Below, piece by piece: positions 1-63,905 of a stretch of 63,905 bases of DNA. Position numbers and translations under genes: made by a program. Within the stretch, counting starts at the first letter, position 1. Each line of letters begins with the position of its first letter. The stretch is from Stentor roeselii (taxonomy: Eukaryota; Ciliophora; Heterotrichea; Heterotrichida; Stentoridae). The notes under the pieces are model-generated. The model was not told the DNA's origin and made no database searches. It saw only the letters and a program-made list of their open reading frames with translations. The DNA is taken from assembly GCA_006503475.1 (NCBI GenBank), contig RSEH01000268.1, positions 1-63,905 of the forward strand. Reading direction: 5' to 3'.

Positions 1-1755
1 ACTCCTAGAACTGGAAGTCCTTTTATTGTTATTTCCACTCATAAAGACACGGAAGATGAGTTTTATGCTGATCTGCCCACTTATGTTTATTTCAAGTGGA
101 ACTCTAATTATGGAAATGATAAATATTCTGTTAAAGTCACTAGTTCTGATCCAGGGTTCTGTACAAACTGTTATTATTTGATAGGAGTGTATTCAGATTC
201 AAGTTCCAGCTTTACAATCACAGCGACTACTGAAGTTGATATGAAAATGCTTCAGAATGGAGTACCTCATAGGTCAAGTGTTCTTTCTAACTCCTGGAAT
301 ATTTATTCATTTGCAGTGAACCTGAAAAAAGATATTAACATCTTGCTTTCAGAATATAGCGGAGAGGTTACTTTAGAAGTGAGTCTTTCTAAAGATATGA
401 GTAGCTCGAACTGGACACCGATATCTGGCCTTAGAACGAAGTCGTTAAAAATATCATCAGATGACCCGAACTTCCAAATAGGGACTTACTACCTGAAAGT
501 CTCTTCAAAGGCTCCTGAGTCTCTTTACTCAATCCTCTGGTTCACTTCTTCTTCTTACATCTCACTGGTTGACGGGTGGTCCATGATCTACACACTTGAC
601 GGAAAATCAGATAAATCCTTGAACTTGAAATTCAATCAGCCAGGTTCCGTCTTTTGCAGCGTGGAGTCTATTTTTCATCAGTTCCATCCAACAATCAGTG
701 CTTTTACAAGTTCAAAAAAGTCCTCAACAAAGAAGTCCTTAGGGATCTTTGGAAATTCGAATTACACAGGAAATCACCTTTCTTTGGACTTTGATATCGA
801 CTCATCTGAGATCTTGTTGCTTCAGGTTTCAAGTCCTGAACTCACATTTTTACCTTCTTATGAGTTCAGCCTTTATTGCACAGTTTCTTTCCACCCGGCT
901 TTCTTGACGTTAGGAAAACAAGCCATTGGACATTTAGGACCGAATTTAAATTCTTTGAGATATGAATTTAATTTAGAAAAGTCTCAAAGATTAGAAGTCT
1001 ATGTTGTTCCTTGTGAAGGAAACGTCAAGCTGCTGGCTTCAACTAATTGGACTGTGATTAAAGGCGAAAGTGCTTTTTTGACTGAGACTCGATTAAGTGA
1101 AGGTCTCATTTCTGCGAGAATTGATGATATCGAGGGAAAGGTTTATTTAACCGTCATGAAAAACACACAGAGTCCGACTGCGACTTTTAAGATTTATGCT
1201 AATGATAAACAATTACCAAGGCTTTCAGCTGGGAATCAAGGGTTTATTTCTTGGAATTATGATAGGGAAAAAGTGAAACTTGAATGGAAGGGCTTGGAAT
1301 ACTCGAATTCTTCGAAGTTTGAGGGAAAAGTTACTTATTATGTGTTTTTTACTGAGAATTCGGAGGTTCCTGTTCAGTCCACTTGTCAGACTCAATATGC
1401 TACTTCTCATGGGATGGGAGAGTGGATAACCAATACTCGCGAGCTGAGCGTCACTCTTTTGCTGAAAAAAGAAGGGTTTATTTCTATCGTCGCCCATGTT
1501 GAAGAAGAAGGAAACATCGCGCTAAGAGATGTCATTTATGACAAAACAAGAATTTCTGGAAATGTTGAAAGAGCGCAGTCTGGAAAACTCATTTTTATGC
1601 TTTCGTTAATCGTTCTTGTATTACTTATTGGACTCTGTGTCTACTGTTGGAAATTCAGAAGAGTAGAGGCTGAGATCAAGACTATCAATGAAATTGGAAA
1701 ACCAATTGGAAATGAAGATGTTGGTGTTGCTAATATCACTGCTAATGAAGTTTAG
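1..1755 (+). CDS. Large surface protein, C-terminal part (5' end outside window)
   Basis: Frame 1 is open from the first base of the window and ends at TAG, so at least 584 residues are seen and the N-terminus is missing. The visible part is rich in Ser, Thr and aromatic residues in alternating beta-strand patterns. Two stretches (about residues 30-75 and 150-185) end in the YYLxVxS/YYLIGVYS form seen in prepeptidase-C-like beta sandwiches. One hydrophobic segment at about 530-550 is followed by a basic RR and a 34-residue tail, which suggests a type I membrane protein with a large extracellular part. I do not recognise a named family. A role as cell-surface or adhesion protein is inference. 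A 15-nt GTAA...TAG string lies at 1762-1776, just after the stop. Confidence 0.75.
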   Translation, partial: TPRTGSPFIVISTHKDTEDEFYADLPTYVYFKWNSNYGNDKYSVKVTSSDPGFCTNCYYLIGVYSDSSSSFTITATTEVDMKMLQNGVPHRSSVLSNSWNIYSFAVNLKKDINILLSEYSGEVTLEVSLSKDMSSSNWTPISGLRTKSLKISSDDPNFQIGTYYLKVSSKAPESLYSILWFTSSSYISLVDGWSMIYTLDGKSDKSLNLKFNQPGSVFCSVESIFHQFHPTISAFTSSKKSSTKKSLGIFGNSNYTGNHLSLDFDIDSSEILLLQVSSPELTFLPSYEFSLYCTVSFHPAFLTLGKQAIGHLGPNLNSLRYEFNLEKSQRLEVYVVPCEGNVKLLASTNWTVIKGESAFLTETRLSEGLISARIDDIEGKVYLTVMKNTQSPTATFKIYANDKQLPRLSAGNQGFISWNYDREKVKLEWKGLEYSNSSKFEGKVTYYVFFTENSEVPVQSTCQTQYATSHGMGEWITNTRELSVTLLLKKEGFISIVAHVEEEGNIALRDVIYDKTRISGNVERAQSGKLIFMLSLIVLVLLIGLCVYCWKFRRVEAEIKTINEIGKPIGNEDVGVANITANEV

Positions 1756-2095
1756 TTAGAAGTAAATTTTGAGTAGCTTATGCCTAAATCACGATTTAAA
1801 ACTCGAAAAAAACAATTTTAATATATATCGATTTATCTCGACTTTCAGTAATTCAACACTCCTTCAATCTCATCTAAACGTCCAGAATCAATATAATCTG
1901 AAAAATAACCTAATTCAAATTAAAACCTCGAAAAGCCTGACTCCAACAAGTTTTTCCTATTTTCATCTAAAACTTTAAAAAAATCTGCCTTCTAGAAGCC
2001 ATTTTTCCATTTCGACAAATAATAAACTTCGGATTACTAGTGAGAATTTTCCAGAGATTCTGGAATTTTTCTTGAAAATCCAATAATTAATCTAC
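1756..2095. other. Convergent 3' spacer, nothing recognised
   Basis: This 340-nt AT-rich stretch lies between two converging genes. A short open frame exists on the plus strand (about 1769-1978) but it has no ATG start and low-complexity composition. I see no RNA gene, repeat or regulatory element. Confidence 0.5.
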
Positions 2096-2800
2096 TTATT
2101 CATCACCTCTCGATTCTTTTGCTTTAACTTTCAAGTTGTTAATAACCAGAGGTCTAACAAAGACTCCCTTAGTTTCAAGGGAGTTTTCCGGTTCCAAAAC
2201 AAGATAAAAAAGTCCTCCGACGAAATGAGAAGAGACTTCTCTGATCTGAAGTTTGAAATGAACAAGATGCTTCATCTCGACCAAGTCAAAAGCAAGGACT
2301 GATGTGGTGCTTCCCCTGAAGATGCTTCGTCCTTGCATGGTGTGAGTGATGCGCTTCGGGACATAGTCATAAGAAAACAACGACACAGAAACCCCGACGC
2401 GGTCTTCTTTTATTAGTTCGACGCCTTCGTCAGCCACGAGTTGAGCGGAAATTTTGAAGTACTTCGATTTGCAGACTGAAACTGGAAAGCCTTCCCATAG
2501 CTTTAACTTACAGTTGTAGTCTTTTGATGAGTCGAAGACTTCACTTAACTCTCTCTTATTTTGAAATTCATTTTCTAGTATTTGACTTTTAGAAGAGTCG
2601 TATAGAGATAGGATTTGTTGGAGTTGCTTTATTGTTTGCATGTTTTTACTTATGATACCAGAGAGGAAACGGTTTTGGCAGAGAAGGTATCCTCGGTAAT
2701 TGCATTTTTCTTCTCTTTCATTAGAGTTGCATAAAGTTTCGAGAATTGGAAGCATATTTATTACTAGAATTGATTCATGTGTGGTTGTGAATTGATTCAT
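2096..2800 (-). CDS. Unknown protein, 234 aa, with beta-rich C-terminal half
   Basis: ATG at 2800, stop TAA. No in-frame ATG lies upstream before a TGA. The first 100 residues are mostly helical and polar. Residues about 105-234 alternate hydrophobic and charged residues as in a beta sandwich, with phrases such as FKISAQLVADEGVEL, PKRITHTMQGRSIFRG and LQIREVSSHFVGGLFYLVL, ending in a basic tail (VKAKES). The pattern looks like a real folded domain, but I cannot name the family. No signal peptide or membrane segment is seen. It converges with the surface-protein gene on its left. Confidence 0.65.
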   Translation of the reverse strand: MNQFTTTHESILVINMLPILETLCNSNEREEKCNYRGYLLCQNRFLSGIISKNMQTIKQLQQILSLYDSSKSQILENEFQNKRELSEVFDSSKDYNCKLKLWEGFPVSVCKSKYFKISAQLVADEGVELIKEDRVGVSVSLFSYDYVPKRITHTMQGRSIFRGSTTSVLAFDLVEMKHLVHFKLQIREVSSHFVGGLFYLVLEPENSLETKGVFVRPLVINNLKVKAKESRGDE

Positions 2801-2939
2801 TAGGTCAATATGGAATTTCCATAGTTTGCAGGGAAAAATATTTATTATATAAGATACAAATTCGAGAATTATTTGTCATAATCATCTAGAATTTTAAATT
2901 GTTCTTAATAATCTGGTAGAATTGTTAAAAATCTTTAAA

Positions 2940-4397
2940 TTATTTAACACTTCTATACCTTGCTTTATTTCTCTCAATTTCATCGATTAGTTCTTTTTTC
3001 TTTTGAATTGCTTCGATTTCCTTGAGCCTTTTCTGTTCTTTTCTCTCCTCTTCTAAGAAATTTCTGTATTCATTTTTTTCTGTATTTTTTTTCATAAGTA
3101 TCAATCGGTCCATTTCTTCCCGTTCTTTTTGCTTGTTTTTAATTTCTTCAATCATTTCTTTTTTCGTGGTTTCCTGTTGCGTCCTCTTGTTCTAAATAAT
3201 TTTTACGTTCCTGATTTCTTCCCATTCTTTCCCTTCACAATTTTCTTTCTTTAAGCGAGAGTTTTTTTCAGTCTTTCTTTCATTTCTGCCTAAATCTTTA
3301 ATATTTTTCGGCATTTTTTCCTTTGATGACCTTGAACGATGCTTTTTTTCTTGTTCTAAATTTCTTCCTACTTGAAGTCCGTCTTGGCCGAATGTCGCTA
3401 GTCGGAACTCTTCATCTGGTGGATGTTGGCTCAGAAGGTTTAGTTTCAGATATAGCTGCTCTATCAGACGCGCTTTTGTTGACTTTTTCTCTTCTTTTGA
3501 TACTTTCAGCGGGAAGTCTGGAGATTCTTCTGAATCGAAGGTTTGGATTGGTGATATTGACCTGTCAAGATCGTTTGGTACGGTGTTTAGGTCCATGATG
3601 CTGATTTCTAAGGTTTTTTCTTCTGTTACGATGTTTTCTGATGTCATTAATCTTTTTGTTAGGGTTTTTCGACCTGCTGATTTGCTCTGTTTTACTGGTT
3701 TCAACTTAGCACTTTTTTGAGTAGCTAAAATACTTTGACACAACTCAAAAATCTGAAGTGCAACCCCTTGCAGCTTATTTCTATCAACATTCCTCAAACA
3801 CATCTTGCTATTACTTATAATCCTTTGAGACATCCTTAAACTTAAAAGCACCTCAGGCAGTGCCTTGATAGTAAGCAAAACCTGTCCAGGCCTAGAAAGG
3901 TAAATCTGGAAAATTTCACGTGCTCTGCTATTCGCAAACTGAAGCATTAAATTTTTCTCAAAAATTTCATCAATTTCCGACATCAGTGCCAAAAAAGCCG
4001 TATAAACCTGTTCAGAGTTCATAAAATCCTTCTTCATAAACTCAACACTTCTAATGTTCAGTCCCGCCACAACATGACTAATCGTCTGAGAAGTCTCTTG
4101 AAGCACTTCTGAAGAAATCACAAGACTTTCAGCTGTTTCATTTAATGGCTTTATTGAGCGGGTACTGTTTGATACTTTCAATGGGTGAGCTGATGCCTTG
4201 GGTTTGATAAAACTTGTGAATTGACAGGCATGAGCAGTTTTTCCTGTGATTAAAGGGTTCAAGTTTTCAGTGGAGGAACTTCGGGAATTTGGGGAAAGAT
4301 TTCGCTGATTCAGATCCTTTCTTAGAATTTTACGTCGGAGAGTCCGACTACTCGAGGTCCTTGACAAGTCAGTTTTAACGATTTCTGCATGTTTCAT
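2940..4397 (-). CDS. Unknown coiled-coil protein, two exons joined by a 15-nt intron
   Basis: Exon 1 is 3207-4397 and exon 2 is 2940-3191. The 15-nt intron at 3192-3206 contains the in-frame TAG that would otherwise end the protein. Splicing gives about 480 aa ending in TAA. The N-terminal third is Ser/Arg-rich and probably disordered (SRTSSSRTLRRKILRK). A helical region spans about residues 95-220. The last 100 residues are very rich in Lys, Glu and Arg (NKQKEREEMDRLILMKK), typical of a single long charged helix. Both exons share this charged composition across the junction, which supports the splice. No family is recognised. A cytoskeletal role is only a guess. Confidence 0.75.
3192..3206 (-). 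other. 15-nt intron
   Basis: On the minus strand it reads GTAAAAATTATTTAG, phase 0. It starts with GTAA, ends with TAG, and carries an in-frame stop if retained. Removal joins EEIRN to NKRTQQE with no frame change. Confidence 0.85.
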
Positions 4398-4591
4398 TTT
4401 GAATTTAATAAGTTGATAAAATTTGAAAATGACTAACGAATTCTAAGCAAATTAGAAAAATCAAAATTCAGAAAAAAAACAATTTTCTCCAATTCTTTTG
4501 AAAGCTCTTACCCAAAAAGCAATCATTAAAAATCATCAAAATCTTCATCAATATCATTCTCTTTACTTCTCTTCCTTCATATTCTCTAAAA

Positions 4592-5086
4592 ATGAAATCC
4601 CAATCATTGTTCAGTTCTTCCTCCCGTCAACGTCTTGAAGAATTCAGGTCAAAACTAGAGTCATCTCTAGGTTCAAAAGTTTCCATATCGCAGAAGCCAA
4701 GCGTCTCTCCAGCGAGAAAGGAAAATTCCTATTCAAGGTTCAAAGATTTTCATTCAGACCTGCATCGATCAATAACTCCAAAAAGAACTGAGTCGCCTGT
4801 CTTGTCGCACTATCGGAACCTGTCGCAGTTTAAACTTGTAACAATGTCGCCTCGGTCACCTGGAAGGGCAAAAGTGGAGCTTTCAAGAAAACCAGGCATT
4901 TTGAATAACTTTGACCTTCTAGGGTCTTTTGATAGGAATAGCGAGAAGTTGAGCGATATCATCACTGTTGAGACTCTTAGTGCTGCGACGAGCATTGTGG
5001 CTAGAGGAGGTGTGAAATCGATTCCCAAGGTCTACGCGGCTCAACTGAAGGAGTTTTGCAGTGAAGTCCTGGCGCACATTCGCTGA
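4592..5086 (+). CDS. Unknown Ser-rich protein, 164 aa
   Basis: ATG at 4592, stop TGA. The first 110 residues are rich in Ser, Arg, Lys and Pro with several SP/TP sites (SVSPARKEN, SITPKRTESP, MSPRSPGR) and are probably disordered and phosphorylated. The last 50 residues (SDIITVETLSAATSIVARGG...) are better ordered and may form helices. No family is recognised. The upstream 194 nt is C-rich and G-poor in the sense direction, as before most genes here. A 15-nt intron-like string (5090-5104) follows the stop by 3 nt. It does not remove the TGA and I do not use it. Confidence 0.65.
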   Translation: MKSQSLFSSSSRQRLEEFRSKLESSLGSKVSISQKPSVSPARKENSYSRFKDFHSDLHRSITPKRTESPVLSHYRNLSQFKLVTMSPRSPGRAKVELSRKPGILNNFDLLGSFDRNSEKLSDIITVETLSAATSIVARGGVKSIPKVYAAQLKEFCSEVLAHIR

Positions 5087-5134
5087 ATAGTAACTAAAGA
5101 CTAGTATGTTTTCTGATTAGAGTTATTAAAATCT

Positions 5135-8056
5135 CTATGTAAAAGTATGATTCGGCAGCAGAACCTCTTTATCATTAAGCTTGATATCTAAATCCTCGTT
5201 CCTCAAGAATTCTAAAGGAAACTTGACAAGATGTCCTTGAAAAATCTTCTTTCTTTCATCATAGCTATCTTTTTTCGCTTTACTTTGAAATTCCGCTACT
5301 TCCGAAAGTTTAGAAATCTTATCATCAGGGTAGCATCGAAAGATCTTCCGATAGTTCTTCGTGTTTATTAACGCCTGCTCATCCCACACCTGATGAAACT
5401 CAGGAGAAAAAGGATTTTCAAGTACTCTATTGTTATGACACCCTGAATGTTCTTTAAAAATATTCATCCTGAACTCATGAGCGAATTTCGAGCAGTTAAA
5501 CTCTTCATCTCCGAACCTAACCTGAGTGGCTTCATGATCATTGATGACCAGACAGACCTCAGCATCTCGATCTCCTAAAAGACTTCTGTCGTTAATATTA
5601 GCAGAGCCGACAACAACAGTAGTATCATCAACAATCATTAATTTAGAGTGAACATAAATCATCTCAGTGACAGGGACACCACAAAGCAAGCCGTGATTCC
5701 TCAACGAGTAAAACATTATATAATCCTCTGGGTTATGAGTCACTTTTTTCAATTGGCTCATTATTGACTTCTTGCCTCTGCAGATTGTTTTGTACTCGTA
5801 ATGAAGCTGCACTCGTAAGACCGTCGCTGTCGGGTCGTCCACAGCTCCTTCGAATGCAGGAAGAAGTGGAAGGACTACAATGACTTTAAAGTTCTCTGAA
5901 CACTTTATAGCTGTTTCGATTCTTTTTATTAGAACTTCTGCAATTGTGTTTAAAACTGGTTTTCCTGCTGTTGATGATATGAAGAACTGGTTTTCAATGT
6001 AAATAAATCGCTTTGCTTCTATTATGAGCTTCTGGTAAGCTGTGTGGATGCTGTCTTCTATTGGCTTTCGACCCATACTCCATAGAGAGGCACTTCTTAC
6101 TAGTTGACAGTCGATTTTTTGACGTCCTGATCTGTTGAAGAAGTCATTTGAAGAGCGCTTTGACAGATCCATTACGTTTTGTAGGTCATTTGCATGAGTG
6201 GTGATAAAAGTGTTAGTTTCTATCTCGTCTTTTTTTTCTTCTTCTCGTTTTTCTGTGATTTTCTGAGTTGAGTTGAAATTTTGACTTTTAACCAGGCCTG
6301 GGTAAGGACTCAAGACTGATTTTCGAAGATGATGGGCGAAGATTTTTTTAATTGCATCTGAAATCGGTCTAACTCCTGGGTCTTTCTGATGGTTTATCTT
6401 TTCCTGAGAAATGTAGTTGCTTAACTGCGTGTTTCTTCTTTTCTTTTGAAATCGCGCAGTGATCGGGTGTAACTGGTCCAGTTCTATTGGACTTTCAACG
6501 TCAAGAATAATTTCCTTCACGTTTTCAAATTGTTTTTTTTCTTCTTCAATGATTTCATCAAGATTCTCTTCTTGCCCGCTTTGAGCCTTGTAGGTATTCC
6601 TAAGGTTCAGTACTTTATTCTTATCTTTATTTCCCGTGATGTCCTTCACGATGTGATTCCAAAGCTGAATAAAATGATCCCAGATGTCTTTTACAATGAT
6701 GCCAGTGACAGAAACAGCGATATCATGCCAAGGCATTCTAGGAAACTCCCTTCGGTTGATCTGGTCAACGTCCCACTTGTCGACGCTGACGAAGTCAGCG
6801 ACTCGAACATTAGAATAATCGATTCCAGGCCAAGTCTGTCCGTCCAGGTCGCAGATCAAGTGGCTCTGAGTGTCCCACCTGCCATAGCACAAGTCAAGTC
6901 CTCCGATATAAGCGACTGTGTTATCAATACAAACGATTTTCGAGTGATGAGACCAGAACAACTCGCCTCCTCTCATTGAGACAGTTGGATGACGGATTAC
7001 TTTAATATTCGGATTTCTTTCAAGCAGGGTTCTTTTCGAGTACAACGAGTTGATAGTGAGTGTAAAAGTGATTTCTTTATACAAAATAACGTAAATTTGA
7101 ACACCTCTATCTGCGATTTCCCCTAAAACATCAACGAGTCTCGTTGTACTAAAGGCCTCGATTGGACGTTTCAGGTACAGTTCAGGACTAAGCCACCAGT
7201 CTGTTATGCAAACAACTGCCTTTGCCCTTCTCAGCGAGTCACACACGTCTGAATAATATTCACTGCCGTCTATGTAAGCCTTCGCGCTGTTTTGCTCACG
7301 GATCACAAAAGACGAGTTAAAACGAATCGGGCCTTTGTTGAACTCAGAAGCTTCAAAGTTCGCTTTAATCGCCTTGACGAACTCGTTTCTTACAAATAAG
7401 TTGCTGGTGATAAATAGAAACTTGTGCTGACTTGTTGAAATACTGACTCCACAAATGAATTCAGTCTCGTTCCAGCCGTATTCTATTCGGAACTCTTTGC
7501 AAAAGTTAATCGCTTCGACCACTGCTGCTGAATCGTGACTTCTGCTGTACTCGATTCCTTCTTCCAGCACTCGAAGCCACATTTTTTTCTTGCCGAAGAT
7601 TTTGTTGCAGAAGTTAAAACAACGCTTTTGGTTTGTCCTTCGGCCACTTCCGTATTTGTAAACATATCCTTCTTTGAACTTGCTTCCAGAGGTGAATGAT
7701 GAGATTGAAACTTCGAAAAATTCGTAAAGATGATTGTTTCTGATGTTGAGATTTTCTAACACGAACTTAAAAAATTCTTTCAATCTTACAAGTCGGTCTT
7801 CTTCACTTTTATAATCAAGGAATACACGTTTTGAAGGAAGGTCGACACTCTCGATATTTGAACGAAAAGATCTAAGTCTGCTTCTCAAATCGTAAATTTC
7901 TAAAAGCGATTTCGAGATTTTCCATTGAATCTTTCTTCCCGATGCTCTTTTGACGAGGAAAAAAGAGTAAAAGGTAAAAGTTTCAATTTCAATTTTTTCT
8001 TGTTCTTTCAAGATTTTCTCGATTTTTACTTGAGCAAGTAAATCGTTGTCTGCCAT
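5135..8056 (-). CDS. Phospholipase D, PX-PH type (paralogue 1)
   Basis: This 973-aa protein would cleave phosphatidylcholine to phosphatidic acid and choline at membranes. In order it has a PX-like domain (about 25-115), a PH-like domain (about 128-237) and the catalytic region with two HKD motifs: HHSKIVCIDNTVAYIGG (His371, Lys373, Asp378) and VHSKLMIVDD with GSANINDRSLLG (His803, Lys805). Both are intact, so it should be active. Between them lies an acidic, low-complexity insert (about 490-620). The C-terminal PLD block with LENPFSPEF and the closing region is present. A paralogue lies at 23925-26801. Only 14 nt separate its ATG from the stop of the Derlin gene upstream, and TBC, Derlin and PLD form one minus-strand run. 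ATG at 8056, stop TAG. Confidence 0.95.
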   Translation of the reverse strand: MADNDLLAQVKIEKILKEQEKIEIETFTFYSFFLVKRASGRKIQWKISKSLLEIYDLRSRLRSFRSNIESVDLPSKRVFLDYKSEEDRLVRLKEFFKFVLENLNIRNNHLYEFFEVSISSFTSGSKFKEGYVYKYGSGRRTNQKRCFNFCNKIFGKKKMWLRVLEEGIEYSRSHDSAAVVEAINFCKEFRIEYGWNETEFICGVSISTSQHKFLFITSNLFVRNEFVKAIKANFEASEFNKGPIRFNSSFVIREQNSAKAYIDGSEYYSDVCDSLRRAKAVVCITDWWLSPELYLKRPIEAFSTTRLVDVLGEIADRGVQIYVILYKEITFTLTINSLYSKRTLLERNPNIKVIRHPTVSMRGGELFWSHHSKIVCIDNTVAYIGGLDLCYGRWDTQSHLICDLDGQTWPGIDYSNVRVADFVSVDKWDVDQINRREFPRMPWHDIAVSVTGIIVKDIWDHFIQLWNHIVKDITGNKDKNKVLNLRNTYKAQSGQEENLDEIIEEEKKQFENVKEIILDVESPIELDQLHPITARFQKKRRNTQLSNYISQEKINHQKDPGVRPISDAIKKIFAHHLRKSVLSPYPGLVKSQNFNSTQKITEKREEEKKDEIETNTFITTHANDLQNVMDLSKRSSNDFFNRSGRQKIDCQLVRSASLWSMGRKPIEDSIHTAYQKLIIEAKRFIYIENQFFISSTAGKPVLNTIAEVLIKRIETAIKCSENFKVIVVLPLLPAFEGAVDDPTATVLRVQLHYEYKTICRGKKSIMSQLKKVTHNPEDYIMFYSLRNHGLLCGVPVTEMIYVHSKLMIVDDTTVVVGSANINDRSLLGDRDAEVCLVINDHEATQVRFGDEEFNCSKFAHEFRMNIFKEHSGCHNNRVLENPFSPEFHQVWDEQALINTKNYRKIFRCYPDDKISKLSEVAEFQSKAKKDSYDERKKIFQGHLVKFPLEFLRNEDLDIKLNDKEVLLPNHTFT

Positions 8057-8070
8057 AATAACCTCAGAAG

Positions 8071-8679
8071 TTAAAGCTTAAACAAATCCGCTAGATTTAA
8101 TATGAAAATCGGTGCGTTTAAGGGTTTTTTATTCCGACTCGCTGGAAGTTTCGGGTAAGTGTCTTCGAAGTAGTAGTAAATGTGTCCCAATATCATTCCT
8201 ACCAAGGCGCCTGTGGAGTAGTTGAGCAGCAAGTTGATATAAGGAAGATAAGCTGCTGATATCTGCACTGGAAGTCCGAATAAAGCAATTCTTCCATGAC
8301 GGTTTCGACGACACTCAATGTAAACAACGGCTTGGAAGTGAATGTCAGAAAGAAAAGGAATGTTTAGGACCAGGGCAGTCAAAAGTGAAATAATTCCTAT
8401 CAACAAGTTGAAATAAAAATATTGCCCTGATCCTCGAGTCTCCATCTCTTTAGAACAACTGAAGTACAGTAAAAAGTGAATCGAAGTTCCCAGGCTGAAG
8501 GTTCCATGATAAAAAAAACTGCTGAAAACTCTCCAAATCTGCAGTTTTTTCCAAATTAAACTGGAAAACACTATCTTTTGCTCTGGTAGAATTTTAAATG
8601 TGACCAGAGCTGATACCAGAACAGCCGATGTGATGAAAATTAGAGTTTGTTTAGGTACAGCCCTTAGCAAGTTTTCCAT
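8071..8679 (-). CDS. Derlin-like ER membrane protein (rhomboid pseudoprotease family)
   Basis: The protein has 202 aa with about five or six hydrophobic segments. It matches Derlin/Der1 layout: an N-terminal PxxT start, a WRVFSSFFYHG segment (compare the conserved WR-hNFhhhG of Derlins), then CRRNRHGRIALFGL (compare YxWSRRNPxxxhxFhGh), and GMILGHIYYYFEDTYP (compare GHhYxFLEDhhP). No rhomboid catalytic GxSG is present, as expected. Derlins sit in the ER membrane and help move misfolded proteins out for degradation (ERAD). It lies 10 nt after the TBC gene stop and 14 nt before the PLD start. The RAD23 protein at 31758 acts in the same degradation route in other eukaryotes. Confidence 0.9.
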   Translation of the reverse strand: MENLLRAVPKQTLIFITSAVLVSALVTFKILPEQKIVFSSLIWKKLQIWRVFSSFFYHGTFSLGTSIHFLLYFSCSKEMETRGSGQYFYFNLLIGIISLLTALVLNIPFLSDIHFQAVVYIECRRNRHGRIALFGLPVQISAAYLPYINLLLNYSTGALVGMILGHIYYYFEDTYPKLPASRNKKPLNAPIFILNLADLFKL

Positions 8680-8689
8680 TTATGAGTTA

Positions 8690-10129
8690 TTAACAGTTGT
8701 GATAAGGCAGGTTTGACTTGAGTGTTTCTAACAACTTGATAGCTTCTCGAAGTTTATCCCTTGCTAACACCCTGTGAGTTTTCTGTTCATTTAAGATGTT
8801 TTTGACCTTGTCAATGATCCCGATGCAAGGATCAGTGTAGACGTTGTCGTGATTTTTTGACTCCTGAGGAATTTCGTTGAAATTCGCTGATTTTTCTTGT
8901 CGACCTGTGAGTCTTTCAATGAACCCTAAGCTTTTTTTCTTTTCCTTCTTTGAGTCTTTCGAAAGTGACTTGCCAGGAAATAAAACTGGAAGATTTGGAC
9001 GGAAGACTTGATTATTCTGAGCAAGGAACTCTTTACATTGCAAAGCCAACTGAACCACTTGCCTCACATCAACATTCGGACAACTTGTAAGAACAGTTAA
9101 AACACTACTCGAGTCACTGACAACTAAATATCTTTTACTTTTCTCCCTCATTGTTAAAATCAAGGCAACGGCAACGAACTTAACCATATAAAAATCATTC
9201 AAATCCACCTTTTCAATCAAACTACTTGAAGACCGTGAGACATTTACTCCAACATATGAAAAAATCAAGTCCCAAATTAAAAGAGTGCTATTGATTCCGA
9301 ATTCTCTTGAAAACAAACAACGAAACCAGCGACTTTCTACCTCTTACAGTAAAAACAAATGAGACTCCACGTTTTGAGCCTTCAGAAAAGTGAATAACTC
9401 CGGGTCGACTGCCCGAAGGTAAACTTCGAACACCTCATGACAAAGGCTCAGCACCGGGTTAGTCCTCAGGTCCTCCGCTGAGTAGTTCTGGTTCAAATCT
9501 TCGAACAATCCTCCAAAAACCTGCCGTCCACGGACTTGAGTTTCTCTCATGTACATCTTCTGAAGACCCACCTGGAACAACCTGTCAAATATCTGAAAAG
9601 TGTCACTTTCTACCTCTTCTGGACTGTTAAAAACACTTAAAATGCTCTCATTGTTGGAAAACTGCTCGGAATGAACTTGATAGTAAATTATTGAAACGAT
9701 TTCACTCATTCCTTGAAGGTATCCTAGAGAGTTACTCGCTGCCCAGATGCTTAAAACTGAAATTATTGAGTTTTGAACTGATGGACGTGTGAAAAATTCA
9801 AGATTTTGGAAAGTTCTTACCGTGTCTTTGCTGATTGACGAACGAAGCTTCAGGATTTCGTTTCGGTCGATTAGAGGGTCGCTTAGTGTGAAACTGGATT
9901 TTAGGGATTTGTATCTTTCTCGTGAGTTTTGAAGAATTGTCTGCCATGAATTGATGTTTCCGCTTTCGGGGAATATTCCGAGGAAGACTCGCCAGGAATT
10001 TAAACGGATTCCTAAGGAAGCTACTTGGATTTGATGGGCTGAACTTCTTAGGGTTGAAAAACCAACTTTGCGGATGAAGTAAAGGGAGAAGTTACTTGGT
10101 GAGACTGAATATGAAGAGTTTTCTTTCAT
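8690..10129 (-). CDS. TBC-domain Rab GTPase-activating protein (TBC1D5-like), two exons
   Basis: Exon 1 is 9348-10129 and exon 2 is 8690-9332, joined over a 15-nt intron (9333-9347) to give 474 aa. TBC signatures are complete: SWRVFLGIFP near residue 45, the arginine finger in ISKDTVRTF (Arg105), the glutamine finger in GYLQGM (Gln139), and after splicing the block FLLRWFRCLFSREF. That block is split by the intron and is broken by a TAA if the intron stays. The spacing and the RWFRCLFSREF block resemble TBC1D5, which acts on Rab7 with retromer, but assignment below family level is inference. The C-terminal 130 residues are basic and not recognised. It heads the minus-strand run TBC, Derlin, PLD. 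Confidence 0.92.
9333..9347 (-). other. 15-nt intron in TBC gene
   Basis: Minus strand reads GTAAGAGGTAGAAAG, phase 2. It splits a Leu codon. Retention gives an immediate TAA. Removal restores LLRWFRCLFSREF, the conserved end of the TBC domain, which is strong proof of splicing. Confidence 0.93.
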
Positions 10130-10705
10130 TTTTATTGGGAGGACTGGAGTTGGAGGTCTGGGGTTGTTTAGGAACTTTGAGAAATGGATTTATGATCATG
10201 GAGTGATTGTGGATAAGTTTTGATGGATCTTGAATTGTTTGTTGTTTGAAAAAGGATCTATTGAAAAGTTATCTGGAATGAACAAGGACTTAATGTGATT
10301 GGAATGGTAGAAATGAAAATTTTATAAACTTTAATACTCAGATTGACCTCTTCTCTTCACAGATCATCTAAAATAAACCAATAAAAAATCCTAAAAATCT
10401 ACAGTCAACAAATACAAAAGACCAACAATCCTGAATCAAAAATCTCCTGAAATAAACATCAAAACCCATCACGCCTAACACTGAAAATAATCTGCCGAAA
10501 TAAACCCCTTCCTGATCCAAACTTCAAAAATCCTTCAAATCCCTCAAAATCTATTCCTTTCAAAGCCAAATCAAAGAACTTATAAAAATCCTAATCCCAT
10601 TCAATCCATTTTCACTCTAAACTCGCCAAACCCCAGTTATTGCATAAATATGGTCTTCTTCAAGAGGGACACTCAGACATCTTGAACTGATATATAGATA
10701 TAAAT
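10130..10705. promoter_or_regulatory. Divergent promoter region, TBC and ZIP genes
   Basis: This 576-nt stretch separates two diverging start codons. No gene, RNA or repeat is seen. Its left 100 nt are G-rich and C-poor on the plus strand. The right part is strongly C-rich: by hand count 10381-10560 has 50 C and 9 G. A TATATAGATATAAAT stretch lies directly before the ZIP ATG. Confidence 0.55.
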
Positions 10706-11611
10706 ATGTCATTCGCAACCGAGATCAAAGTAATTTTTATTTTCGTTATGTTCTTCTCGGCAGGCATGGCAGGATTCCTCATCATTGCCTGCAAAAAGCT
10801 TCAGCAAAGCGAAAAATTCTTAAGTTTCGGGAATTGCTTCGCGGCTGGGATCTTCTTGTTGGTTGGAGTGGTTCATCTGTTGAGAGAATCGCAAGAAGGC
10901 TTTGAAGAGGCCTTAGGAGAAGAGATTCCTTTGGGGTACATCGGGGCTATTGTGGGATATACGGTTATCCTTTGTGTTGAAAATATTTTGCTTGGAGGAC
11001 ATGACCACTCTATGCATAGGGATGAAGTTTCGGGACCTGTAGACGAGATCTCGAAGACTCCATTCACTGTGGTTAACAAGACTCCTTTTAATGGAGACTT
11101 TCAACCGGGTAACCCTGACCACGAATGCGACAATCAGAACTGTGTTGTGACTAGCCCTCCTTCAAAGCACATCGATACCATGCCAGGGATTGTCCTAACA
11201 TGCGCATTAGTGATTCACTCCATTTTAGAAGGTGTTGCAGCAGGAATCATTTCCTCAGAATCAAATTTGGTAATTCTCTGTATTGCGATTTTAGTTCACA
11301 ACATCCCAGCGGCCTTTTCCCTTGGAGTGAAAATCACAGGCTTGACTACTTTCTGGAAAACCTTCTTGATGCTTTGCTTTATTAGCTCCTCCCCACTAGG
11401 GATTGCGATTGGAATAGGAATCTCGACTTTGAACTACCCGATCGTTCAGGCGATCTTTCTCAGTTTGAGTGCTGGAACTTTTATCTACATCGGATGCACT
11501 GAAATCCTACCAGAGCAGTTCCATGAAAAGTCTAACAAATGGCTCAAATTTACTGGATTTTTGACTGGCTTTGTGCCTTTAGCGATTCTTTCGTGTTTAG
11601 TTCATGAATAA
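10706..11611 (+). CDS. ZIP family zinc/iron transporter
   Basis: The protein has 301 aa with eight predicted membrane segments and a His-containing loop between segments 3 and 4 (GGHDHSMH, about 97-104). Segment 4 has the ZIP signature HSILEGVAAG (His171, Glu175). Segment 5 has HNIPAAFSLG (His198), where many ZIPs have HKxxE or HExPHE, so the metal pair is of the HN type. Segment 7 has CTEILPEQF. ZIP proteins bring zinc, iron or manganese into the cytosol across the plasma or organelle membrane. Substrate and location cannot be told from sequence. ATG at 10706, stop TAA. The gene converges with MCM10. Confidence 0.92.
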   Translation: MSFATEIKVIFIFVMFFSAGMAGFLIIACKKLQQSEKFLSFGNCFAAGIFLLVGVVHLLRESQEGFEEALGEEIPLGYIGAIVGYTVILCVENILLGGHDHSMHRDEVSGPVDEISKTPFTVVNKTPFNGDFQPGNPDHECDNQNCVVTSPPSKHIDTMPGIVLTCALVIHSILEGVAAGIISSESNLVILCIAILVHNIPAAFSLGVKITGLTTFWKTFLMLCFISSSPLGIAIGIGISTLNYPIVQAIFLSLSAGTFIYIGCTEILPEQFHEKSNKWLKFTGFLTGFVPLAILSCLVHE

Positions 11612-11696
11612 GAATAGATTAATTAAGTTACAAATATAAGAATACTTGAGTTTAATATCGAATCAGAAAATCGGTGATGTTTGCTGAGAAAACTTG

Positions 11697-11752
11697 AAAT
11701 ATTTATCTTTGAATATCAAGTAACTTTATAAGTCTTTCTAAGATAAATATTT
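11697..11752. repeat. Perfect 13-bp inverted repeat between converging genes
   Basis: Arms are 11697-11709 (AAATATTTATCTT) and 11740-11752 (AAGATAAATATTT), exact reverse complements with a 30-nt loop. It lies between the ZIP and MCM10 stop codons, so it could fold in either 3' end. Function unknown. Confidence 0.7.
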
Positions 11753-11858
11753 TAAAAAAAGTCCTAAAATCCTCTAATTTAATAATTTCTAGATCCTAAA
11801 TTTTTAAACTTTTGTAAAATAATTTTTAAGATTATTATAATCACAACCAAATCACTCT

Positions 11859-12749
11859 TCATTCTTCGCTTTCCTTCACATTCACTTCAATCTCCACGTT
11901 TTTCGCGTACTCTTTGCTCATCTTGTTACGGTTGGCCAGGTATCGGTCTCTACATAAAAGATACAGCGAGGAAAATTCACTGGGCTTGGGCTCATAAACA
12001 TGTCTCGGAAACTGCCTGACAACCGGAGCTTCTTTCAAGTTTTTTTCCTTTTTGATGACCTGAAAGTTTCCAAGTTCAGGTCTTTTATTAACTATTTTCG
12101 GTCTTTTATGCTTAGCACAGATAGTCTGTTTTTTCCTAAATCTTCCTTACAAATTAACCCATCCTTCACATTTATTAATCCCGTCAATCCCAGCACATCG
12201 CGAATAATGAGCAGAAGTTCCTAACTTCAAGACCTGTGAAGCTTTCTCTATTTTAAAAGCCCTTCTTTCGTCCTTTGCTGGTAAAGGCGAGGCATTAAGA
12301 ACAGCGACGACTGCTCCACAGATTAATTTACACAATTCTTGAAAAGCTTCTCCAAATATAAAGACGATGAGTTCAGCACCTTCTAAGTCAGCTAAAGTAA
12401 AAATTTGGTAATTCGATCCAGTTTTTGATACTTTAATCTCGCTTTTAATTGCGAGGACTGCGATAGTGAACCAGTCTTGCTTCTGTTCAATATCCAAACG
12501 CACCAGGTCTGGAACGTACTTCAGACTGATGAACTTTCGCTGAATGACCGCCTTGTAAAAAGTGTCAAGAGGGAACTCGGGTGGGTTGTTTAAAGAAAGT
12601 TTAGAGTACTTTTCTTGAAGTTCTTCTTGAGACTTCTGAGCCTTGAGTCTGGCTTTTTTTTCTTCATCGAGTTTTTGTACTAGTTCTTTTGTGTGTTTCT
12701 AAGTGACTGGTACTCTTAACTCTTCGATTTTGGCGAGGTGGTCTTCCAT
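11859..12749 (-). CDS. MCM10: MCM10 replication initiation factor, core domain, three exons
   Basis: Exons are 12714-12749, 12151-12698 and 11859-12135, with 15-nt introns at 12699-12713 and 12136-12150. The joined protein is about 286 aa and ends at TGA. It has an N-terminal coiled coil, an OB-fold region (FTIAVLAIKSEIKVSKTG, then YQIFTLADL, VFIFGEA, GAVVAVLN) and the zinc finger KLGTSAHYSRC with CAGIDGINKC and CAKH. The second intron sits between the second and third zinc ligands, so only the spliced form has the C-x8-C-x11-C-x2-H set typical of MCM10. MCM10 binds single-stranded DNA and polymerase alpha and activates the CMG helicase. The protein is short because the C-terminal domain of animal MCM10 is absent. 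It starts 11 nt after the stop of its upstream neighbour. Confidence 0.93.
12136..12150 (-). other. 15-nt intron 2 of MCM10
   Basis: Minus strand reads GTAAGGAAGATTTAG, phase 2. It interrupts the zinc finger after WVNL. Removal joins to KKQTICAKH and supplies the last two zinc ligands. Confidence 0.95.
12699..12713 (-). other. 15-nt intron 1 of MCM10
   Basis: Minus strand reads GTACCAGTCACTTAG, phase 0, with in-frame TAG. It differs from the other six in starting GTAC instead of GTAA. Removal joins MEDHLAKIEELR to KHTKELVQ and brings the ATG at 12749 into frame. Confidence 0.88.
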
Positions 12750-12760
12750 TTATTAACTAG

Positions 12761-13777
12761 TTAAGGTTGGGGGTTTGGGATATTTAATACCAATCTTCTG
12801 GCTAAGATCATGTCTTGAATTGAATCGCTTTTGGCAATTTTGTAAAACTGTTCTTTTTGTAAATCATTTAGTTCTGAATCGATAATGAACTGGATGCTAC
12901 AATTAAAAAAATCTGAGATGTATTGCTTTAAAACAGTGTTTCCACATATTAGATTTGTTATATTCGTTTGAGGATAAATTTGAACTGTTTTTGACTGTCT
13001 TTTATTCAAAACGAATTCATTGGAAATAGGGTTTTGATCGACGTAAATCGCATTTGATTCAAGTTTTTCATCACTTGTGTTTAAGACCTTTACTAGAATC
13101 GAATCATCATCAGAAATAAATACTCCCTTAATTAAAACCAGCTGGTATTGGTACTCATCAGAAACAGGGTTCGATTCTATAAAAGCCTGAACTTTAGGTG
13201 AATAATTTCCTAAGTACTCCAAAGCAATCTTTACCTCAGTATTAGGTTGAATCAGTTTAATATTCCCAAGGACAGTCCTTTCAGCATTATCAGAAATTAA
13301 AACAATGTCGACATTTCTGAAATACCCTTTATTTGAATCCCTTGACCTAACTGTTACACTCCAAATCCTTTTTTCGTTTTTATTTCTATAAAAAATCCCT
13401 GTGATCTCAAGAATATCTCCTTGTTGATAATCAGGCAAGATTTCATTTGACAAGACCTGAAGATTGTCTACATTTTCTTTCAGGTTCTTTATATTTGAAA
13501 TGATTATCTTTAACTCTTCTTGCAATTCTAGAAGCTTTTCTTGATCTCTGTTAAGAGACTTGATGTCGAAGTCAATTGTGCAGAGATCTGATATTTTTTC
13601 AGTGAGTTGAGAGACCTGCTCGGAGAGAGAAGTTAGTTCTGATAAAGCTTCTTCTGAAGAGTAGTCCTCGTTCAATTTTTTGTATCTTCCGAGGAGCTCT
13701 TGAAGGGCTGTCTCTATTTTGCGGTTAAACTCTTCAATGAAGTTCGCCTCTTGAGGGGTCACATCGGGGTAATCCAT
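12761..13777 (-). CDS. Unknown coiled-coil protein with beta-rich domain, 338 aa
   Basis: ATG at 13777, stop TAA at 12761. Residues about 10-115 form a coiled coil (heptads in EEFNRKIETALQELLGRY and later). From about 120 the sequence becomes beta-rich with two similar-looking halves (GDILEITGIFYRNKNEKRIW and YQLVLIKGVFISDDDSIL), which could be paired immunoglobulin-like or C2-like folds. The end is helical. I do not recognise a family and see no signal peptide or membrane segment. Its stop is 11 nt before the MCM10 start on the same strand. Confidence 0.7.
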   Translation of the reverse strand: MDYPDVTPQEANFIEEFNRKIETALQELLGRYKKLNEDYSSEEALSELTSLSEQVSQLTEKISDLCTIDFDIKSLNRDQEKLLELQEELKIIISNIKNLKENVDNLQVLSNEILPDYQQGDILEITGIFYRNKNEKRIWSVTVRSRDSNKGYFRNVDIVLISDNAERTVLGNIKLIQPNTEVKIALEYLGNYSPKVQAFIESNPVSDEYQYQLVLIKGVFISDDDSILVKVLNTSDEKLESNAIYVDQNPISNEFVLNKRQSKTVQIYPQTNITNLICGNTVLKQYISDFFNCSIQFIIDSELNDLQKEQFYKIAKSDSIQDMILARRLVLNIPNPQP

Positions 13778-14297
13778 TATTTATAAAATAGTAAAAAATG
13801 GAAATTTGATTAGCAATAGTTTAATTGGAATCACTCAATTATTATTTTGATTTTAATAAACTTGCTATTGTGATCGAATAAGCCACTTTGATTTAACTTG
13901 CACTTTCGATTTGATAAAATAAAAATCTTGGTAAAAACTATTCATTTACTGAATAATTAGTTTAGAATTAAATCTAAAACAGAGGAACTTGAAATAATTG
14001 AAAATTTCTTCGAAAAATTAAATCACAAACTATTTTAATATTTAATTTTTACATCCTTTCCTAGAATCTGAAGATTTTGGTAAAAAAGTATTTATCTTGA
14101 TCATTTTTCAAATAACCTCATAAGATTTAAATCATAATAATTCAAAAAATCTTGAATAAAGGGCTGCACTTTCAACCCAAGTAAATAAATTTTGCTGAAG
14201 ATTTTTCAGGGAAAAAATCATCTTTTCAACTAAAAATTTTTGTTTAGAGAGTTTCCGAGGGTGAAATTAAATGGTTTAAAATAATCCTCGTCCACAT
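13778..14297. promoter_or_regulatory. Divergent promoter region, no gene seen
   Basis: This 520-nt AT-rich stretch lies between two diverging ATGs. It contains small complementary pairs, such as GGGCTG with CAACCC near 14160-14180 and CGAGG with CCTCG near 14255-14290, but no structure I would call an RNA gene. TTATAAAT precedes the minus-strand ATG. Confidence 0.45.
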
Positions 14298-14762
14298 ATG
14301 GAAACTCTTCCAAGCATCGACAAAATCGAGACCTTTCCCGAAAATTCTCCTTATTCAAGCTACATCTGTGAAAAATGCCATCTGTCATTCAAAAGCCCTT
14401 CTGATTACCAAAAGCACATTTACTTGCAAAAATCATCAGAAAACCCGTCAAACCCGGCAGAAAAATCGACGATTTGCAAAATCTGTAAAAAAAACTGTGC
14501 GACGTACAGAGGAATGCGACAACATATGGGAAAAGTTCATTCAGTGACGAAGAAAATTAAATGTAAGCACTGCAATAAAAAGTTCAAAGACAACTATGCG
14601 GTTAAGTACCACCGCAGGCAGGTACATGAAAAACTGACGCAGATCCAATGTGAAAAGTGCCAGAAAGTGCTGTATAATCAGTATTGTTTCAGAAAACACG
14701 AAGCGGCTTGTCCTGGATTTCCTCTTGTGGAGATCCCGCAGGTGGAACAGGGAAGTAATTAG
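14298..14762 (+). CDS. C2H2 zinc-finger protein, 154 aa
   Basis: Four finger units are seen: YICEKCHLSFKSPSDYQKHI (one clear His), ICKICKKNCATYRGMRQH with MGKVH, IKCKHCNKKFKDNYAVKYHR with QVH, and IQCEKCQKVLYNQYCFRKHE ending in Cys. The middle two are complete C2H2 fingers and the outer ones are variant. Such proteins bind nucleic acid and act mostly in the nucleus as transcription factors. Target and role cannot be told. ATG at 14298, stop TAG. It is small and has no other domain. Confidence 0.88.
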   Translation: METLPSIDKIETFPENSPYSSYICEKCHLSFKSPSDYQKHIYLQKSSENPSNPAEKSTICKICKKNCATYRGMRQHMGKVHSVTKKIKCKHCNKKFKDNYAVKYHRRQVHEKLTQIQCEKCQKVLYNQYCFRKHEAACPGFPLVEIPQVEQGSN

Positions 14763-15159
14763 TTAAAATATGAGTTGGTAGGCTAAGACTTGATCATGGT
14801 AAAGATTTCAGGTCTTTACGTTACTTTAAGGAATTTAAGAAATATTATGAAAAGATAGGATATTTTTAAGAAAATTTGCAGACTGGTGGGAAAAAAAGGA
14901 TATAAAAGGTTTTTAAGGGATTTGGTTAAGTTTAAAGGATGGATTTTTAGCTTGATTTGGATTCGAAAGTGCTTGCATAAAATTTTATTATTTTATATAC
15001 CATATTGATCACCTCTAGAATTTTTAATATTACTAAATGAGTCTGTATTCAGCCCCTATTAAATTTACTGTAAAAATCAAAGGACAAATGAAAAATCCTT
15101 CATTCTAACCTCGGGCTATCATATCCCCCTCTTAAGACTTCATCATAAATTCCACCTAA
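14763..15159. other. Convergent 3' spacer, no gene seen
   Basis: This 397-nt stretch lies between the zinc-finger gene and a minus-strand gene. The left half is G-rich and C-poor on the plus strand and the right half C-rich. Open frames reach only about 18 codons. No tRNA-like box or other RNA gene was found. Confidence 0.45.
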
Positions 15160-15819
15160 TTAGCTGTTATTAAACTTCGAAATCACAAACAACGGCTTAA
15201 AATGAGATGACAGTGCTGGAAACTTATCAATTTTCGACTCCTTAAACATCTTGACATAGTCATTTTCCTTATTAAACTCTTTTACCGGTGAAAGAATGCG
15301 ATTCGCAGCATCAAGTAAAAAAAGCAATCCTTCTTTAGCAGGACTCTGAATTTCTCTTTTAGCTTTTTTGACGATATGCTCATCAGCTTCAACCTCCAAG
15401 TGCAGTTGTCTGACATGACAAAGAATAAACGAATTTTCAGTCCTTTCATTTAACGCCACAGCATGCATTCGAAAGGCAGCTTTTCCTTTATCAATTTTTC
15501 TGCTAGCTGAGGCGACCAAGTATCTAACAAGAGGGTTTTTTTTCGGAAGTTCAGCAGAAAAGTTCATTTTTTTCCATTTATAAGTTTTTTTTATTTCCAC
15601 TCTGGGAAAGCCGAAGTCCGAGTCGAGGTTTTCGCCTTGAATGAAGTAAATCAGACCGTTTGATGGTTTTTGGTAAATCTCGAGTGGGTGGCTTTTCTTG
15701 CTGAGCTTTTGCAACGAAAACTGAGAAGAGTACTGCTCAACGTTTTTAAGCATTTGGAAGTACTCCTCGCCTTTCAACCACCTTGACTCCCATTCAAACT
15801 TTCTTATAATATTTTCCAT
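15160..15819 (-). CDS. Unknown protein, 219 aa
   Basis: ATG at 15819, stop TAA. The composition is balanced like a folded protein, with alternating strands in the middle (GLIYFIQGENLDSDFGFPRV, AAFRMHAVALNERTENSFIL) and a helical basic stretch (VEADEHIVKKAKREIQSP). There is no signal peptide, membrane segment or known motif. It lies alone on the minus strand opposite a long divergent spacer. Function unknown. Confidence 0.65.
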   Translation of the reverse strand: MENIIRKFEWESRWLKGEEYFQMLKNVEQYSSQFSLQKLSKKSHPLEIYQKPSNGLIYFIQGENLDSDFGFPRVEIKKTYKWKKMNFSAELPKKNPLVRYLVASASRKIDKGKAAFRMHAVALNERTENSFILCHVRQLHLEVEADEHIVKKAKREIQSPAKEGLLFLLDAANRILSPVKEFNKENDYVKMFKESKIDKFPALSSHFKPLFVISKFNNS

Positions 15820-16451
15820 TTTTAAATTACTAGCGGCATGCCTAAGAAAGTGAATTATGGAATTTGAATCATTTTTGAATAGGAATTCGGATTTTAAGAT
15901 TTCAAGATTTTTGAGGTGGATTCTTTGGGTTGAGATTATTAGGAAGATTGGGGTTTGTTTAGGGATTTGGATAGGAGAGGGTTTAAGGGTTTGTTTTAAG
16001 TTTGTTGGGTTCGGGATTTTTTTGGGATTTTGAGAAGTCGGCAGGGTGGAGAAAGGGTGAATGTTTTTTGTTAGAGGATTTAATTTTAATATATTTCAAA
16101 TAAATTCAAATTTAATAGTCATGGAATGTGCTAGGCGGATTAATTTTTTTTGATTCTGATTTCAAGGTAATAAGATTAATGATTTAGTTTTGCAAGGTTA
16201 TAAGTTAGCCCTCAATTCTTTAATAATCCTAAAACTTATAGTTTAAATTTAATCAAACTCCTGAATTTATTAAAATCATGCGGAATATCGACATTCCCTC
16301 ACAATCCCAAAGTAATTTTAAAAGTTAATCCAAAACCCACAAAATTTAAAAACCCAATCTTCTCAAACTCTAAAAAACCCTTCAAAACCTTCCATATCCA
16401 AATCCCAAATTTCCCATTTCATCATATCCCTAACGCCATTTCTTATTTTAA
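15820..16451. promoter_or_regulatory. Longest spacer, divergent, with extreme GC-skew switch
   Basis: This 632-nt stretch holds no gene. By hand count 15901-16060 has 60 G and 5 C, while 16291-16440 has 3 G and 47 C on the plus strand. The switch lies near 16200. Each half is therefore C-rich and G-poor on the sense strand of the gene it precedes. Confidence 0.7.
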
Positions 16452-16802
16452 ATGAACTACTTGAGCCTCTTTATCTTCCTATCAGCCTTCCTGATTCTCT
16501 GCCTATTCATCAACTTCAAAATAGAAAAAAGTCGAATATCAAAGTCCTTCCATTCCTCTCAAGTCTCATCAAGTGAAATCCTTTCATCAAAGTTAATGAC
16601 AACAACACCCAAGATCCCCGTTCGTTCTTTAACTGAAAACATTTCAAGTCCTCCAGGGTTCCACATGATAGAGACTCCTGTATTAAAAAAGGTTTCAAAT
16701 CCCCGAGAGTCAATGAAAGAAAACTTCATTCACAGTGAGTTGAAATGCACTTTAGACTACACCCCAGGGCTTTCAAGCCGCGGTATTAATTCATTTAAAT
16801 AA
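16452..16802 (+). CDS. Small single-TM protein, 116 aa, unknown
   Basis: ATG at 16452, stop TAA. An N-terminal hydrophobic segment (LSLFIFLSAFLILCLFINF, residues 4-22) is followed by basic residues, so it is a likely signal anchor with the rest in the cytosol. The remainder is Ser/Pro-rich and probably disordered. No family is recognised. It converges with the FAM161-like gene with 13 nt between the stops. Confidence 0.6.
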   Translation: MNYLSLFIFLSAFLILCLFINFKIEKSRISKSFHSSQVSSSEILSSKLMTTTPKIPVRSLTENISSPPGFHMIETPVLKKVSNPRESMKENFIHSELKCTLDYTPGLSSRGINSFK

Positions 16803-16815
16803 CTACGACTTAGCT

Positions 16816-19509
16816 TTATCCAAAAGACTCACTCGAGACTTCTTGCTCCTGAGAAGTGACTGCTTCACTTATATACTCCTGGTTCAGCATACGTCTCACA
16901 GGCCCCATGCCTTCAATGTCCCGGCTGAGGTTGCTTGAAGCGACCTGGTCAATCAAAAACGGTCGATTCGCGACTTTTTCAGTGATTTCCTGAAGTTTTG
17001 CCTTATATTCATCCTCGTTTTTCTTCATTTCTTGTTTCCTTGCTTTTACTTTTTCATCATAAACTGAAGAAAGACTGAACTTTTTAATAGTTCCTGCTTT
17101 TTTCATAGCTTTTTTCATCATTTCATGCTTAGCTCGTCGAGCTTCTTCTTCCAAGACGATTTTTTGTTTTTTTTCCTTGACCCTTTCGAAGTACTCTTGC
17201 TTTGCAGAGACCATATCTTTCATCTTCTGGGTAGTTGCAGGGACTACTTTCGGCCTGGCATAAGCAGAAGCAGGTCTTTTCTTTCTTGGCTTTTCAGCCC
17301 AGTTTTCTTTAGCAACATCAGGAAAGTCAAGCATTTTCAGCGCGTCTTCAGTCTTCTGCGCTTCATGAAAGTGAAAAGGAGCGGGGACTGTAGGAGTGTA
17401 TCCTTTTTTCTTATCCAACAAGGCCTTCGCGAACTGCTCTTGAAGACTGGCGAAGTCAGGAACAGGTCCCGCTTTGAAGGTGTTTGTTTTGAAGTGAGTT
17501 TGAGTTCTTGGATTGTGGTTCATTTCTTTCATTTCTTTTAATTCTTTTAGTTCTTTTGCTGCGGCTTCCATTCGAGCTGGCATCTTCGCAAGGGATAAAG
17601 TATGACGCGCCATTTTACTTATCCGGTCCTTTCTAAGGACTTCTTGCTGCTCGAATTCAGTTTGACGGTCAATTTTTACGAACCAAGGCACTGGGTTCGC
17701 GTGAAACACGTGAATCGGCTCTTCTGGGGTCTTGGGAGGCGGCTTTGCTAGGTCTCTGATGTAGAAACTGAAAGGTTTTTCTAAACTTTTTGTTAAGGCT
17801 TCGAATTGGGTTTTGAGGACTTGTCGCCGTTGTTCTTGCTCTTCCATGACTAGCTTGAAAAGAGGGATTTTTACTTCTGGAGGCACTGGCTTTGCTCTGA
17901 ACTTGTTGCTTAGTTCTTTGTCGATTATGTCTTCTTTTGATTGAAGCATCTCTTTTAAACGGCGCTCGCGGATTGATGGCTGCTTTATTGAATCGCGTCT
18001 CATGAAGTTGAAAGGAGCTGGAACTGTTATTTTGTAACGGAAACCCAGAGGAGGCCGGATGTCGGAGGAAAGGATTGGAATGTCCTCGTCTGGACGACCT
18101 TGGATTGAGAAATAACGAAGGAACTCTTCCCAGGTTAACCATTCTGGAGCTTCTGAACGGATTCGATGAAGGAGCTCTTCGAGGGTTTCACTAGGAAGAC
18201 TCGGCAACCCTTGCGGTGACCTAGCTTCAACCTGCAAATTTTCCTGAATAAATTCATCATCAAGTAGCCTAGAAACAAGTTCAACAGTGCCAGCCCTTCC
18301 TTCTCCACCTTCTGCACCTTCTGCACCCTCTGCACCCTCTCCACCCTCATGCCCTTCATCGCCTTCATCAACCCTTTCTTCAATTTCCCTAAACACCGCC
18401 TGAGCAGCTTTAATAATTTCAACAGGAACAACAAATTCCAAAACCTCAGGAGGTTCAAAAAGTTTAACAAGCATCTCAAGAGAAAGTTCTTCTTCACATT
18501 CATTAAGCGCTCTCTGAAAGTCTTGAACCGACTCAAACAAAACAGGAGGCATCTGCAAAACATCCAACAAGTCAGCCTTGAGCCAATCCTGAACCGCCTG
18601 GCAAAATCCGTTCTTTCCAAGTGATGCACAATCAGAAAGCACGTATTTATCTAAAAGAAATTCAAGTTTGTACTTCAGTTTCAAGCCTTGACCAGCATTT
18701 GCCTCGACCTGGTCTAAAAAGATCTGCCTTGATTTGAGCAGGTTATTTTTAGAGACCTGGTAAAACTGAAGAAATTCGTCAATATTTATAAATTCAAGAT
18801 TTCCGATGTTTGCAACGATTTCAGTCACAGCGGCTTGAGAAACACTTTCATCGACTCCAAATAATTCACCAAGAGTCGGGTTTTGAATTAATTCATTGAC
18901 AAGAGTATTTTTCATGAGTTTAGTTTCAGTTCTTTTCGTAAGTCTCAAATACTCTTCCCTTAAAAACCTAATAATTTCAGGTTCTTCCCAAGTAAAAGGC
19001 CGGTTTTCTTCATTTTCTACTCTTTTTGCATATTTTTCACTGAGGTACTTTTCGAAGTTCTTTTCATAAATGACTTTTTTCAGAGGGGCGATATTAGGTT
19101 TCCCTTCTTTTTTATTCATGTAACCGAATTCAAGTTCAGGGCCAGGGTCGACCCCTCGACCATAGGTGGGGTAATCAAGTTTCGCCTCTTTAGAAGACCC
19201 GGCAGGTCTTGACTTTTCTTCATCTTTCGTTAAAACTTTTGACTTAATATTGCAGGACTTTCGATAGTCCAGAACTTTTTCAGGTGTTCTGAAAGTTTGA
19301 ATGTTAGACCCGCCAGTTTCTCGAAAAGTCACGTTTTTCAAGGAATTTGCCTCGTTTTTCAGATCTTGGAGGTTAGATTGCAAGGAAAAGATCAAACTTT
19401 TCCCGTAGTCTGAATCTGTTGGGTCGAGGTTGGAAGGGAAGCGGATTTCGGACTGGTAGCTGAGGTTGGATTGTTTGAATTCGCTTAAGGACAAATGGAA
19501 AGCCGCCAT
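16816..19509 (-). CDS. FAM161-family ciliary/centrosomal microtubule protein
   Basis: The protein has 897 aa. Residues about 490-720 match the FAM161 (UPF0564) domain: KFRAKPVPPEVKIPLFKLVM, QRRQVLKTQFEAL, KPFSFYIRD, FHANPVPWFVKI, then FKAGPVPDF and PTVPAPFHFHEAQK. The repeated F+A+PVP phrases are typical. FAM161 proteins bind microtubules at basal bodies and the connecting cilium and belong to the centriole inner scaffold, which fits a ciliate with thousands of basal bodies. The N-terminal half is helical and has a Gly-Glu-Ala tract (about 385-402) coded by a 9-nt repeat. The C-terminus is a basic coiled coil. GC skew flips inside this gene near 18200. ATG at 19509, stop TAA. Confidence 0.9.
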   Translation of the reverse strand: MAAFHLSLSEFKQSNLSYQSEIRFPSNLDPTDSDYGKSLIFSLQSNLQDLKNEANSLKNVTFRETGGSNIQTFRTPEKVLDYRKSCNIKSKVLTKDEEKSRPAGSSKEAKLDYPTYGRGVDPGPELEFGYMNKKEGKPNIAPLKKVIYEKNFEKYLSEKYAKRVENEENRPFTWEEPEIIRFLREEYLRLTKRTETKLMKNTLVNELIQNPTLGELFGVDESVSQAAVTEIVANIGNLEFINIDEFLQFYQVSKNNLLKSRQIFLDQVEANAGQGLKLKYKLEFLLDKYVLSDCASLGKNGFCQAVQDWLKADLLDVLQMPPVLFESVQDFQRALNECEEELSLEMLVKLFEPPEVLEFVVPVEIIKAAQAVFREIEERVDEGDEGHEGGEGAEGAEGAEGGEGRAGTVELVSRLLDDEFIQENLQVEARSPQGLPSLPSETLEELLHRIRSEAPEWLTWEEFLRYFSIQGRPDEDIPILSSDIRPPLGFRYKITVPAPFNFMRRDSIKQPSIRERRLKEMLQSKEDIIDKELSNKFRAKPVPPEVKIPLFKLVMEEQEQRRQVLKTQFEALTKSLEKPFSFYIRDLAKPPPKTPEEPIHVFHANPVPWFVKIDRQTEFEQQEVLRKDRISKMARHTLSLAKMPARMEAAAKELKELKEMKEMNHNPRTQTHFKTNTFKAGPVPDFASLQEQFAKALLDKKKGYTPTVPAPFHFHEAQKTEDALKMLDFPDVAKENWAEKPRKKRPASAYARPKVVPATTQKMKDMVSAKQEYFERVKEKKQKIVLEEEARRAKHEMMKKAMKKAGTIKKFSLSSVYDEKVKARKQEMKKNEDEYKAKLQEITEKVANRPFLIDQVASSNLSRDIEGMGPVRRMLNQEYISEAVTSQEQEVSSESFG
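18301..18350 (-). repeat. 9-nt minisatellite inside the FAM161 gene
   Basis: On the plus strand about five degenerate copies of CTTCTGCAC or CCTCTGCAC follow each other. They encode the Glu-Gly-Ala-Glu-Gly tract on the minus strand. It is in frame and probably length-variable. Confidence 0.8.
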
Positions 19510-19618
19510 TGTTTTATTATAACCATTGTCTATTTAAATTATGAGATGATTGAGTGAAGAGGTTGTTTGGGTAATAAAGATATAAAGGTTCTTTTTTAAT
19601 CGATTCACATTAGCACCC

Positions 19619-19912
19619 TTACCAGTTATTAGAAAACTTGGAACTAGCTCTAAATAAGTTGAAATGTGGAGAGAACTTAAAACCCTTCGCAAGTCGACTA
19701 GGACTGGCACTTGCTTGTTTTTTTCCTAGTTTTTTCTTCTTTTTCTTGATATTTGAATGGATACTTGGAGTCCACCTTGAGTCAATTTGAGGCAGTTCGA
19801 AAGATTGACTCAAACTCGGGTCAAACATCAAGTTTTGCTTGTAACTCCTCAACACAGGAAGAATGAAAGGAAATTTTTGTTCATCATTTTCTTTGTAATA
19901 AGAGCGACTCAT
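19619..19912 (-). CDS. Small basic protein, 97 aa, unknown
   Basis: ATG at 19912, stop TAA. It is polar, has a KKKKKK run in the middle and ends in FSNNW. No domain, signal or membrane segment is seen. It is predicted from ATG, length and spacing: 109 nt before the FAM161 start on the same strand and 55 nt from a diverging gene. It could be a chance frame, but codon composition resembles its neighbours. Confidence 0.5.
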   Translation of the reverse strand: MSRSYYKENDEQKFPFILPVLRSYKQNLMFDPSLSQSFELPQIDSRWTPSIHSNIKKKKKKLGKKQASASPSRLAKGFKFSPHFNLFRASSKFSNNW

Positions 19913-19967
19913 GGTTTTTCAATATATTATCCTTTCTCTCTAGATATAAAACTTCAGATTATTAATA

Positions 19968-20417
19968 ATGGGCTGCGACTTTTCATGGCAGGTTAAACAG
20001 AAATTCGAAGAAAAATTAGCAGATCTTCTGGAAAGTGAAGAAAAGATCAGAAAAAAATCTACCCATGTTCAGAATCTTTTGCTTGAATATAGAGAAAACT
20101 ACCAAAATAACGTCGAGGTTAAAGATTTGAGTCAGGATTTAGTTAAAATGCTTTTAGAAATTCAAGATTTAGCTGGAAACGTTAGAGATAAAAAAATCGC
20201 TGATGATAAGAATGGATCTCTTTCTGTTAGTTGCTCTTCTGATGATATTGTTGAACCTCTGAAGAAAATTGTGAATAATGCTGTGGATAGTAAAAAAGTC
20301 AGCCTTAAATCGCCGTTAAAGTTGGATACTACTGAGTCTATTTTAGATGATCCTGAAATCGTTGCTTTGATTAGCAAGAATAGGAATAAGTTTATGAGAA
20401 AAGTGACTGGGAGTTAA
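19968..20417 (+). CDS. Small protein, 149 aa, possible N-myristoylation
   Basis: ATG at 19968 directly after TTATTAATA, stop TAA. The protein starts MGCDFSW: Gly2 and Cys3 would allow myristoylation and palmitoylation and so membrane anchoring. Residues about 10-70 form a charged coiled coil, and the rest is polar. No family is recognised. It converges with the TPR gene with 27 nt between the stops. Confidence 0.6.
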   Translation: MGCDFSWQVKQKFEEKLADLLESEEKIRKKSTHVQNLLLEYRENYQNNVEVKDLSQDLVKMLLEIQDLAGNVRDKKIADDKNGSLSVSCSSDDIVEPLKKIVNNAVDSKKVSLKSPLKLDTTESILDDPEIVALISKNRNKFMRKVTGS

Positions 20418-20444
20418 AATTTATAGAATTAATTGATAAACTAG

Positions 20445-23400
20445 TTATTCATTTGATTTTTGGGGAATATTTTTCGATTGTTTAGTAGATTTTTCGGAGG
20501 AATTTTTTTCGGTTTTTGGGGAATTTAGATCGATTGTTGAATAGATTTCTTGGAGTAAATTTTTTTGGTTTTCATCATTGTAGTTGGGATTTGACATTAT
20601 CTTTTCGGATCTTTGTAAATAAAATTGTCCAACAGATGTTTCATTTGATTCATGATTTAAATAAATAATCGCAAGTTTTATCAAGATTTTTGTGTGAATT
20701 TCCATATCACAATTAATTTCTTTCCTCAAAATTTTTGTATCTAAATCTATTAAAATATCGTTTGATTTCGTATAATTGCAAATAACTATGTAAAATTCTG
20801 CTAAATCCAATAATTCATATAATAGTGATTCTTTTTCGTTTTCATAGACTTGTCTTAAATCATTTTCCAATATATTTAGATCTGTTTGATAGTCATCATC
20901 AGTATAAACTAAAGAAAGCGATTTAAAATTGATAATTTGAAATAAAACTCTTAACTTCTGATCGATTTTAGTATGTTTAGAAATGATTTCTTGAATATAT
21001 TCCACAATCCTTTTATTCATCAATTTTTCATCATTTCTTCTATATCTACCTGGAAAATCAATTTTATATTTTGGTTCCTTGATATATGTTTTTTCTAGAT
21101 ACTCCAAAATTCTTTTCAATAGTTTATGCACCATATCCAGATCAGAAAAAACTGTTTCAGCATAAACTTGAACACAAAACAGAATATTTTCTTCAAAATC
21201 TTTATCTATTTTCATTAAAATCCAGTAATTTGACTCAATAAATTTATACAAGTTTTCATCATCCTTTCTCTGTTCTCGTATCTCTTCAAGAAGTCTAATT
21301 AATTCTGAGCTTTCATCTAGTTTTAAATAAATACGAGTAAGTTTTTTATAAGCATCCGCGATTAATTGCTTACGAGTTTGAAAACTTTTTAAAATATTGA
21401 TACATTTATGTAACAAATTCTTTGCATCATCGAATTTTCTTTCATTATAAAAACATTCAGCCATTGAAAAGTAAACAAAAGCTTTTTCATCAGTTTCTCG
21501 TTCAATAAAACTTTCATATATCTCTAAACTTCTTTGATAATTACTAATAGCTTGTTCGAAGTTATTATTTGAAAACTCAAACGAGGCTTTTACAAAATAA
21601 ATATTGTAAAAAATTAAATTATTTTCAGATACATAGAATTCCTTAAAAGTATTTTCACAATATTGAATATATTCTAATGATTCTTTAAAGTTTTCAAAGT
21701 AAATCTCGACTGATGAAAGCTGCAACTTGATCATTGCAGTGTAAAATTCTTTATTTTTTGAAGATTTTTCCAAAATTTCAAGGGCATTTAAAAGGCTTGT
21801 TTTAGCCGAATCAAACTCTTTTTTATCTATATAAAAATTTCCGTATTCAATTAGTAAATCAACAGAAATAATTAGATGATCTTGATTACTTGATGTCTCT
21901 TGATTATTTAATTGCTTGATTAACTTATTTGCTTTACTTAAAATAGCTTCAGAATTATCAAAATTTCCTTGAATCCGGTAAAGCTCAGCCATTTTTATGA
22001 AGATTGCAACTTGATCCCTTATTGAAAAGCTTTCTTCATTTTCCAAGTTCATGTTTTGGTTTAGTCTTTCGAGATAACAATGAGAAGAATGATAATCGCA
22101 GAGGATATTATAAATTTTTACTAGGTTAAGGTAAACAATATTGAGATAACAATGGGTGGAAACAAGTTGTTTTGAATAGATTTTTTCAGCTTTTTTATGA
22201 AGTTCGATACTTTTTGTGTAGTTTTTTAAGGAATATTCAATTACTCCTATATTAATACATAAAGCTGCTATATCACAAATGTTTGAGAATTTATTAGTTT
22301 CAAAATATTTTAGGACTTTATATAATTTTTGTTTTGATTTTTCTAGTTTTCCTGATAAAAAAGTCAAAATTCCTTTATTTGCATTGTACCACATTGAATA
22401 AATTTCATGAAAATTATTTTTTTTCAAAATATCTTTAATCTCATCAAGATATTTCCTAGCATCTTCAGTATTATTCATCCTTAAATATAAGGAGGCTAGA
22501 TTAAAGTAAATAGAAAGCATTGATAAAATATGTACATTACTTGAATTATTTCTAATTGTTAAGCAATTTCTGATTGTTAAGCAATTTTGAAAAGCTTCAC
22601 AAGCTTCTTTATATTTGTCTTGATTAATATATAAAACTCCTTTATTTTCCAAAATTTCTGATAAAAAGCTTTGAAAATTACTATCCTTTTCGTTGAACTT
22701 TGAGAAAAATTCAAATATTTTTTCAGCATCATTAAAGTTTCCATATAAAATTGAAATATTTGCGAAGTTGAACAAGACATCAAAATAATCAATTTTTAGT
22801 TTCAAGCAATTTGTATTGTAATTCCTTTTTAATTCTTTAATATTCAATTGAATGTCTTTGAGTCCTAATATTTGTAAAGCTTTTCTCATTGAAATTAATG
22901 CTTCCTTGTATTTTCCTGTATATGTTAAAAAAATAGCCCAATTAATAAAATATTTCATTTCTGACTCTTTTCTTTCAAAGTTAATTGGAAATTTATGAAT
23001 CTTTTCGAAGCATTTTTCAGCTTTTTCTATTTCTAAATATTTCATGTGAAGAATTGCAAAATTGAGATAAAGCTTTATAAAAACAGGATGACCTTCTCGA
23101 AAATTGGCTTTGTAAATTTTTTTACTTTCAATAAAATGATTTTCAGCTGATTGATAATTGTTTGCCTGGGAGTAATAAATAGCTATAGTTAAGTGACAAT
23201 CAGCAATTATCAAACTTTCATTCTCTAGAGTATTTTTGTAAATATATAAGCTTTCAAGTGAGTATTTCAATGATTTTTCATAGTTTTGCATAGATTCATA
23301 CATTTCAGCAGCTATTATATATATTCTAGCCATGTCAATTTCTTCATCTTTTATTTTGTTTTTAAGTAACTTTTGTCTATTCAAAAACCTTTTATTAATT

Positions 23401-23912
23401 TTATGATTTTTCGATAAATCATACCCTGATTCTGGATCTTGACTCTTTAAAGTTTCATCAAGGTTTTGATTCTTATCAATTGAATTCAAGTTTTGATGAA
23501 ACTCATTCAATTTCGATTCTAACTTTGAGAAAAGTTCAAGTATCTTTACCTCCTCCTCTACAAGAAATTTTATAGAGAATATAACTGTTTGAAGACCAAG
23601 AATTAGTTGAGACTGATAGCATATATCCGATTGTCTACAAAATTCTAAGGAAGCCTTCAAATATTTGATTAAGTTTATTTGGTCATCAGCCAATATATTA
23701 CTGATTAAAAATTTTGCAAAGCAATCTTCGATTTTACGATGCTTTTGAAAAAATTCTTCGATAAGCAAAGGGTTATATTTTTCTCTATTATACACTTTAA
23801 GAAAATCTAAACCCTCCTGTTCATCCTCAATTTCCAAGTTATTCTTTATAAATTCAATAAACATCACCGAATCAACATTCTCAAAGCTCTTCTCTTCTTG
23901 ATCCTTTTCCAT
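20445..23912 (-). CDS. Large tetratricopeptide (TPR) repeat protein
   Basis: The protein has 1155 aa, almost wholly helical, with many TPR units of the kinesin-light-chain type, for example YEKSLKYSLESLYIYKN, YQSAENHFIESKKIYKA, FDSAKTSLLNALEILEK and FEQAISNYQRSLEIYES. TPR arrays are protein-binding scaffolds. The partner is unknown. There is no catalytic domain or membrane segment. The ends are polar and probably disordered. An 18-nt tandem duplication (22551-22586) doubles the residues NCLTIR. Base composition is more AT-rich than in neighbours. Its ATG (23912) lies only 12 nt from the ATG of the diverging PLD gene. Confidence 0.88.
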   Translation of the reverse strand: MEKDQEEKSFENVDSVMFIEFIKNNLEIEDEQEGLDFLKVYNREKYNPLLIEEFFQKHRKIEDCFAKFLISNILADDQINLIKYLKASLEFCRQSDICYQSQLILGLQTVIFSIKFLVEEEVKILELFSKLESKLNEFHQNLNSIDKNQNLDETLKSQDPESGYDLSKNHKINKRFLNRQKLLKNKIKDEEIDMARIYIIAAEMYESMQNYEKSLKYSLESLYIYKNTLENESLIIADCHLTIAIYYSQANNYQSAENHFIESKKIYKANFREGHPVFIKLYLNFAILHMKYLEIEKAEKCFEKIHKFPINFERKESEMKYFINWAIFLTYTGKYKEALISMRKALQILGLKDIQLNIKELKRNYNTNCLKLKIDYFDVLFNFANISILYGNFNDAEKIFEFFSKFNEKDSNFQSFLSEILENKGVLYINQDKYKEACEAFQNCLTIRNCLTIRNNSSNVHILSMLSIYFNLASLYLRMNNTEDARKYLDEIKDILKKNNFHEIYSMWYNANKGILTFLSGKLEKSKQKLYKVLKYFETNKFSNICDIAALCINIGVIEYSLKNYTKSIELHKKAEKIYSKQLVSTHCYLNIVYLNLVKIYNILCDYHSSHCYLERLNQNMNLENEESFSIRDQVAIFIKMAELYRIQGNFDNSEAILSKANKLIKQLNNQETSSNQDHLIISVDLLIEYGNFYIDKKEFDSAKTSLLNALEILEKSSKNKEFYTAMIKLQLSSVEIYFENFKESLEYIQYCENTFKEFYVSENNLIFYNIYFVKASFEFSNNNFEQAISNYQRSLEIYESFIERETDEKAFVYFSMAECFYNERKFDDAKNLLHKCINILKSFQTRKQLIADAYKKLTRIYLKLDESSELIRLLEEIREQRKDDENLYKFIESNYWILMKIDKDFEENILFCVQVYAETVFSDLDMVHKLLKRILEYLEKTYIKEPKYKIDFPGRYRRNDEKLMNKRIVEYIQEIISKHTKIDQKLRVLFQIINFKSLSLVYTDDDYQTDLNILENDLRQVYENEKESLLYELLDLAEFYIVICNYTKSNDILIDLDTKILRKEINCDMEIHTKILIKLAIIYLNHESNETSVGQFYLQRSEKIMSNPNYNDENQKNLLQEIYSTIDLNSPKTEKNSSEKSTKQSKNIPQKSNE
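22551..22586 (-). repeat. 18-nt tandem duplication in the TPR gene
   Basis: Two adjacent 18-nt units (22551-22568 and 22569-22586) differ at a single base. They encode a doubled NCLTIR in frame, inserted in a TPR unit. Confidence 0.85.
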
Positions 23913-23924
23913 CTTAATTAATAT
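23913..23924. promoter_or_regulatory. 12-nt divergent spacer between TPR and PLD start codons
   Basis: The whole spacer is TAATT/AATTA-like sequence (CTTAATTAATAT) and is nearly its own reverse complement. Any promoter must overlap coding sequence. The same TTAATTAA-type string precedes other start codons in the window. Confidence 0.6.
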
Positions 23925-26801
23925 ATGATCCCTTCCCTGTCAAACTTCCGCCCGAGCGTAACTAAAAAGCTAGTCACTCAGTTTTCAATAGCATCTCAAA
24001 AGTCCTCAAGCGAGCTGATTTTCGTTTTTCAATTCAAATATCAAACAAATGAAAAAAATTACATGTGGCTTCTGCAAAAGACTTACTCTCAGTTCACTCA
24101 TCTTGCGAAAACAATGGACAAGGTCTTCAGTCAAGGCTGGATTGGAGAACCTCCAGGTTTTCCAAACAGTTCAGTATTCAACTTAGCTTCTCTGGAGCAA
24201 AAATTCGAGATTCTTGATTTTTATTTAACTCGTCTGTTACAAGTGTCTGGAGTTCCTAGTAATGCAAGTTTTTTAGAATTTTTAGAAGTTTCAGCACTGT
24301 CCTTTGATGGCACGAGCCAGAAACGGAAAGAAGGATACGTCATGAAAAGGACTGGTGGGCGAATAAATAATGAAAAATTGTGTTGCAATCTTAGTAAGCA
24401 CTTTAAAAGGCTTCAAAAGCGCTGGGTTGTATTGAAAGATAATATGATTGGGTACCTAACCAACAACTCAAAAGATATCTTACATGAAGTTCTAATGTTT
24501 AAAGGCCGATTCGAGGTAAAATATGGAAAATCTTCGACCGGCTACGAAGACGGAGTATTAATAATAACAAACCGAAGAAATCTTCTCTTCCGAGCAGGAG
24601 ACATCCTATCAAGAGACGAGTGGGTGAAATCAATAGAAGAGGCATACCACCAGTCCGAATGGAAGAACTCCCAAGTAAGATTCGAGTCAAGTTTCCCAGT
24701 AAGATCCAGCAACCACGCCCACTGGTTCGTCGACGGCGAAGACTACTTCAACGAAGTTTACAACTCTTTAACCCAAGCAACTCGAGAAGTCTTTATATCC
24801 GACTGGTGGCTTTCCCCTGAGTTCCTCTTGAAGCGTCCAGGTGATTCACATCCAAATTCATCAATATCAGAAGTCTTAGGTTCAATCGCAGAGAAAGGGG
24901 TTCAAGTTTACGTTCATCTTTACAAAGAAGTGACTTTGGCACTATCTTTAAATTCTTTACACAGTAAAAAGACATTAATCAACCGTCATCCAAATATAAA
25001 AGTAGTCCGACACCCGCATCGTTCAGTTGTTGGAAGCCAGTTCCTTTGGTCCCATCATGAAAAAATCATCTGCATTGACCAGGACATCGCTTTTCTCGGA
25101 GGACTTGACTTGTGCTATGGTCGGATGGACAGTCACCAGCACCGGTTAATTGACCAAAGCCCGCCTTTCACATGGCCAGGAATCGACTATTCAAACGTGA
25201 GAGTCTCTGACTTTACAGACGTGGAAAACTTCCAAAGCGACTCGATCGACAGAAGCAGAACACCCAGGATGCCCTGGCATGATGTCGCAGTTAAATTAAC
25301 TGGAAAGGTCGCAAATGATGTCGCTCTTCATTTCATTGAACTTTGGAATCATGTGATGACTGACATCTCGAGTGACTACTGGAAAAAAAAAGACTTGATA
25401 CAGCCTCAGGTCCAGAGCATTAAAGAGACTATTCAGTATGACACGCTTTTAAAATACAACCAGCCTGAAAGTCCCAGAGCCTCTCAGTTCATCTCGAAGT
25501 TCACTGGACTTTCCAAAAGCTTCTGTGTTAACCAGAGATTCGACGTCTCTGCCTTGGATAGACTTGAAGATGAACCTGAAGCTCCTACTTCACTTGTTAA
25601 ATTACTTTCAAATGAAAGTAACACCTGGATTTATAAGGCTAGTCTTAAGACTCCTACTCTTAGGGCTACCTTGTCGAGGACTATTCAAAAGGAAGATTTG
25701 GAGGATTTGGATGAAATGATTTTTAAGAATGAGGTTGAAGCCGATATTAAGATGGGAGATGAAATTTGGGCGAAAAATTTATTGTTACCGAAAATTGACC
25801 AAATGGCGAAAACTGGAACTTGTAAGTGTCAGATTGTTAGAAGTGCTGGAACTTGGAGTTTGGGACTTGATAAACCTGAACATTCTGTGCATTCGGCTTA
25901 TTTGAATATGATTGAAGCTGCTAATCATTTTATTTATATTGAAAATCAGTTTTTTATTTCTAGGACTGCTGGAAAACCTGTTAAGAATAGCATCTCGATT
26001 GCTCTTATTGAGAGAATCAAAATTGCTGCGGTTGAGAAACAGAAGTTTAGGGTTATTGTTGTTATGCCTTTATTGCCAGGCTTCGAAGGAAAAATAGACA
26101 GCAGTTCAATCCTAAAAGCTCAAATGCACTGGCAATACTCTACAATCTGCAGAGGAATCCTCTCAATAATCAAGCAGCTCAAAAAAGACAAATCAATAGA
26201 AAACATCGACGATTTCATCTCCTTTTACTCATTACGAACACATGCCTTGCTAAACGAAATTCCAGTGACCGAGATGATTTACGTCCATTCAAAACTAATG
26301 ATAATCGACGACAAGACCGTGATAATCGGCAGTGCAAACATCAACGACCGCAGCCTTCTCGGCAACAGAGACTCAGAAATCGCAGTAGTGATCACAGACA
26401 AGTTAAAAATAGACTCAATAATTGACGGTCTTCCAGTACAAGTAAGTAAATTCGCTCATAGTTTACGAATGCATCTTTTTCAAGAATTCACTCAATGTGA
26501 GGACCTAAGTCTTTTGGTCGACCCACTCAGTGAAAAGTTTTGGAACTTTTGGAAGACCACAGCTGAAAATAACACTTTTTGGTATCGACATGTTTTTAGA
26601 TGTGTTCCGGATAATAATGTTCAAAAAATCGACCAACTTGATGAGTTTGAAAGAGGAGGATCTTTACATGAGTACCAAAAATTAAATGAAAATGTGAAAG
26701 GGTTCTTAGTTGAGTTTCCTTTGGACTTTCTTAAAAAAGAGTCATTGAAAATAACGATTTTTAATAAAGAGTACCTGTTGCCTGAGGAGAATTTTGTTTA
26801 A
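23925..26801 (+). CDS. Phospholipase D, PX-PH type (paralogue 2)
   Basis: The protein has 958 aa with the same order as the PLD at 5135-8056: PX-like domain (about 30-125), PH-like domain (about 134-242) and two HKD motifs, HHEKIICIDQDIAFLGG (His378, Lys380, Asp385) and VHSKLMIIDD with GSANINDRSLLG (His788, Lys790). Both are complete. Shared phrases such as ITDWWLSPE/ISDWWLSPEF, WPGIDYSNVRV and FYSLRNHGLL/FYSLRTHALL show a gene duplication, now about 16 kb apart in opposite orientation. The central insert is shorter than in paralogue 1. Product would be phosphatidic acid. ATG at 23925, stop TAA. GC skew flips inside the gene near 26080. Confidence 0.95.
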   Translation: MIPSLSNFRPSVTKKLVTQFSIASQKSSSELIFVFQFKYQTNEKNYMWLLQKTYSQFTHLAKTMDKVFSQGWIGEPPGFPNSSVFNLASLEQKFEILDFYLTRLLQVSGVPSNASFLEFLEVSALSFDGTSQKRKEGYVMKRTGGRINNEKLCCNLSKHFKRLQKRWVVLKDNMIGYLTNNSKDILHEVLMFKGRFEVKYGKSSTGYEDGVLIITNRRNLLFRAGDILSRDEWVKSIEEAYHQSEWKNSQVRFESSFPVRSSNHAHWFVDGEDYFNEVYNSLTQATREVFISDWWLSPEFLLKRPGDSHPNSSISEVLGSIAEKGVQVYVHLYKEVTLALSLNSLHSKKTLINRHPNIKVVRHPHRSVVGSQFLWSHHEKIICIDQDIAFLGGLDLCYGRMDSHQHRLIDQSPPFTWPGIDYSNVRVSDFTDVENFQSDSIDRSRTPRMPWHDVAVKLTGKVANDVALHFIELWNHVMTDISSDYWKKKDLIQPQVQSIKETIQYDTLLKYNQPESPRASQFISKFTGLSKSFCVNQRFDVSALDRLEDEPEAPTSLVKLLSNESNTWIYKASLKTPTLRATLSRTIQKEDLEDLDEMIFKNEVEADIKMGDEIWAKNLLLPKIDQMAKTGTCKCQIVRSAGTWSLGLDKPEHSVHSAYLNMIEAANHFIYIENQFFISRTAGKPVKNSISIALIERIKIAAVEKQKFRVIVVMPLLPGFEGKIDSSSILKAQMHWQYSTICRGILSIIKQLKKDKSIENIDDFISFYSLRTHALLNEIPVTEMIYVHSKLMIIDDKTVIIGSANINDRSLLGNRDSEIAVVITDKLKIDSIIDGLPVQVSKFAHSLRMHLFQEFTQCEDLSLLVDPLSEKFWNFWKTTAENNTFWYRHVFRCVPDNNVQKIDQLDEFERGGSLHEYQKLNENVKGFLVEFPLDFLKKESLKITIFNKEYLLPEENFV

Positions 26802-27014
26802 GCAATGTTTAAGTAATGCTTTAATGAGGTGAATTGTACTCTTATCAGTTTGATAAAGGTTAATAAATCATTAATAATTGTATAATCCTGTTAAATCCAA
26901 CAACAATCCATAAGGTTACTTTTTCCACATGACTCTAAAAACTCAATAAAATTCGTTTAACTCCTGAAATTCAACCATTTCTGAAACAGTAAAAACGTGA
27001 GTTATAATCAAAAA

Positions 27015-28226
27015 ATGAGAAAAGAAGGCAGTTTAGAGATCACAACCTTGACCTGGTGTCGAGACACTCATGGCTTATTCGACTACGAAAACAAGTCAAT
27101 CCACAAGAAAAGTTTCAAAGTATCAGAGACCTGTTCAATCAGTCGTCACATCGACGATTGTTACATCCGGGACAGTACTGACATCATAGGAGCAAGCAAT
27201 CTTCTCAACATTGAAAAACGCGGGACTGACTTTCAAGTGAGTCTTTTAGAAGAGACGACTCTTAACAAGATGTGGCTGGTTATCAAAGAAATGAAAAAAA
27301 AGTCCTCTACAGGGTACAAACTCAATGAAGGGGACTGGTTAAAACTCGGAAGAATTCGTCTCAGGGTGCAGAAAATTTGCCTTCAACCTCTTAGAAACTC
27401 TTCCAGCATCCTTCCTGAATTTTTCCGAAAAAATCATGAAGAAAACCTGGAAGAACCTCAAGAAAATACAGGAGAAGCTCAAGAAAAATCACCTTGTCGG
27501 ATCTGTTTAAATGATGCTGCTTCTAATGAAGATCCATTGATCTGCCCTTGTAAGTGCTCAGGGACTATGAAGTACATTCATTTGAACTGCTTGAAAGAAT
27601 GGCTTAAAAGTAAGGTTTCAGCGAAAGTCACTGATAAAGGAATGAGTTTTCATATAAAAGATCTGACTTGTGAACTTTGTAAAACTGACTTTCCGGCTTA
27701 TGTGTCTCAAAATGACCAGAAGATCAACTTGTTGAATATAAATTTTCCAACTAAGTCTTATGTTATTATTGAAGAGTTCAGACCTGATAGGAACTCGAAA
27801 CATGCTCTTCATTTAATTTGTCTTGAATCTGGGGAAATTGGGACTTTGGGAAGAGGACATGACTGTGATATCAAGATCTCTGATATTTCTGTTAGTAGAA
27901 AACATTGCAAAATTCAGCTTGTTAATGGGGAATTTTTTATTGAGGATACTAAGAGTAAATTTGGAACTTTGGCGAAAATGAAGAAAACTTTTGCACTTAA
28001 ACCGAATTATGATGTCACTGTTCAGGTTAATAGAACTGTTTTTAGACTGTTTTATAAGATTCCTTGGACTTGTAATGACTTTTGTAGGTGCTTCAAGGAT
28101 AATAAGGTGTTTAATGCTAATTTGTCTTATTTAACACAGCCTGAGGGATTGGAAAGTGAATCTGAACTTTTTAACTTTTCGAACAGTCAGCAACATGTTA
28201 ATCCAGGAGAGAATTACAATGAGTAG
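27015..28226 (+). CDS. RING-CH (MARCH-type) and FHA domain protein
   Basis: The first in-frame ATG is at 27015 (an upstream GTG at 26997 is unlikely), giving 403 aa and stop TAG. A RING-CH C4HC3 zinc finger spans about 161-222: CRICLNDAA, CPCKCSGTMKYIHLNCLKEW, CELCKTDFP. RING-CH domains are E2-binding ubiquitin ligase modules. A forkhead-associated domain follows at about 258-340 with the phosphothreonine-binding signature GRGHDCDIKISDISVSRKH and later FGT. The N-terminal 120 residues may hold a second, degenerate FHA-like fold (SISRHIDDCYIRDS). Most MARCH proteins have membrane segments, but none is seen here. RING-CH plus FHA combinations are known in ciliates and other protists. It likely ubiquitinates phosphorylated partners. 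Confidence 0.88.
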   Translation: MRKEGSLEITTLTWCRDTHGLFDYENKSIHKKSFKVSETCSISRHIDDCYIRDSTDIIGASNLLNIEKRGTDFQVSLLEETTLNKMWLVIKEMKKKSSTGYKLNEGDWLKLGRIRLRVQKICLQPLRNSSSILPEFFRKNHEENLEEPQENTGEAQEKSPCRICLNDAASNEDPLICPCKCSGTMKYIHLNCLKEWLKSKVSAKVTDKGMSFHIKDLTCELCKTDFPAYVSQNDQKINLLNINFPTKSYVIIEEFRPDRNSKHALHLICLESGEIGTLGRGHDCDIKISDISVSRKHCKIQLVNGEFFIEDTKSKFGTLAKMKKTFALKPNYDVTVQVNRTVFRLFYKIPWTCNDFCRCFKDNKVFNANLSYLTQPEGLESESELFNFSNSQQHVNPGENYNE

Positions 28227-28376
28227 CAATTCTAGTTAGTTAAGTTTGAATCATATTTAATGAGAATATAATAATTACCATAGCTAAATAAAGTTTATTC
28301 CAAAACCTATTCGATTAGAAGAAAAATTAAAAAAAAAATATCATCTAAAAACCTATTTACCTAAATAAATGTGAAC

Positions 28377-29471
28377 TTATAATTTCTCAACCGAGCATTC
28401 ACTAGTTAAAGTTCTATTCTCACATCCACATCTCTTAGTACTTCTGCGAGTGACCTTAGCAGCTTTTTCAAAAAAAGATTTTTCATATCCTTCAACCGAA
28501 ACTTCCAAATTTTCCAATCCCTTAATTTCCTTTTTCTTCCTCCTGCTTCGATCACCTATTTTCCCCTGAAAATATTTCCCTTCACATCCTTCAGTATCCT
28601 GAATATTATCATAAACCTTCTCAACAGGATACCCCTTTTGTTTCAAGTTCCAAAAGAGAGTCATGAGTCGAGTTTCCTTCTTCTTCAAGTTCCTTATCTT
28701 ATTTTTAAGTTTATTACAAAGTTCCGAATAACTTTTGTTTTCCGAAACTAAAACCTTCCAAGACATTGAGTCCAAAGGAATCTCATCAATGCTTAAATTC
28801 GTGACCTTTAACAGATACTCTTGAAGAGTGCGAAAACTGTTGTCTTTTTCATCAAGAGCTCTACCTAAATCAACATTTTCTCTTGAAAACTTCTGAACTT
28901 TTCTATGAAGTTGCTTGTTTTCTTCAATTTCTTCTGTCAGTCTTTTGCTAAATTCAAAAACTTCAGATTTAAGTTTTTTTACCTCTTTAAAAGAAATGAT
29001 TTTGCAAGAGACCCATTCTTGAAATGCGAATTTTATCTTTTCTAAGAATTTCCCGAAAATTTTATCTTTTTCTATGATTTCATCGAAAATTTTTAGATAG
29101 TTTTCGAAAATTTCAAAATCGATGCCGTTTTCTTTGTGTTTAGAGACGATTTCTTGAAGTCTTGACCCGATTTCGTTTACTTCTGATTCGTTTGAAGCGT
29201 GTTTGAACTGACGTTTGTTAGAAGAAACTTTTGTATCAGGGTCTTTTTTTGTGTTGATGAATGAGTTGTTGAGGCTGAACTTTCCTGGAATGTTTGATAA
29301 TGTTTTATGTTTGAGTGGTGGAGAGCTGACCACAGGTTTATTTCCTTTTGACTGTTCTTTTAGGGTAGATGTTGATCGTACTTTTAAGACTTTTTTACCG
29401 TAGGGAGACTTGGAGTAGTTTTCAGACCGTTCTTGAAGGTAAGAACTGAGCCTGGAATTGTTTTCTTGCAT
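28377..29471 (-). CDS. Coiled-coil protein, 364 aa, TSNAXIP1-like N-terminal region possible
   Basis: ATG at 29471, stop TAA. Residues 1-90 are Ser/Lys-rich. Residues about 100-150 (EIFENYLKIFDEIIEKDKIFGKFLEKIKFAFQEWV) resemble the helical motif at the start of TSNAXIP1-type coiled-coil proteins common in ciliates. That likeness is from memory of the pattern and is tentative. A long coiled coil follows to about 270, then a basic tail with CGC. It may belong to the cytoskeleton or cilium. It lies 83 nt after the K+ channel stop on the same strand. Confidence 0.65.
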   Translation of the reverse strand: MQENNSRLSSYLQERSENYSKSPYGKKVLKVRSTSTLKEQSKGNKPVVSSPPLKHKTLSNIPGKFSLNNSFINTKKDPDTKVSSNKRQFKHASNESEVNEIGSRLQEIVSKHKENGIDFEIFENYLKIFDEIIEKDKIFGKFLEKIKFAFQEWVSCKIISFKEVKKLKSEVFEFSKRLTEEIEENKQLHRKVQKFSRENVDLGRALDEKDNSFRTLQEYLLKVTNLSIDEIPLDSMSWKVLVSENKSYSELCNKLKNKIRNLKKKETRLMTLFWNLKQKGYPVEKVYDNIQDTEGCEGKYFQGKIGDRSRRKKKEIKGLENLEVSVEGYEKSFFEKAAKVTRRSTKRCGCENRTLTSECSVEKL

Positions 29472-29554
29472 GTAATTTAATGTGATAATTAAGCAATTTA
29501 TTCGAGAATAGCCATGTTAAAGAGAATGGTGGTTAATAAACTACAACTTAATAA

Positions 29555-31021
29555 TTAATTTTCTTTCTTACTTTTAAGAACTTGTTGCAAATTAAGAGCG
29601 TTTATCAATTTTTCAACGTTTTCATGTTGACTGATCACTGAGTCGATTTCTTTCGTTGCCTCTTCTTCAGACTTGATGAGTTCTTCAAGGCGGTCGCCGA
29701 TGTAATCAATGTCGATTATCTCTTTCTTAATGAAATTGATGTCAGAAATCAACTTATGCTCCAATTGCATCACCATCTCAGTCGGTGACAAGTATTTTGA
29801 AGTGCTGGCGCTTTTTCCTCCTAATAAATGAATTTGTTTCTTCATAATGGCTGCGGCGACGAAGAGATTTCTTAGATAATTTGGTTTATCTTTATGAATA
29901 ATCAGTCTTTTGAGGGCAAAGACGCTTTTAATCACGTTGCTCGCGTTGTTTCGATAGTCGATTCCTCTTCGTCTGTTGCGAATCATGTAAAATGCTTTGC
30001 TTTGTTCTTTTGAAAGCATCGTGGCGATGTTGAGAGCGACGATGTAAAGAGAAATCGCCACAAGTGATATGGCAGCAGTCAAGACCATGATGAATCTACC
30101 CAAGTGAGTGCTGGGGTAGCCGTCGCCATAGCCGATGGTGCACATAGTAACAATAGCGAGCCAAAAGCCATTTGTCAAGTAATCAAAATCAAGAGAAGAT
30201 TTCGAATCCGACACATACGGCCGTTCCAAGTTCCTCACAGCATATCCCATAATAAGCGCTATCATTCCTATCGTAGGAATCAATACCAGCTGCGGTTGAA
30301 ACTTAAGGTCAGACTTGAGTGAAAACCAAAGAGTAGGCGCAACATTCAGTTTTTTTCCTAAATCATACGCTTCAGAGCTCATCCATATAGAAAAATACGA
30401 GTAAATCCTCACAATTTGAGTAATTCTCACCATCGTAATGATAGAAATGATGATATCGATTGAATAAGTATAGTGCCCATTAAGCATACTTCCTGAAAAC
30501 GTGTAGTCCAGGTAAGGTGGACAAAATATTCCCATGATCAGCATTTCAAGAAACATCTTCGGAAGCATTCCCGCTGATCGAAGACTGTCTGTTTAAGATT
30601 TACCTTCAGGAGAAAGCAACTTGCGGACTATCATTATCTTCAGGTCGTAGATGTAGTGCTTGTAAATGAAAAAGACTGAGTATTGCTTACGAAGAAATAT
30701 TGACAGAAAGATGTTTACTGTTCGAAGAAGTGTCACTGTTGAGTTACTCTCGTTTCGCTTCTTGGTGATTGACTCGATCCCGTCTTTTGTTTCTTTTTTC
30801 TCGTGGTAAAACTCTTCTGAGGCGAAATAAACAATGAAGGTTGAGGATATCGCTATTAGGTTTAAAATCACGTCATTTATGAATTGACGTTTTGAGAGTG
30901 AGGATGAAACGTCGTTTCGATGTTTTAGAGAAAGCTGGGAACGTAAGTCGTATATTTTTCCTGAGTAGCTTATGTTTTGGTTGTGGTCTAACTTGGTGTG
31001 CTCGTCTGGGTTGATTGACAT
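29555..31021 (-). CDS. Potassium channel, SK/six-TM type, two exons
   Basis: Exon 1 is 30604-31021 and exon 2 is 29555-30588, joined over a 15-nt intron to give 483 aa. Six membrane segments are visible. The selectivity filter is TIGYGDGYP (about 290-298), a canonical K+ filter, followed by the inner helix. S4-like segment (MVRITQIVRIYSYF) has only few charges. After the pore the basic helix IRNRRRGIDYRNNASNVIKS is placed as the calmodulin-binding region of small-conductance Ca2+-activated (SK) channels. SK assignment is inference from layout. The channel would sit in the plasma membrane and link Ca2+ to membrane potential, which controls ciliary beating in ciliates. Confidence 0.88.
30589..30603 (-). 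other. 15-nt intron in the K+ channel gene
   Basis: Minus strand reads GTAAATCTTAAACAG, phase 1, with an in-frame TAA if retained. Removal joins KLLSPE-D-SLRSAGMLPKM and links the first hydrophobic segments to the pore-bearing exon. Confidence 0.9.
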
Positions 31022-31300
31022 TATTATTTAAAGTTAATTTGTGAAGATCGGATCAAAGATCGGATGGATTAGGGTTAGATTGATTAAGGAAGAAGAAAAG
31101 GTTATATTGGAAGAATTAATAAAGATTTTAATTGTTAAGTCTTTCTTTGGTTATGAAGGAATCTTGTAATTGATTATTACTTTGGTTGAATAGAACTTCA
31201 ATTTATTTAAATTGTTTAAATAACTTAGATTGATGATTTTCTTAATGATTTCTTTAAAATCATCAAATTTAAACCCTAGGCTATATCAACAATTGTAAAA

Positions 31301-31735
31301 ATGTATTTTTCTCTAACTTTATCTCCACTTGATGTGTCTAAACACTTTTCTAATGTTTCAGATACAGAATGTGGCGGGGTTTCTATTTTCATCGGCACGG
31401 TTCGAGACAGCTTTCAAGGAAAAAAAGTACTTTACCTGGAGTACTCAGCCTATGAAAAAATGGTCCATAGCCAAGTATCTAAAATCTTTCTGGAAGCGAA
31501 ATCACTTTACCCAAGATTGAAACATATATCAGTAGAACATCGACTTGGACGGGTTCCTGCAGGTGAGGCCAGCATAATAATCGCAACATCATCCCCGGAC
31601 CGTTCATCCAGTCTTTCAGCAACCTCCTTCCTAATAGAATCTCTAAAGTCCCAAGTCCCAATCTGGAAAAAAGAATTCGGCGAAGACTGGAGTGAGTGGA
31701 AAGCAAACACAGAATGGAAAGTTCCAAGTCAATAA
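31301..31735 (+). CDS. MOCS2: Molybdopterin synthase large subunit (MoaE/MOCS2B)
   Basis: The protein has 144 aa. MoaE motifs are seen in order: GGVSIFIGTVRDSFQGK, LEYSAYEKM, VEHRLGRVPAGEASIIIA and LKSQVPIWKKEF with the catalytic Lys. MoaE works with the small subunit MoaD to put dithiolene sulfur into precursor Z and form molybdopterin. The small subunit is not in the window. Where many homologues have HR after the AxSS phrase, this one has DR (SSPDRSSSLSA). The Arg is kept. Length is normal for the large subunit. ATG at 31301, stop TAA. It converges with RAD23 with 22 nt between the stops. Confidence 0.93.
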   Translation: MYFSLTLSPLDVSKHFSNVSDTECGGVSIFIGTVRDSFQGKKVLYLEYSAYEKMVHSQVSKIFLEAKSLYPRLKHISVEHRLGRVPAGEASIIIATSSPDRSSSLSATSFLIESLKSQVPIWKKEFGEDWSEWKANTEWKVPSQ

Positions 31736-31757
31736 CTTAATCTCTACGCTAATCAAT

Positions 31758-32504
31758 TTACTGCTGATGATTTTCGAAAAGGTAGCTAGCCGCCATATCC
31801 TTATTCTTATCACAAGCCAAATACGCTTCTAAAACATCTTGCGGGTCGAATCCCAATTCACAAAGTTCTTTAATATCCGCTTGTTCATCTTCCGAGATCT
31901 CCAATCGATGCTGGGGTCGTCTTCTGAGTCCAACAACATGCAAAAATTCATCCAAATTGTTTTTAATCAGTTCCCCAAGTTCAGGGTTAGTCTGTTCAAG
32001 TTGAGTCATAAGTGTTTCCAGTTCATTCGGGTTCTGCCTAAGCACATCTCTTATATTCAAAAACTGCGGCGATTCCAATAAAAAGTTAAAAGTTCCTGAA
32101 TTTATCACCTCTTCTTCCTCTTCACTGTCGTCGTCTTCTTCTTGCTCCATTGATGCCAGAATCACTTTTTTCGCTTTTTCTAAGTCGTTATCACATTCGC
32201 GCAATATTGACTCGGCCTCGCTTTGATCGATTCCCATTGTTACTAAGACTTGGACGTTTTTTTCGAATTGAGAAGGCTCGGCTTGCTTTGTGATCATTAT
32301 AATCACTGTGTCGCCGGAGTGGATCCCGTATTCTAAGAGATTTTTTGAGTCGTCTAGGATTTTTCCTTTGAAAAGAAGCTTCTGGTTCTGAACCGCGTGA
32401 CCTTGCTGAGACATTATCAGCGCTTTTAGCTCAAGGACTGAACAGGACTCGGGGATTTCTAAGGATTCACTGTCGCCTTTGATACCTTTTATTGTGAGCT
32501 GCAT
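31758..32504 (-). CDS. RAD23: RAD23, ubiquitin receptor and DNA-repair factor
   Basis: The protein has 248 aa with the full RAD23 order: ubiquitin-like domain (1-75, MQLTIKGIKGDSESLEI, LLFKGKILDD), UBA1 (about 78-118, VLVTMGIDQSEAESILREC), an acidic linker, XPC-binding domain (about 138-195, FNFLLESPQFLNIRDVLRQN, LEQTNPELGELIKNN) and UBA2 (about 207-246, ELCELGFDPQDVLEAYLAC). It carries ubiquitinated proteins to the proteasome and stabilises the XPC repair factor. It is shorter than yeast or human RAD23 because the linkers are short. It diverges from LSG1 across a repeat array that could control both. Confidence 0.95.
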   Translation of the reverse strand: MQLTIKGIKGDSESLEIPESCSVLELKALIMSQQGHAVQNQKLLFKGKILDDSKNLLEYGIHSGDTVIIMITKQAEPSQFEKNVQVLVTMGIDQSEAESILRECDNDLEKAKKVILASMEQEEDDDSEEEEEVINSGTFNFLLESPQFLNIRDVLRQNPNELETLMTQLEQTNPELGELIKNNLDEFLHVVGLRRRPQHRLEISEDEQADIKELCELGFDPQDVLEAYLACDKNKDMAASYLFENHQQ

Positions 32505-32553
32505 TTATTATGATTGAAAATGGGAGGATTATTGAAGTTAGGGGATGTGTTCT

Positions 32554-32840
32554 GAATAGATTGGAAAAGACCTTAAAAGGTTATTTAAGGGAAAAATCAG
32601 AATAGATTGGAAAAGACCTTAAAAGGTTATTTAAGGGAAAAATCAGAATAAATTGGAAAAGAACTTTAAAAGGTTATTAAAGGTAAAAGACCTTTAAAAG
32701 GTTATTCGAGGTAAAAGACCTTTGAAAGCTTATTCTAGGTAGAAAGACCTTCAAAGGATTATTTAAGGTAAAAACCTTCAAAGAGTTATTAAGGTAAAAA
32801 AACCTTCAAAAGCTTATCTATCTAAAAAGACCTGAAAATA
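32554..32840. repeat. Array of nine near-palindromic CCTT-AAAAGG units, RAD23-LSG1 promoter
   Basis: Units start with GACCTT, TAAAAGG, TTATT-type cores at 32569, 32615, 32661, 32689, 32717, 32746, 32773, 32801 and 32829. The first two 46-nt units (32554-32599 and 32600-32645) are identical. Later ones repeat every 27 to 29 nt and diverge. The core is close to a palindrome (ACCTTTAAAAGGT). In the first two it is CCTTAAAAGG, which fits the CArG consensus CC(A/T)6GG. The array ends 33 nt before the LSG1 ATG. Confidence 0.9.
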
Positions 32841-32873
32841 AAAAATAACTAATTAATTCCCACTTCTTCATAA

Positions 32874-34379
32874 ATGCCGAAAAACTCTGCTCTAGGTAAG
32901 GCTCTGATCAGGAAACAGAACAAAACAAACAAGTCTGGCACCTCGTCCACCCTTCACACGACGGACGAAGGCCCAGCCTTGAAGTCAGTGATCGATCAGA
33001 ACAACCTTGACGAGTTCATGAGCATGGCCGCCCTGTCAAATCGTCAATTCTTAGCAGAAAAGACAGTAAAACTTGTATCTGAAACAAGAATCGTTTCAAA
33101 CCCGACCAAATCCCTACCAAAAGACCTTCAAAACTACAGACCTCTTCAACTTCCTCATCGACCTAAGTGGTCTTCAGAGACCACTCCAGAGCAACTTGAA
33201 GAAATGGAAAAAGAATCATTTTTACGATGGCGAAGAACCCTCGCAGATACCGAAGAAGCTGAAATCAACTCAGCAGTGACTCCTTTTGAAAAAAATTTAG
33301 AAGTCTGGCGACAACTCTGGAGAGTAATTGAAAGAAGTTCAATAGTCTGTCAAATCGTCGACGCAAGGAACCCTTTATTCTTCAGAAGTCCTGATTTAGA
33401 GAACTACGTGAAAGAAATGGAAAAAAGATACGTTCTAGTTCTAAACAAAGCTGATCTAGTCGATGATGAAACCCGTGCACGATGGAGTCTTTACTTCCAT
33501 CAGATCAATGTGGAACACTTTTTCTTTTCCGCTCAGAAAGAACAGGAATTAATTGACCAGGACCGGTTAAAAGACTGTGAATTTTCTGCAGAGTTTCACG
33601 AAAAGGCCCCTGGGTACATCTGCTCTGGTCCTGAACTTCTCTCAGTTCTCAGCTTTTCAGGACCTACAGTCCTCGGATGTGTCGGGTACCCCAACGTTGG
33701 GAAGTCCTCAGTGATCAACGTGCTTTGTCGTCAAAAGCGAGTGGGAGTCGCTTCTCAGCCAGGGAAAACTAAACATTTGCAAACTTTGATCCTTTCAGAG
33801 ACTCTTACGCTTTGCGACTGTCCTGGACTTGTTTTCCCGTCGCTTCTTTCTTCAAGGGCTGAGATGGTCACGTGTGGAGTCCTTCCGATTGACCAGGTGA
33901 AAGACGTGTTGAGTCCTGTTGAAATTGTTTGCTTGAGGGTGAAAAGTAAAGACTTGGAGAGTAGATATGGAGTCTCTCTTGGAGGAAGGGTCAATCCTCG
34001 TGTTTTACTGCAAAAAATCGCTAATCATCGAGGGTTCTTCACTGGAAATGGACTTCCTGATGAGGTGAAAGCAGGGAAAATGGTTTTGAAGGACTATGTT
34101 AATGGAAAAATACCTTTTTCACATCAACCTCCTGGAAGTGAAGAAGATGTTGAAGAAGAAGCTGTGGAAGAAGTGAAAGAAAACATTGATCAGGAATTCT
34201 TTCAAGAAAAAACACCTGGAAGACTCACGGTTGACCAGTCGGGAACTGTCAAGTATGAAGGAAGTGTCAAACTTAATAAACAGGAAAAACGTGAGTTGAA
34301 GTTCGCAGCGCGACGAGGAGAAGACCCGAATGAGAAACTTAAACAAATCTTAAAAGCGAAAGGAATGAAGACTAGTTAG
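32874..34379 (+). CDS. LSG1: LSG1, circularly permuted GTPase of 60S ribosome maturation
   Basis: The protein has 501 aa. GTPase motifs come in the permuted order of the YlqF/LSG1 group: G4 LNKADLVD (190-197), G5 SAQKE, then G1 GYPNVGKSS (271-279) and G3 DCPGL (315-319). LSG1 marks are TPFEKNLEVWRQLWRVIERS, DARNPLFFRS and GVLPIDQVKDVLSP. LSG1 removes the export adaptor NMD3 from pre-60S subunits in the cytoplasm. The C-terminus is basic, as usual. The first Met at 32874 is followed by the typical basic N-terminus. It shares its upstream region with RAD23. Stop TAG. Confidence 0.95.
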   Translation: MPKNSALGKALIRKQNKTNKSGTSSTLHTTDEGPALKSVIDQNNLDEFMSMAALSNRQFLAEKTVKLVSETRIVSNPTKSLPKDLQNYRPLQLPHRPKWSSETTPEQLEEMEKESFLRWRRTLADTEEAEINSAVTPFEKNLEVWRQLWRVIERSSIVCQIVDARNPLFFRSPDLENYVKEMEKRYVLVLNKADLVDDETRARWSLYFHQINVEHFFFSAQKEQELIDQDRLKDCEFSAEFHEKAPGYICSGPELLSVLSFSGPTVLGCVGYPNVGKSSVINVLCRQKRVGVASQPGKTKHLQTLILSETLTLCDCPGLVFPSLLSSRAEMVTCGVLPIDQVKDVLSPVEIVCLRVKSKDLESRYGVSLGGRVNPRVLLQKIANHRGFFTGNGLPDEVKAGKMVLKDYVNGKIPFSHQPPGSEEDVEEEAVEEVKENIDQEFFQEKTPGRLTVDQSGTVKYEGSVKLNKQEKRELKFAARRGEDPNEKLKQILKAKGMKTS

Positions 34380-34385
34380 TTGTAA

Positions 34386-34598
34386 ATGAAAGTTAAAATG
34401 TCTGGACCTGTTGATGAGGCTTATGTAAAGAACACTTAGATGAAGTACTACAGTTGTTTAGCAACTATTTACTCCTCAGAAAACTCGATGGTCAACCCAC
34501 AAGAGGACGATAAACGAGTAGAAATCTGTGGAAAGATCTTAAAAAGACATCTAGACACCATTCAAGACCTACCAAAGGAGCTAAAGTCCAATAATTAA
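34386..34598 (+). CDS. Small gene, 65 aa, visible only after removing a 15-nt intron
   Basis: Exons are 34386-34424 and 34440-34598, intron 34425-34439. Splicing gives 65 aa: MKVKMSGPVDEAY joined to MKYYSCLATIYSS, then an acidic-basic helical part (VEICGKILKRHLDTI) and the end LKSNN with TAA. The start could also be the ATG at 34398 (MSGPVDEAY). Evidence is the consensus intron with in-frame TAG, an open frame that fills the whole gap between LSG1 and CDPK, and coding-like composition. No family is recognised. It lies 6 nt after the LSG1 stop and ends 6 nt before the CDPK stop. Confidence 0.65.
34425..34439 (+). other. 15-nt intron in the small gene
   Basis: Reads GTAAAGAACACTTAG, phase 0, with in-frame TAG. 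It has the GTAA...CTTAG form of the other introns. Without its removal the frame is only 17 codons. Confidence 0.75.
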
Positions 34599-34604
34599 CT
34601 TACT

Positions 34605-36164
34605 TTAAGAAAACATGCCTTCTATCGTATTTTTTCTTGAAACTTTTCCAACAAGTAGTTGTCTAAATTCATTCAAATCTATTTTCCCGTCGCCGTCAAT
34701 ATCAGCTTGTCCCATCATTTCCTTGAGAAGGTCTTCTGAGATATCGAATCCATTTGAAAGACACTTCCTGAGCTCTTCTAACTCAATAGTCCCATTTCCA
34801 TCCTGATCAAAAACCTTAAAAGCCTGAACCAAGTTCTCTTCAGTGAAGACTTTCTGCCTTTTAACAGTAGCCCTTAAAAATTCAGTATAATCAATGAAGC
34901 CATTTTGGTCACTATCAACTTCTTCCATGATAAGGTCGGCGTACATGTCCGCTTCTTCAGTAGGGACATTATCCCCAACGAGTACTCGACTGAGTTCTTG
35001 TCTTGAAATCGCTCCGTCATTATTCTGGTCAATTGTTTTAAAGACTTCCTGCTCAGCAGAGTAAGAACTAGGGTCGATTATTTTTGAAATGATGAAAGTA
35101 TGAATTGCTTCTTTTAACTTGCAGGTTTTTTTAAAGTGTCGAATTCCTCGCAGTACTTTCGTGATGTCTTCCCTTGAAACTCCTTTTAAATGAGACTTCA
35201 GCCAAGGATGTACAGAGGCCTGTGAAGCAGAAATTCGCTTATTCGGGTCGATTTCTAGAAGTTTATGAAGCAGGTCTTTCGCTTCGGCACTTATCGGCTC
35301 CCACAGAGGGCCAGTCAAGTTGATATGAGGAGACCTGAGCCATTTGAATATTTCTTCATCAGAGCCGTCAAAAGGAGGGCATCCAGTCAACAAGATGAAC
35401 ATAATAATCCCCGATGACCACAAGTCACACTTCTCATTATACCTTCCTTTAATCACTTCAGGAGCCATGTAATTCGGAGTCCCAAACATTTCTTTGCACC
35501 CAGCTCCTCCAAAGAACGTTGCAGTGTCAAAGTCAATAATTTTAAGCAGAAGGGTCTCTTTGTTATCAAGTAAAATATTTTCAGGTTTTATGTCGCGATG
35601 TGCAATTCCTCGTGAGTGAAGGTAGTTGATGCCTGTCAATAACTGACTCATTATTTCAGCGGCTTGGTCCTCGTCGAACTTTTGAAGTTCAGTGATTCGG
35701 TCGAAGAGGTCGCCACCTTTGCAGAATTCGAGAACGATGTAAAAATGAGTCTCGTCTTCGAAGAACTCGTAAACTCGAGGAAGGTTTGGGTGGTCAAGGT
35801 CTTTTAAGATGTTTACTTCTTCGATCACGGATCTGGATTTTAATACTTCTATTGGAAGGTTGGACTTTGCGATTATTTTCACTACGCGACGGTCTTTGGA
35901 TGGACGGTGGATGCAGCTTCGAACCTCACCACGGGCTCCTGAACCCAGGGGAAAGTTTTCTACTTTGTATACTGAGTAAAACTCGGCTTTGTTCTCTTTT
36001 ACGAAGGATGAAGGGGATATCACTAGGTCTTTTTCTTTTGAGATTTTTAAATTCACATCGATTGATAAGGTCATAGAATGACGAGGATAAGACTCAGATT
36101 TAGTTGGAGCTGAACACATTGATCCCATTTTATAAGCGACTTGTAACGATTTAATGCTTTTCAT
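34605..36164 (-). CDS. Calcium-dependent protein kinase (CDPK) with DFD motif
   Basis: The protein has 519 aa from the ATG at 36164, or 507 from the ATG at 36128, which gives MGSMCSAP, a likely myristoylation/palmitoylation start as in other CDPKs. The kinase domain has the Gly loop GSGARGEV, Lys in VVKII, catalytic HRDIKPEN and GTPNYMAPEV. The DFG motif reads DFD: the metal-binding Asp is kept but Gly is Asp. A junction region is followed by four intact EF-hands: DQNNDGAISRQE, DSDQNGFIDYTE, DQDGNGTIELEE and DIDGDGKIDLNE. It would phosphorylate Ser/Thr in response to Ca2+, probably at a membrane. Stop TAA. A second CDPK lies at 53906-55438. Confidence 0.93.
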   Translation of the reverse strand: MKSIKSLQVAYKMGSMCSAPTKSESYPRHSMTLSIDVNLKISKEKDLVISPSSFVKENKAEFYSVYKVENFPLGSGARGEVRSCIHRPSKDRRVVKIIAKSNLPIEVLKSRSVIEEVNILKDLDHPNLPRVYEFFEDETHFYIVLEFCKGGDLFDRITELQKFDEDQAAEIMSQLLTGINYLHSRGIAHRDIKPENILLDNKETLLLKIIDFDTATFFGGAGCKEMFGTPNYMAPEVIKGRYNEKCDLWSSGIIMFILLTGCPPFDGSDEEIFKWLRSPHINLTGPLWEPISAEAKDLLHKLLEIDPNKRISASQASVHPWLKSHLKGVSREDITKVLRGIRHFKKTCKLKEAIHTFIISKIIDPSSYSAEQEVFKTIDQNNDGAISRQELSRVLVGDNVPTEEADMYADLIMEEVDSDQNGFIDYTEFLRATVKRQKVFTEENLVQAFKVFDQDGNGTIELEELRKCLSNGFDISEDLLKEMMGQADIDGDGKIDLNEFRQLLVGKVSRKNTIEGMFS

Positions 36165-36312
36165 TCAGGTATTTAATGATTCACCAAACGGTTCATTTAA
36201 TGAGGCCGAATGATGTTGAAAAGTGATAAGGTTGATGGGATTTTGAATTTGAGTAATTTTCAGAAAGTTTGAAGTGCTTTAGTTTTAGGATTTTTTAGGG
36301 TTATAGTTTTTA

Positions 36313-37977
36313 ATGTATGTATTATTAATAATGATTTTAGTGAGATTCATGCTGCTATCGTTGTTTTGTTTTGCATCTGAAAACCCTGAAATCAATGTTT
36401 GGCTCAATCAGATTGTTTCGCCTTATAATCCTTTTCAATCTCTTCCAGCATCAAAATTATTCAACTGCATCATCAAATTCAAAGATGATTATTACCCTAC
36501 CTCGCTATTCGAAGATCTTGAAGATTTAACTTTCATAGATTCAGGAATCCACTTAAACTTTTTGCACAACACAAGCACTCAACATTTCTGCAGAATCATC
36601 CTTAATAACGAGAAAAAATTACTTCTAAACGATTTAATTCACTCATCAAGTCGAGTTGAAATGAGAATAAACGGCCAACCATTTTGGATTCCAATCGGAA
36701 CCTTTAACTCCTCTAAAAACCTCTCAACGATAAGCACCCAATACGACCTAAAACTTTACACCCAAGATCAAAAACTAACCAAATACCTAATCCACCCAAA
36801 AAACCCTATAATTTTCACTGATCTTTCTAAAGTTGACTTCTGGTACAGTGTGCATTGGGAAGAAATAAAAAAACCCACTGAAATTAAACAAACCTCTGAT
36901 TTTAACATCTTTAAAATCGAAGAAATGCTGAAAATTTCCACATTTATTAACTCATTTGCAATCATCGCTCTCACCTTTTTAGTTTTCATTTGGATCAAAC
37001 AAGACGTGAAGGCTCATCTAGAACTCGACGAAGAAAGTCAGTCAAATAGTTGGATTGGTCTCAAGAGTGAAGCCCAAAGGTCTCCTCAGTTCTCGACTCT
37101 TTTCACATCTTTAGTTTCAACAGGCTGTCATCTGGGTGTTAGTCTTTTTGTGATAGTTTTAATGAATTACTATTTCCAGTTTTACGAAAAAAGTGGAATG
37201 TTTGCAGGGTCAGCGTTTTGCATTTATTTTTTATTGTCGAGCTTTTCAGGTTTCATTTGTGGCGTCGAATTACTCAAGCATAAAAAAAAGACGAACTTCT
37301 GGGTGTTAGCTTTGAATACTGCGAGTGTTAATACTCTGGCATTTGTTTTATATGTGATGAAGACTGTAGTGAACCAGCATTCTATGAATTTTATGCATTT
37401 TGTATGTATTTTGCTTTGTTTTTCACTGCTGTACACACCGTTATATCTGGCAGGGTTTTACTTTGGCAAGGTTTTCAGTAAAAATCACATAATTCGGTAT
37501 TCAGAAGACGAATTTTTCATACCACAAGGAACAAAAGGTAAAAAATGGCTTTTTTCAGTCTTTGCCTCACTTCTTGTCTTTGTGCTGATGTTACCTCAAG
37601 TCGACTCAATATTAAAATCTCGGCAAAATTTTGTAGTTTTTAAAAACTACGACTATTTCCTGGTAAATCTTCTGATTTTTATCACGTCTAATTCAGTTCT
37701 TTCAATGCTAACAACTTACTTGATGCTTGAAAGTCATGACGCCAGATGGCACTGGAATTGCTTTTTAACTGGAAGTCTGATAGGAGCAGAGATTTTCCTT
37801 TATTTCGTTTATCTTCTGATTTTTCACTTCAAGACATGGAACTGGGTGAGTTTTACTTACTTTTTGCTTTGTTCCGGGAGTCTTAGTCTCTTCGTATCTC
37901 TGATATCAGGGACGATTTCCTACATATCTTCCAGTTACCTCGTAAAAAAAATCTACTCCTACACGAAAAAACAGTGA
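36313..37977 (+). CDS. Divergent TM9 superfamily (TM9SF/EMP70) membrane protein
   Basis: The protein has 554 aa. A signal peptide (about 1-20) is followed by EINVWLNQIVSPYNPFQS, which matches the luminal TM9 phrase VxLWVNKVGPYxNPQE, and later FWYSVHWEE before the first membrane segment. About nine membrane segments follow, with GMFAGSAFCIYFLLSSFSGF (compare RGxLLTAxLxLYxxxGxxAGY) and PLYLAGFYFG. The final consensus of typical TM9 proteins (PYxGY) is not clear, so it is a divergent member. TM9 proteins act in Golgi and endosome sorting of membrane proteins. Stop TGA at 37977. Next gene starts 22 nt on. Confidence in the family is moderate to high. Confidence 0.8.
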   Translation: MYVLLIMILVRFMLLSLFCFASENPEINVWLNQIVSPYNPFQSLPASKLFNCIIKFKDDYYPTSLFEDLEDLTFIDSGIHLNFLHNTSTQHFCRIILNNEKKLLLNDLIHSSSRVEMRINGQPFWIPIGTFNSSKNLSTISTQYDLKLYTQDQKLTKYLIHPKNPIIFTDLSKVDFWYSVHWEEIKKPTEIKQTSDFNIFKIEEMLKISTFINSFAIIALTFLVFIWIKQDVKAHLELDEESQSNSWIGLKSEAQRSPQFSTLFTSLVSTGCHLGVSLFVIVLMNYYFQFYEKSGMFAGSAFCIYFLLSSFSGFICGVELLKHKKKTNFWVLALNTASVNTLAFVLYVMKTVVNQHSMNFMHFVCILLCFSLLYTPLYLAGFYFGKVFSKNHIIRYSEDEFFIPQGTKGKKWLFSVFASLLVFVLMLPQVDSILKSRQNFVVFKNYDYFLVNLLIFITSNSVLSMLTTYLMLESHDARWHWNCFLTGSLIGAEIFLYFVYLLIFHFKTWNWVSFTYFLLCSGSLSLFVSLISGTISYISSSYLVKKIYSYTKKQ

Positions 37978-37999
37978 ATACCCTATAATCTTCTTAATC

Positions 38000-39202
38000 A
38001 TGGAAAAAATCAAAGCAATTCTTTTAAAACGTTCAGAAAATCGTTTATCTTCAGAAAACTCTTCACTTCTCACATTTTTCTCAAACTACCTTTTTTTCCA
38101 AGACCTTGAGGCAAACGACGAGTCTGGAGCAACCTTAAAAGAAGTCTTAAAGTCTTTATCAATAGAAAAATACGATTCAAGTTCTTGTTTACGAGCGGCT
38201 CTTTACATTATCCTTGACGGGTGGCTGATAGTGGACACAGTCGACTTCGACACATTTCAAACAACTCAAAAAAAAGGAAAAGCTGTGAAATCCATTCTTC
38301 AAGACAACTTTCACCTCGAGCCTGGGTCAGTCTTCGGCGACGTGAACCGATCAAGGAACTACAACGTGACAATCAAACAACCAGTCATTCTCGCAGTGCT
38401 TCATCCAGAGGTCTTTGAAGACATTCAAGAAAAACAAGAAATTCTGCTATTGGAAAAAATCGATTTTCTTAAAAATTTGGAATTTTTCAGGAATTGGAGT
38501 CGAAAAGCTTTAAATACTGCTGCTCGGGCATTTGAAAAAAGAATTTTTAAGAGAAATGAAATCGTTTTTAAGGAAGGGGATGAACCTGATGGAGTTTATA
38601 TTGTTGTGGTAGGTGAGTTTAAACTTAGTCAGAAGTTTATTCCGAGGACTGACGCTGAAGAGGACTACGAGTTCGGCGCGATCAGTTTTTTAAAGGGAAA
38701 GAAAATAAGGGACACAAGTCATAAATCAGAACTTCAAATCGTCATTAAACAAAAAGATGAAATCTTTGGGTTTAGCGAGATTTTAGAAGAAAAACCGAAA
38801 AGAGAAGTTAGTTGTTTCTGTCATTCTAAAAAAGGAGAACTTTTGTTCATCACACAAAAAGAATTTAATAAAAAATTCTCACATCCTGAAACTTTAAAAA
38901 ATTTGAAGGAACAAAATAATGTTATGCAGAGATGGACTTCGAAAAGACTTAGAAACCTTCAAAACATCGAAAAATTCAAGTCAAAACTGTCCTACACCCC
39001 GAAGAGTCTCATGAAAATCACGAAAAAAGAGTTAACACCCAATAAAAAGTCAGAAATTCACATCACTTCCCTCACCCCAACACCAAAGCTTCCCAAGATT
39101 TTCATGAATATTCTTCATAACACAAAAACAAGCAAAAGAGAAAAAAGCTTTCTGATGTTTCCCACTGAGTACGAAGCTGATATTCGTCATTTGCGCTACT
39201 AA
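38000..39202 (+). CDS. Cyclic nucleotide-binding domain protein
   Basis: The protein has 400 aa. Two CNB-like folds are suggested. The clear one spans about 150-290: FLKNLEFFRNWSRKALNTAA, then FKRNEIVFKEGDEPDGVYIVVVGEFKLSQKF, and after an insert IFGFSEILEE. The phosphate-binding cassette (usually GExxxxxxxxRxA) is altered to IFGFSEILEEKPKREVSCF, with E and R but poor match, so ligand binding is uncertain. The first 110 residues may hold a degenerate CNB unit. The C-terminus is basic and disordered. Such free CNB proteins are many in ciliates. It could be a cAMP/cGMP sensor or a structural relic. It lies 22 nt after and 19 nt before neighbours on the same strand. Confidence 0.75.
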   Translation: MEKIKAILLKRSENRLSSENSSLLTFFSNYLFFQDLEANDESGATLKEVLKSLSIEKYDSSSCLRAALYIILDGWLIVDTVDFDTFQTTQKKGKAVKSILQDNFHLEPGSVFGDVNRSRNYNVTIKQPVILAVLHPEVFEDIQEKQEILLLEKIDFLKNLEFFRNWSRKALNTAARAFEKRIFKRNEIVFKEGDEPDGVYIVVVGEFKLSQKFIPRTDAEEDYEFGAISFLKGKKIRDTSHKSELQIVIKQKDEIFGFSEILEEKPKREVSCFCHSKKGELLFITQKEFNKKFSHPETLKNLKEQNNVMQRWTSKRLRNLQNIEKFKSKLSYTPKSLMKITKKELTPNKKSEIHITSLTPTPKLPKIFMNILHNTKTSKREKSFLMFPTEYEADIRHLRY

Positions 39203-39221
39203 ATATATTTAAATAATTCAA

Positions 39222-40217
39222 ATGTCTTCTAAACCCACCACTTCACCTTCAGAAAACCGGTTTTCAGGCAGTCTAAGTCCTTGCGACTCGATTATTTTAC
39301 AAGAAAACTTCTCAGAAGACTCATTCAGGATACTTCCTTGCAACCTGATCCCTTACGAGTCAGTCTGCGGGATTTATTTCTCAAAAGAAATACAAACAGA
39401 AAACGAGTCTTTCATTGAAAATTCACAAGAAATGCTGAAAATTATTCAAGATCTTACAATTCGCTGTAAAAAATACAAAAAACAAAATTCTGAACTTAGA
39501 AAAGAAATCAAAGCTGTTCAAGAACAAAAGGAAAATGATCAAGTTCGAGCTTTGCAAGAAGAAGTCAGCAGGTTAAAAGGAAAAATTCAGGTTCATCAGA
39601 TGATGGCTGAAAAAATCGTTTTCATGTTTGATCAGATCTCAGAAGACTTCGAACCTTTTAATGAAACTGGAGATTTTCGAGTTTATTCTGCGATTTTAAT
39701 GAAAATTGATGTGATGAGGGAAAAATTCAGAGAATTTGAAAAAACTGTGAAGAGACTTGAAAATGATAAGATTTCTATGACTGAACTTATTAATTTTTAC
39801 ACTTCTACCACGAAACTGTTGAAGAATAAATCGAAGGAAATTCCTGGAGGTGTTTGTTTGACACCTGATATATTGAATCATGTTTATACTTCGAGGAAAA
39901 GCTCGTCGTTAAGTGAAAATACTTTGAATACTATTAGAAATCATATCATTCGGGAAAATAATGCTAAAGGGTCTTTGCATGCAGATGGAAATAAAAATGA
40001 AGATCTTGGGAGAAGTAATTGTTTTAGAAGCACTTTGAAGGGGCAGAAAGATGAAAAGACGGGAAAAAAGGGAAAAAATCGAACGAGTACTTCACCTTTG
40101 ATACCGAAACCGCAAAAGAATTGCATGAAAGTTGCAAAGGAAATTAAAAGTAACGCTCTCAGGCCGAGTAAGACTATTGATGAGGATACTAAGAGGAGAA
40201 AGAGATATAAAAGTTAA
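39222..40217 (+). CDS. Unknown coiled-coil protein, 331 aa
   Basis: ATG at 39222, stop TAA. A Ser-rich N-terminus is followed by a coiled coil at about 65-195 (KKYKKQNSELRKEIKAVQEQ, then REKFREFEKTVKRLEND) and a basic, Ser/Thr-rich tail rich in Lys. No family is recognised. It is the third gene in a tight plus-strand run TM9, CNB, coiled coil. A cytoskeletal role is possible but not shown. Confidence 0.65.
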   Translation: MSSKPTTSPSENRFSGSLSPCDSIILQENFSEDSFRILPCNLIPYESVCGIYFSKEIQTENESFIENSQEMLKIIQDLTIRCKKYKKQNSELRKEIKAVQEQKENDQVRALQEEVSRLKGKIQVHQMMAEKIVFMFDQISEDFEPFNETGDFRVYSAILMKIDVMREKFREFEKTVKRLENDKISMTELINFYTSTTKLLKNKSKEIPGGVCLTPDILNHVYTSRKSSSLSENTLNTIRNHIIRENNAKGSLHADGNKNEDLGRSNCFRSTLKGQKDEKTGKKGKNRTSTSPLIPKPQKNCMKVAKEIKSNALRPSKTIDEDTKRRKRYKS

Positions 40218-40581
40218 TTAATTGAATCATTTATTTGGAATAGGTAATAGCAGTATGTTGATGGATTGATATGGCATTAGAATATATTGATTGTTAAATA
40301 GATAAAGTTTATTGATTGAACATCAATAATTATTGCATATATGAATCCTTATAGTAATCAAAATGTTTGATTTTCTTAATGAATATGAACTTTATATAAT
40401 AAATATATATTCAATTATTCAATACAAAATAAATTCTTATTATAGTCAAAATTTTTGATTTCCTAATGAATATGAACTTGATTTAATAAACAGATATCCA
40501 TTATTCAATACAAATCTCCTTTATTCAAGACCCTTTCCCTAAAACTACATAAAGTCTTATCTTATCAAAACCCAAATATAA
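40218..40581. promoter_or_regulatory. Spacer before TDP1 with a direct duplication
   Basis: This 364-nt spacer holds no gene. It contains an imperfect tandem duplication (see repeat). The left part is G-rich and the last 80 nt before the TDP1 ATG are C-rich and G-poor. Confidence 0.55.
40345..40512. repeat. Imperfect direct repeat, about 85 nt, two copies
   Basis: Copy 1 runs from about 40345 to 40430 and copy 2 from about 40432 to 40512. Both hold TAGTxATCAAAAT/TAGTCAAAAT, TTTGATTTTCTTAATG or TTTGATTTCCTAATG, GAATATGAACTT, and ATTATTCAATACAAA. Offset is about 87 nt. Small indels separate the copies. Confidence 0.85.
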
Positions 40582-41904
40582 ATGAAAAAAAAATCATTAG
40601 AAGAGTACAAAGAATCCAACGAAATTCTAAAACAACTAAACGAAGAACGATTAAAACGTAAAAAACAATCAAAACCCGAACAATCCGATCAAAATTCAGA
40701 CCTAATCTTCTCAGACGGCCGTTCAATCTACCTGACTCCAATAAACTTCATATCACCCCCACCCCCAAACACAATAACCCTTCGACAGCTTCTTTACGAG
40801 GACCTTCAAAACCTTCCAAACCGTGTAAAAACAATAACCTCCTGCATAATGACAACATTTTGCCTAGAAAATTCGTTCATAAGTCCTATAATTTCTCAGA
40901 ATTTCCCATTTTGCCTAGTAATTCACGACAAATCCTCATATCTCGAAAGACCATCACCAAACTTCACCATAATCAGTCCAGAAATTCAAGATCGTTTCGG
41001 GTCCTTTCACGCGAAGATCTTTTTAATCAAATTTCCTTCACGTCTTCGAGTAGTCGTAACAAGTGCCAACCTGATCGAGGCGGACTGGAGCCTTATCGGC
41101 CAGTTGTTGTGGTTTCAGGACTTTTACCCTTCCTCAACTGCCTCTTCCTGTTCATTTCAAAGATCTTTAAAAGACTTCTTCGATGCGGTGCTGCCAAAGA
41201 CTTATTCTCTTAAAAAAGAATTAAACATCGATTTAGATGTTTTTGATTTTTCATCTTCTTCAGTCGAACTTGTTTTTTCTATTCCAGGAAGATTTCCAAG
41301 CACAAGAGGACTGGGACTGGGAAGGATCCGTGATTTGAGAGGACCTAAGCAGTATTTAAAAGTACTTTATCAGTGCAGTAGTATTGGAAGTTATAATCAG
41401 AAGAGTTTTGATGATTTCTTGAGAATGGTGACTGGAAATCAACAGGCTGAAGCTCAAATTGTTTTTCCTAGCATTAAAAATGTTAGAGAAAGTGTCTTGG
41501 GATGTGAAGGCGCTGGAGTTTTTTTCATTAAAAAAGAAAAATTTGAAGCGAAAGGGTTCCCGAAGGAAAAGTTTTGCAGGTTTGAAGGACCTTCAGGTGT
41601 TGAACAGTTGAGAGGACATTTGAGTCATAGCAAAGTCATGATTTTAACTGGAGAGGAAGAGGGTGATGATGATTTGGTTTATATTGGCAGTCATAACTTG
41701 TCTGCTGCTGCTTGGGGAGTTTTGGAGAAGAAGGAAAGTCAGATTTATATTAAGAACTTTGAAATTGGAGTGGCTTTTGTACCTAAGGAAGGATCGGCTG
41801 CGTTGAAAAAGAGGTTGATGGGTCTGATGCCGTTTAAGGTTGAACCTTCGAGATATGATGAGACTGATCGCCCTTTTTATATTGATAGTGATTTGAATGA
41901 ATAA
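40582..41904 (+). CDS. TDP1: Tyrosyl-DNA phosphodiesterase 1 (TDP1)
   Basis: The protein has 440 aa. Both HKN motifs are present: SFHAKIFLIK (His143, Lys145) with TSANLIEADW, and HLSHSKVMIL (His349, Lys351) with GSHNLSAAAWG. TDP1 removes topoisomerase I peptides and other adducts from DNA 3' ends in the nucleus or mitochondria. The long disordered N-terminus of animal TDP1 is missing, leaving a short Lys-rich stretch. It belongs to the phospholipase D superfamily, like the two PLD genes of the window, but is not close to them. ATG at 40582, stop TAA. The spacer before it carries a direct repeat. Confidence 0.94.
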   Translation: MKKKSLEEYKESNEILKQLNEERLKRKKQSKPEQSDQNSDLIFSDGRSIYLTPINFISPPPPNTITLRQLLYEDLQNLPNRVKTITSCIMTTFCLENSFISPIISQNFPFCLVIHDKSSYLERPSPNFTIISPEIQDRFGSFHAKIFLIKFPSRLRVVVTSANLIEADWSLIGQLLWFQDFYPSSTASSCSFQRSLKDFFDAVLPKTYSLKKELNIDLDVFDFSSSSVELVFSIPGRFPSTRGLGLGRIRDLRGPKQYLKVLYQCSSIGSYNQKSFDDFLRMVTGNQQAEAQIVFPSIKNVRESVLGCEGAGVFFIKKEKFEAKGFPKEKFCRFEGPSGVEQLRGHLSHSKVMILTGEEEGDDDLVYIGSHNLSAAAWGVLEKKESQIYIKNFEIGVAFVPKEGSAALKKRLMGLMPFKVEPSRYDETDRPFYIDSDLNE

Positions 41905-42202
41905 GATATTTGGTAATTCTTACTTTCATCTGATATGAGAGTTTATGAGAAGTTTAAGTATTTTTATTTCATCTTTAACCAATTTCAATGAATTAGTTTC
42001 TGTTGTCTAGATTCATATTGATTCAAGTAAATATTTAAAACTTTCATATTTAACCATTTAGTAGCTTAATAACTGTTCCCACCTATTGATAACTTTCATT
42101 CTCAAAAATAAAGAAAAAAACCTCAACATAATTATTCCAAAACATTTCACCAACCTTTTATTATCTAAAGTTAAAAACTCAAGAGAAACATATGTTGAAG
42201 AA

Positions 42203-45007
42203 ATGAGTTTTAAAAATATGAATAAAAACGCTTTATTTCAAGACACAGGTTCAAGTTTCGAACTCGACTCGACCCGGATAACAAAAACCTTCGACAAACT
42301 CAGCCTAATCCAAAAACTTCCGATTTCAGTCCGACTCAAAAAAGCCCAAAAAAACAACCTAAATGAGAAAATCTCTAAGTTTAAAAAACCATCAGGAAAA
42401 AGCATCGTCACAAGAAAAAGCTTAAACTTCAGCGACCTCTTAGCCAAGACCTACAATGCAAAAACTCCTCCATCAAACGCAAAACTTTCAGAAGTTTATA
42501 ATTTTTCATCGAAACTTAGAAAAAGTCCTAAATTAAAGCAAAATCTTTTAGATTTTCAAGTCATTCAGGAAAAATTTGCATCTGAAAACTATTCTGAAGC
42601 TCTTCAAATGATTGAAATGATGAAAGATAAGAAAAAACATAAAAAGATCAGAACGATTGAAGTTGATTGTTTGTTAAGACTAGGAAAACATGAGAAAGGT
42701 TTAGAAGTTTTAGAAGATTTGATTAAAAGGAAAGGAATAAAATCATGTAAGTTGTTTGTTTTGATGATAGAAACTTTGAAGTTTTTAAATAAAACTGAAG
42801 AACTTCGAGTTTTTCTGCAACTTGCAGTTGAGACTTACCCAGACAATCAGTTCATAGCTAGAACTTCAGGATTCATGTTTTTTCAATCAAAAAACTACAG
42901 AAAATGCAAAAAAGTCCTGAAAAATCTTCAAGATGATGAAAGTCTTTATTTTTTCGGAGAATCTCTTCGAAAACTGAAGGATTTCGAAAAATTTTCAAAG
43001 TTCTTAAAATCTTTGAATTTTAGTCCTGAGGTGAAGATTTTACTACAAGGAAAACTTTTTTATTCACAAGGAAATCATTCAAAAAGTTTACTTTTTTTAT
43101 CAGAAATTCAAGAAAACAGCAGATATTTTTTTGAATCTGCTTTCTACTCAGGTAAGTGTTTGTTGAAAACAGGCGACTTGGAAAATTCTGAACTTCAGCT
43201 TGAAAAAGTTGCTTTATTCTCTAATAACAAAGATTTGATTTTCAGGTCAATTTGCAGAATAACAGCATTGAAGTTAAGCTTTAATGATTTTTATGGAGCT
43301 TATCACTCGATGCTCAGGACTCAAGAAGCATTGTGTTTAAGTGGAAATAAGAAAAGGATTAAAAATTTCACTAATGCCGGGTACCAAATGATTCAGAACT
43401 TACCTGAAGAAGCCATTAAAACTTTAAACTTTTTGATAGACTCTGAAACTTCTGAAGACTTTCTTTATAAATTTTTTACTTTTCGAGCATTTTGTTTTTT
43501 TTCTATCGAAAACTATGCAAAAGCTCAAGAAGATTACGAAAAAGCAGAAAAAATTAAAGTTCTTGACAGTGCATCAGCGACGAATCTGTATTTAAGCCGA
43601 GTAACTCAGGTTTTTCTATCAGGTGATTACGAAAAATGTGAAAAAATGATAGAAATAAAGCCATCATCACCTTCAATGTTAAAAGTCATTTACTTGCAAA
43701 TCAACCTCTTTAAAAAGTCAACAATAGTCGACCCAAAACGTCTCGAAGAGCTAATAAAAACCTCTAAAACCCTTCAATCCGACAACGAATTACTAAAAAT
43801 TCTATCATTTTTCTACTACTGTTTAAAAGACTTTAACATGTCTTTAAAAAAATTAAAAAAACTTTCAGTAAAGACAGACATCTCTAAAATCATCGAGTCT
43901 TTCAACTGCATATCGCTTCAGTCCTACCAAGAAGCTGAAGAAATCCTATCTTCAGTCAACCTCGAGTCAAGTAACAATAAATTCGCGATTTACCCTTACA
44001 GAGCTTTAAGCTCGGCCTACCTTCAAAAGCGATCCAATTCTCTTCAAGACATTTATAAAATAATCAACGAGAACTCGTATCAAGCTTATCTTCTTTCCAT
44101 TTACTTGCTGATCATCGCGAATGAGATAAACGAGGCGTTGCTTGTTATTTCAATCACTGAAAAAACAACTGAAGTCCTTCTTCTTCAAGCTCATTGTTTT
44201 TTAATTAACTTTGACCTGGAAAAGTCGGAAGAAGTTCTGAAAAAAATTGAATTGAAATCAGTTAAAAATGACTTAAAAGTCGTTCAGGGCATCAGGTCTG
44301 GGAAACTCTTGACGAATGACCCGGGAGTTATTTTTAATGAAAGATATGTGCTTTGGATTCAAGGAATTCATAGGTTTTATGAGGAGGACTACTCAAATGC
44401 TGTTCAGGTCTTTGAAAACGCTTTGAACTTGCTTCAAGAGACTCAGACTGGCCAGTTCTTTTTGTTTAATCCAGGATATTTACTTGAGTACTCTTTAATC
44501 ATCTTCAACATCGTTCTTTGTCTAATCGGCAAAGCTGATCCTGTAAGTTTTAATCAGATTTCATTAAAAGCTGCAAGAAATCTTCTTAAAGAATCGATAA
44601 AACTTCAAAAGTCATCATATTCAGAACAAGTCCTTCTTTACTTCCTGTTAAAAACTGATGGAAAAAGCTTAAAAGCTGAGAAAAAACTAAACGAAATCCA
44701 TTCAAACTCAAAAAAAACCTACGAAAAAATATTAAATTCAAAAGAAATTTCAATATTCCCAGAGTACTCCAACTGGAAGTTAAAGTCTGTTTTACCTTCA
44801 GTGAATTTAAAACCCTTTCCAACCCTTCAAGTTTCCCCATCATTCATCTTTCCAGTGATGCAGCCTCCTCTCGACTTCAAAGACTCCTGCTTCGTGATCC
44901 AGAAGTTATTCCAGAAGCTGCGTCCGAAGCCTCGTCCAGAAGTGCCTTGGCTAGAAAAAATCGGAAATACTTACAAGTTCACAGATTCTCTTATAGCCGA
45001 GGTTTAA
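42203..45007 (+). CDS. TPR-like helical repeat protein, 934 aa
   Basis: I place the start at the first in-frame ATG, 42203. The frame is open to about 42086 but without ATG. The N-terminal 130 residues are basic and disordered. From about 140 to 870 the protein consists of helix pairs of TPR type, such as YSEALQMIEMMKDKKKHKK, HEKGLEVLEDLIKRKG, YRKCKKVLKNLQDDESLYF, NYAKAQEDYEKAEKI and YSNAVQVFENALNLLQE. No catalytic domain is seen. Partners are unknown. Ciliary transport proteins have such arrays, but I cannot assign one. Stop TAA. Confidence 0.8.
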   Translation: MSFKNMNKNALFQDTGSSFELDSTRITKTFDKLSLIQKLPISVRLKKAQKNNLNEKISKFKKPSGKSIVTRKSLNFSDLLAKTYNAKTPPSNAKLSEVYNFSSKLRKSPKLKQNLLDFQVIQEKFASENYSEALQMIEMMKDKKKHKKIRTIEVDCLLRLGKHEKGLEVLEDLIKRKGIKSCKLFVLMIETLKFLNKTEELRVFLQLAVETYPDNQFIARTSGFMFFQSKNYRKCKKVLKNLQDDESLYFFGESLRKLKDFEKFSKFLKSLNFSPEVKILLQGKLFYSQGNHSKSLLFLSEIQENSRYFFESAFYSGKCLLKTGDLENSELQLEKVALFSNNKDLIFRSICRITALKLSFNDFYGAYHSMLRTQEALCLSGNKKRIKNFTNAGYQMIQNLPEEAIKTLNFLIDSETSEDFLYKFFTFRAFCFFSIENYAKAQEDYEKAEKIKVLDSASATNLYLSRVTQVFLSGDYEKCEKMIEIKPSSPSMLKVIYLQINLFKKSTIVDPKRLEELIKTSKTLQSDNELLKILSFFYYCLKDFNMSLKKLKKLSVKTDISKIIESFNCISLQSYQEAEEILSSVNLESSNNKFAIYPYRALSSAYLQKRSNSLQDIYKIINENSYQAYLLSIYLLIIANEINEALLVISITEKTTEVLLLQAHCFLINFDLEKSEEVLKKIELKSVKNDLKVVQGIRSGKLLTNDPGVIFNERYVLWIQGIHRFYEEDYSNAVQVFENALNLLQETQTGQFFLFNPGYLLEYSLIIFNIVLCLIGKADPVSFNQISLKAARNLLKESIKLQKSSYSEQVLLYFLLKTDGKSLKAEKKLNEIHSNSKKTYEKILNSKEISIFPEYSNWKLKSVLPSVNLKPFPTLQVSPSFIFPVMQPPLDFKDSCFVIQKLFQKLRPKPRPEVPWLEKIGNTYKFTDSLIAEV

Positions 45008-45082
45008 ATATGAAGCTTTCCAGCTTCACAATATTCATCCAGTTATATCTTCCTAATCACTTATTAACTACAATCGATATAA

Positions 45083-45712
45083 ATGAAATCTAGTCTTTTC
45101 ACCAATTTCACATCAAAAGACGAAAAAGAAAAAACACGAAGCAAAAGTATTTCAAGTCTTAAATCTTTGAAGCTGAAACAAATCAAACCTAACCCGAACA
45201 TTAAAAAAATAAACAACCTTTCTAGGATTTACGCTCAGGACCACTCGACATTGACTAAGAACATGATAGAGTCTTTTTCTCCATCAAACATCAAAACTTT
45301 TGAACCTTTTTCAGGGGGAAAAATTTTGACTATAAAGAAGTCGAACCCAAGACTTTACGTTTCAGCCAAATCTGAGATGTCGATGAAGAAAAATGTTTAT
45401 AAAAAAAGAAGTCCTATTGCTTCTTCTCGTAATAAACAAAGTGACCCTGGGATTCCTGTCATTTGTATTGAAGAGTCTTTGTCCACTACTATAAATTCGA
45501 GTGTCTTACATGGAAGTTCGGCTGGAAATAAACAGAAACAAAGGTTTTGCAGGTTCTTGAGCACTAGTACCATTGATAAATTGTCAAAGGACCAGTCGGT
45601 TGTATCTAATGAAAGCAGTCGTGAGGACTTTAGGACTAGGGTTACTGAGTTGTTTGAAAAGTTCAAAAGTAATCATTTTGAGATATTAGGAAGTTTTAAA
45701 TGTTCTAAATAA
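45083..45712 (+). CDS. Unknown basic, Ser-rich protein, 209 aa
   Basis: ATG at 45083, 75 nt after the TPR gene stop on the same strand, stop TAA. TTATTAAC lies 15 nt before the ATG. The protein is Lys/Ser-rich, mostly disordered, with a short ordered region near 130-160. No motif, signal or membrane segment is seen. Function unknown. Confidence 0.6.
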   Translation: MKSSLFTNFTSKDEKEKTRSKSISSLKSLKLKQIKPNPNIKKINNLSRIYAQDHSTLTKNMIESFSPSNIKTFEPFSGGKILTIKKSNPRLYVSAKSEMSMKKNVYKKRSPIASSRNKQSDPGIPVICIEESLSTTINSSVLHGSSAGNKQKQRFCRFLSTSTIDKLSKDQSVVSNESSREDFRTRVTELFEKFKSNHFEILGSFKCSK

Positions 45713-46203
45713 ATTTTCAGGTGTTTTAGTGAAAAGTAGATTTTTTGGGGAGGTTGATACTGTTTGGATGGTTTTGAGAATATTTTTTTAGGTTTTTATG
45801 ATGACTTGGAATTTGATCGAGGGATTTATCAGACTTTAACGAGATGATGAATAAAGAATATAATTTTTAATTAAACTATTGAAGAAGAGTGAATATAATT
45901 TATAATAAAATTGTTGAAGAGTAATGAAAAAACTGTAAATATAACTAAATTTTAATCATTCTTTTCTGAGCCCTACTGAAAAATCCTGAAGACCTAATTA
46001 TTAATCTAACTAATATCATAATCATTTAATCTAAACTCTTAATATTCTATTCTCATCCGAATACCAAAACCTTAAAAGTACCAGTTCATCTTAACACTTC
46101 CCTAAACCCTTAATAATAAAGCCAATCCAAACCTTCTCCTTACACCCTGCGAAATCCTTAAACTACTCAAGCAAATCAACCTCCAACATAAAAATCTATC
46201 TAC
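45713..46203. other. Convergent 3' spacer with short direct repeat
   Basis: This 491-nt stretch holds no open frame worth calling. The left third is G-rich, the right half C-rich on the plus strand. Two adjacent imperfect 35-nt repeats lie at 45856-45890 and 45891-45924 (both hold GAATATAATTT and TTGAAGA). Confidence 0.5.
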
Positions 46204-46398
46204 TTATTTAGACTGTGCATTGGGACCCCTAACCTTTCCACCAGGTCCTTTGACAATACTAAGGAACCTTCTATTATAAAGCAGTCTCTTCTTAGCCCTT
46301 CCCTGAAGAAGTTTCTTTTTCCTATCAGCTTTCGGTACTTTGGGAGTTTGATTTCGGACTTTCCCAGCTCTTGCCAAACCACCATGAACCTTTCCCAT
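46204..46398 (-). CDS. RPS30: Ribosomal protein eS30 (small subunit)
   Basis: The protein has 64 aa, very basic. It matches eS30: [19 protein letters not shown], then [12 protein letters not shown] and GPNAQSK at the end. It is a stand-alone protein without the ubiquitin-like FUBI domain that is fused to it in animals. ATG at 46398 directly after TTATAAAT, stop TAA. It is a core part of the 40S subunit near the decoding centre. It diverges from the gene at 46468 with 69 nt between ATGs. A second open frame over the same bases is a shadow. Confidence 0.96.
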
Positions 46399-46467
46399 AT
46401 TTATAAGATTCCTTCATTCACTAAAATGAATCTCTAAAGCGACTAAAATTCACTAATACTATAAATC

Positions 46468-47250
46468 ATGTTTAGCAAATTCGGGAAAGTCCTATCATAC
46501 CAATTCCACATTCTTCTTTCAAAAGACGAAATCCTATCAAACTCGAAAACGAAGACAAAAAAGCGACGAAAGTTCATAAAACCTGAAAAAGACTCTCTTT
46601 CAACGAGAGACAACGATAACTCCTCAGCGACTCCAGAGTTGAAGCCACCAAGTCACATCTTCAGATCACAGAGCCGAGATGACTTTTACAAGACTATCGG
46701 AAAGCCCCAGGGTCCTCCAGTGGGTTACTATAACTGCAACTATTCCTGTGTCACCAAGTCACCAAAATCTGCAGTTTTTAAAAAACGGAAAAAGACTGTC
46801 TCGAGGATTAGAACTCCAGTCAATGATGCTCCTCACTTTTTAACTCATGTTGACAGACCTAAGACTCCTGGGGTTGATTTCAAAAAACAACTGCCCAGGA
46901 ATAATATCTTTATTGCACAACTTAATGAAAATCGATTTGTCAGCTTCAAGAATATGCCTGAAGTCTGCTCGAATTTTAGAAGAGCTGGAACTCCTGATAT
47001 TGGAAAAGTCAGTGCAAGGCCTAATGTCTTGATTAACTCGTCGATTAGTTTGAATTCGTATAATGTGGACTTTCGATTTGTTAAGGAGGATTTGGGCAAA
47101 GTGATTGATTTTAATAAGTGCTCACCTAGAAAGCCTTTGTTTGAAGGGAAGAAAGATTTACGGTCATACGAGATAAAGTGGAACTGCATCGACAAGAAAA
47201 AGTCAGTAATCGACTTCAACAAAACTTGCCAATCCCCCAAACCCTCATAA
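46468..47250 (+). CDS. Unknown basic protein, 260 aa, with repeated DFxK motif
   Basis: ATG at 46468, stop TAA. The protein is basic and Pro/Ser-rich. A short motif recurs in the C-terminal half: VDFKKQLPRNNIF (about 136), VIDFNKCSPRKPLF (about 211) and VIDFNKTCQSPKPS (end). Short repeats of this kind occur in microtubule-associated proteins of ciliates, so an axonemal or cortical role is possible, but this is inference. No known domain is found. Only 4 nt separate its stop from the next ATG. Confidence 0.65.
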   Translation: MFSKFGKVLSYQFHILLSKDEILSNSKTKTKKRRKFIKPEKDSLSTRDNDNSSATPELKPPSHIFRSQSRDDFYKTIGKPQGPPVGYYNCNYSCVTKSPKSAVFKKRKKTVSRIRTPVNDAPHFLTHVDRPKTPGVDFKKQLPRNNIFIAQLNENRFVSFKNMPEVCSNFRRAGTPDIGKVSARPNVLINSSISLNSYNVDFRFVKEDLGKVIDFNKCSPRKPLFEGKKDLRSYEIKWNCIDKKKSVIDFNKTCQSPKPS

Positions 47251-47254
47251 TTAA

Positions 47255-47455
47255 ATGGAAAAAGAATCCCTCTACAAGCTTTCAGAGTACATCGAGCTCT
47301 CCCTAAAAGACCTAGAAACGAAAGAAAGTCTCCAAGCCCTAAAGCGTACAAAAGACTTAGACCAAATAATAACCCGTACAATATCAACAATCTCAAAAGC
47401 AAAGCAATCAATCCTATCACTAACAGATTCCCAAATATTCGGACGAGACAATTAA
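47255..47455 (+). CDS. Small helical protein, 66 aa, unknown
   Basis: ATG at 47255, 4 nt after the previous stop, stop TAA, 21 nt from the converging GRWD1 stop. The protein is one long amphipathic helix pattern (LYKLSEYIELSLKDLETKES, then TISTISKAKQSIL). No 15-nt intron joins it to the gene before. The gene call rests on ATG, coding-like composition and filling of the gap. No family is recognised. Confidence 0.5.
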   Translation: MEKESLYKLSEYIELSLKDLETKESLQALKRTKDLDQIITRTISTISKAKQSILSLTDSQIFGRDN

Positions 47456-47476
47456 AGTGCCAGAGTTAATAACTAA

Positions 47477-48925
47477 CTACTCCTGATCCCCATTGATATT
47501 GGCACGAAACACATTAAACGAGTTGGCAGCTGTAGAAACAATAAAGTTCAAACAAGGATGATAAACCAATTCTTTCACATCCTCCTGTCCCTGATGAATA
47601 AACAACAACTGAGGAGGGAATCCAGGTTCCACTTCGCCTTCAGCTTCAACACTCAAGTCCCAAATAGTGATCCTGTCATCAGCTGACCCAACAGCGAGTT
47701 CAGAGCAGTCCACCGGGTTCCAAGCGATAGTCGTGATTGAATCTGAATGCCACTGAATATGCGCAGCTTGTTTTTCAGTGAACCTCAGATCCCAGATCTT
47801 AAAAGAAGCGTCATCAGAGCCAGAAGCGATTTGTGAAGTTTCAACAGGATTCCAGCTGATCACATTAACATCACTGGAATGTGCAGCAATCGTCATCTGT
47901 GAGTCGTCATTCGCAGCTCTTAAGTCCCAGATCTTGATGGTCTTGTCAGCTGAACACGTTGCAAGCACTGAAGGCTCCACCGGGCTCCGGACGATGTCTT
48001 CCACTGACCCTGAGTGGCCAGTCAGGGTCTTCGTGTGACTCCAGGAAGACCCGTCGAATGGGTAGACGAAGAGACAGTCGCCCCCCGCGTAAAGCCACCC
48101 GTTGTACCCCCAGGCGAGTCCGTATCCTTCATTTCCCATGCGCCAAGAAGCGAGGCTTTGACTTCGACATTTGATCAGAGCGGCGCCGGTTTCGATTTTT
48201 TCGAGACTTTCTTTGATGTTGAAAATCTGCACTGTTCCTAAGTCGCTCCAAGTCGCGACTACTCCCAAGTCGGTGTTGCTGCGAATACGGTTCACACAAC
48301 CGGGATGGGCAAACTCGGCGTATTCGAGCTTCGCTTCTGGACCTTCTTCTTCGTCGGAACTTATCCCGTCTTCAGAACTTTCCTCACGGTCGTCGTCTTT
48401 GGTTCTGTGAAGCTCGCTCCATTTCATCACGTAGACTTTGTTGTCGGAGTTTGAAGCTTGACTACCTGAGACGAGGTAGACTGTGTATGGGAAGTCGCTT
48501 GGAGATGGAGTGGAGAGAAGGTCGAGAGATAGACATGGCCATTCCACTGAAGTACGGTAGAAAAAATCGTAGGCCTCGTTTTCAAAGTCTAGGATTTCGT
48601 CTTGCTTTAACTTTCGAGGGTCACCTGTCCAGATTTCTTTTGGCTGCTTGGGCTTTTCTTTTGATTCTTCTGGGTGTTGGTAAGTTGGGTCGTGGACTAA
48701 ACGAACGTCACCTGTTTCGGTGTCTTCGAGTCTTAGGTTCTCGAAGTCTTCCCATTCTTCAGCTTCACCGATGCTACTTCCACTGTGGTAAATTGCATCT
48801 TCTTCACTTTCAAAATCATCGTCACCTTGATCTTCGTACTCAAGACTATCATCAGAATCATGAGATGGAAGGGTCTCTTTCTTAAGTTTCTTACTGGGTT
48901 TCGACTTAGAAGAGACCTTTCTCAT
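47477..48925 (-). CDS. GRWD1: GRWD1/Rrb1-like WD40 protein, ribosomal protein L3 chaperone
   Basis: I place the start at the ATG 48925 (MRKVSSKSKPSKK), giving 482 aa. The frame is open to 49048 but that part is hydrophobic and would overlap the diverging DHHC gene. An acidic N-terminus is followed by WDFENLRLEDTETGDVR-like and GDPRKLKQDEILDFENEAYDFF, then VEWPCLSLDLL, the histone-binding-type N-helix. Six to seven WD40 repeats follow, with KIWDLR, FKIWDLRF and ITIWDLS. This layout is that of GRWD1/Rrb1, which protects newly made ribosomal protein uL3 (RPL3) and works in 60S assembly. Stop TAG. It converges with a small gene. Confidence 0.92.
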   Translation of the reverse strand: MRKVSSKSKPSKKLKKETLPSHDSDDSLEYEDQGDDDFESEEDAIYHSGSSIGEAEEWEDFENLRLEDTETGDVRLVHDPTYQHPEESKEKPKQPKEIWTGDPRKLKQDEILDFENEAYDFFYRTSVEWPCLSLDLLSTPSPSDFPYTVYLVSGSQASNSDNKVYVMKWSELHRTKDDDREESSEDGISSDEEEGPEAKLEYAEFAHPGCVNRIRSNTDLGVVATWSDLGTVQIFNIKESLEKIETGAALIKCRSQSLASWRMGNEGYGLAWGYNGWLYAGGDCLFVYPFDGSSWSHTKTLTGHSGSVEDIVRSPVEPSVLATCSADKTIKIWDLRAANDDSQMTIAAHSSDVNVISWNPVETSQIASGSDDASFKIWDLRFTEKQAAHIQWHSDSITTIAWNPVDCSELAVGSADDRITIWDLSVEAEGEVEPGFPPQLLFIHQGQEDVKELVYHPCLNFIVSTAANSFNVFRANINGDQE

Positions 48926-49024
48926 ATTTATATTAGAAATGCAGTTAATGAATGCTAGGAAATGAGTGTAAAGGTCGATCAGGCTAAGACTGAAGGTGAA
49001 TTCTTTTATGGAAAATATTAAAAG

Positions 49025-49891
49025 ATGGACAACCCTCCCCGAATCCACGGACTAAAAAGACCACTTCACCCTCTACAAATGCTATCCTGGCTGATCATGT
49101 CTTTAAACGTTCTAGGTTACTTTTCCTCAACACTACCCTGTTTACCCCCATCTTTAAAGCTACCGATAAGCCTTTCTTTTTCGATTCTTCTATTTTTATC
49201 AGTCCTTTTCGGATACAAGCTGAGCATATCAGACCCGACAGACCCAATCGTGTTGCAATTCAAATCAACCCAAGACAAAAAGTAAGAAAAACTCAGTATC
49301 GCCTTACAACTTGAAGAAAAATGCGAAAAATTTTGTAATTTTTGCAAATCGCCAGTATCTTCATCAAGCAAGCACTGCGTGCGATGCAACAGATGCACTT
49401 TAAAGTTTGACCATCACTGCAAATGGGTGAACAACTGTATAGGTGAGCAGAACTACTCAAATTTCATTCGTTTAATTGTAGTTGTTTGGTTGTTTGAAAT
49501 GTTTCAAGCGACTTTAGGAATCATGATCTTAGTTCAAGGAATGAATGATCAGGAAAAATTGAATGAAAATATTGAAGAAATGTACAAAGTTAAAGGGTTT
49601 TATTATTTTATCGCGGTTGAGGCGATTTTTATATTTGAAGGAACACTTTTCACGATTTTGATTGGGTACTTGATTGGTCTTCATGTGCTTTTGAAGTGCA
49701 AGGGGTTGACAACTTATGAGTATATTATTAGTCGAAGAAGTGAAAATAAAGTCATTCCGAAGGAGAAGAGATGTGATACCAACTCAGCTTTAAACAATAA
49801 TCAGAGTTTTAACGCGAAGGATCTTCATCGTTCTTTATCCAGAAGTGATATTGACTTACGCGACTCTCCCAGGTATTTCATATTTAGATGA
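49025..49891 (+). CDS. DHHC-type protein S-acyltransferase, two exons
   Basis: Exons are 49025-49281 and 49297-49891, joined over a 15-nt intron to give 283 aa, stop TGA. Membrane segments lie at about 24-41 and 46-70 in exon 1, and two more follow the Cys-rich domain. The spliced domain reads FCNFCKSPVSSSSKHCVRC, NRCTLKFDHHCKWVNNCIG. The catalytic DHHC is at 124-127. The TTxE motif is GLTTYEY. The enzyme transfers palmitate to Cys of other proteins, for example those with MGC starts such as the CDPK at 53906. ATG is 99 nt from the GRWD1 ATG. Confidence 0.95.
49282..49296 (+). other. 15-nt intron in the DHHC gene
   Basis: Reads GTAAGAAAAACTCAG, phase 2, with immediate in-frame TAA. Removal joins the exon with two membrane segments to the Cys-rich DHHC exon. 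Confidence 0.93.
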
Positions 49892-49937
49892 ATTTATTAG
49901 ATTTTAATATAATTCTTGTTTAATGATTAAACCACGT

Positions 49938-50150
49938 TTAACATGAACTTTCAATCATCATCGATAATTCCATATCAGGAGGAGCTTCATAGATGGTCTT
50001 CAAGGACTTTTCATTGAGTTTTAACAACTTGAACAGGTGAAGGTTCACTTTAGGGTGAGAATTTTTAAGGAAAATTGAGGAACATGACTCGCTGGCTTCA
50101 GTTTGAATAGAAAGCACGATAGTTTTTTTCTTGGAGAAAGAAGATCCCAT
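49938..50150 (-). CDS. Small protein with N-myristoylation signal, 70 aa
   Basis: ATG at 50150, stop TAA. The start MGSSFSKKK fits the N-myristoylation consensus (Gly2, Ser6, then Lys) very well and would anchor it at a membrane. The rest has mixed strand and helix character (VNLHLFKLLKLNEKSLKTIY). No family is recognised. It lies between converging and diverging neighbours in a gap that it fills. Confidence 0.6.
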   Translation of the reverse strand: MGSSFSKKKTIVLSIQTEASESCSSIFLKNSHPKVNLHLFKLLKLNEKSLKTIYEAPPDMELSMMIESSC

Positions 50151-50270
50151 TGTAATAATTATAAAACTCCATAATCATGTCTACTGAAATAAACCGTGAA
50201 CACATTTAACCAAAATCACTTTTTCCTTTTGCACCAATAGGCTTTAATCTTTATTCTTAACTTATAAACA

Positions 50271-51017
50271 ATGATTCATCTTTCTGGCTCGAAACCCAGT
50301 CGCAAGTCAACAACCGCCCTTTCATTCACCTTTTCTTCTGCACCTGCTCCTTCTCACTCTCAAACCTTCAGTGCTAAAAAAGTCCAAAAATCACAAGAAA
50401 CGAAAAAAAACTCAGAAAATATTTGTCCTGACATCGGCCCGGAACATTTTCAGAAAAATCCTGAGATTTTAGCTGAAATCTTGAAAAATAACTCAAAAAT
50501 CGCAAGGAAAGGGAAAATCTTTGAAAATGATGAAGATCGAGAATTATTTGAAATCAATCAGGCCGGTCGTGATACAAAAGAGAGGAAAAATGAGTTGAAA
50601 CAAGAAATTGAAGACGTGGTTTCTGAATCTCAGGGGAAAATTAGGGAATATATGGAAAAAATCGAAAAGGATAACGAGTCCAGTCGGGATCATCGAAAAT
50701 CTGCAGAAAAATTCAAGGAAAGTATTAAAAAAGTGCAAGAATATTCTGAAGTGTTGAAAGAGTTGTTAAGTATGGAAATTGTTGACTTCTCTGAAGACCC
50801 GAGGATGATGACGATAGTCAGTTCATACGGCGAGGCATCTGTGAAGTACTCTTTAACAGACAGTGAAAACCCAGAAGTTTTTATTTACAGGATCCTTGAG
50901 TCAAACATAGACTTTCCAAGCAAGTACAGTTACCTCTCGTCCAACATCGAGTTCGAGAAAAAAGACATCATTTCTTTTTACCTGTCAATAATGGACTCAC
51001 TTTACATGAATTCCTAG
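50271..51017 (+). CDS. Unknown protein, 248 aa, coiled coil plus small C-terminal domain
   Basis: ATG at 50271, stop TAG. The first 45 residues are Ser/Lys-rich. A coiled coil spans about 75-165 (ERKNELKQEIEDVVSESQGK, KEDNESSRDHRKSAEKFKE-like). The last 75 residues form a compact mixed domain (MMTIVSSYGEASVKYSL, EVFIYRILESNIDF). Coiled coil plus small globular end recalls kinetochore SPC24/SPC25-type proteins, but the likeness is architectural only and weak. Function unknown. Confidence 0.6.
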   Translation: MIHLSGSKPSRKSTTALSFTFSSAPAPSHSQTFSAKKVQKSQETKKNSENICPDIGPEHFQKNPEILAEILKNNSKIARKGKIFENDEDRELFEINQAGRDTKERKNELKQEIEDVVSESQGKIREYMEKIEKDNESSRDHRKSAEKFKESIKKVQEYSEVLKELLSMEIVDFSEDPRMMTIVSSYGEASVKYSLTDSENPEVFIYRILESNIDFPSKYSYLSSNIEFEKKDIISFYLSIMDSLYMNS

Positions 51018-51081
51018 TCATTAACATAAACATTCAACTTTTTCATTAATCCATTTTTATTCATATTTCAAATCTTATAAA

Positions 51082-53877
51082 ATGTCGATATTTGAAATAA
51101 TCACACCTTATGTGCCAGAGCTAATCGGGGTACTTTGCTTCATCATCGGGTACTTCTTGTTAGACACCTTCAAACCAGCTGAAGACCCCTTAACCCCTGA
51201 CCTCATTGAAAAGCAATCTCCAGAAACTCAACTAGAAAAATCTTTAACCTTCTGCAAAACCTCTGAAAACGTTTCAATCAGTCACTTCAACGAAATCCTC
51301 AAAACCTGCCAAGAAAGCAAAAATCTTGAAAAAACTTTCGAAGTTTTTCAATGCATAAAATCAAGCCACTTGTCTCCAGATATTCAAACCTTTGAAATCC
51401 TGGCGATTTCTTTATTCGAGCACAAAAAGTACCTCGAAATTCTTGAAATAATAACCCCGGGTTTTCCAGGTTTTTCAATAAACGAAACTTTGCAGTCAGT
51501 TTTCATTGACTGCTATTGTCGCACCTTTCAAGTCGAAAAAGCGGTTCAAATATTTGAAGCGAGTCTTGTGAAGGAAAAGATATATTTGAAACTTGCGAGC
51601 AACTTGATTAAAGCGAATCAGCAGGAAAGACTTTTCTGGATGATTGAAACTTATAAACCTGGAACTGCAGGATTTGAAGGAATTTTGGAAACTGCTTGTA
51701 AATTTGAAAGCTGTGGATTGATTATTCAGCTGTTGAAAGACAACCGGGCGATTTCGAAGTCGGTTTATATGAATTCGGTTAAATGTTTAGTGAAAAACTC
51801 GTTTTTAGAACCTGCTTTTGAACTTATCAACAGATGGAAGGGAATGGCTGATGATTCAATTATTTGCTTTTTCCTTGAACACTGTGGAAAACAGGGAAAA
51901 TTTGAACTTTCGATGCAGGTTGTTCAGGATTTCTTGCAAGATAAAATAGAAATTTCGTTGTACTCTGTTAATTTGCTTCTTGATTTAAGTGTTAAAAGTC
52001 AAAATCATGCAGAGTTATGGCAAGTTGCTTTGAAATTGGCTAAATCTGAACTTGTTCCTGATAGTTTCTCGTATTCTTGCATTGTTAAGTCAATTAAAAT
52101 GGAAGGCGAACATACTGATTTGGAAAAGGCTTTTGAATTTTTAAGTTACTTGAAAAATAGAAAAGTCGCTCAATATGATGAAATTTTTTATAATTGTTTA
52201 CTTGATGCTTGTGTCATGTCAAAAAAAATTGAAAAAGCACTAGTTTTGTTTGAGGAAATGGAAAAACTTGATGAAATTTCTTATAATACTATTATTAAGG
52301 GATTTAGTATGACGAAACAAGTTGATAGGGCTATTGAAACTTTGAAAAAGATGAAGGATAATGGAATCGGACCCACTGCTGTCACTTATAATTCTATTAT
52401 TGATACATGTGTCAGATGCTCTCAAGTTGCAATGGCTTGGGAATACCTCGAAGAAATGCAACAACGAGGTCTTCATCCCGACAACTTCACCTATTCCACC
52501 CTAGTAAAAGGCATAAAAGGTGAAAACAGCATTCACGAGCTAAACCGTATCTTTTCTATTCTCGAAAAAGGTAAAACCTCTCCCGATGAAGTACTCTACA
52601 ACTGTCTAATAGACGCCTGCTCAAGAATGGGTGACACAGTTCGTTGCGTAGAGATTTTCCAACAGATGCAAAATAGCAAAATCGAGGCAAGTTCAGTGAC
52701 TTACGGAATAATGATCAAAGCATACGGCCAAGCCAATATGCTGCCCAAAGCTTTGGGAATCTTTAACGAGATGAACTCGAAAGGTCTCAAAGCGAACGAT
52801 GTGACTTACGGTTGTTTACTTGATGCTTGTGTCAAGTCTGGAGACATTGAAATGGCTGAAAAACTGTTTTTTTCTATGCAGTCAGAAGGTATTGTTTTGA
52901 ATACTATTCTTTATACTACTATGATTAAGGGATTCACCAAGTCACAGAATTTGCCAAAGGCTTTGAATATGCTGAAGCAAATGAAAGTATCCGTGCAACC
53001 TAATAATGTCACTTATAATAGTCTTCTTGACTGCGCTGTTAGGTGTGAAGATATGCAAACTGCCCATCATTTGTTTGATGAAATGAGAAGTTTAATGATA
53101 CCTGATTTGATTAGCTACTCTACTATGATTAAGGGTCTTTGTAAAGCGGGAGAAGTTGAAGCTGCTCTTGAGATCCTAACAACAATGCGCAAAAGCGACA
53201 TCCAACCCGACGAGGTTTTGTTTAACTCATTACTAGACGGATGCGCCAAGTTAGGCAACTTAGAAATTGCCGAAAAGGTATACATCGATATGAAAAGTTT
53301 AAACATCAAGCCAAGCAACGTGACTTACTCAATCCTCATAAAACTTTACGGCAAAAACAAGCAAATCAGCAGAGCCCTTGAGGTCTTAGACGACATGAAA
53401 CTAAACAAAGTGCAACCAGGTCTGATAGTTTACACTTGTTTATTGCAGGCTTGCATCAGATGCAAACAAATCCACAAAGCAATCCAGATTTATCACGACA
53501 TGAACCGAACTGGCCTGAAAGGTGACAGAGTCACATTCAATACTCTCGTCAATGGATGTGTTTATGCGAAACAACTGGAAACTGCCTTTCAAGTCGCTGT
53601 TGATAGCTTTGGACTTGGAGTTAAACTAGCTGAAGATGTTTACAATAATTTAGTCAAAAATTTGATTAATTCGAAAATCAGCTCAAAGGTCTCTATGGCG
53701 AATGAGGTTGTTGAACATATGAAAAAAATTGGAGTTGTTATTGACCCGGCTTTGGTTTCTATTTTGGCGAATGCGAAAAGTACTCGGGTTAATTGTGAGA
53801 ACTCAGGATTTGCTGCAGGGAAGAAAGTTTATTCTAAAAAAGTGGCTATGGGTGAAAGGAGTTTTAATATTCACTAA
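51082..53877 (+). CDS. Long pentatricopeptide repeat (PPR) protein with N-terminal membrane segment
   Basis: The protein has 931 aa. An N-terminal hydrophobic segment (IGVLCFIIGYFLLDTF, about 13-29) precedes the repeats. From about residue 70 to 880 it is built of roughly 35-residue PPR motifs, best in the second half, for example VTYNSLLDCAVRCEDMQTA and ISYSTMIKGLCKAGEVEAAL. Repeats alternate between a DACxR-type and an xMIKGxxK-type helix, giving a 70-residue dimer period. PPR proteins bind single-stranded RNA one base per repeat, mostly in mitochondria. The hydrophobic start could be a mitochondrial inner-membrane anchor or an uncleaved targeting signal. GC skew flips inside the gene near 52440. 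Stop TAA. Confidence 0.92.
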   Translation: MSIFEIITPYVPELIGVLCFIIGYFLLDTFKPAEDPLTPDLIEKQSPETQLEKSLTFCKTSENVSISHFNEILKTCQESKNLEKTFEVFQCIKSSHLSPDIQTFEILAISLFEHKKYLEILEIITPGFPGFSINETLQSVFIDCYCRTFQVEKAVQIFEASLVKEKIYLKLASNLIKANQQERLFWMIETYKPGTAGFEGILETACKFESCGLIIQLLKDNRAISKSVYMNSVKCLVKNSFLEPAFELINRWKGMADDSIICFFLEHCGKQGKFELSMQVVQDFLQDKIEISLYSVNLLLDLSVKSQNHAELWQVALKLAKSELVPDSFSYSCIVKSIKMEGEHTDLEKAFEFLSYLKNRKVAQYDEIFYNCLLDACVMSKKIEKALVLFEEMEKLDEISYNTIIKGFSMTKQVDRAIETLKKMKDNGIGPTAVTYNSIIDTCVRCSQVAMAWEYLEEMQQRGLHPDNFTYSTLVKGIKGENSIHELNRIFSILEKGKTSPDEVLYNCLIDACSRMGDTVRCVEIFQQMQNSKIEASSVTYGIMIKAYGQANMLPKALGIFNEMNSKGLKANDVTYGCLLDACVKSGDIEMAEKLFFSMQSEGIVLNTILYTTMIKGFTKSQNLPKALNMLKQMKVSVQPNNVTYNSLLDCAVRCEDMQTAHHLFDEMRSLMIPDLISYSTMIKGLCKAGEVEAALEILTTMRKSDIQPDEVLFNSLLDGCAKLGNLEIAEKVYIDMKSLNIKPSNVTYSILIKLYGKNKQISRALEVLDDMKLNKVQPGLIVYTCLLQACIRCKQIHKAIQIYHDMNRTGLKGDRVTFNTLVNGCVYAKQLETAFQVAVDSFGLGVKLAEDVYNNLVKNLINSKISSKVSMANEVVEHMKKIGVVIDPALVSILANAKSTRVNCENSGFAAGKKVYSKKVAMGERSFNIH

Positions 53878-53905
53878 TTATTGAATTACTTAATATACTG
53901 AATTT

Positions 53906-55438
53906 CTAATTTCGTCTTGAAACACTAGGTACCATAATAAGGTTTTCTCCATTTGGATTTTGAGTAGATTTAAAAGAACCAATACTTTTCACAGCGCTCA
54001 TAAGTGTCATAAATTCCTTGATATCAACAATTCCATCTCCATTACCATCAGCTTCATTGAGCACAAGTTTCCACAAGTCCTCATCATCATAAAGGCCGTC
54101 ACTAAGAACAGCTCTAAGTTCCTCAGCAGTAATAGATCCATTTCCATCAACATCAAACATCCTGAATGCAATTTCAAGATTTTCAATAGAAAGATTTTTC
54201 TGTTTTTCCAAACACGACGTTAAAAATTCAGTATAATCGATTTTCCCATCAGCATCCTGATCAAGTTTCAATACAATCGACTGAGCCAAGGCTTCAGCCT
54301 GTTCCCGAGGCATATTTTTGCAGTACTCTTCCACAAGTTCTTCTTTATTCAACTTGCCGTCACCATCCAAATCAATTTTAACGAAGCAGTCTTTAAAAAA
54401 CTTCAAGTCATCATAACTAGCAATTTGAGAAGCAATGAAAATATGAACAGCTTCTTTTAACTTAGCCTTTGTGTTGAAATTTTTCAAGTTTTCCAGCACA
54501 ATTTGAGTATCAGGTACAATTTTCGTTTTAGTAATTTGAAACCAGTGATGTTTTAAAGCGTCTTTTGCTGAAATCCGTTGATCTGGCTTGATTTTTAAAA
54601 GTTTCTTCAGCAAGTCGCCGGCGTCTTTAGAAATTCCTTGAAGTCTGTCAGTTGTAAGCACAAAAGGACTGACTCTCGCGTATTTCATGATAGTTTCTGG
54701 GTCTCTTCCTGGGTAAGGCGGTTTTCCAGTGATTAAGATGTACATGATTATACCAAGACTCCAGATGTCACACTTTTCGTTGTAAGATCCTGAGAAGACT
54801 TCAGGGGCAAGGTAATAAGCTGAGCCGAAACAACCTGAAAGCTTTGCGAGAGGGTCCAAAAAGGCTGAACTTCCGAAATCAGCGACTTTTATACTTAGCT
54901 GGTCACCTGACTCCATTAGAAGGATGTTTTCTGGCTTTAGGTCACGGTGAATCACTCTGTTTTCGTGGCAGTAGGAGAGAGCTGATAACAGCTGAAGCAT
55001 TATTTCTGCAGCTTTTGAATCTGTGAAGTGATTTAAGTTTATTATCTGAGAAAAGAGGTCACCTGCTGGGCAGTGTTCTGTAGCGACGTAGAAATAACGA
55101 GTATCTTCGAATATCTCAAAACACTTTAGGATGTTCGGATGGTCAAGAGTTTTCAATATCTGAATTTCCTTCAGTTTAAACACTGGATCAGTTTGGCACT
55201 GACTGAGACCCGACTTGTGAATTTTCTTAAGTGCCCGCTTTGTTTTAGTGGGGATATGGTAACATAGCTTAACTTCTGCAAATGCCCCAGAACCAAGAAG
55301 ACTAAGTTCTGTATAGTCAGCTAAGCTTGAAGTCAGAGAATGCCTCACAAATGTGCCAGGTGTAATTGAAATATTTCTCGAGGAAAGTTTGTTTCGTGAC
55401 TTTTTGTGTTTTTTGCTTGAAACCACTGAGCAACCCAT
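53906..55438 (-). CDS. Calcium-dependent protein kinase (CDPK), second copy
   Basis: I place the start at ATG 55438, giving MGCSVVSSKKHKK: Gly2 for myristate, Cys3 for palmitate, then basic residues (an ATG 12 nt upstream adds MLII). The protein has 510 aa. The kinase domain is complete: Gly loop GSGAFAEV, HRDLKPEN, DFG (VADFGSS) and YYLAPEV. Four EF-hands follow: DLDGDGKLNKEE, DQDADGKIDYTE, DVDGNGSITAEE and DGNGDGIVDIKE, all with good ligands. Unlike the copy at 34605 the DFG motif is normal. It would couple Ca2+ to Ser/Thr phosphorylation at membranes. Stop TAG. Confidence 0.95.
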   Translation of the reverse strand: MGCSVVSSKKHKKSRNKLSSRNISITPGTFVRHSLTSSLADYTELSLLGSGAFAEVKLCYHIPTKTKRALKKIHKSGLSQCQTDPVFKLKEIQILKTLDHPNILKCFEIFEDTRYFYVATEHCPAGDLFSQIINLNHFTDSKAAEIMLQLLSALSYCHENRVIHRDLKPENILLMESGDQLSIKVADFGSSAFLDPLAKLSGCFGSAYYLAPEVFSGSYNEKCDIWSLGIIMYILITGKPPYPGRDPETIMKYARVSPFVLTTDRLQGISKDAGDLLKKLLKIKPDQRISAKDALKHHWFQITKTKIVPDTQIVLENLKNFNTKAKLKEAVHIFIASQIASYDDLKFFKDCFVKIDLDGDGKLNKEELVEEYCKNMPREQAEALAQSIVLKLDQDADGKIDYTEFLTSCLEKQKNLSIENLEIAFRMFDVDGNGSITAEELRAVLSDGLYDDEDLWKLVLNEADGNGDGIVDIKEFMTLMSAVKSIGSFKSTQNPNGENLIMVPSVSRRN

Positions 55439-55896
55439 AATTATTAGCATTTCAGCAAATTGGTTTTAAGAATTTCAAAAGAGTGATAAATTAATAGAAA
55501 TAATTAATATAATTAGTAGATTCTTGAATTGTAGTGAAAGATTGAGCAGAGCAAGTGTAAAATTTATGTTTTTTCACTTTTTAACGATAATGTTAAAAAC
55601 TCTTATAAATATTAGATCTTTTGATAAAATATAGAAAAAGATTCAATATTGAAAACCCATTTCTAAATTATTGATAGGAAAAATGTTCCCTATATAAAAT
55701 TTCAAATTCTGAATAAAATAGAGTCAAAATGTGCATAACACTAATTTTTCCTATCTTATCTTAGTTCTAAAAAATGCAACAATGAGCCACCCATGCATAA
55801 TGAACCTCTCTTCTCAACAAAGAAACTCATTTCTTCCCAATAATAATCCTACCAATCACCACAAACAATCCGATAATTCCAAGAAACTTCATTAAA
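55439..55896. promoter_or_regulatory. Divergent promoter region
   Basis: This 458-nt stretch lies between diverging start codons. The left part is G-rich, the last 120 nt are very C-rich and G-poor on the plus strand. CCCTATATAAAATTTC near 55690 is TATA-like. A 21-codon frame for a hydrophobic peptide lies on the minus strand (55827-55892), which I do not call as a gene. Confidence 0.5.
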
Positions 55897-57333
55897 ATGT
55901 CAACCCACAAAAGTTGCATAAGTTCAAAGTCCCGAGGATCAGGAGAAGACCTCACAGACCAAATCGACCGTTTAAACCAAGCCTTATCCGAAGTGATGAG
56001 AGACATTGAACTGTCAAGCGTTTCTCAGAACCCTTCACGTCTTTCAACATTGAACAACGAATTCTACCAAGACTCTCTCTACCACACAGAAGAAGACTCA
56101 GAAGATATTTTCATGCCTTCGAACTTCGAGTCTACAATCGAAGACCTGCTTCACACGATCGACCGACAACAAATGATAATCGAGGACTTTCGAAGTGAAG
56201 ATAAGCGAATCTTGCCAAATCCAGAACATGTTCAAAACCGCGAACATCGCTGCAGCCACGACTTGAACAAAATCCGGAAACAGATCTGGTTGCAAGTTTC
56301 TAAGCAAAAAGGTGACCTTTTCGAGAAAGAAAGATTGAAATTTCAAGAAGAACTTCGAAAGTTAGATGAACTTAAAGACGATTATTATAACAAAAGAAGT
56401 GAAATTTTACTAGGAATAGAGAAACTTAAGATAAAAGAACAGCTTTTGGAGGAGAAGGAAAAACAACTAAAGATGCAAAAACTCACTTTTGATAAGCAAA
56501 AAGCTGTTTGGGAAGAGGAACATGGAGTTGAAGCCAAAGCTGCATTGTTTCAGCATGGTGAGAAGAAAGAGAGTCATTGTCGCAGTGCTTCTTTTTCTTA
56601 TTCTGTTGTCAAACAACCTCCTAGAGTAGAGTCACAGTCAAAACATCTGCCAATGGAGATTAAACCTGAACAGTTTTCTCCTACTAAGCACAACCAACTC
56701 AAAATATATCAAATTGAGTTAAAGGCTCTTGAAGAACAGTTGAGGAAGAGCTTCACGGATGATAATTCGGAAAATGAAATGAAAATAGGAAATCTTAGGA
56801 ATAAAATCGCAGCTTTGAGAGGAGAAATTGCGATTTCTGAGTCTAGTAAAGCTTCTAGACTTATTAACTCTATGATGCTTTCTTTGCAACGAGACGCTGT
56901 TGTTGGTGAAAAAGGGAAAAATTTGGAAAATGGAATTCGGAAAAATTTGTTTGCTTCTAGGAAGCCTGCCCCTAATCCTTTTCAACCTATTCATGCAAGT
57001 TCACCTGAAGTAAAGCAAGAAGATCTAAACATTATTCAGACCCCATCAGAAATCCTTCTCGTAAAATCTCCATTAAACCAAAAAAGAGAACGAGACGAGA
57101 TCATTTCTCGTCAAAAAGCACTTCTTGACAAGGAAAAAGAAATCGCTCAAAGAGAAGCCCTTCTTCAAGAGACCTGGATGCGAATTCCTGGAAGTAAAGA
57201 ACTGATCGAAAATGTGAATCTTACACTTTCCAGACTTCACGTCGAAAAGGCGAACTTCGAGAGAGAAAGAGAAGAATTTTCAAAAGGAAAGCTGGAATTT
57301 TTCAGAACCTTTGAAAAAAGTCTAAAAAAATAA
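55897..57333 (+). CDS. Unknown long coiled-coil protein, 478 aa
   Basis: ATG at 55897, stop TAA. Predicted coiled coils span about 135-215 (FEKERLKFQEELRKLDELKD), 265-315 and 395-478 (RQKALLDKEKEIAQREALLQ). The linkers are Ser/Pro-rich. The repeated pattern KEKEIAQRE/EREREEF suggests a structural rod, as in basal body or cortex proteins. No named family is recognised. Its stop is 12 nt before the next ATG on the same strand. Confidence 0.7.
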   Translation: MSTHKSCISSKSRGSGEDLTDQIDRLNQALSEVMRDIELSSVSQNPSRLSTLNNEFYQDSLYHTEEDSEDIFMPSNFESTIEDLLHTIDRQQMIIEDFRSEDKRILPNPEHVQNREHRCSHDLNKIRKQIWLQVSKQKGDLFEKERLKFQEELRKLDELKDDYYNKRSEILLGIEKLKIKEQLLEEKEKQLKMQKLTFDKQKAVWEEEHGVEAKAALFQHGEKKESHCRSASFSYSVVKQPPRVESQSKHLPMEIKPEQFSPTKHNQLKIYQIELKALEEQLRKSFTDDNSENEMKIGNLRNKIAALRGEIAISESSKASRLINSMMLSLQRDAVVGEKGKNLENGIRKNLFASRKPAPNPFQPIHASSPEVKQEDLNIIQTPSEILLVKSPLNQKRERDEIISRQKALLDKEKEIAQREALLQETWMRIPGSKELIENVNLTLSRLHVEKANFEREREEFSKGKLEFFRTFEKSLKK

Positions 57334-57345
57334 GTGTAGTTTATA

Positions 57346-58740
57346 ATGGAATTCGTGAGATCTGAGCATATATCTTTAAATACCAGAATAAAGTACCTCA
57401 AGTTCAACCCCAGTGCTTATTCGTTCATCGCTTCACTGGGACTCGGCTTTTTCTTTGAAATCTTAAAAGATTTGAACAGCTATACAAGTCAAAATTATCT
57501 ACAAAATCTTTACAAAGAACTTTCAGGAATTCCAGAGATCCTGATCACTTCAAAACTCGGACAATTTTACGAATTTTTCATGAATTTCTGCCAAAACATT
57601 AAAGATTATCAAAACTTCGGTGAAATCATTCAAAACTCTACAAATCAAAGTCTTGTCTACACAATTTTCTATGTTTTTTCAGCACTTTACTCAAAAGTGA
57701 TGAATTGCGAACTATTCATATCTCAACCTTCAGACATTGACTTATTCAAAATTCAAATCGAGTATTTTTTGAATCAACTGAAGTTAAAAGTGACTCTTTA
57801 TAAAAACAACGAAGCTTTTCTCTCAATAGGTTCAGGTCTGAACATAAGCCTTCTTCAATTATCAGACAATGATTTCAGCCTGCTTCTTTCAAATGAATCA
57901 ACAGTCCAAAACGACCAATGCAAGTTAATAGAAGAGTTATTTCGTCAGATCTCGATTCCAAAAAGTATTGAAAAATTCAACAAAATCATTGAACTGATCA
58001 ACGAGTTTTCAACGACTTACAAAAAAACGACTCCAGAAATGGAAACTATTAAATCCATCAGAAGGCAATGGACTTGCAATCATGACTTAACCACTTTGAA
58101 AGCCAGCTGTGGACAAAAACATTGTTTGAACTGCTTGTTTAACATGATTAAAACTGAAAGTCCAGAAACTTCTCGATGTCCTTGTGGAAGGGTTTTGAAT
58201 CACGTGGAAATCGAAAAAGTTTTTAATAATACGGAACCCGCATTTGACAGGTTTTTTTTGTGTGGAAGATGTCATAAAAAGTTTAAAAGTTCATCTAGTC
58301 TTCATTGCTCGAATCATAAGACTTGTTTAAACTGCAGATTGACTGATGTAAATAAGTGTGTTGATTGCTTAAGACAGTATCGGCACGGGGAAATCAATGA
58401 AAAAATGAAGGAACTTAAAATTGGGAATGATTTCGTTGATTTTAATTATGATAAATATAATCCTGGATTTATTCAAGAGAGTGAAAAGAAAAGTAAAGAT
58501 TTTAAATGTGTTTTGTGTAAGAGGATGAGGAAAAGAACAGAGGTTTCATGTGTTAACTCTTGTGAGGTGTGCAGGGTCTGTTTTTCTAACTGTTCAAAAT
58601 GTCCTCAATGCACACAGTGCACGAATGTTCAGATGGTTTATACTTGTGTTGTCTGCCGAGCAGTGGATAAAAAAGTTAATAAAATTCTTGCTTGTTTACA
58701 TCCTGTTCATGAAAACTGCGCTGGCAATCATAGGTGCTGA
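57346..58740 (+). CDS. Cys-rich RBR-like protein, possible ubiquitin ligase
   Basis: The protein has 464 aa. The N-terminal 240 residues are helical and unknown. The C-terminal part has three to four Cys-rich units: CNHDLTTLKASCGQKHCLNC with CPCG (about 246-285), CGRCHKKFKSSSSLHCSNHK with CLNC and CVDC (about 305-345), CVLCKRMRKRTEVSCVNSC with CRVC and CPQC (about 385-420), and CVVC with CLHPVHENC at the end. The order recalls RING-IBR-RING ligases, but spacing is not standard, so E3 activity is inference. It ends HRC-TGA, followed by nine sense codons, a second TGA and a TAA. I treat the first TGA as the stop. Confidence 0.7.
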   Translation: MEFVRSEHISLNTRIKYLKFNPSAYSFIASLGLGFFFEILKDLNSYTSQNYLQNLYKELSGIPEILITSKLGQFYEFFMNFCQNIKDYQNFGEIIQNSTNQSLVYTIFYVFSALYSKVMNCELFISQPSDIDLFKIQIEYFLNQLKLKVTLYKNNEAFLSIGSGLNISLLQLSDNDFSLLLSNESTVQNDQCKLIEELFRQISIPKSIEKFNKIIELINEFSTTYKKTTPEMETIKSIRRQWTCNHDLTTLKASCGQKHCLNCLFNMIKTESPETSRCPCGRVLNHVEIEKVFNNTEPAFDRFFLCGRCHKKFKSSSSLHCSNHKTCLNCRLTDVNKCVDCLRQYRHGEINEKMKELKIGNDFVDFNYDKYNPGFIQESEKKSKDFKCVLCKRMRKRTEVSCVNSCEVCRVCFSNCSKCPQCTQCTNVQMVYTCVVCRAVDKKVNKILACLHPVHENCAGNHRC

Positions 58741-58824
58741 AGACACTCTTGTAAGAAGGATTGATTTTTAATTAGTAAATAACCTTTGGTACGATGAGTA
58801 CTTATTAAGAAATATTCCTATCTA

Positions 58825-59232
58825 TTATTTGTAAATAATCTTTATTCTTTCATCGTCCTTGAAAGAATAATTAAGCAAGACCCCAACAATAGTATCTTCA
58901 TACTTAGGATACAAAATCTTGATTTTAATATAATCACACAGAAAATTAGCTGCACAATTAGCAATCAAACACAACGAAACCTGAAAAATGGGATTTCTTG
59001 AGAACGTAAAAGCTCCAGTACCGAGCCAAAGGAAAGTTCCAATTCCAAAAACAACAGTATAAGTTGATTCAACCCCAAGAGAAAATAGAGCAAGTTCTCT
59101 CGCCTTGGTCTTGTAAGGTCTTTTAATAACATTTGCATGATCAGAAACGACTTCCACTTTAGCTTTTTTGATATAAAAGTCTTCACTAATCGACGAATAA
59201 AGAATCATCTTAAACTTCTGCACAGAGTTCAT
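58825..59232 (-). CDS. Small two-TM protein, 135 aa, unknown
   Basis: ATG at 59232, stop TAA. Two hydrophobic segments lie at about 58-75 (YTVVFGIGTFLWLGTGAF) and 83-101 (FQVSLCLIANCAANFLCDY). Both ends are charged. No family is recognised. It begins 25 nt after the stop of the TBC gene on the same strand. Confidence 0.65.
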   Translation of the reverse strand: MNSVQKFKMILYSSISEDFYIKKAKVEVVSDHANVIKRPYKTKARELALFSLGVESTYTVVFGIGTFLWLGTGAFTFSRNPIFQVSLCLIANCAANFLCDYIKIKILYPKYEDTIVGVLLNYSFKDDERIKIIYK

Positions 59233-59257
59233 CTTTATCTAGTATTAAATAATAACT

Positions 59258-60220
59258 TCACTGCCAAGTGACCAGATCTTGTCTGGGTTCATAAAAAAAC
59301 TCTCTTTCAATTTCCCTTAACCGCTTTCGAGACAAGCTGAAACTAAAAGCAGCTTTGATCAACAAGTCCGCATCACAGGTTTTTTCAATCCCTCGAATGA
59401 CTTGCAGACAAGTATCAAAGGCGACGTTTTTAAACAACTTACGATGAGCTCGAAAAACAGCAACGAAAACCCTGAACAAGATTTTCGGTCCTTCCATTAA
59501 AAAACAGTCCCAAATCCTCATTTTGGTCTCGACAGGGAAGCTTGAATAGACAGTCATAAACCAGTTCGTTGCGTAGATCTGAGTGAAAAATCCAATTCCA
59601 ATCAATTTTTTCCAGATCTTCGACTCAAACTGTTTCAACACAGCATTCGCTTTATAGTAACTTTGATAAACTTTTTCCATGCCATCCTTAAACAAGCTTC
59701 TCATGTCATAATTCCTTAAAATCGCGACGAGCATCCAAAAAGAGCTTTCTTCATCCATAAACATGCGAGGAACTCCAACGATGTAAGCCATTCCTTGACA
59801 ATACCCGATTTCTTCATCAAAATGCGCGTAAGCTCGAAGAATTGCTCGAAGACTCTCCTGGCCTTGGCTTGATTTGAACAGTTCATGTGTTGGGTATGTC
59901 CGGTTCAGGTCTTTTTCTATTGTCACCATGCAGTCTGGGTCATCAATTAAGTTTGTAAGGCGGAAGAAGTGATGTCGCGGGTATGATTTTCTTAAGGATG
60001 AGGTCTTTGCTAATAGTTGCCAGACTTCACCTCGAAGACTTGATGGAATTCCTTTTCTGATTCGGGATTTTAGTAGTTTTGAATTAGATTTAGAAAAAGA
60101 TTCCCAGTTTTCTAGCATTTTTGACCATTTCTCGATACGGGCGTTTAGTTTTTTTGGGTCTGAGGGGATTGGATCGTTGTCTGTAAAGAATCCGTATTTA
60201 TTTACTTTCGGAGGATTCAT
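59258..60220 (-). CDS. TBC-domain Rab GTPase-activating protein, 320 aa
   Basis: The TBC domain fills about 55-290. Signatures are RKGIPSSLRGEVWQLL, the arginine finger in IEKDLNRTYP (Arg107), the glutamine finger in GYCQGM (Gln142) and WFMTVYSSFPVETKMRIWDC. All catalytic residues are kept, so it should speed GTP hydrolysis on a Rab protein. It has no further domain. The small TBC-only form with RTYP and GYCQGM resembles the TBC1D10/EVI5-type group. The Rab partner is unknown. ATG at 60220, stop TGA. It is not a close copy of the TBC protein at 8690. Confidence 0.94.
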   Translation of the reverse strand: MNPPKVNKYGFFTDNDPIPSDPKKLNARIEKWSKMLENWESFSKSNSKLLKSRIRKGIPSSLRGEVWQLLAKTSSLRKSYPRHHFFRLTNLIDDPDCMVTIEKDLNRTYPTHELFKSSQGQESLRAILRAYAHFDEEIGYCQGMAYIVGVPRMFMDEESSFWMLVAILRNYDMRSLFKDGMEKVYQSYYKANAVLKQFESKIWKKLIGIGFFTQIYATNWFMTVYSSFPVETKMRIWDCFLMEGPKILFRVFVAVFRAHRKLFKNVAFDTCLQVIRGIEKTCDADLLIKAAFSFSLSRKRLREIEREFFYEPRQDLVTWQ

Positions 60221-60542
60221 TTAGGATATTTAGAAAAGGAAGGGAATTATAGGTTTAAGGCTGGAAGGGAGTTTAGTATTGATTATTAGAGTGAATTGAA
60301 GTTAGAGGGTAATATGACTTTATTTGTAGTTGAAGCATAGAGAATGATTAGGAATTGCTTATATTTGAATAGTTATAAATTATTATGATTGGAATTAGAA
60401 ATAAATTATATCAAATTCTTGGTGTTTGTTTGATTGAATGTAGAAATAATTGACAGTGATATTATCATAATTAAATTTCCCTAAACACTTAATATGAAAG
60501 TTAGAATTATAAGCTTCAAACCTACCAAAAATAAATCACTAT
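60221..60542. promoter_or_regulatory. Spacer upstream of the second TBC gene
   Basis: This 322-nt stretch lies between two minus-strand genes. Its left part, just before the TBC ATG, is G-rich and C-poor on the plus strand. Its right end is C-rich. No gene or RNA is seen. Confidence 0.45.
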
Positions 60543-62192
60543 CTAAACTACTTTAAAAATCTGATTATTGTCTTGTGCCATGTGTTTTTTTACAAATCCC
60601 GCAAGGTTATCTTTCGTTAAACTTCCTTCAAACAAAATCGGCTGATTTTTCGATCCCTTTTTATAGATATAAAAAATCGGTGTATAAGGTGTCATTTCAA
60701 TGCTTTCAGGTATCATGTTATGGTCAATGCAAATCTTAGCAAAAGTGATATCTTTATCATCCTTCATCTCTTCAGCAAGCTGACTAAATTTATTTTTAAA
60801 AGAAATGCAACCAGGACAGTACTTTCCGTACAACTCAACAAGGACAGTCCCTTCACTTTCAACTACTTCCTGTTTGAAGTTCCCAGCAGAGAGTTTTCTG
60901 ACATATGTCGAAGGAGTTGTGTCTTTTTCATAGAAATGCTCGAAGTCCCCAGCGAGGCTTTTCTTGCAAAATTCTTCTAAATTCTCGAATGTTGCAATTT
61001 TATCAAGGTTGTTTCGAAGGTTGTAGTTATTTTCTATTAAATCTGCGCATTTTTTCTTGTCATCTGAACAGTCGATTATAGGAAACTTCCCATTTTCTTC
61101 AGTTGTCATTACAATTTTAGAGAAATCTAGAAAACGGACTTCAGCTATTGAGTTGTTTCGAAGATTTTTATTTCGCAGTAGGGAAAGTTTTCTTCCGATC
61201 ATGTCGTTTGGAACAACTGCCACTACGAACTGCTCGGGGAACTGGGATTTTATTTTGTGGAGGTCTTGGATGAGTTTTTTGTATTTTTTGGAGCTGGTCT
61301 TTAGGTTTGATGTCATTATGTATAGTACCTTTAATGGTCCTCTGTAAATGGATTCGAATAGTGACCCAGCACGATCAAGTGAATCAATAAAGTATATTGA
61401 AGGAACACTGTTCTTTTTTACAAAACTCGACAAGTTTTCAATGTCGAATTCTCCTGTAAACTTTAAAAACTTCAAGTTGTTTTGCTGTTTTGTGTCAAAA
61501 TCGCCATCATAAATTGACTGAGTTTTAACCAGATAAAATCCTTTTTCAGAGATTTCGAGCTCAGCAGCTGATTCATCAGTAAGTTTAAGAATTGGGACTT
61601 TGTACTTCAGTCTTGAAAACTTGTGAACAGCTTCTTCTTCTGAGTCTGTCAGACCGTGGTAAATAAGTACGAAATCATATTCAGAGGAAATTATTTGTCT
61701 GCAGAACTGGTAAAAGTGTCCCATTGACTGGATTGAAATGAAGGGAGATTGGCATTTGGAAACCCAGGCGTCAATGTCAGACACTGATATTCCCATAGGC
61801 GCTTTGAAAATCTGCGAGTCCTTAATAAACGCAAAGTTGCTCTTATACTGAAGTCTAAGCTTTAATTCCTCTTGTGAAATATTCAGCTTTTCTAATAAAA
61901 TCTCCTCAGAAATTCCTTTTTCAAAGTAAACCTTTTGCAATGAATACCCGAATTTTGAAGACTTTTCATTTAATTTCATGACTTTTTCCTTCTGCAAATC
62001 AGATTCTTGCTTATCATAAAAGTAAATCAAAGCCGAAGAAATTTCCCAAGGAAACCTATTTGAAAGAGCGCGATTCTGAAGGTAGTCTATTTTATCAAAG
62101 GTTTCTTTGAAGTTATCAGAAAACAAGAAGTTGCTTGAGAGAAGAGCTGAAGCACCAAAGACCAAGGTCTTATTAAATAGACTTCGGAACAT
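60543..62192 (-). CDS. Thioredoxin-domain protein, PDI-like, 549 aa
   Basis: One clear thioredoxin domain lies near the C-terminus (about 435-540) with active site GKYCPGC (Cys459, Cys462), FKNKFSQLAEEM and the cis-Pro region MTPYTPIFYIY. The upstream 400 residues look like two or three further thioredoxin-like folds without active-site Cys. The N-terminus (MFRSLFNKTLVFGASALLSS) could be a signal or mitochondrial targeting sequence. There is no KDEL-like ending (it ends IFKVV). PDI proteins form or reshuffle disulphides in the secretory pathway. CPGC instead of CGHC suggests a different redox potential. Location is uncertain. Stop TAG. Confidence 0.8.
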   Translation of the reverse strand: MFRSLFNKTLVFGASALLSSNFLFSDNFKETFDKIDYLQNRALSNRFPWEISSALIYFYDKQESDLQKEKVMKLNEKSSKFGYSLQKVYFEKGISEEILLEKLNISQEELKLRLQYKSNFAFIKDSQIFKAPMGISVSDIDAWVSKCQSPFISIQSMGHFYQFCRQIISSEYDFVLIYHGLTDSEEEAVHKFSRLKYKVPILKLTDESAAELEISEKGFYLVKTQSIYDGDFDTKQQNNLKFLKFTGEFDIENLSSFVKKNSVPSIYFIDSLDRAGSLFESIYRGPLKVLYIMTSNLKTSSKKYKKLIQDLHKIKSQFPEQFVVAVVPNDMIGRKLSLLRNKNLRNNSIAEVRFLDFSKIVMTTEENGKFPIIDCSDDKKKCADLIENNYNLRNNLDKIATFENLEEFCKKSLAGDFEHFYEKDTTPSTYVRKLSAGNFKQEVVESEGTVLVELYGKYCPGCISFKNKFSQLAEEMKDDKDITFAKICIDHNMIPESIEMTPYTPIFYIYKKGSKNQPILFEGSLTKDNLAGFVKKHMAQDNNQIFKVV

Positions 62193-62302
62193 GGATTATA
62201 ATGAAGATGTCAGGATAGAAGCTGAACTAAATTAATTTAAAGAATTTTTTTTAGCCTTTCAGAAGACTTTAATAGACCTCATCGTTTATTTAATTACTTA
62301 TT

Positions 62303-63346
62303 ATGGATCTTGTACTTGTCGGCGCTTTTAAAGTTAAAGACGGTCTTTTCATCGGAGACGAGTTCGCTGCTCAGGACCTGGAATTCGTAGTTGCTAATAA
62401 AGTAACACGAATTGTCAATTGTGCTGCCCGACAAGTTCCAAACCACTGGGAGCCGATAGGTGTGCAGTACTTATCATTTGCCTGGTTTGATGTGGAAAAC
62501 CAAGTAATTTTAGATACAGGTGACAAGGCAATAACACTGATCTACAACTTCATCGACTCATGTCTTGACAACGGTGAAAGTGTGCTGGTCCATTCAGTGC
62601 GCGGTGTTTCGAGATGTGTCTGCGTCGTGACAGCTTTCCTTATGAAAAAGTACGGCTGGAGTATCTACAAATCTCTTGATTTTCTAGCCTTCCGAAGACC
62701 AGACATCGACATAAACCCAGGATTTCTTCACCAGTTAGGCACCTTCGAAAATCGTTTATCTCGAGTTTCAAAAGTTCCAAGAACCGACCAATGGGACAAA
62801 ATAACTGAAAACCCTGAAGAAGTCGTTTTAAGAAATACTTATCTCAACGCTCGACTAGTTTCCGCTGAAGACCAAGAAACTCATGAAAACCCAGAAAAAG
62901 AAAAAGAAACTTTTATCAGATGGCAGGAAAAAATCGACCTCGAAAACTCGAAAGCAAAAAATCGACTTGATTCTGGCTTCGCATTTATCAAAAGTTGTTT
63001 AAAAGGAAGTCAAAAATACGAAAAAAAAGTTCCACTGTTTTCATTTGGAAATCGAGATAAAAACTCCTATGTTCGAGTGAGCTTCAGCCGTGATGAAAAG
63101 CCTCGGTCTTCAAGTCTTTGCAAAGGCGAAAATAAACTCGTCAGAGAAGCCATCTCGGCTGCCAGGGGCACGGAAGGCTCACGAACTAAGAATTCTTCAA
63201 GAGAGGAAAAAAAAGACGAGCTTTTCGTTAAAGTCAGGCCAACAACTGCAGCACCTCGTCGACCTCCTTCACCGAAAATCGACCCTCGTTCAAAGGTGGC
63301 GACTGTGAAAGGCCAGTCTTTTACTAATCTCGAGAAAAAAAGGTGA
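62303..63346 (+). CDS. Dual-specificity phosphatase-like pseudoenzyme (catalytic Cys replaced by Ser)
   Basis: The protein has 347 aa. Residues 1-150 form a DSP domain: VNCAARQVP, FDVEN (general-acid region) and the P-loop, which reads HSVRGVSR (97-104) where active enzymes have HCxxGxxR. The nucleophilic Cys is Ser98, while Arg104 is kept, so it should bind phosphate or phosphoprotein but not hydrolyse it, as in STYX. The domain is followed by a basic disordered tail. Such Ser-type DSPs seem to recur in ciliates (recalled, not checked). ATG at 62303 after TTATTTAATTACTTATT, stop TGA. Ten nt separate it from the converging stop. Confidence 0.88.
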   Translation: MDLVLVGAFKVKDGLFIGDEFAAQDLEFVVANKVTRIVNCAARQVPNHWEPIGVQYLSFAWFDVENQVILDTGDKAITLIYNFIDSCLDNGESVLVHSVRGVSRCVCVVTAFLMKKYGWSIYKSLDFLAFRRPDIDINPGFLHQLGTFENRLSRVSKVPRTDQWDKITENPEEVVLRNTYLNARLVSAEDQETHENPEKEKETFIRWQEKIDLENSKAKNRLDSGFAFIKSCLKGSQKYEKKVPLFSFGNRDKNSYVRVSFSRDEKPRSSSLCKGENKLVREAISAARGTEGSRTKNSSREEKKDELFVKVRPTTAAPRRPPSPKIDPRSKVATVKGQSFTNLEKKR

Positions 63347-63356
63347 AAATTTTAAT

Positions 63357-63905
63357 TCATTTAAATAACTGGCTCTCTTGTTTGAACCGGAAAGAAAGTT
63401 GATGGTCTTTCGTTGATTGTGGATGAGAATTACTTGTTTGGAGAAAACCAGATGATGATGAAAAACTTGCTACTCTTGGAATGTGGCGCCCGTTTTGGGA
63501 AAGCTTTGACTTTAAGTAGGTTTTGAATTTGTGGTCTTTTTCCCAGGTTTTTTTGCAGTAGGAAGATTTAGTTCGTTGGAGACGGGAGAGTAAATTTTGG
63601 TTTTCTTCGCTGATTTTGGTTAGATTTTTTATTCGTGAATTACGATTCAGAGACTTGAAGGAAGGATTATGGGTTGTTTTGTTTAGCGATGCTGGTCTTG
63701 AGTCGATCTCGTACATTTTTTTAAGCAGGATTTGGTTTTCTAGATTGATTGAAGTGGATTTTAATGATTGGAAGGATGATGATTTTTTCAGTGATTTTGA
63801 ATGAAATACTTGCTTTGGAGGATTAGTGTCGACTCGTGGCTTTATTGATCGTAGCTTCATTAGATGTTGGAGATGCTCGCGGATTACGTCGACTTCATTT
63901 GATTT
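63357..63905 (-). CDS. CFAP97/Hemingway-domain ciliary protein (start outside window)
   Basis: The frame is open to the window edge. An ATG at 63860 is possible, but 15 further codons (VDVIREHLQHL...) upstream without stop suggest that the true start lies outside. At least 182 aa are seen. The order PRVDTNPPKQVFHSKSLKK, then INLENQILLKKMYEIDSR, SLNRNSRIKNLTKISEENQN and LLSRLQ with TWEKDHKF matches the KIAA1430/CFAP97 pattern of cilia- and flagella-associated proteins. It likely acts in axoneme assembly. The C-terminus is Ser-rich. Stop TAA. Confidence 0.8.
   Translation of the reverse strand, partial: KSNEVDVIREHLQHLMKLRSIKPRVDTNPPKQVFHSKSLKKSSSFQSLKSTSINLENQILLKKMYEIDSRPASLNKTTHNPSFKSLNRNSRIKNLTKISEENQNLLSRLQRTKSSYCKKTWEKDHKFKTYLKSKLSQNGRHIPRVASFSSSSGFLQTSNSHPQSTKDHQLSFRFKQESQLFK

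What the first reader, a model, noticed from the sequence alone, without database searches (positions are those of the whole stretch)
18001..18480. The same skew switch occurs inside coding sequences of both strands
In the minus-strand FAM161 gene, plus-strand G:C is 40:18 in 18001-18120 and 26:81 in 18241-18480. In the plus-strand PPR gene it is 48:30 in 52201-52440 and 28:48 in 52441-52620. In the plus-strand PLD it is 41:26 in 25861-26060 and 26:45 in 26091-26280. The polarity is again G-rich then C-rich, and codon third bases change with it. So the pattern is a sawtooth of roughly 1 to 2 kb that ignores reading direction. Causes could be regular replication or repair patches, chromatin phasing, or gene conversion.
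Basis: partly seen in the sequence, partly recalled or inferred. Interest (0 to 1): 0.75.

Follow-up and report, generated by a model that had tools for sequence, protein, structure and literature searches.

The report
Sawtooth strand bias marking breakage sites
In the genome of a heterotrich ciliate, silent DNA positions flip abruptly from G/T-rich to C/A-rich at recurrent points and drift back slowly; the pattern looks like a record of places where germline DNA has been repeatedly broken and repaired, though that cause is not yet proven.

Summary
The quoted counts hold to within two letters. In 261 kb of this genome, silent third bases carry a strong local strand bias, G+T (K) against A+C (M), that synonymous-codon shuffles do not reproduce. 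With 200-nt flanks, abrupt steps of z>=5 number 32 K-to-M and 4 M-to-K (16 and 0 at z>=6); shuffles reach |z| 4.96. Contig C1 carries most of this; the window alone gives 3 and 0. K-to-M is sharp, each side keeps its bias for 300-400 nt, and the return is gradual. Spacing is irregular. A K-to-M switch is its own reverse complement, so 'ignores reading direction' proves nothing.

The organism is a heterotrich ciliate (somatic assembly, standard code). Best explanation: recurrent germline double-strand breaks with 5' resection, the exposed 3' strand losing C and A by transitions. Polarity and bases match yeast resection clusters and resemble human meiotic hotspots. No break map exists, so the cause is inferred. 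Main rival: the points are sites of eliminated germline sequences. The literature searches showed no earlier report of such a pattern.

The parts
17418..18184 (+). keto-rich (G/T) flank, left of the switch in the minus-strand FAM161A/B ORF
   Evidence: silent keto residual +0.14 to +0.45 per 120 nt; Pfam FAM161A_B E 1.4e-55
18184..18184 (.). abrupt K-to-M switch inside FAM161 ORF 16816-19533(-); posterior-mean position 18186
   Evidence: scores 33 (all sites) and 35 (silent sites only); position
18185..18617 (+). amino-rich (C/A) flank; includes the cited 26:81 stretch
   Evidence: residual -0.24 to -0.56; counts
25601..26070 (+). keto-rich flank in PLD ORF 23922-26801(+)
   Evidence: residual +0.40 to +0.65; PLDc, PX and PH domains
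26070..26070 (.). abrupt K-to-M switch inside the PLD ORF
   Evidence: scores 62 and 67
26071..26440 (+). amino-rich flank in the PLD ORF
   Evidence: residual -0.45 to -0.66
52442..52442 (.). abrupt K-to-M switch inside PPR ORF 51025-53877(+); posterior-mean position 52411
   Evidence: scores 41 and 44; position; PPR_2 E 4e-121
53173..53173 (.). second K-to-M switch in the same PPR ORF, not in the finding
   Evidence: scores 45 and 47
3697..3697 (.). strong K-to-M switch inside ORF 3192-4442(-)
   Evidence: scores 56 and 60
10332..10332 (.). highest-scoring K-to-M switch of the window, between divergent ORFs 9344-10189(-) and 10691-11611(+)
   Evidence: all-site score 72
30144..30144 (.). K-to-M switch inside ORF 29555-30592(-)
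   Evidence: scores 42 and 45
45922..45922 (.). K-to-M switch outside the called ORFs
   Evidence: all-site score 48
47183..47183 (.). K-to-M switch near the 3' end of ORF 46465-47250(+)
   Evidence: all-site score 54

Best explanation
Each abrupt K-to-M switch marks a place in the germline (micronuclear) DNA that has been broken on both strands again and again over evolutionary time. After each break the 5' ends are resected for about 300-450 nt, leaving 3'-ended single strands: the + strand on the left, the - strand on the right. On the exposed strand C turns into T and A into G (deamination, or errors opposite C and A during fill-in), so over time the left side becomes G/T-rich and the right side C/A-rich, sharply divided at the break and fading outward. 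Meiotic (Spo11) breaks are the likeliest source. Shown here: the sawtooth, its polarity, its transition-like signature, its presence in silent and noncoding DNA, its damping at constrained codon positions, its concentration at gene boundaries of every orientation, and one hit of the Spo11/TopVI-A family in the genome. Inferred: that breaks exist at these points, that they are meiotic, and that they lie in the germline nucleus.
For: Polarity: steps 32 K-to-M v 4 M-to-K at z>=5; bootstrap of the third moment excludes zero (99% interval 0.03-0.46). Shape on held-out sites: plateau about 0.35 to 250 nt, zero at about 450 nt, sharp centre; M-to-K gradual. Strict in-ORF switches: 68 against a null mean of 2.8, placed to about 16 nt. 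Signature: C and A fall, T and G rise on the K strand (third bases of Gly, Ala, Val, Thr, Pro codons, M zone to K zone: A .39 to .21, C .25 to .09, G .10 to .20, T .27 to .50; zones there include the site itself, which inflates slightly). The R/Y axis has almost no autocorrelation in the window (|r| at most .007), so mainly transitions. With the site and its 4 nt neighbours left out, T in C/T boxes is .78 in K zones v .34 in M zones. Mutation filtered by selection: keto fraction .66 v .34 at codon position 3.534 v .468 and .471 v .424 at positions 1 and 2. K-to-M step at gene boundaries: convergent .24 (n 28), tandem .18 (n 59), divergent .26 (n 24); the gaps run from K to M too, the convergent ones within error. 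Literature: yeast single-switch clusters have mutated C left and mutated G right, as 5' resection predicts (PMC6786661, passages). Human meiotic hotspots: strand-asymmetric flanks with C>N and A>N on the forward strand, G>N and T>N on the reverse; the Fig. 1 legend puts single-stranded DNA left of the break on the forward strand (PMC7615360, passages; the left/right reading of the mutations is mine). Spo11/TopVI-A family TP6A_N: one hit, E 3.9e-18. A very low vegetative germline mutation rate in Tetrahymena, 7.6e-12 (PMC5585995, abstract), leaves room for a break-linked process to dominate.
Against: No break map, polymorphism or germline sequence was available. With 200-nt flanks and a moderate threshold, in-ORF switches of both polarities are equally many (70 v 70). 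No GC3 rise at the scale of the flanks, as GC-biased conversion at hotspots might give. Human hotspots lack asymmetry in the central 100 bp either side and include C>G and C>A; here the centre is sharp and transversions are minor. The density, about one strict switch per 2.1 kb, is high for meiotic hotspots. 67 of 121 strict switches lie inside ORFs, whereas many organisms break mainly at open promoters (recalled). Of 8 paralog pairs at 59.8% identity or more, 6 have similar profiles (r .41-.74) but only 3 exceed every shifted control; 27 more diverged pairs average r about .15. So positions turn over.
Confidence: 0.47

Rival explanations
1. The switches mark places where the germline genome carries internal eliminated sequences (IESs) that are missing from this macronuclear assembly; repeated cutting, transposition or special chromatin at IESs in the germline mutates both flanks with opposite strand polarity.
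For: Blepharisma stoltei, another heterotrich, has about 40,000 IESs in a 41 Mb somatic genome, about 70% of them intragenic against 77% genic DNA (PMC9942856, abstract and passages; genome size from PMC9942806, passages). The switch density here is of the same order (one strict switch per 2.1 kb) and they too are less frequent in ORFs than the DNA is (67 of 121 v 75%).
Against: No TA excess at 83 in-ORF switches placed to about 17 nt (1.82 v 1.73 per 30 bp; about 16 of the 83 expected false), though heterotrich IES ends are heterogeneous. IES excision happens in the developing somatic nucleus, whose mutations are not inherited. A PiggyBac excisase was not found, but no control genome rang.
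Confidence: 0.2
2. Strand bias of replication: switches are closely spaced origins with a reversed mutation bias, or sharp termination points.
For: Replication makes sawtooth keto skews in other genomes (N-domains in human DNA, recalled).
Against: The usual polarity is the opposite one (abrupt amino-to-keto at origins, recalled). The bias falls to zero within about 450 nt and then reverses, which would need replicons near 1 kb used in nearly every cycle.
Confidence: 0.1
3. Transcription-linked bias: short convergent sense and antisense transcripts, or RNA:DNA hybrids, expose one strand.
For: Coding strands are amino-rich at ORF starts (about -0.15) and keto-rich at ORF ends (about +0.12), and a K-to-M switch reads the same way on both strands, so orientation cannot exclude it.
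Against: Long ORFs carry several teeth (PPR has two switches); divergent promoters and convergent ends show the same step, so no simple transcription unit fits.
Confidence: 0.12
4. Protein or codon-usage effect, or chance runs of amino acids.
For: Amino acids do vary with the zones: Cys, Gly and Val up in K; Ser, Pro, Thr and Gln down.
Against: Shuffling synonymous codons within gene and box removes the steps; DNA outside the called ORFs shows them; first and second codon positions move much less than third positions.
Confidence: 0.02

Closest known systems
Strand-switching mutation clusters at resected double-strand breaks in yeast (PMC6786661, passages)
   Same: One strand mutated left of the break and the other right of it; the same C-left, G-right polarity; [quoted passage not shown]
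   Different: Those are clusters of new mutations in yeast after many breaks, with a mutagen or APOBEC acting on single strands; here it is a standing compositional pattern across a genome.
Strand-asymmetric mutation at human meiotic hotspots (PMC7615360, passages)
   Same: C and A are the mutated bases on one strand, G and T on the other; flanks of about 2 kb; tied to resected single-stranded DNA.
   Different: Seen as rare new mutations; includes C>G and C>A, off-centre peaks 700-800 bp away and no asymmetry in the central 100 bp either side. Here transitions, a sharp centre and flanks of about 0.4 kb that have reshaped codon usage.
Replication N-domains / bacterial GC skew (recalled)
   Same: Sawtooth of G+T against A+C excess.
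   Different: Opposite abrupt polarity and a scale of hundreds of kb to Mb rather than about 1 kb.
Subtelomeric purine skew of gene-sized ciliate chromosomes (Nyctotherus, PMC2633312, passages)
   Same: A composition bias tied to DNA ends in a ciliate, symmetric on both strands.
   Different: Purine axis, near telomeres, about 70-130 nt; here keto axis and chromosome-internal. 16 chromosome ends here show only .516 and .534 keto in the last two 100-bp bins.

Membership tests
double-strand-break resection asymmetry | polarity: C-strand loss left, G-strand loss right | tested here: met
   K-to-M 32 v 4 at z>=5, 16 v 0 at z>=6; in ORFs 58 v 20 with 100-nt flanks but 70 v 70 with 200-nt flanks at score >=30
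double-strand-break resection asymmetry | single-strand type base signature (C and A both lost) | tested here: met
   third bases of Gly/Ala/Val/Thr/Pro codons: C .25 to .09 and A .39 to .21
double-strand-break resection asymmetry | decay over a resection-sized tract on both sides | tested here: met
   plateau to 250 nt, zero at about 450 nt, on held-out sites
double-strand-break resection asymmetry | physical breaks at the switch | not testable with these tools
   no germline break data held
meiotic recombination hotspot | GC-biased conversion around the centre | tested here: not met
   GC3 residual around 70 strict in-ORF switches: +.035 (s.e. .012) within 25 nt only, then -.010 to +.022 out to 800 nt; no rise over the flanks
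meiotic recombination hotspot | Spo11 present in the genome | tested here: inconclusive
   TP6A_N one hit, E 3.9e-18; the family also holds topoisomerase VI A, which the archaeal controls hit; not separated further
IES insertion site | TA at the junction | tested here: inconclusive
   no TA excess, 1.82 v 1.73; heterotrich ends are heterogeneous (PMC9942856, section heading and passages)
IES insertion site | germline-limited sequence at the point | not testable with these tools
   assembly is macronuclear; one capped 10 kb query showed no germline copy
replication N-domain | abrupt amino-to-keto jump at origins | tested here: not met
   the abrupt polarity is the reverse; the N-domain rule is recalled
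macronuclear chromosome end / fragmentation site | same keto bias at real telomeric ends | tested here: not met
   16 ends: keto .516 (s.e. .015) and .534 (s.e. .012) in the last two 100-bp bins, against .60 in noncoding K zones

The most novel reading that the evidence does not exclude
The somatic genome of this ciliate carries a readable fossil map of thousands of long-lived germline break sites, at 10-20 nt resolution, written in synonymous codons by single-strand mutation; break position, not the gene, sets much of local codon usage and part of amino-acid usage.
Probability: 0.45. Interest if true: 0.9.

Novelty: new variant of a known kind. Interest (0 to 1): 0.8.

Why it matters
If the break reading holds, germline break sites could be mapped from a plain genome sequence in an organism where neither meiosis nor the germline genome is easy to study, and the stability of such sites over evolution becomes measurable. 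It would also mean that codon usage, and to a degree protein composition, is set by distance to a break point, which would mislead selection tests and codon-bias analyses in such genomes. Even if breaks are not the cause, a kb-scale sawtooth with one abrupt polarity needs an explanation that the skew models I know of do not give.

Tried and rejected
Rejected or weakened: (1) chance or protein composition: removed by the synonymous-shuffle control. (2) Strict 1-2 kb periodicity: the autocorrelation has one negative lobe at 400-700 nt and only a weak rise at 1.5-2 kb, which may reflect gene spacing (not tested). (3) Chromosome ends or fragmentation sites as switch points: 16 telomere-bearing ends show little bias. 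(4) A sequence motif at switches: none. GC is mildly enriched and A-tracts depleted; the 4- to 6-mer leaders (GCGC, TGCGCA, AGTAAC) rest on 3 to 6 of 83 events and similar scores occur at M-to-K controls. GC is itself a K-then-M word, so part of this can be an artefact. (5) GC-biased conversion: a first test used relaxed calls; repeated on strict calls it shows no rise over the flanks. (6) Continuity of the bias across gene boundaries: correlation 0.11 over 72 boundaries, inconclusive. (7) My first relaxed switch lists were withdrawn as counts: 220 K-to-M calls against 189 in the null, and 111 in-ORF calls against 96 in the null. Densities and the in-ORF fraction use the strict lists (121 v 12.9; 68 v 2.8 in ORFs). 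The profiles (word counts) used relaxed lists and are diluted. (8) Paralogs: 35 pairs compared. Of 8 pairs at 59.8% identity or more, 6 have profile r .41-.74 and 2 do not (-.20.24); 3 of 8 exceed every shifted control (largest shifted r .25-.81). The other 27 average about .15 (range -.54 to .74); shared ORF-end profiles may add to this. Suggestive only. One of the eight tubulin ORFs (L025) was cut short by my start-codon rule and dropped out.

Full report
What was checked. The six base counts in the finding are right to within two letters. The switch is G-rich then C-rich on the + strand; I measured it on the keto axis: G or T (K) against A or C (M). Genes were taken mechanically as non-overlapping stop-to-stop ORFs of 150 aa or more, so 'noncoding' here may hold some unannotated coding DNA.

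Is it more than chance? For every silent third base I took K or M minus the mean of its codon box. In the window (30 ORFs of 250 aa or more) this residual is autocorrelated on the keto axis: r about 0.06 at 6-30 codons (z 25-27 against 200 within-gene synonymous shuffles), near zero around 100 codons, negative at 151-300 codons (z -21 to -29). The GC-content axis is weaker and the purine axis almost flat. I then added contig C1 (157 kb) and 40 kb of contig C150. Over 261 kb, 135 ORFs and 65,824 silent sites, the autocorrelation is positive to 300 nt, most negative at 400-600 nt and near zero at 900 nt; noncoding DNA is correlated with neighbouring silent sites.

Polarity. With 200-nt flanks, steps of z>=4, 5, 6 number 59, 32, 16 for K-to-M and 33, 4, 0 for M-to-K; 30 synonymous shuffles gave 0.6 and 1.0 at z>=4 and never exceeded |z| 4.96. 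With longer flanks the two polarities even out (300 nt: 71 v 74 at z>=4, 46 v 27 at z>=5; 600 nt: 62 v 84 at z>=4), as a sawtooth requires: both kinds of change occur, but K-to-M is the abrupt one. By contig at z>=5: window 3 v 0, C1 25 v 4, C150 3 v 1; at z>=4: 8 v 5, 47 v 22, 3 v 6. C1 carries most of the polarity evidence, and the z>=4 count of C150 goes the other way. E. coli K-12, 50 kb, gave no peaks. Inside ORFs of 1.2 kb or more (150-nt flanks, z>=4) there are 25 v 4 in + ORFs and 9 v 3 in - ORFs; 300 nt away from ORF ends 22 v 2 and 4 v 1, the last not significant. A likelihood caller inside ORFs gives 58 v 20 (100-nt flanks, score >=20; null 10.6 and 10.2) and 25 v 5 at >=25, but 70 v 70 with 200-nt flanks at >=30 and 35 v 14 at >=40.

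Shape. Peaks found on C/T codon boxes and measured on 4-fold boxes show +0.27 to -0.31 across the switch in neighbouring 100-nt bins. Peaks found on half of the sites and measured on the other half give a plateau of about 0.35 to 250 nt, zero at 450 nt, then the opposite sign of the next tooth; M-to-K crosses zero slowly. Strict in-ORF K-to-M switches (68 against a null mean of 2.8) are placed to about 16 nt, M-to-K ones (67 against 3.3) to about 28 nt.

Density. A relaxed caller gave 220 K-to-M events, but its null gives 189; I withdrew it as a count. At the strict threshold 121 K-to-M are seen against 12.9, and 68 M-to-K against 10.8; at score >=40, 65 against 1.4 and 11 against 1.2. Strict spacing: median 1.4 kb, mean 2.1 kb, CV 0.85. 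So there is no clock. 67 of 121 strict switches lie in ORFs, while 75% of the DNA is in ORFs; noncoding bases weigh more in that caller, so part of the difference may be detection.

A point about logic. The reverse complement of K-then-M is K-then-M. Any process, gene-linked or not, that makes K-to-M on one strand makes it on the other. 'It ignores reading direction' is therefore not evidence. What does bear on it: ORF starts are M-rich and ORF ends K-rich on the coding strand, so convergent, tandem and divergent boundaries all show K-to-M steps (.24.18.26; n 28, 59, 24), and the gaps themselves run from K to M in all three classes (tandem .102, divergent .089, convergent .065 with s.e. .043). 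Long ORFs carry additional teeth.

Mutation or selection? In the outer quintiles of the local field (the site and 4 nt on either side left out) the keto fraction is .66 v .34 at third positions.604 v .428 in noncoding DNA.534 v .468 and .471 v .424 at first and second positions. T in C/T boxes goes from .34 to .78. This grading by constraint is what a mutation bias filtered by selection gives, and not what a sequencing artefact gives. The changes are mainly transitions: C to T stronger than A to G; purine content at Gly/Ala/Val/Thr/Pro third bases moves only from .49 to .41. A-to-G depends on context (reversed before C). Proteins feel it: Cys, Gly and Val are commoner in K zones; Ser, Pro, Thr and Gln in M zones. 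The Gly-Glu-Ala run of FAM161 at 18241-18480 lies in a zone that is K-rich on its coding strand.

Which organism? CCCTAACA repeats occur 220 + 327 times (overlapping tripled units; listing capped), and the 16 places that I fetched lie at contig ends. GTA..AG spans of 15 nt number 360 against a mean of 295 (265-341) at 24 other lengths from 11 to 35 nt, and TGA is a true stop (0 of 14 TGA-ended ORFs of 250 aa or more extend 60 codons or more). Blepharisma has the same telomere repeat and 15/16-bp introns but reads TGA as tryptophan (PMC9942806, passages); heterotrichs have about 95% 15-bp introns (PMC11441545, passages). So this is most likely a heterotrich macronuclear assembly with the standard code, Stentor-like (recalled); the species is not identified.

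Mechanism. Two known settings share the polarity or base choice: resected breaks in yeast (mutated C left, mutated G right; PMC6786661, passages) and human meiotic hotspots (C>N and A>N on the forward strand, G>N and T>N on the reverse, with single-stranded DNA left of the break on the forward strand; PMC7615360, passages). A break with 5' resection exposes the + strand left and the - strand right, so loss of C and A from the exposed strand gives K left and M right, sharp at the break and fading outward. Replication origins give the opposite abrupt polarity (recalled). A Spo11/TopVI-A family gene is present. Vegetative germline mutation is very rare in Tetrahymena (PMC5585995, abstract), so a break-linked process could dominate the mutation budget; that step is inference.

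Against. GC3 shows no rise over the flanks of strict switches (+.035 within 25 nt only), no motif was found, and there are no break data. Macronuclear chromosome ends are not strong switch sites. Blepharisma's 40,000 IESs (PMC9942856, abstract and passages) have a density of the same order and a similar depletion in genes, so IES sites are the strongest rival; the lack of TA excess speaks mildly against it. Paralogs share profiles in 6 of 8 close pairs (3 of 8 beyond every shifted control) and on average weakly when diverged (27 pairs, mean r about .15): switch positions seem long-lived but not permanent, or the closeness reflects shared ancestry.

Novelty. From their listings, and the passages read, I saw no report of a kb-scale sawtooth of silent-site strand bias in a ciliate or at stable break sites. 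Listings were capped, and subscription journals and most preprints are outside that library. The ingredients are known; the genome-wide standing pattern appears to be new.

Noticed in passing
window 46204-46398 (-): Small ORF that reads like ribosomal protein S30 (name recalled); C302:83035-83249 matches window 46192-46407 at 88% DNA identity.
   Followed up: no
window 9333-9347 (-): A 15-nt intron-like GTAAG...AG interrupts an ORF that looks like a TBC-domain protein (domain recalled, not searched).
   Followed up: partly
window 5135-8077 (-) and 23922-26801 (+): Two phospholipase D paralogs, 43% identical over 414 aligned residues (Pfam run on the second only); their silent-site profiles do not match (r -0.24).
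   Followed up: partly
window 20445-23939 (-): Very AT-rich (about 25% GC) 1164-aa ORF, TPR-like by eye (not searched). The sawtooth is weaker in the lowest GC3 quartile of 59 blocks (0.024 against 0.05-0.06); the rank correlation is .34, and .21 (p .14) without C150.
   Followed up: partly
G000 contig C40: A contig with telomere repeats at both ends: apparently one complete 250 kb macronuclear chromosome.
   Followed up: no
strict in-ORF switches in window, C1 and C150: GC dinucleotides enriched (1.47 v 0.91 per 30 bp, z 5.2) and A-tracts depleted (0.34 v 0.65, z -3.4) at 68 strict K-to-M points but not at 67 M-to-K points.
   Followed up: partly
silent sites in K zones of window, C1 and C150: The A-to-G bias depends on the next base: strong before G and A, weaker before T, reversed before C; no mechanism assigned.
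   Followed up: no
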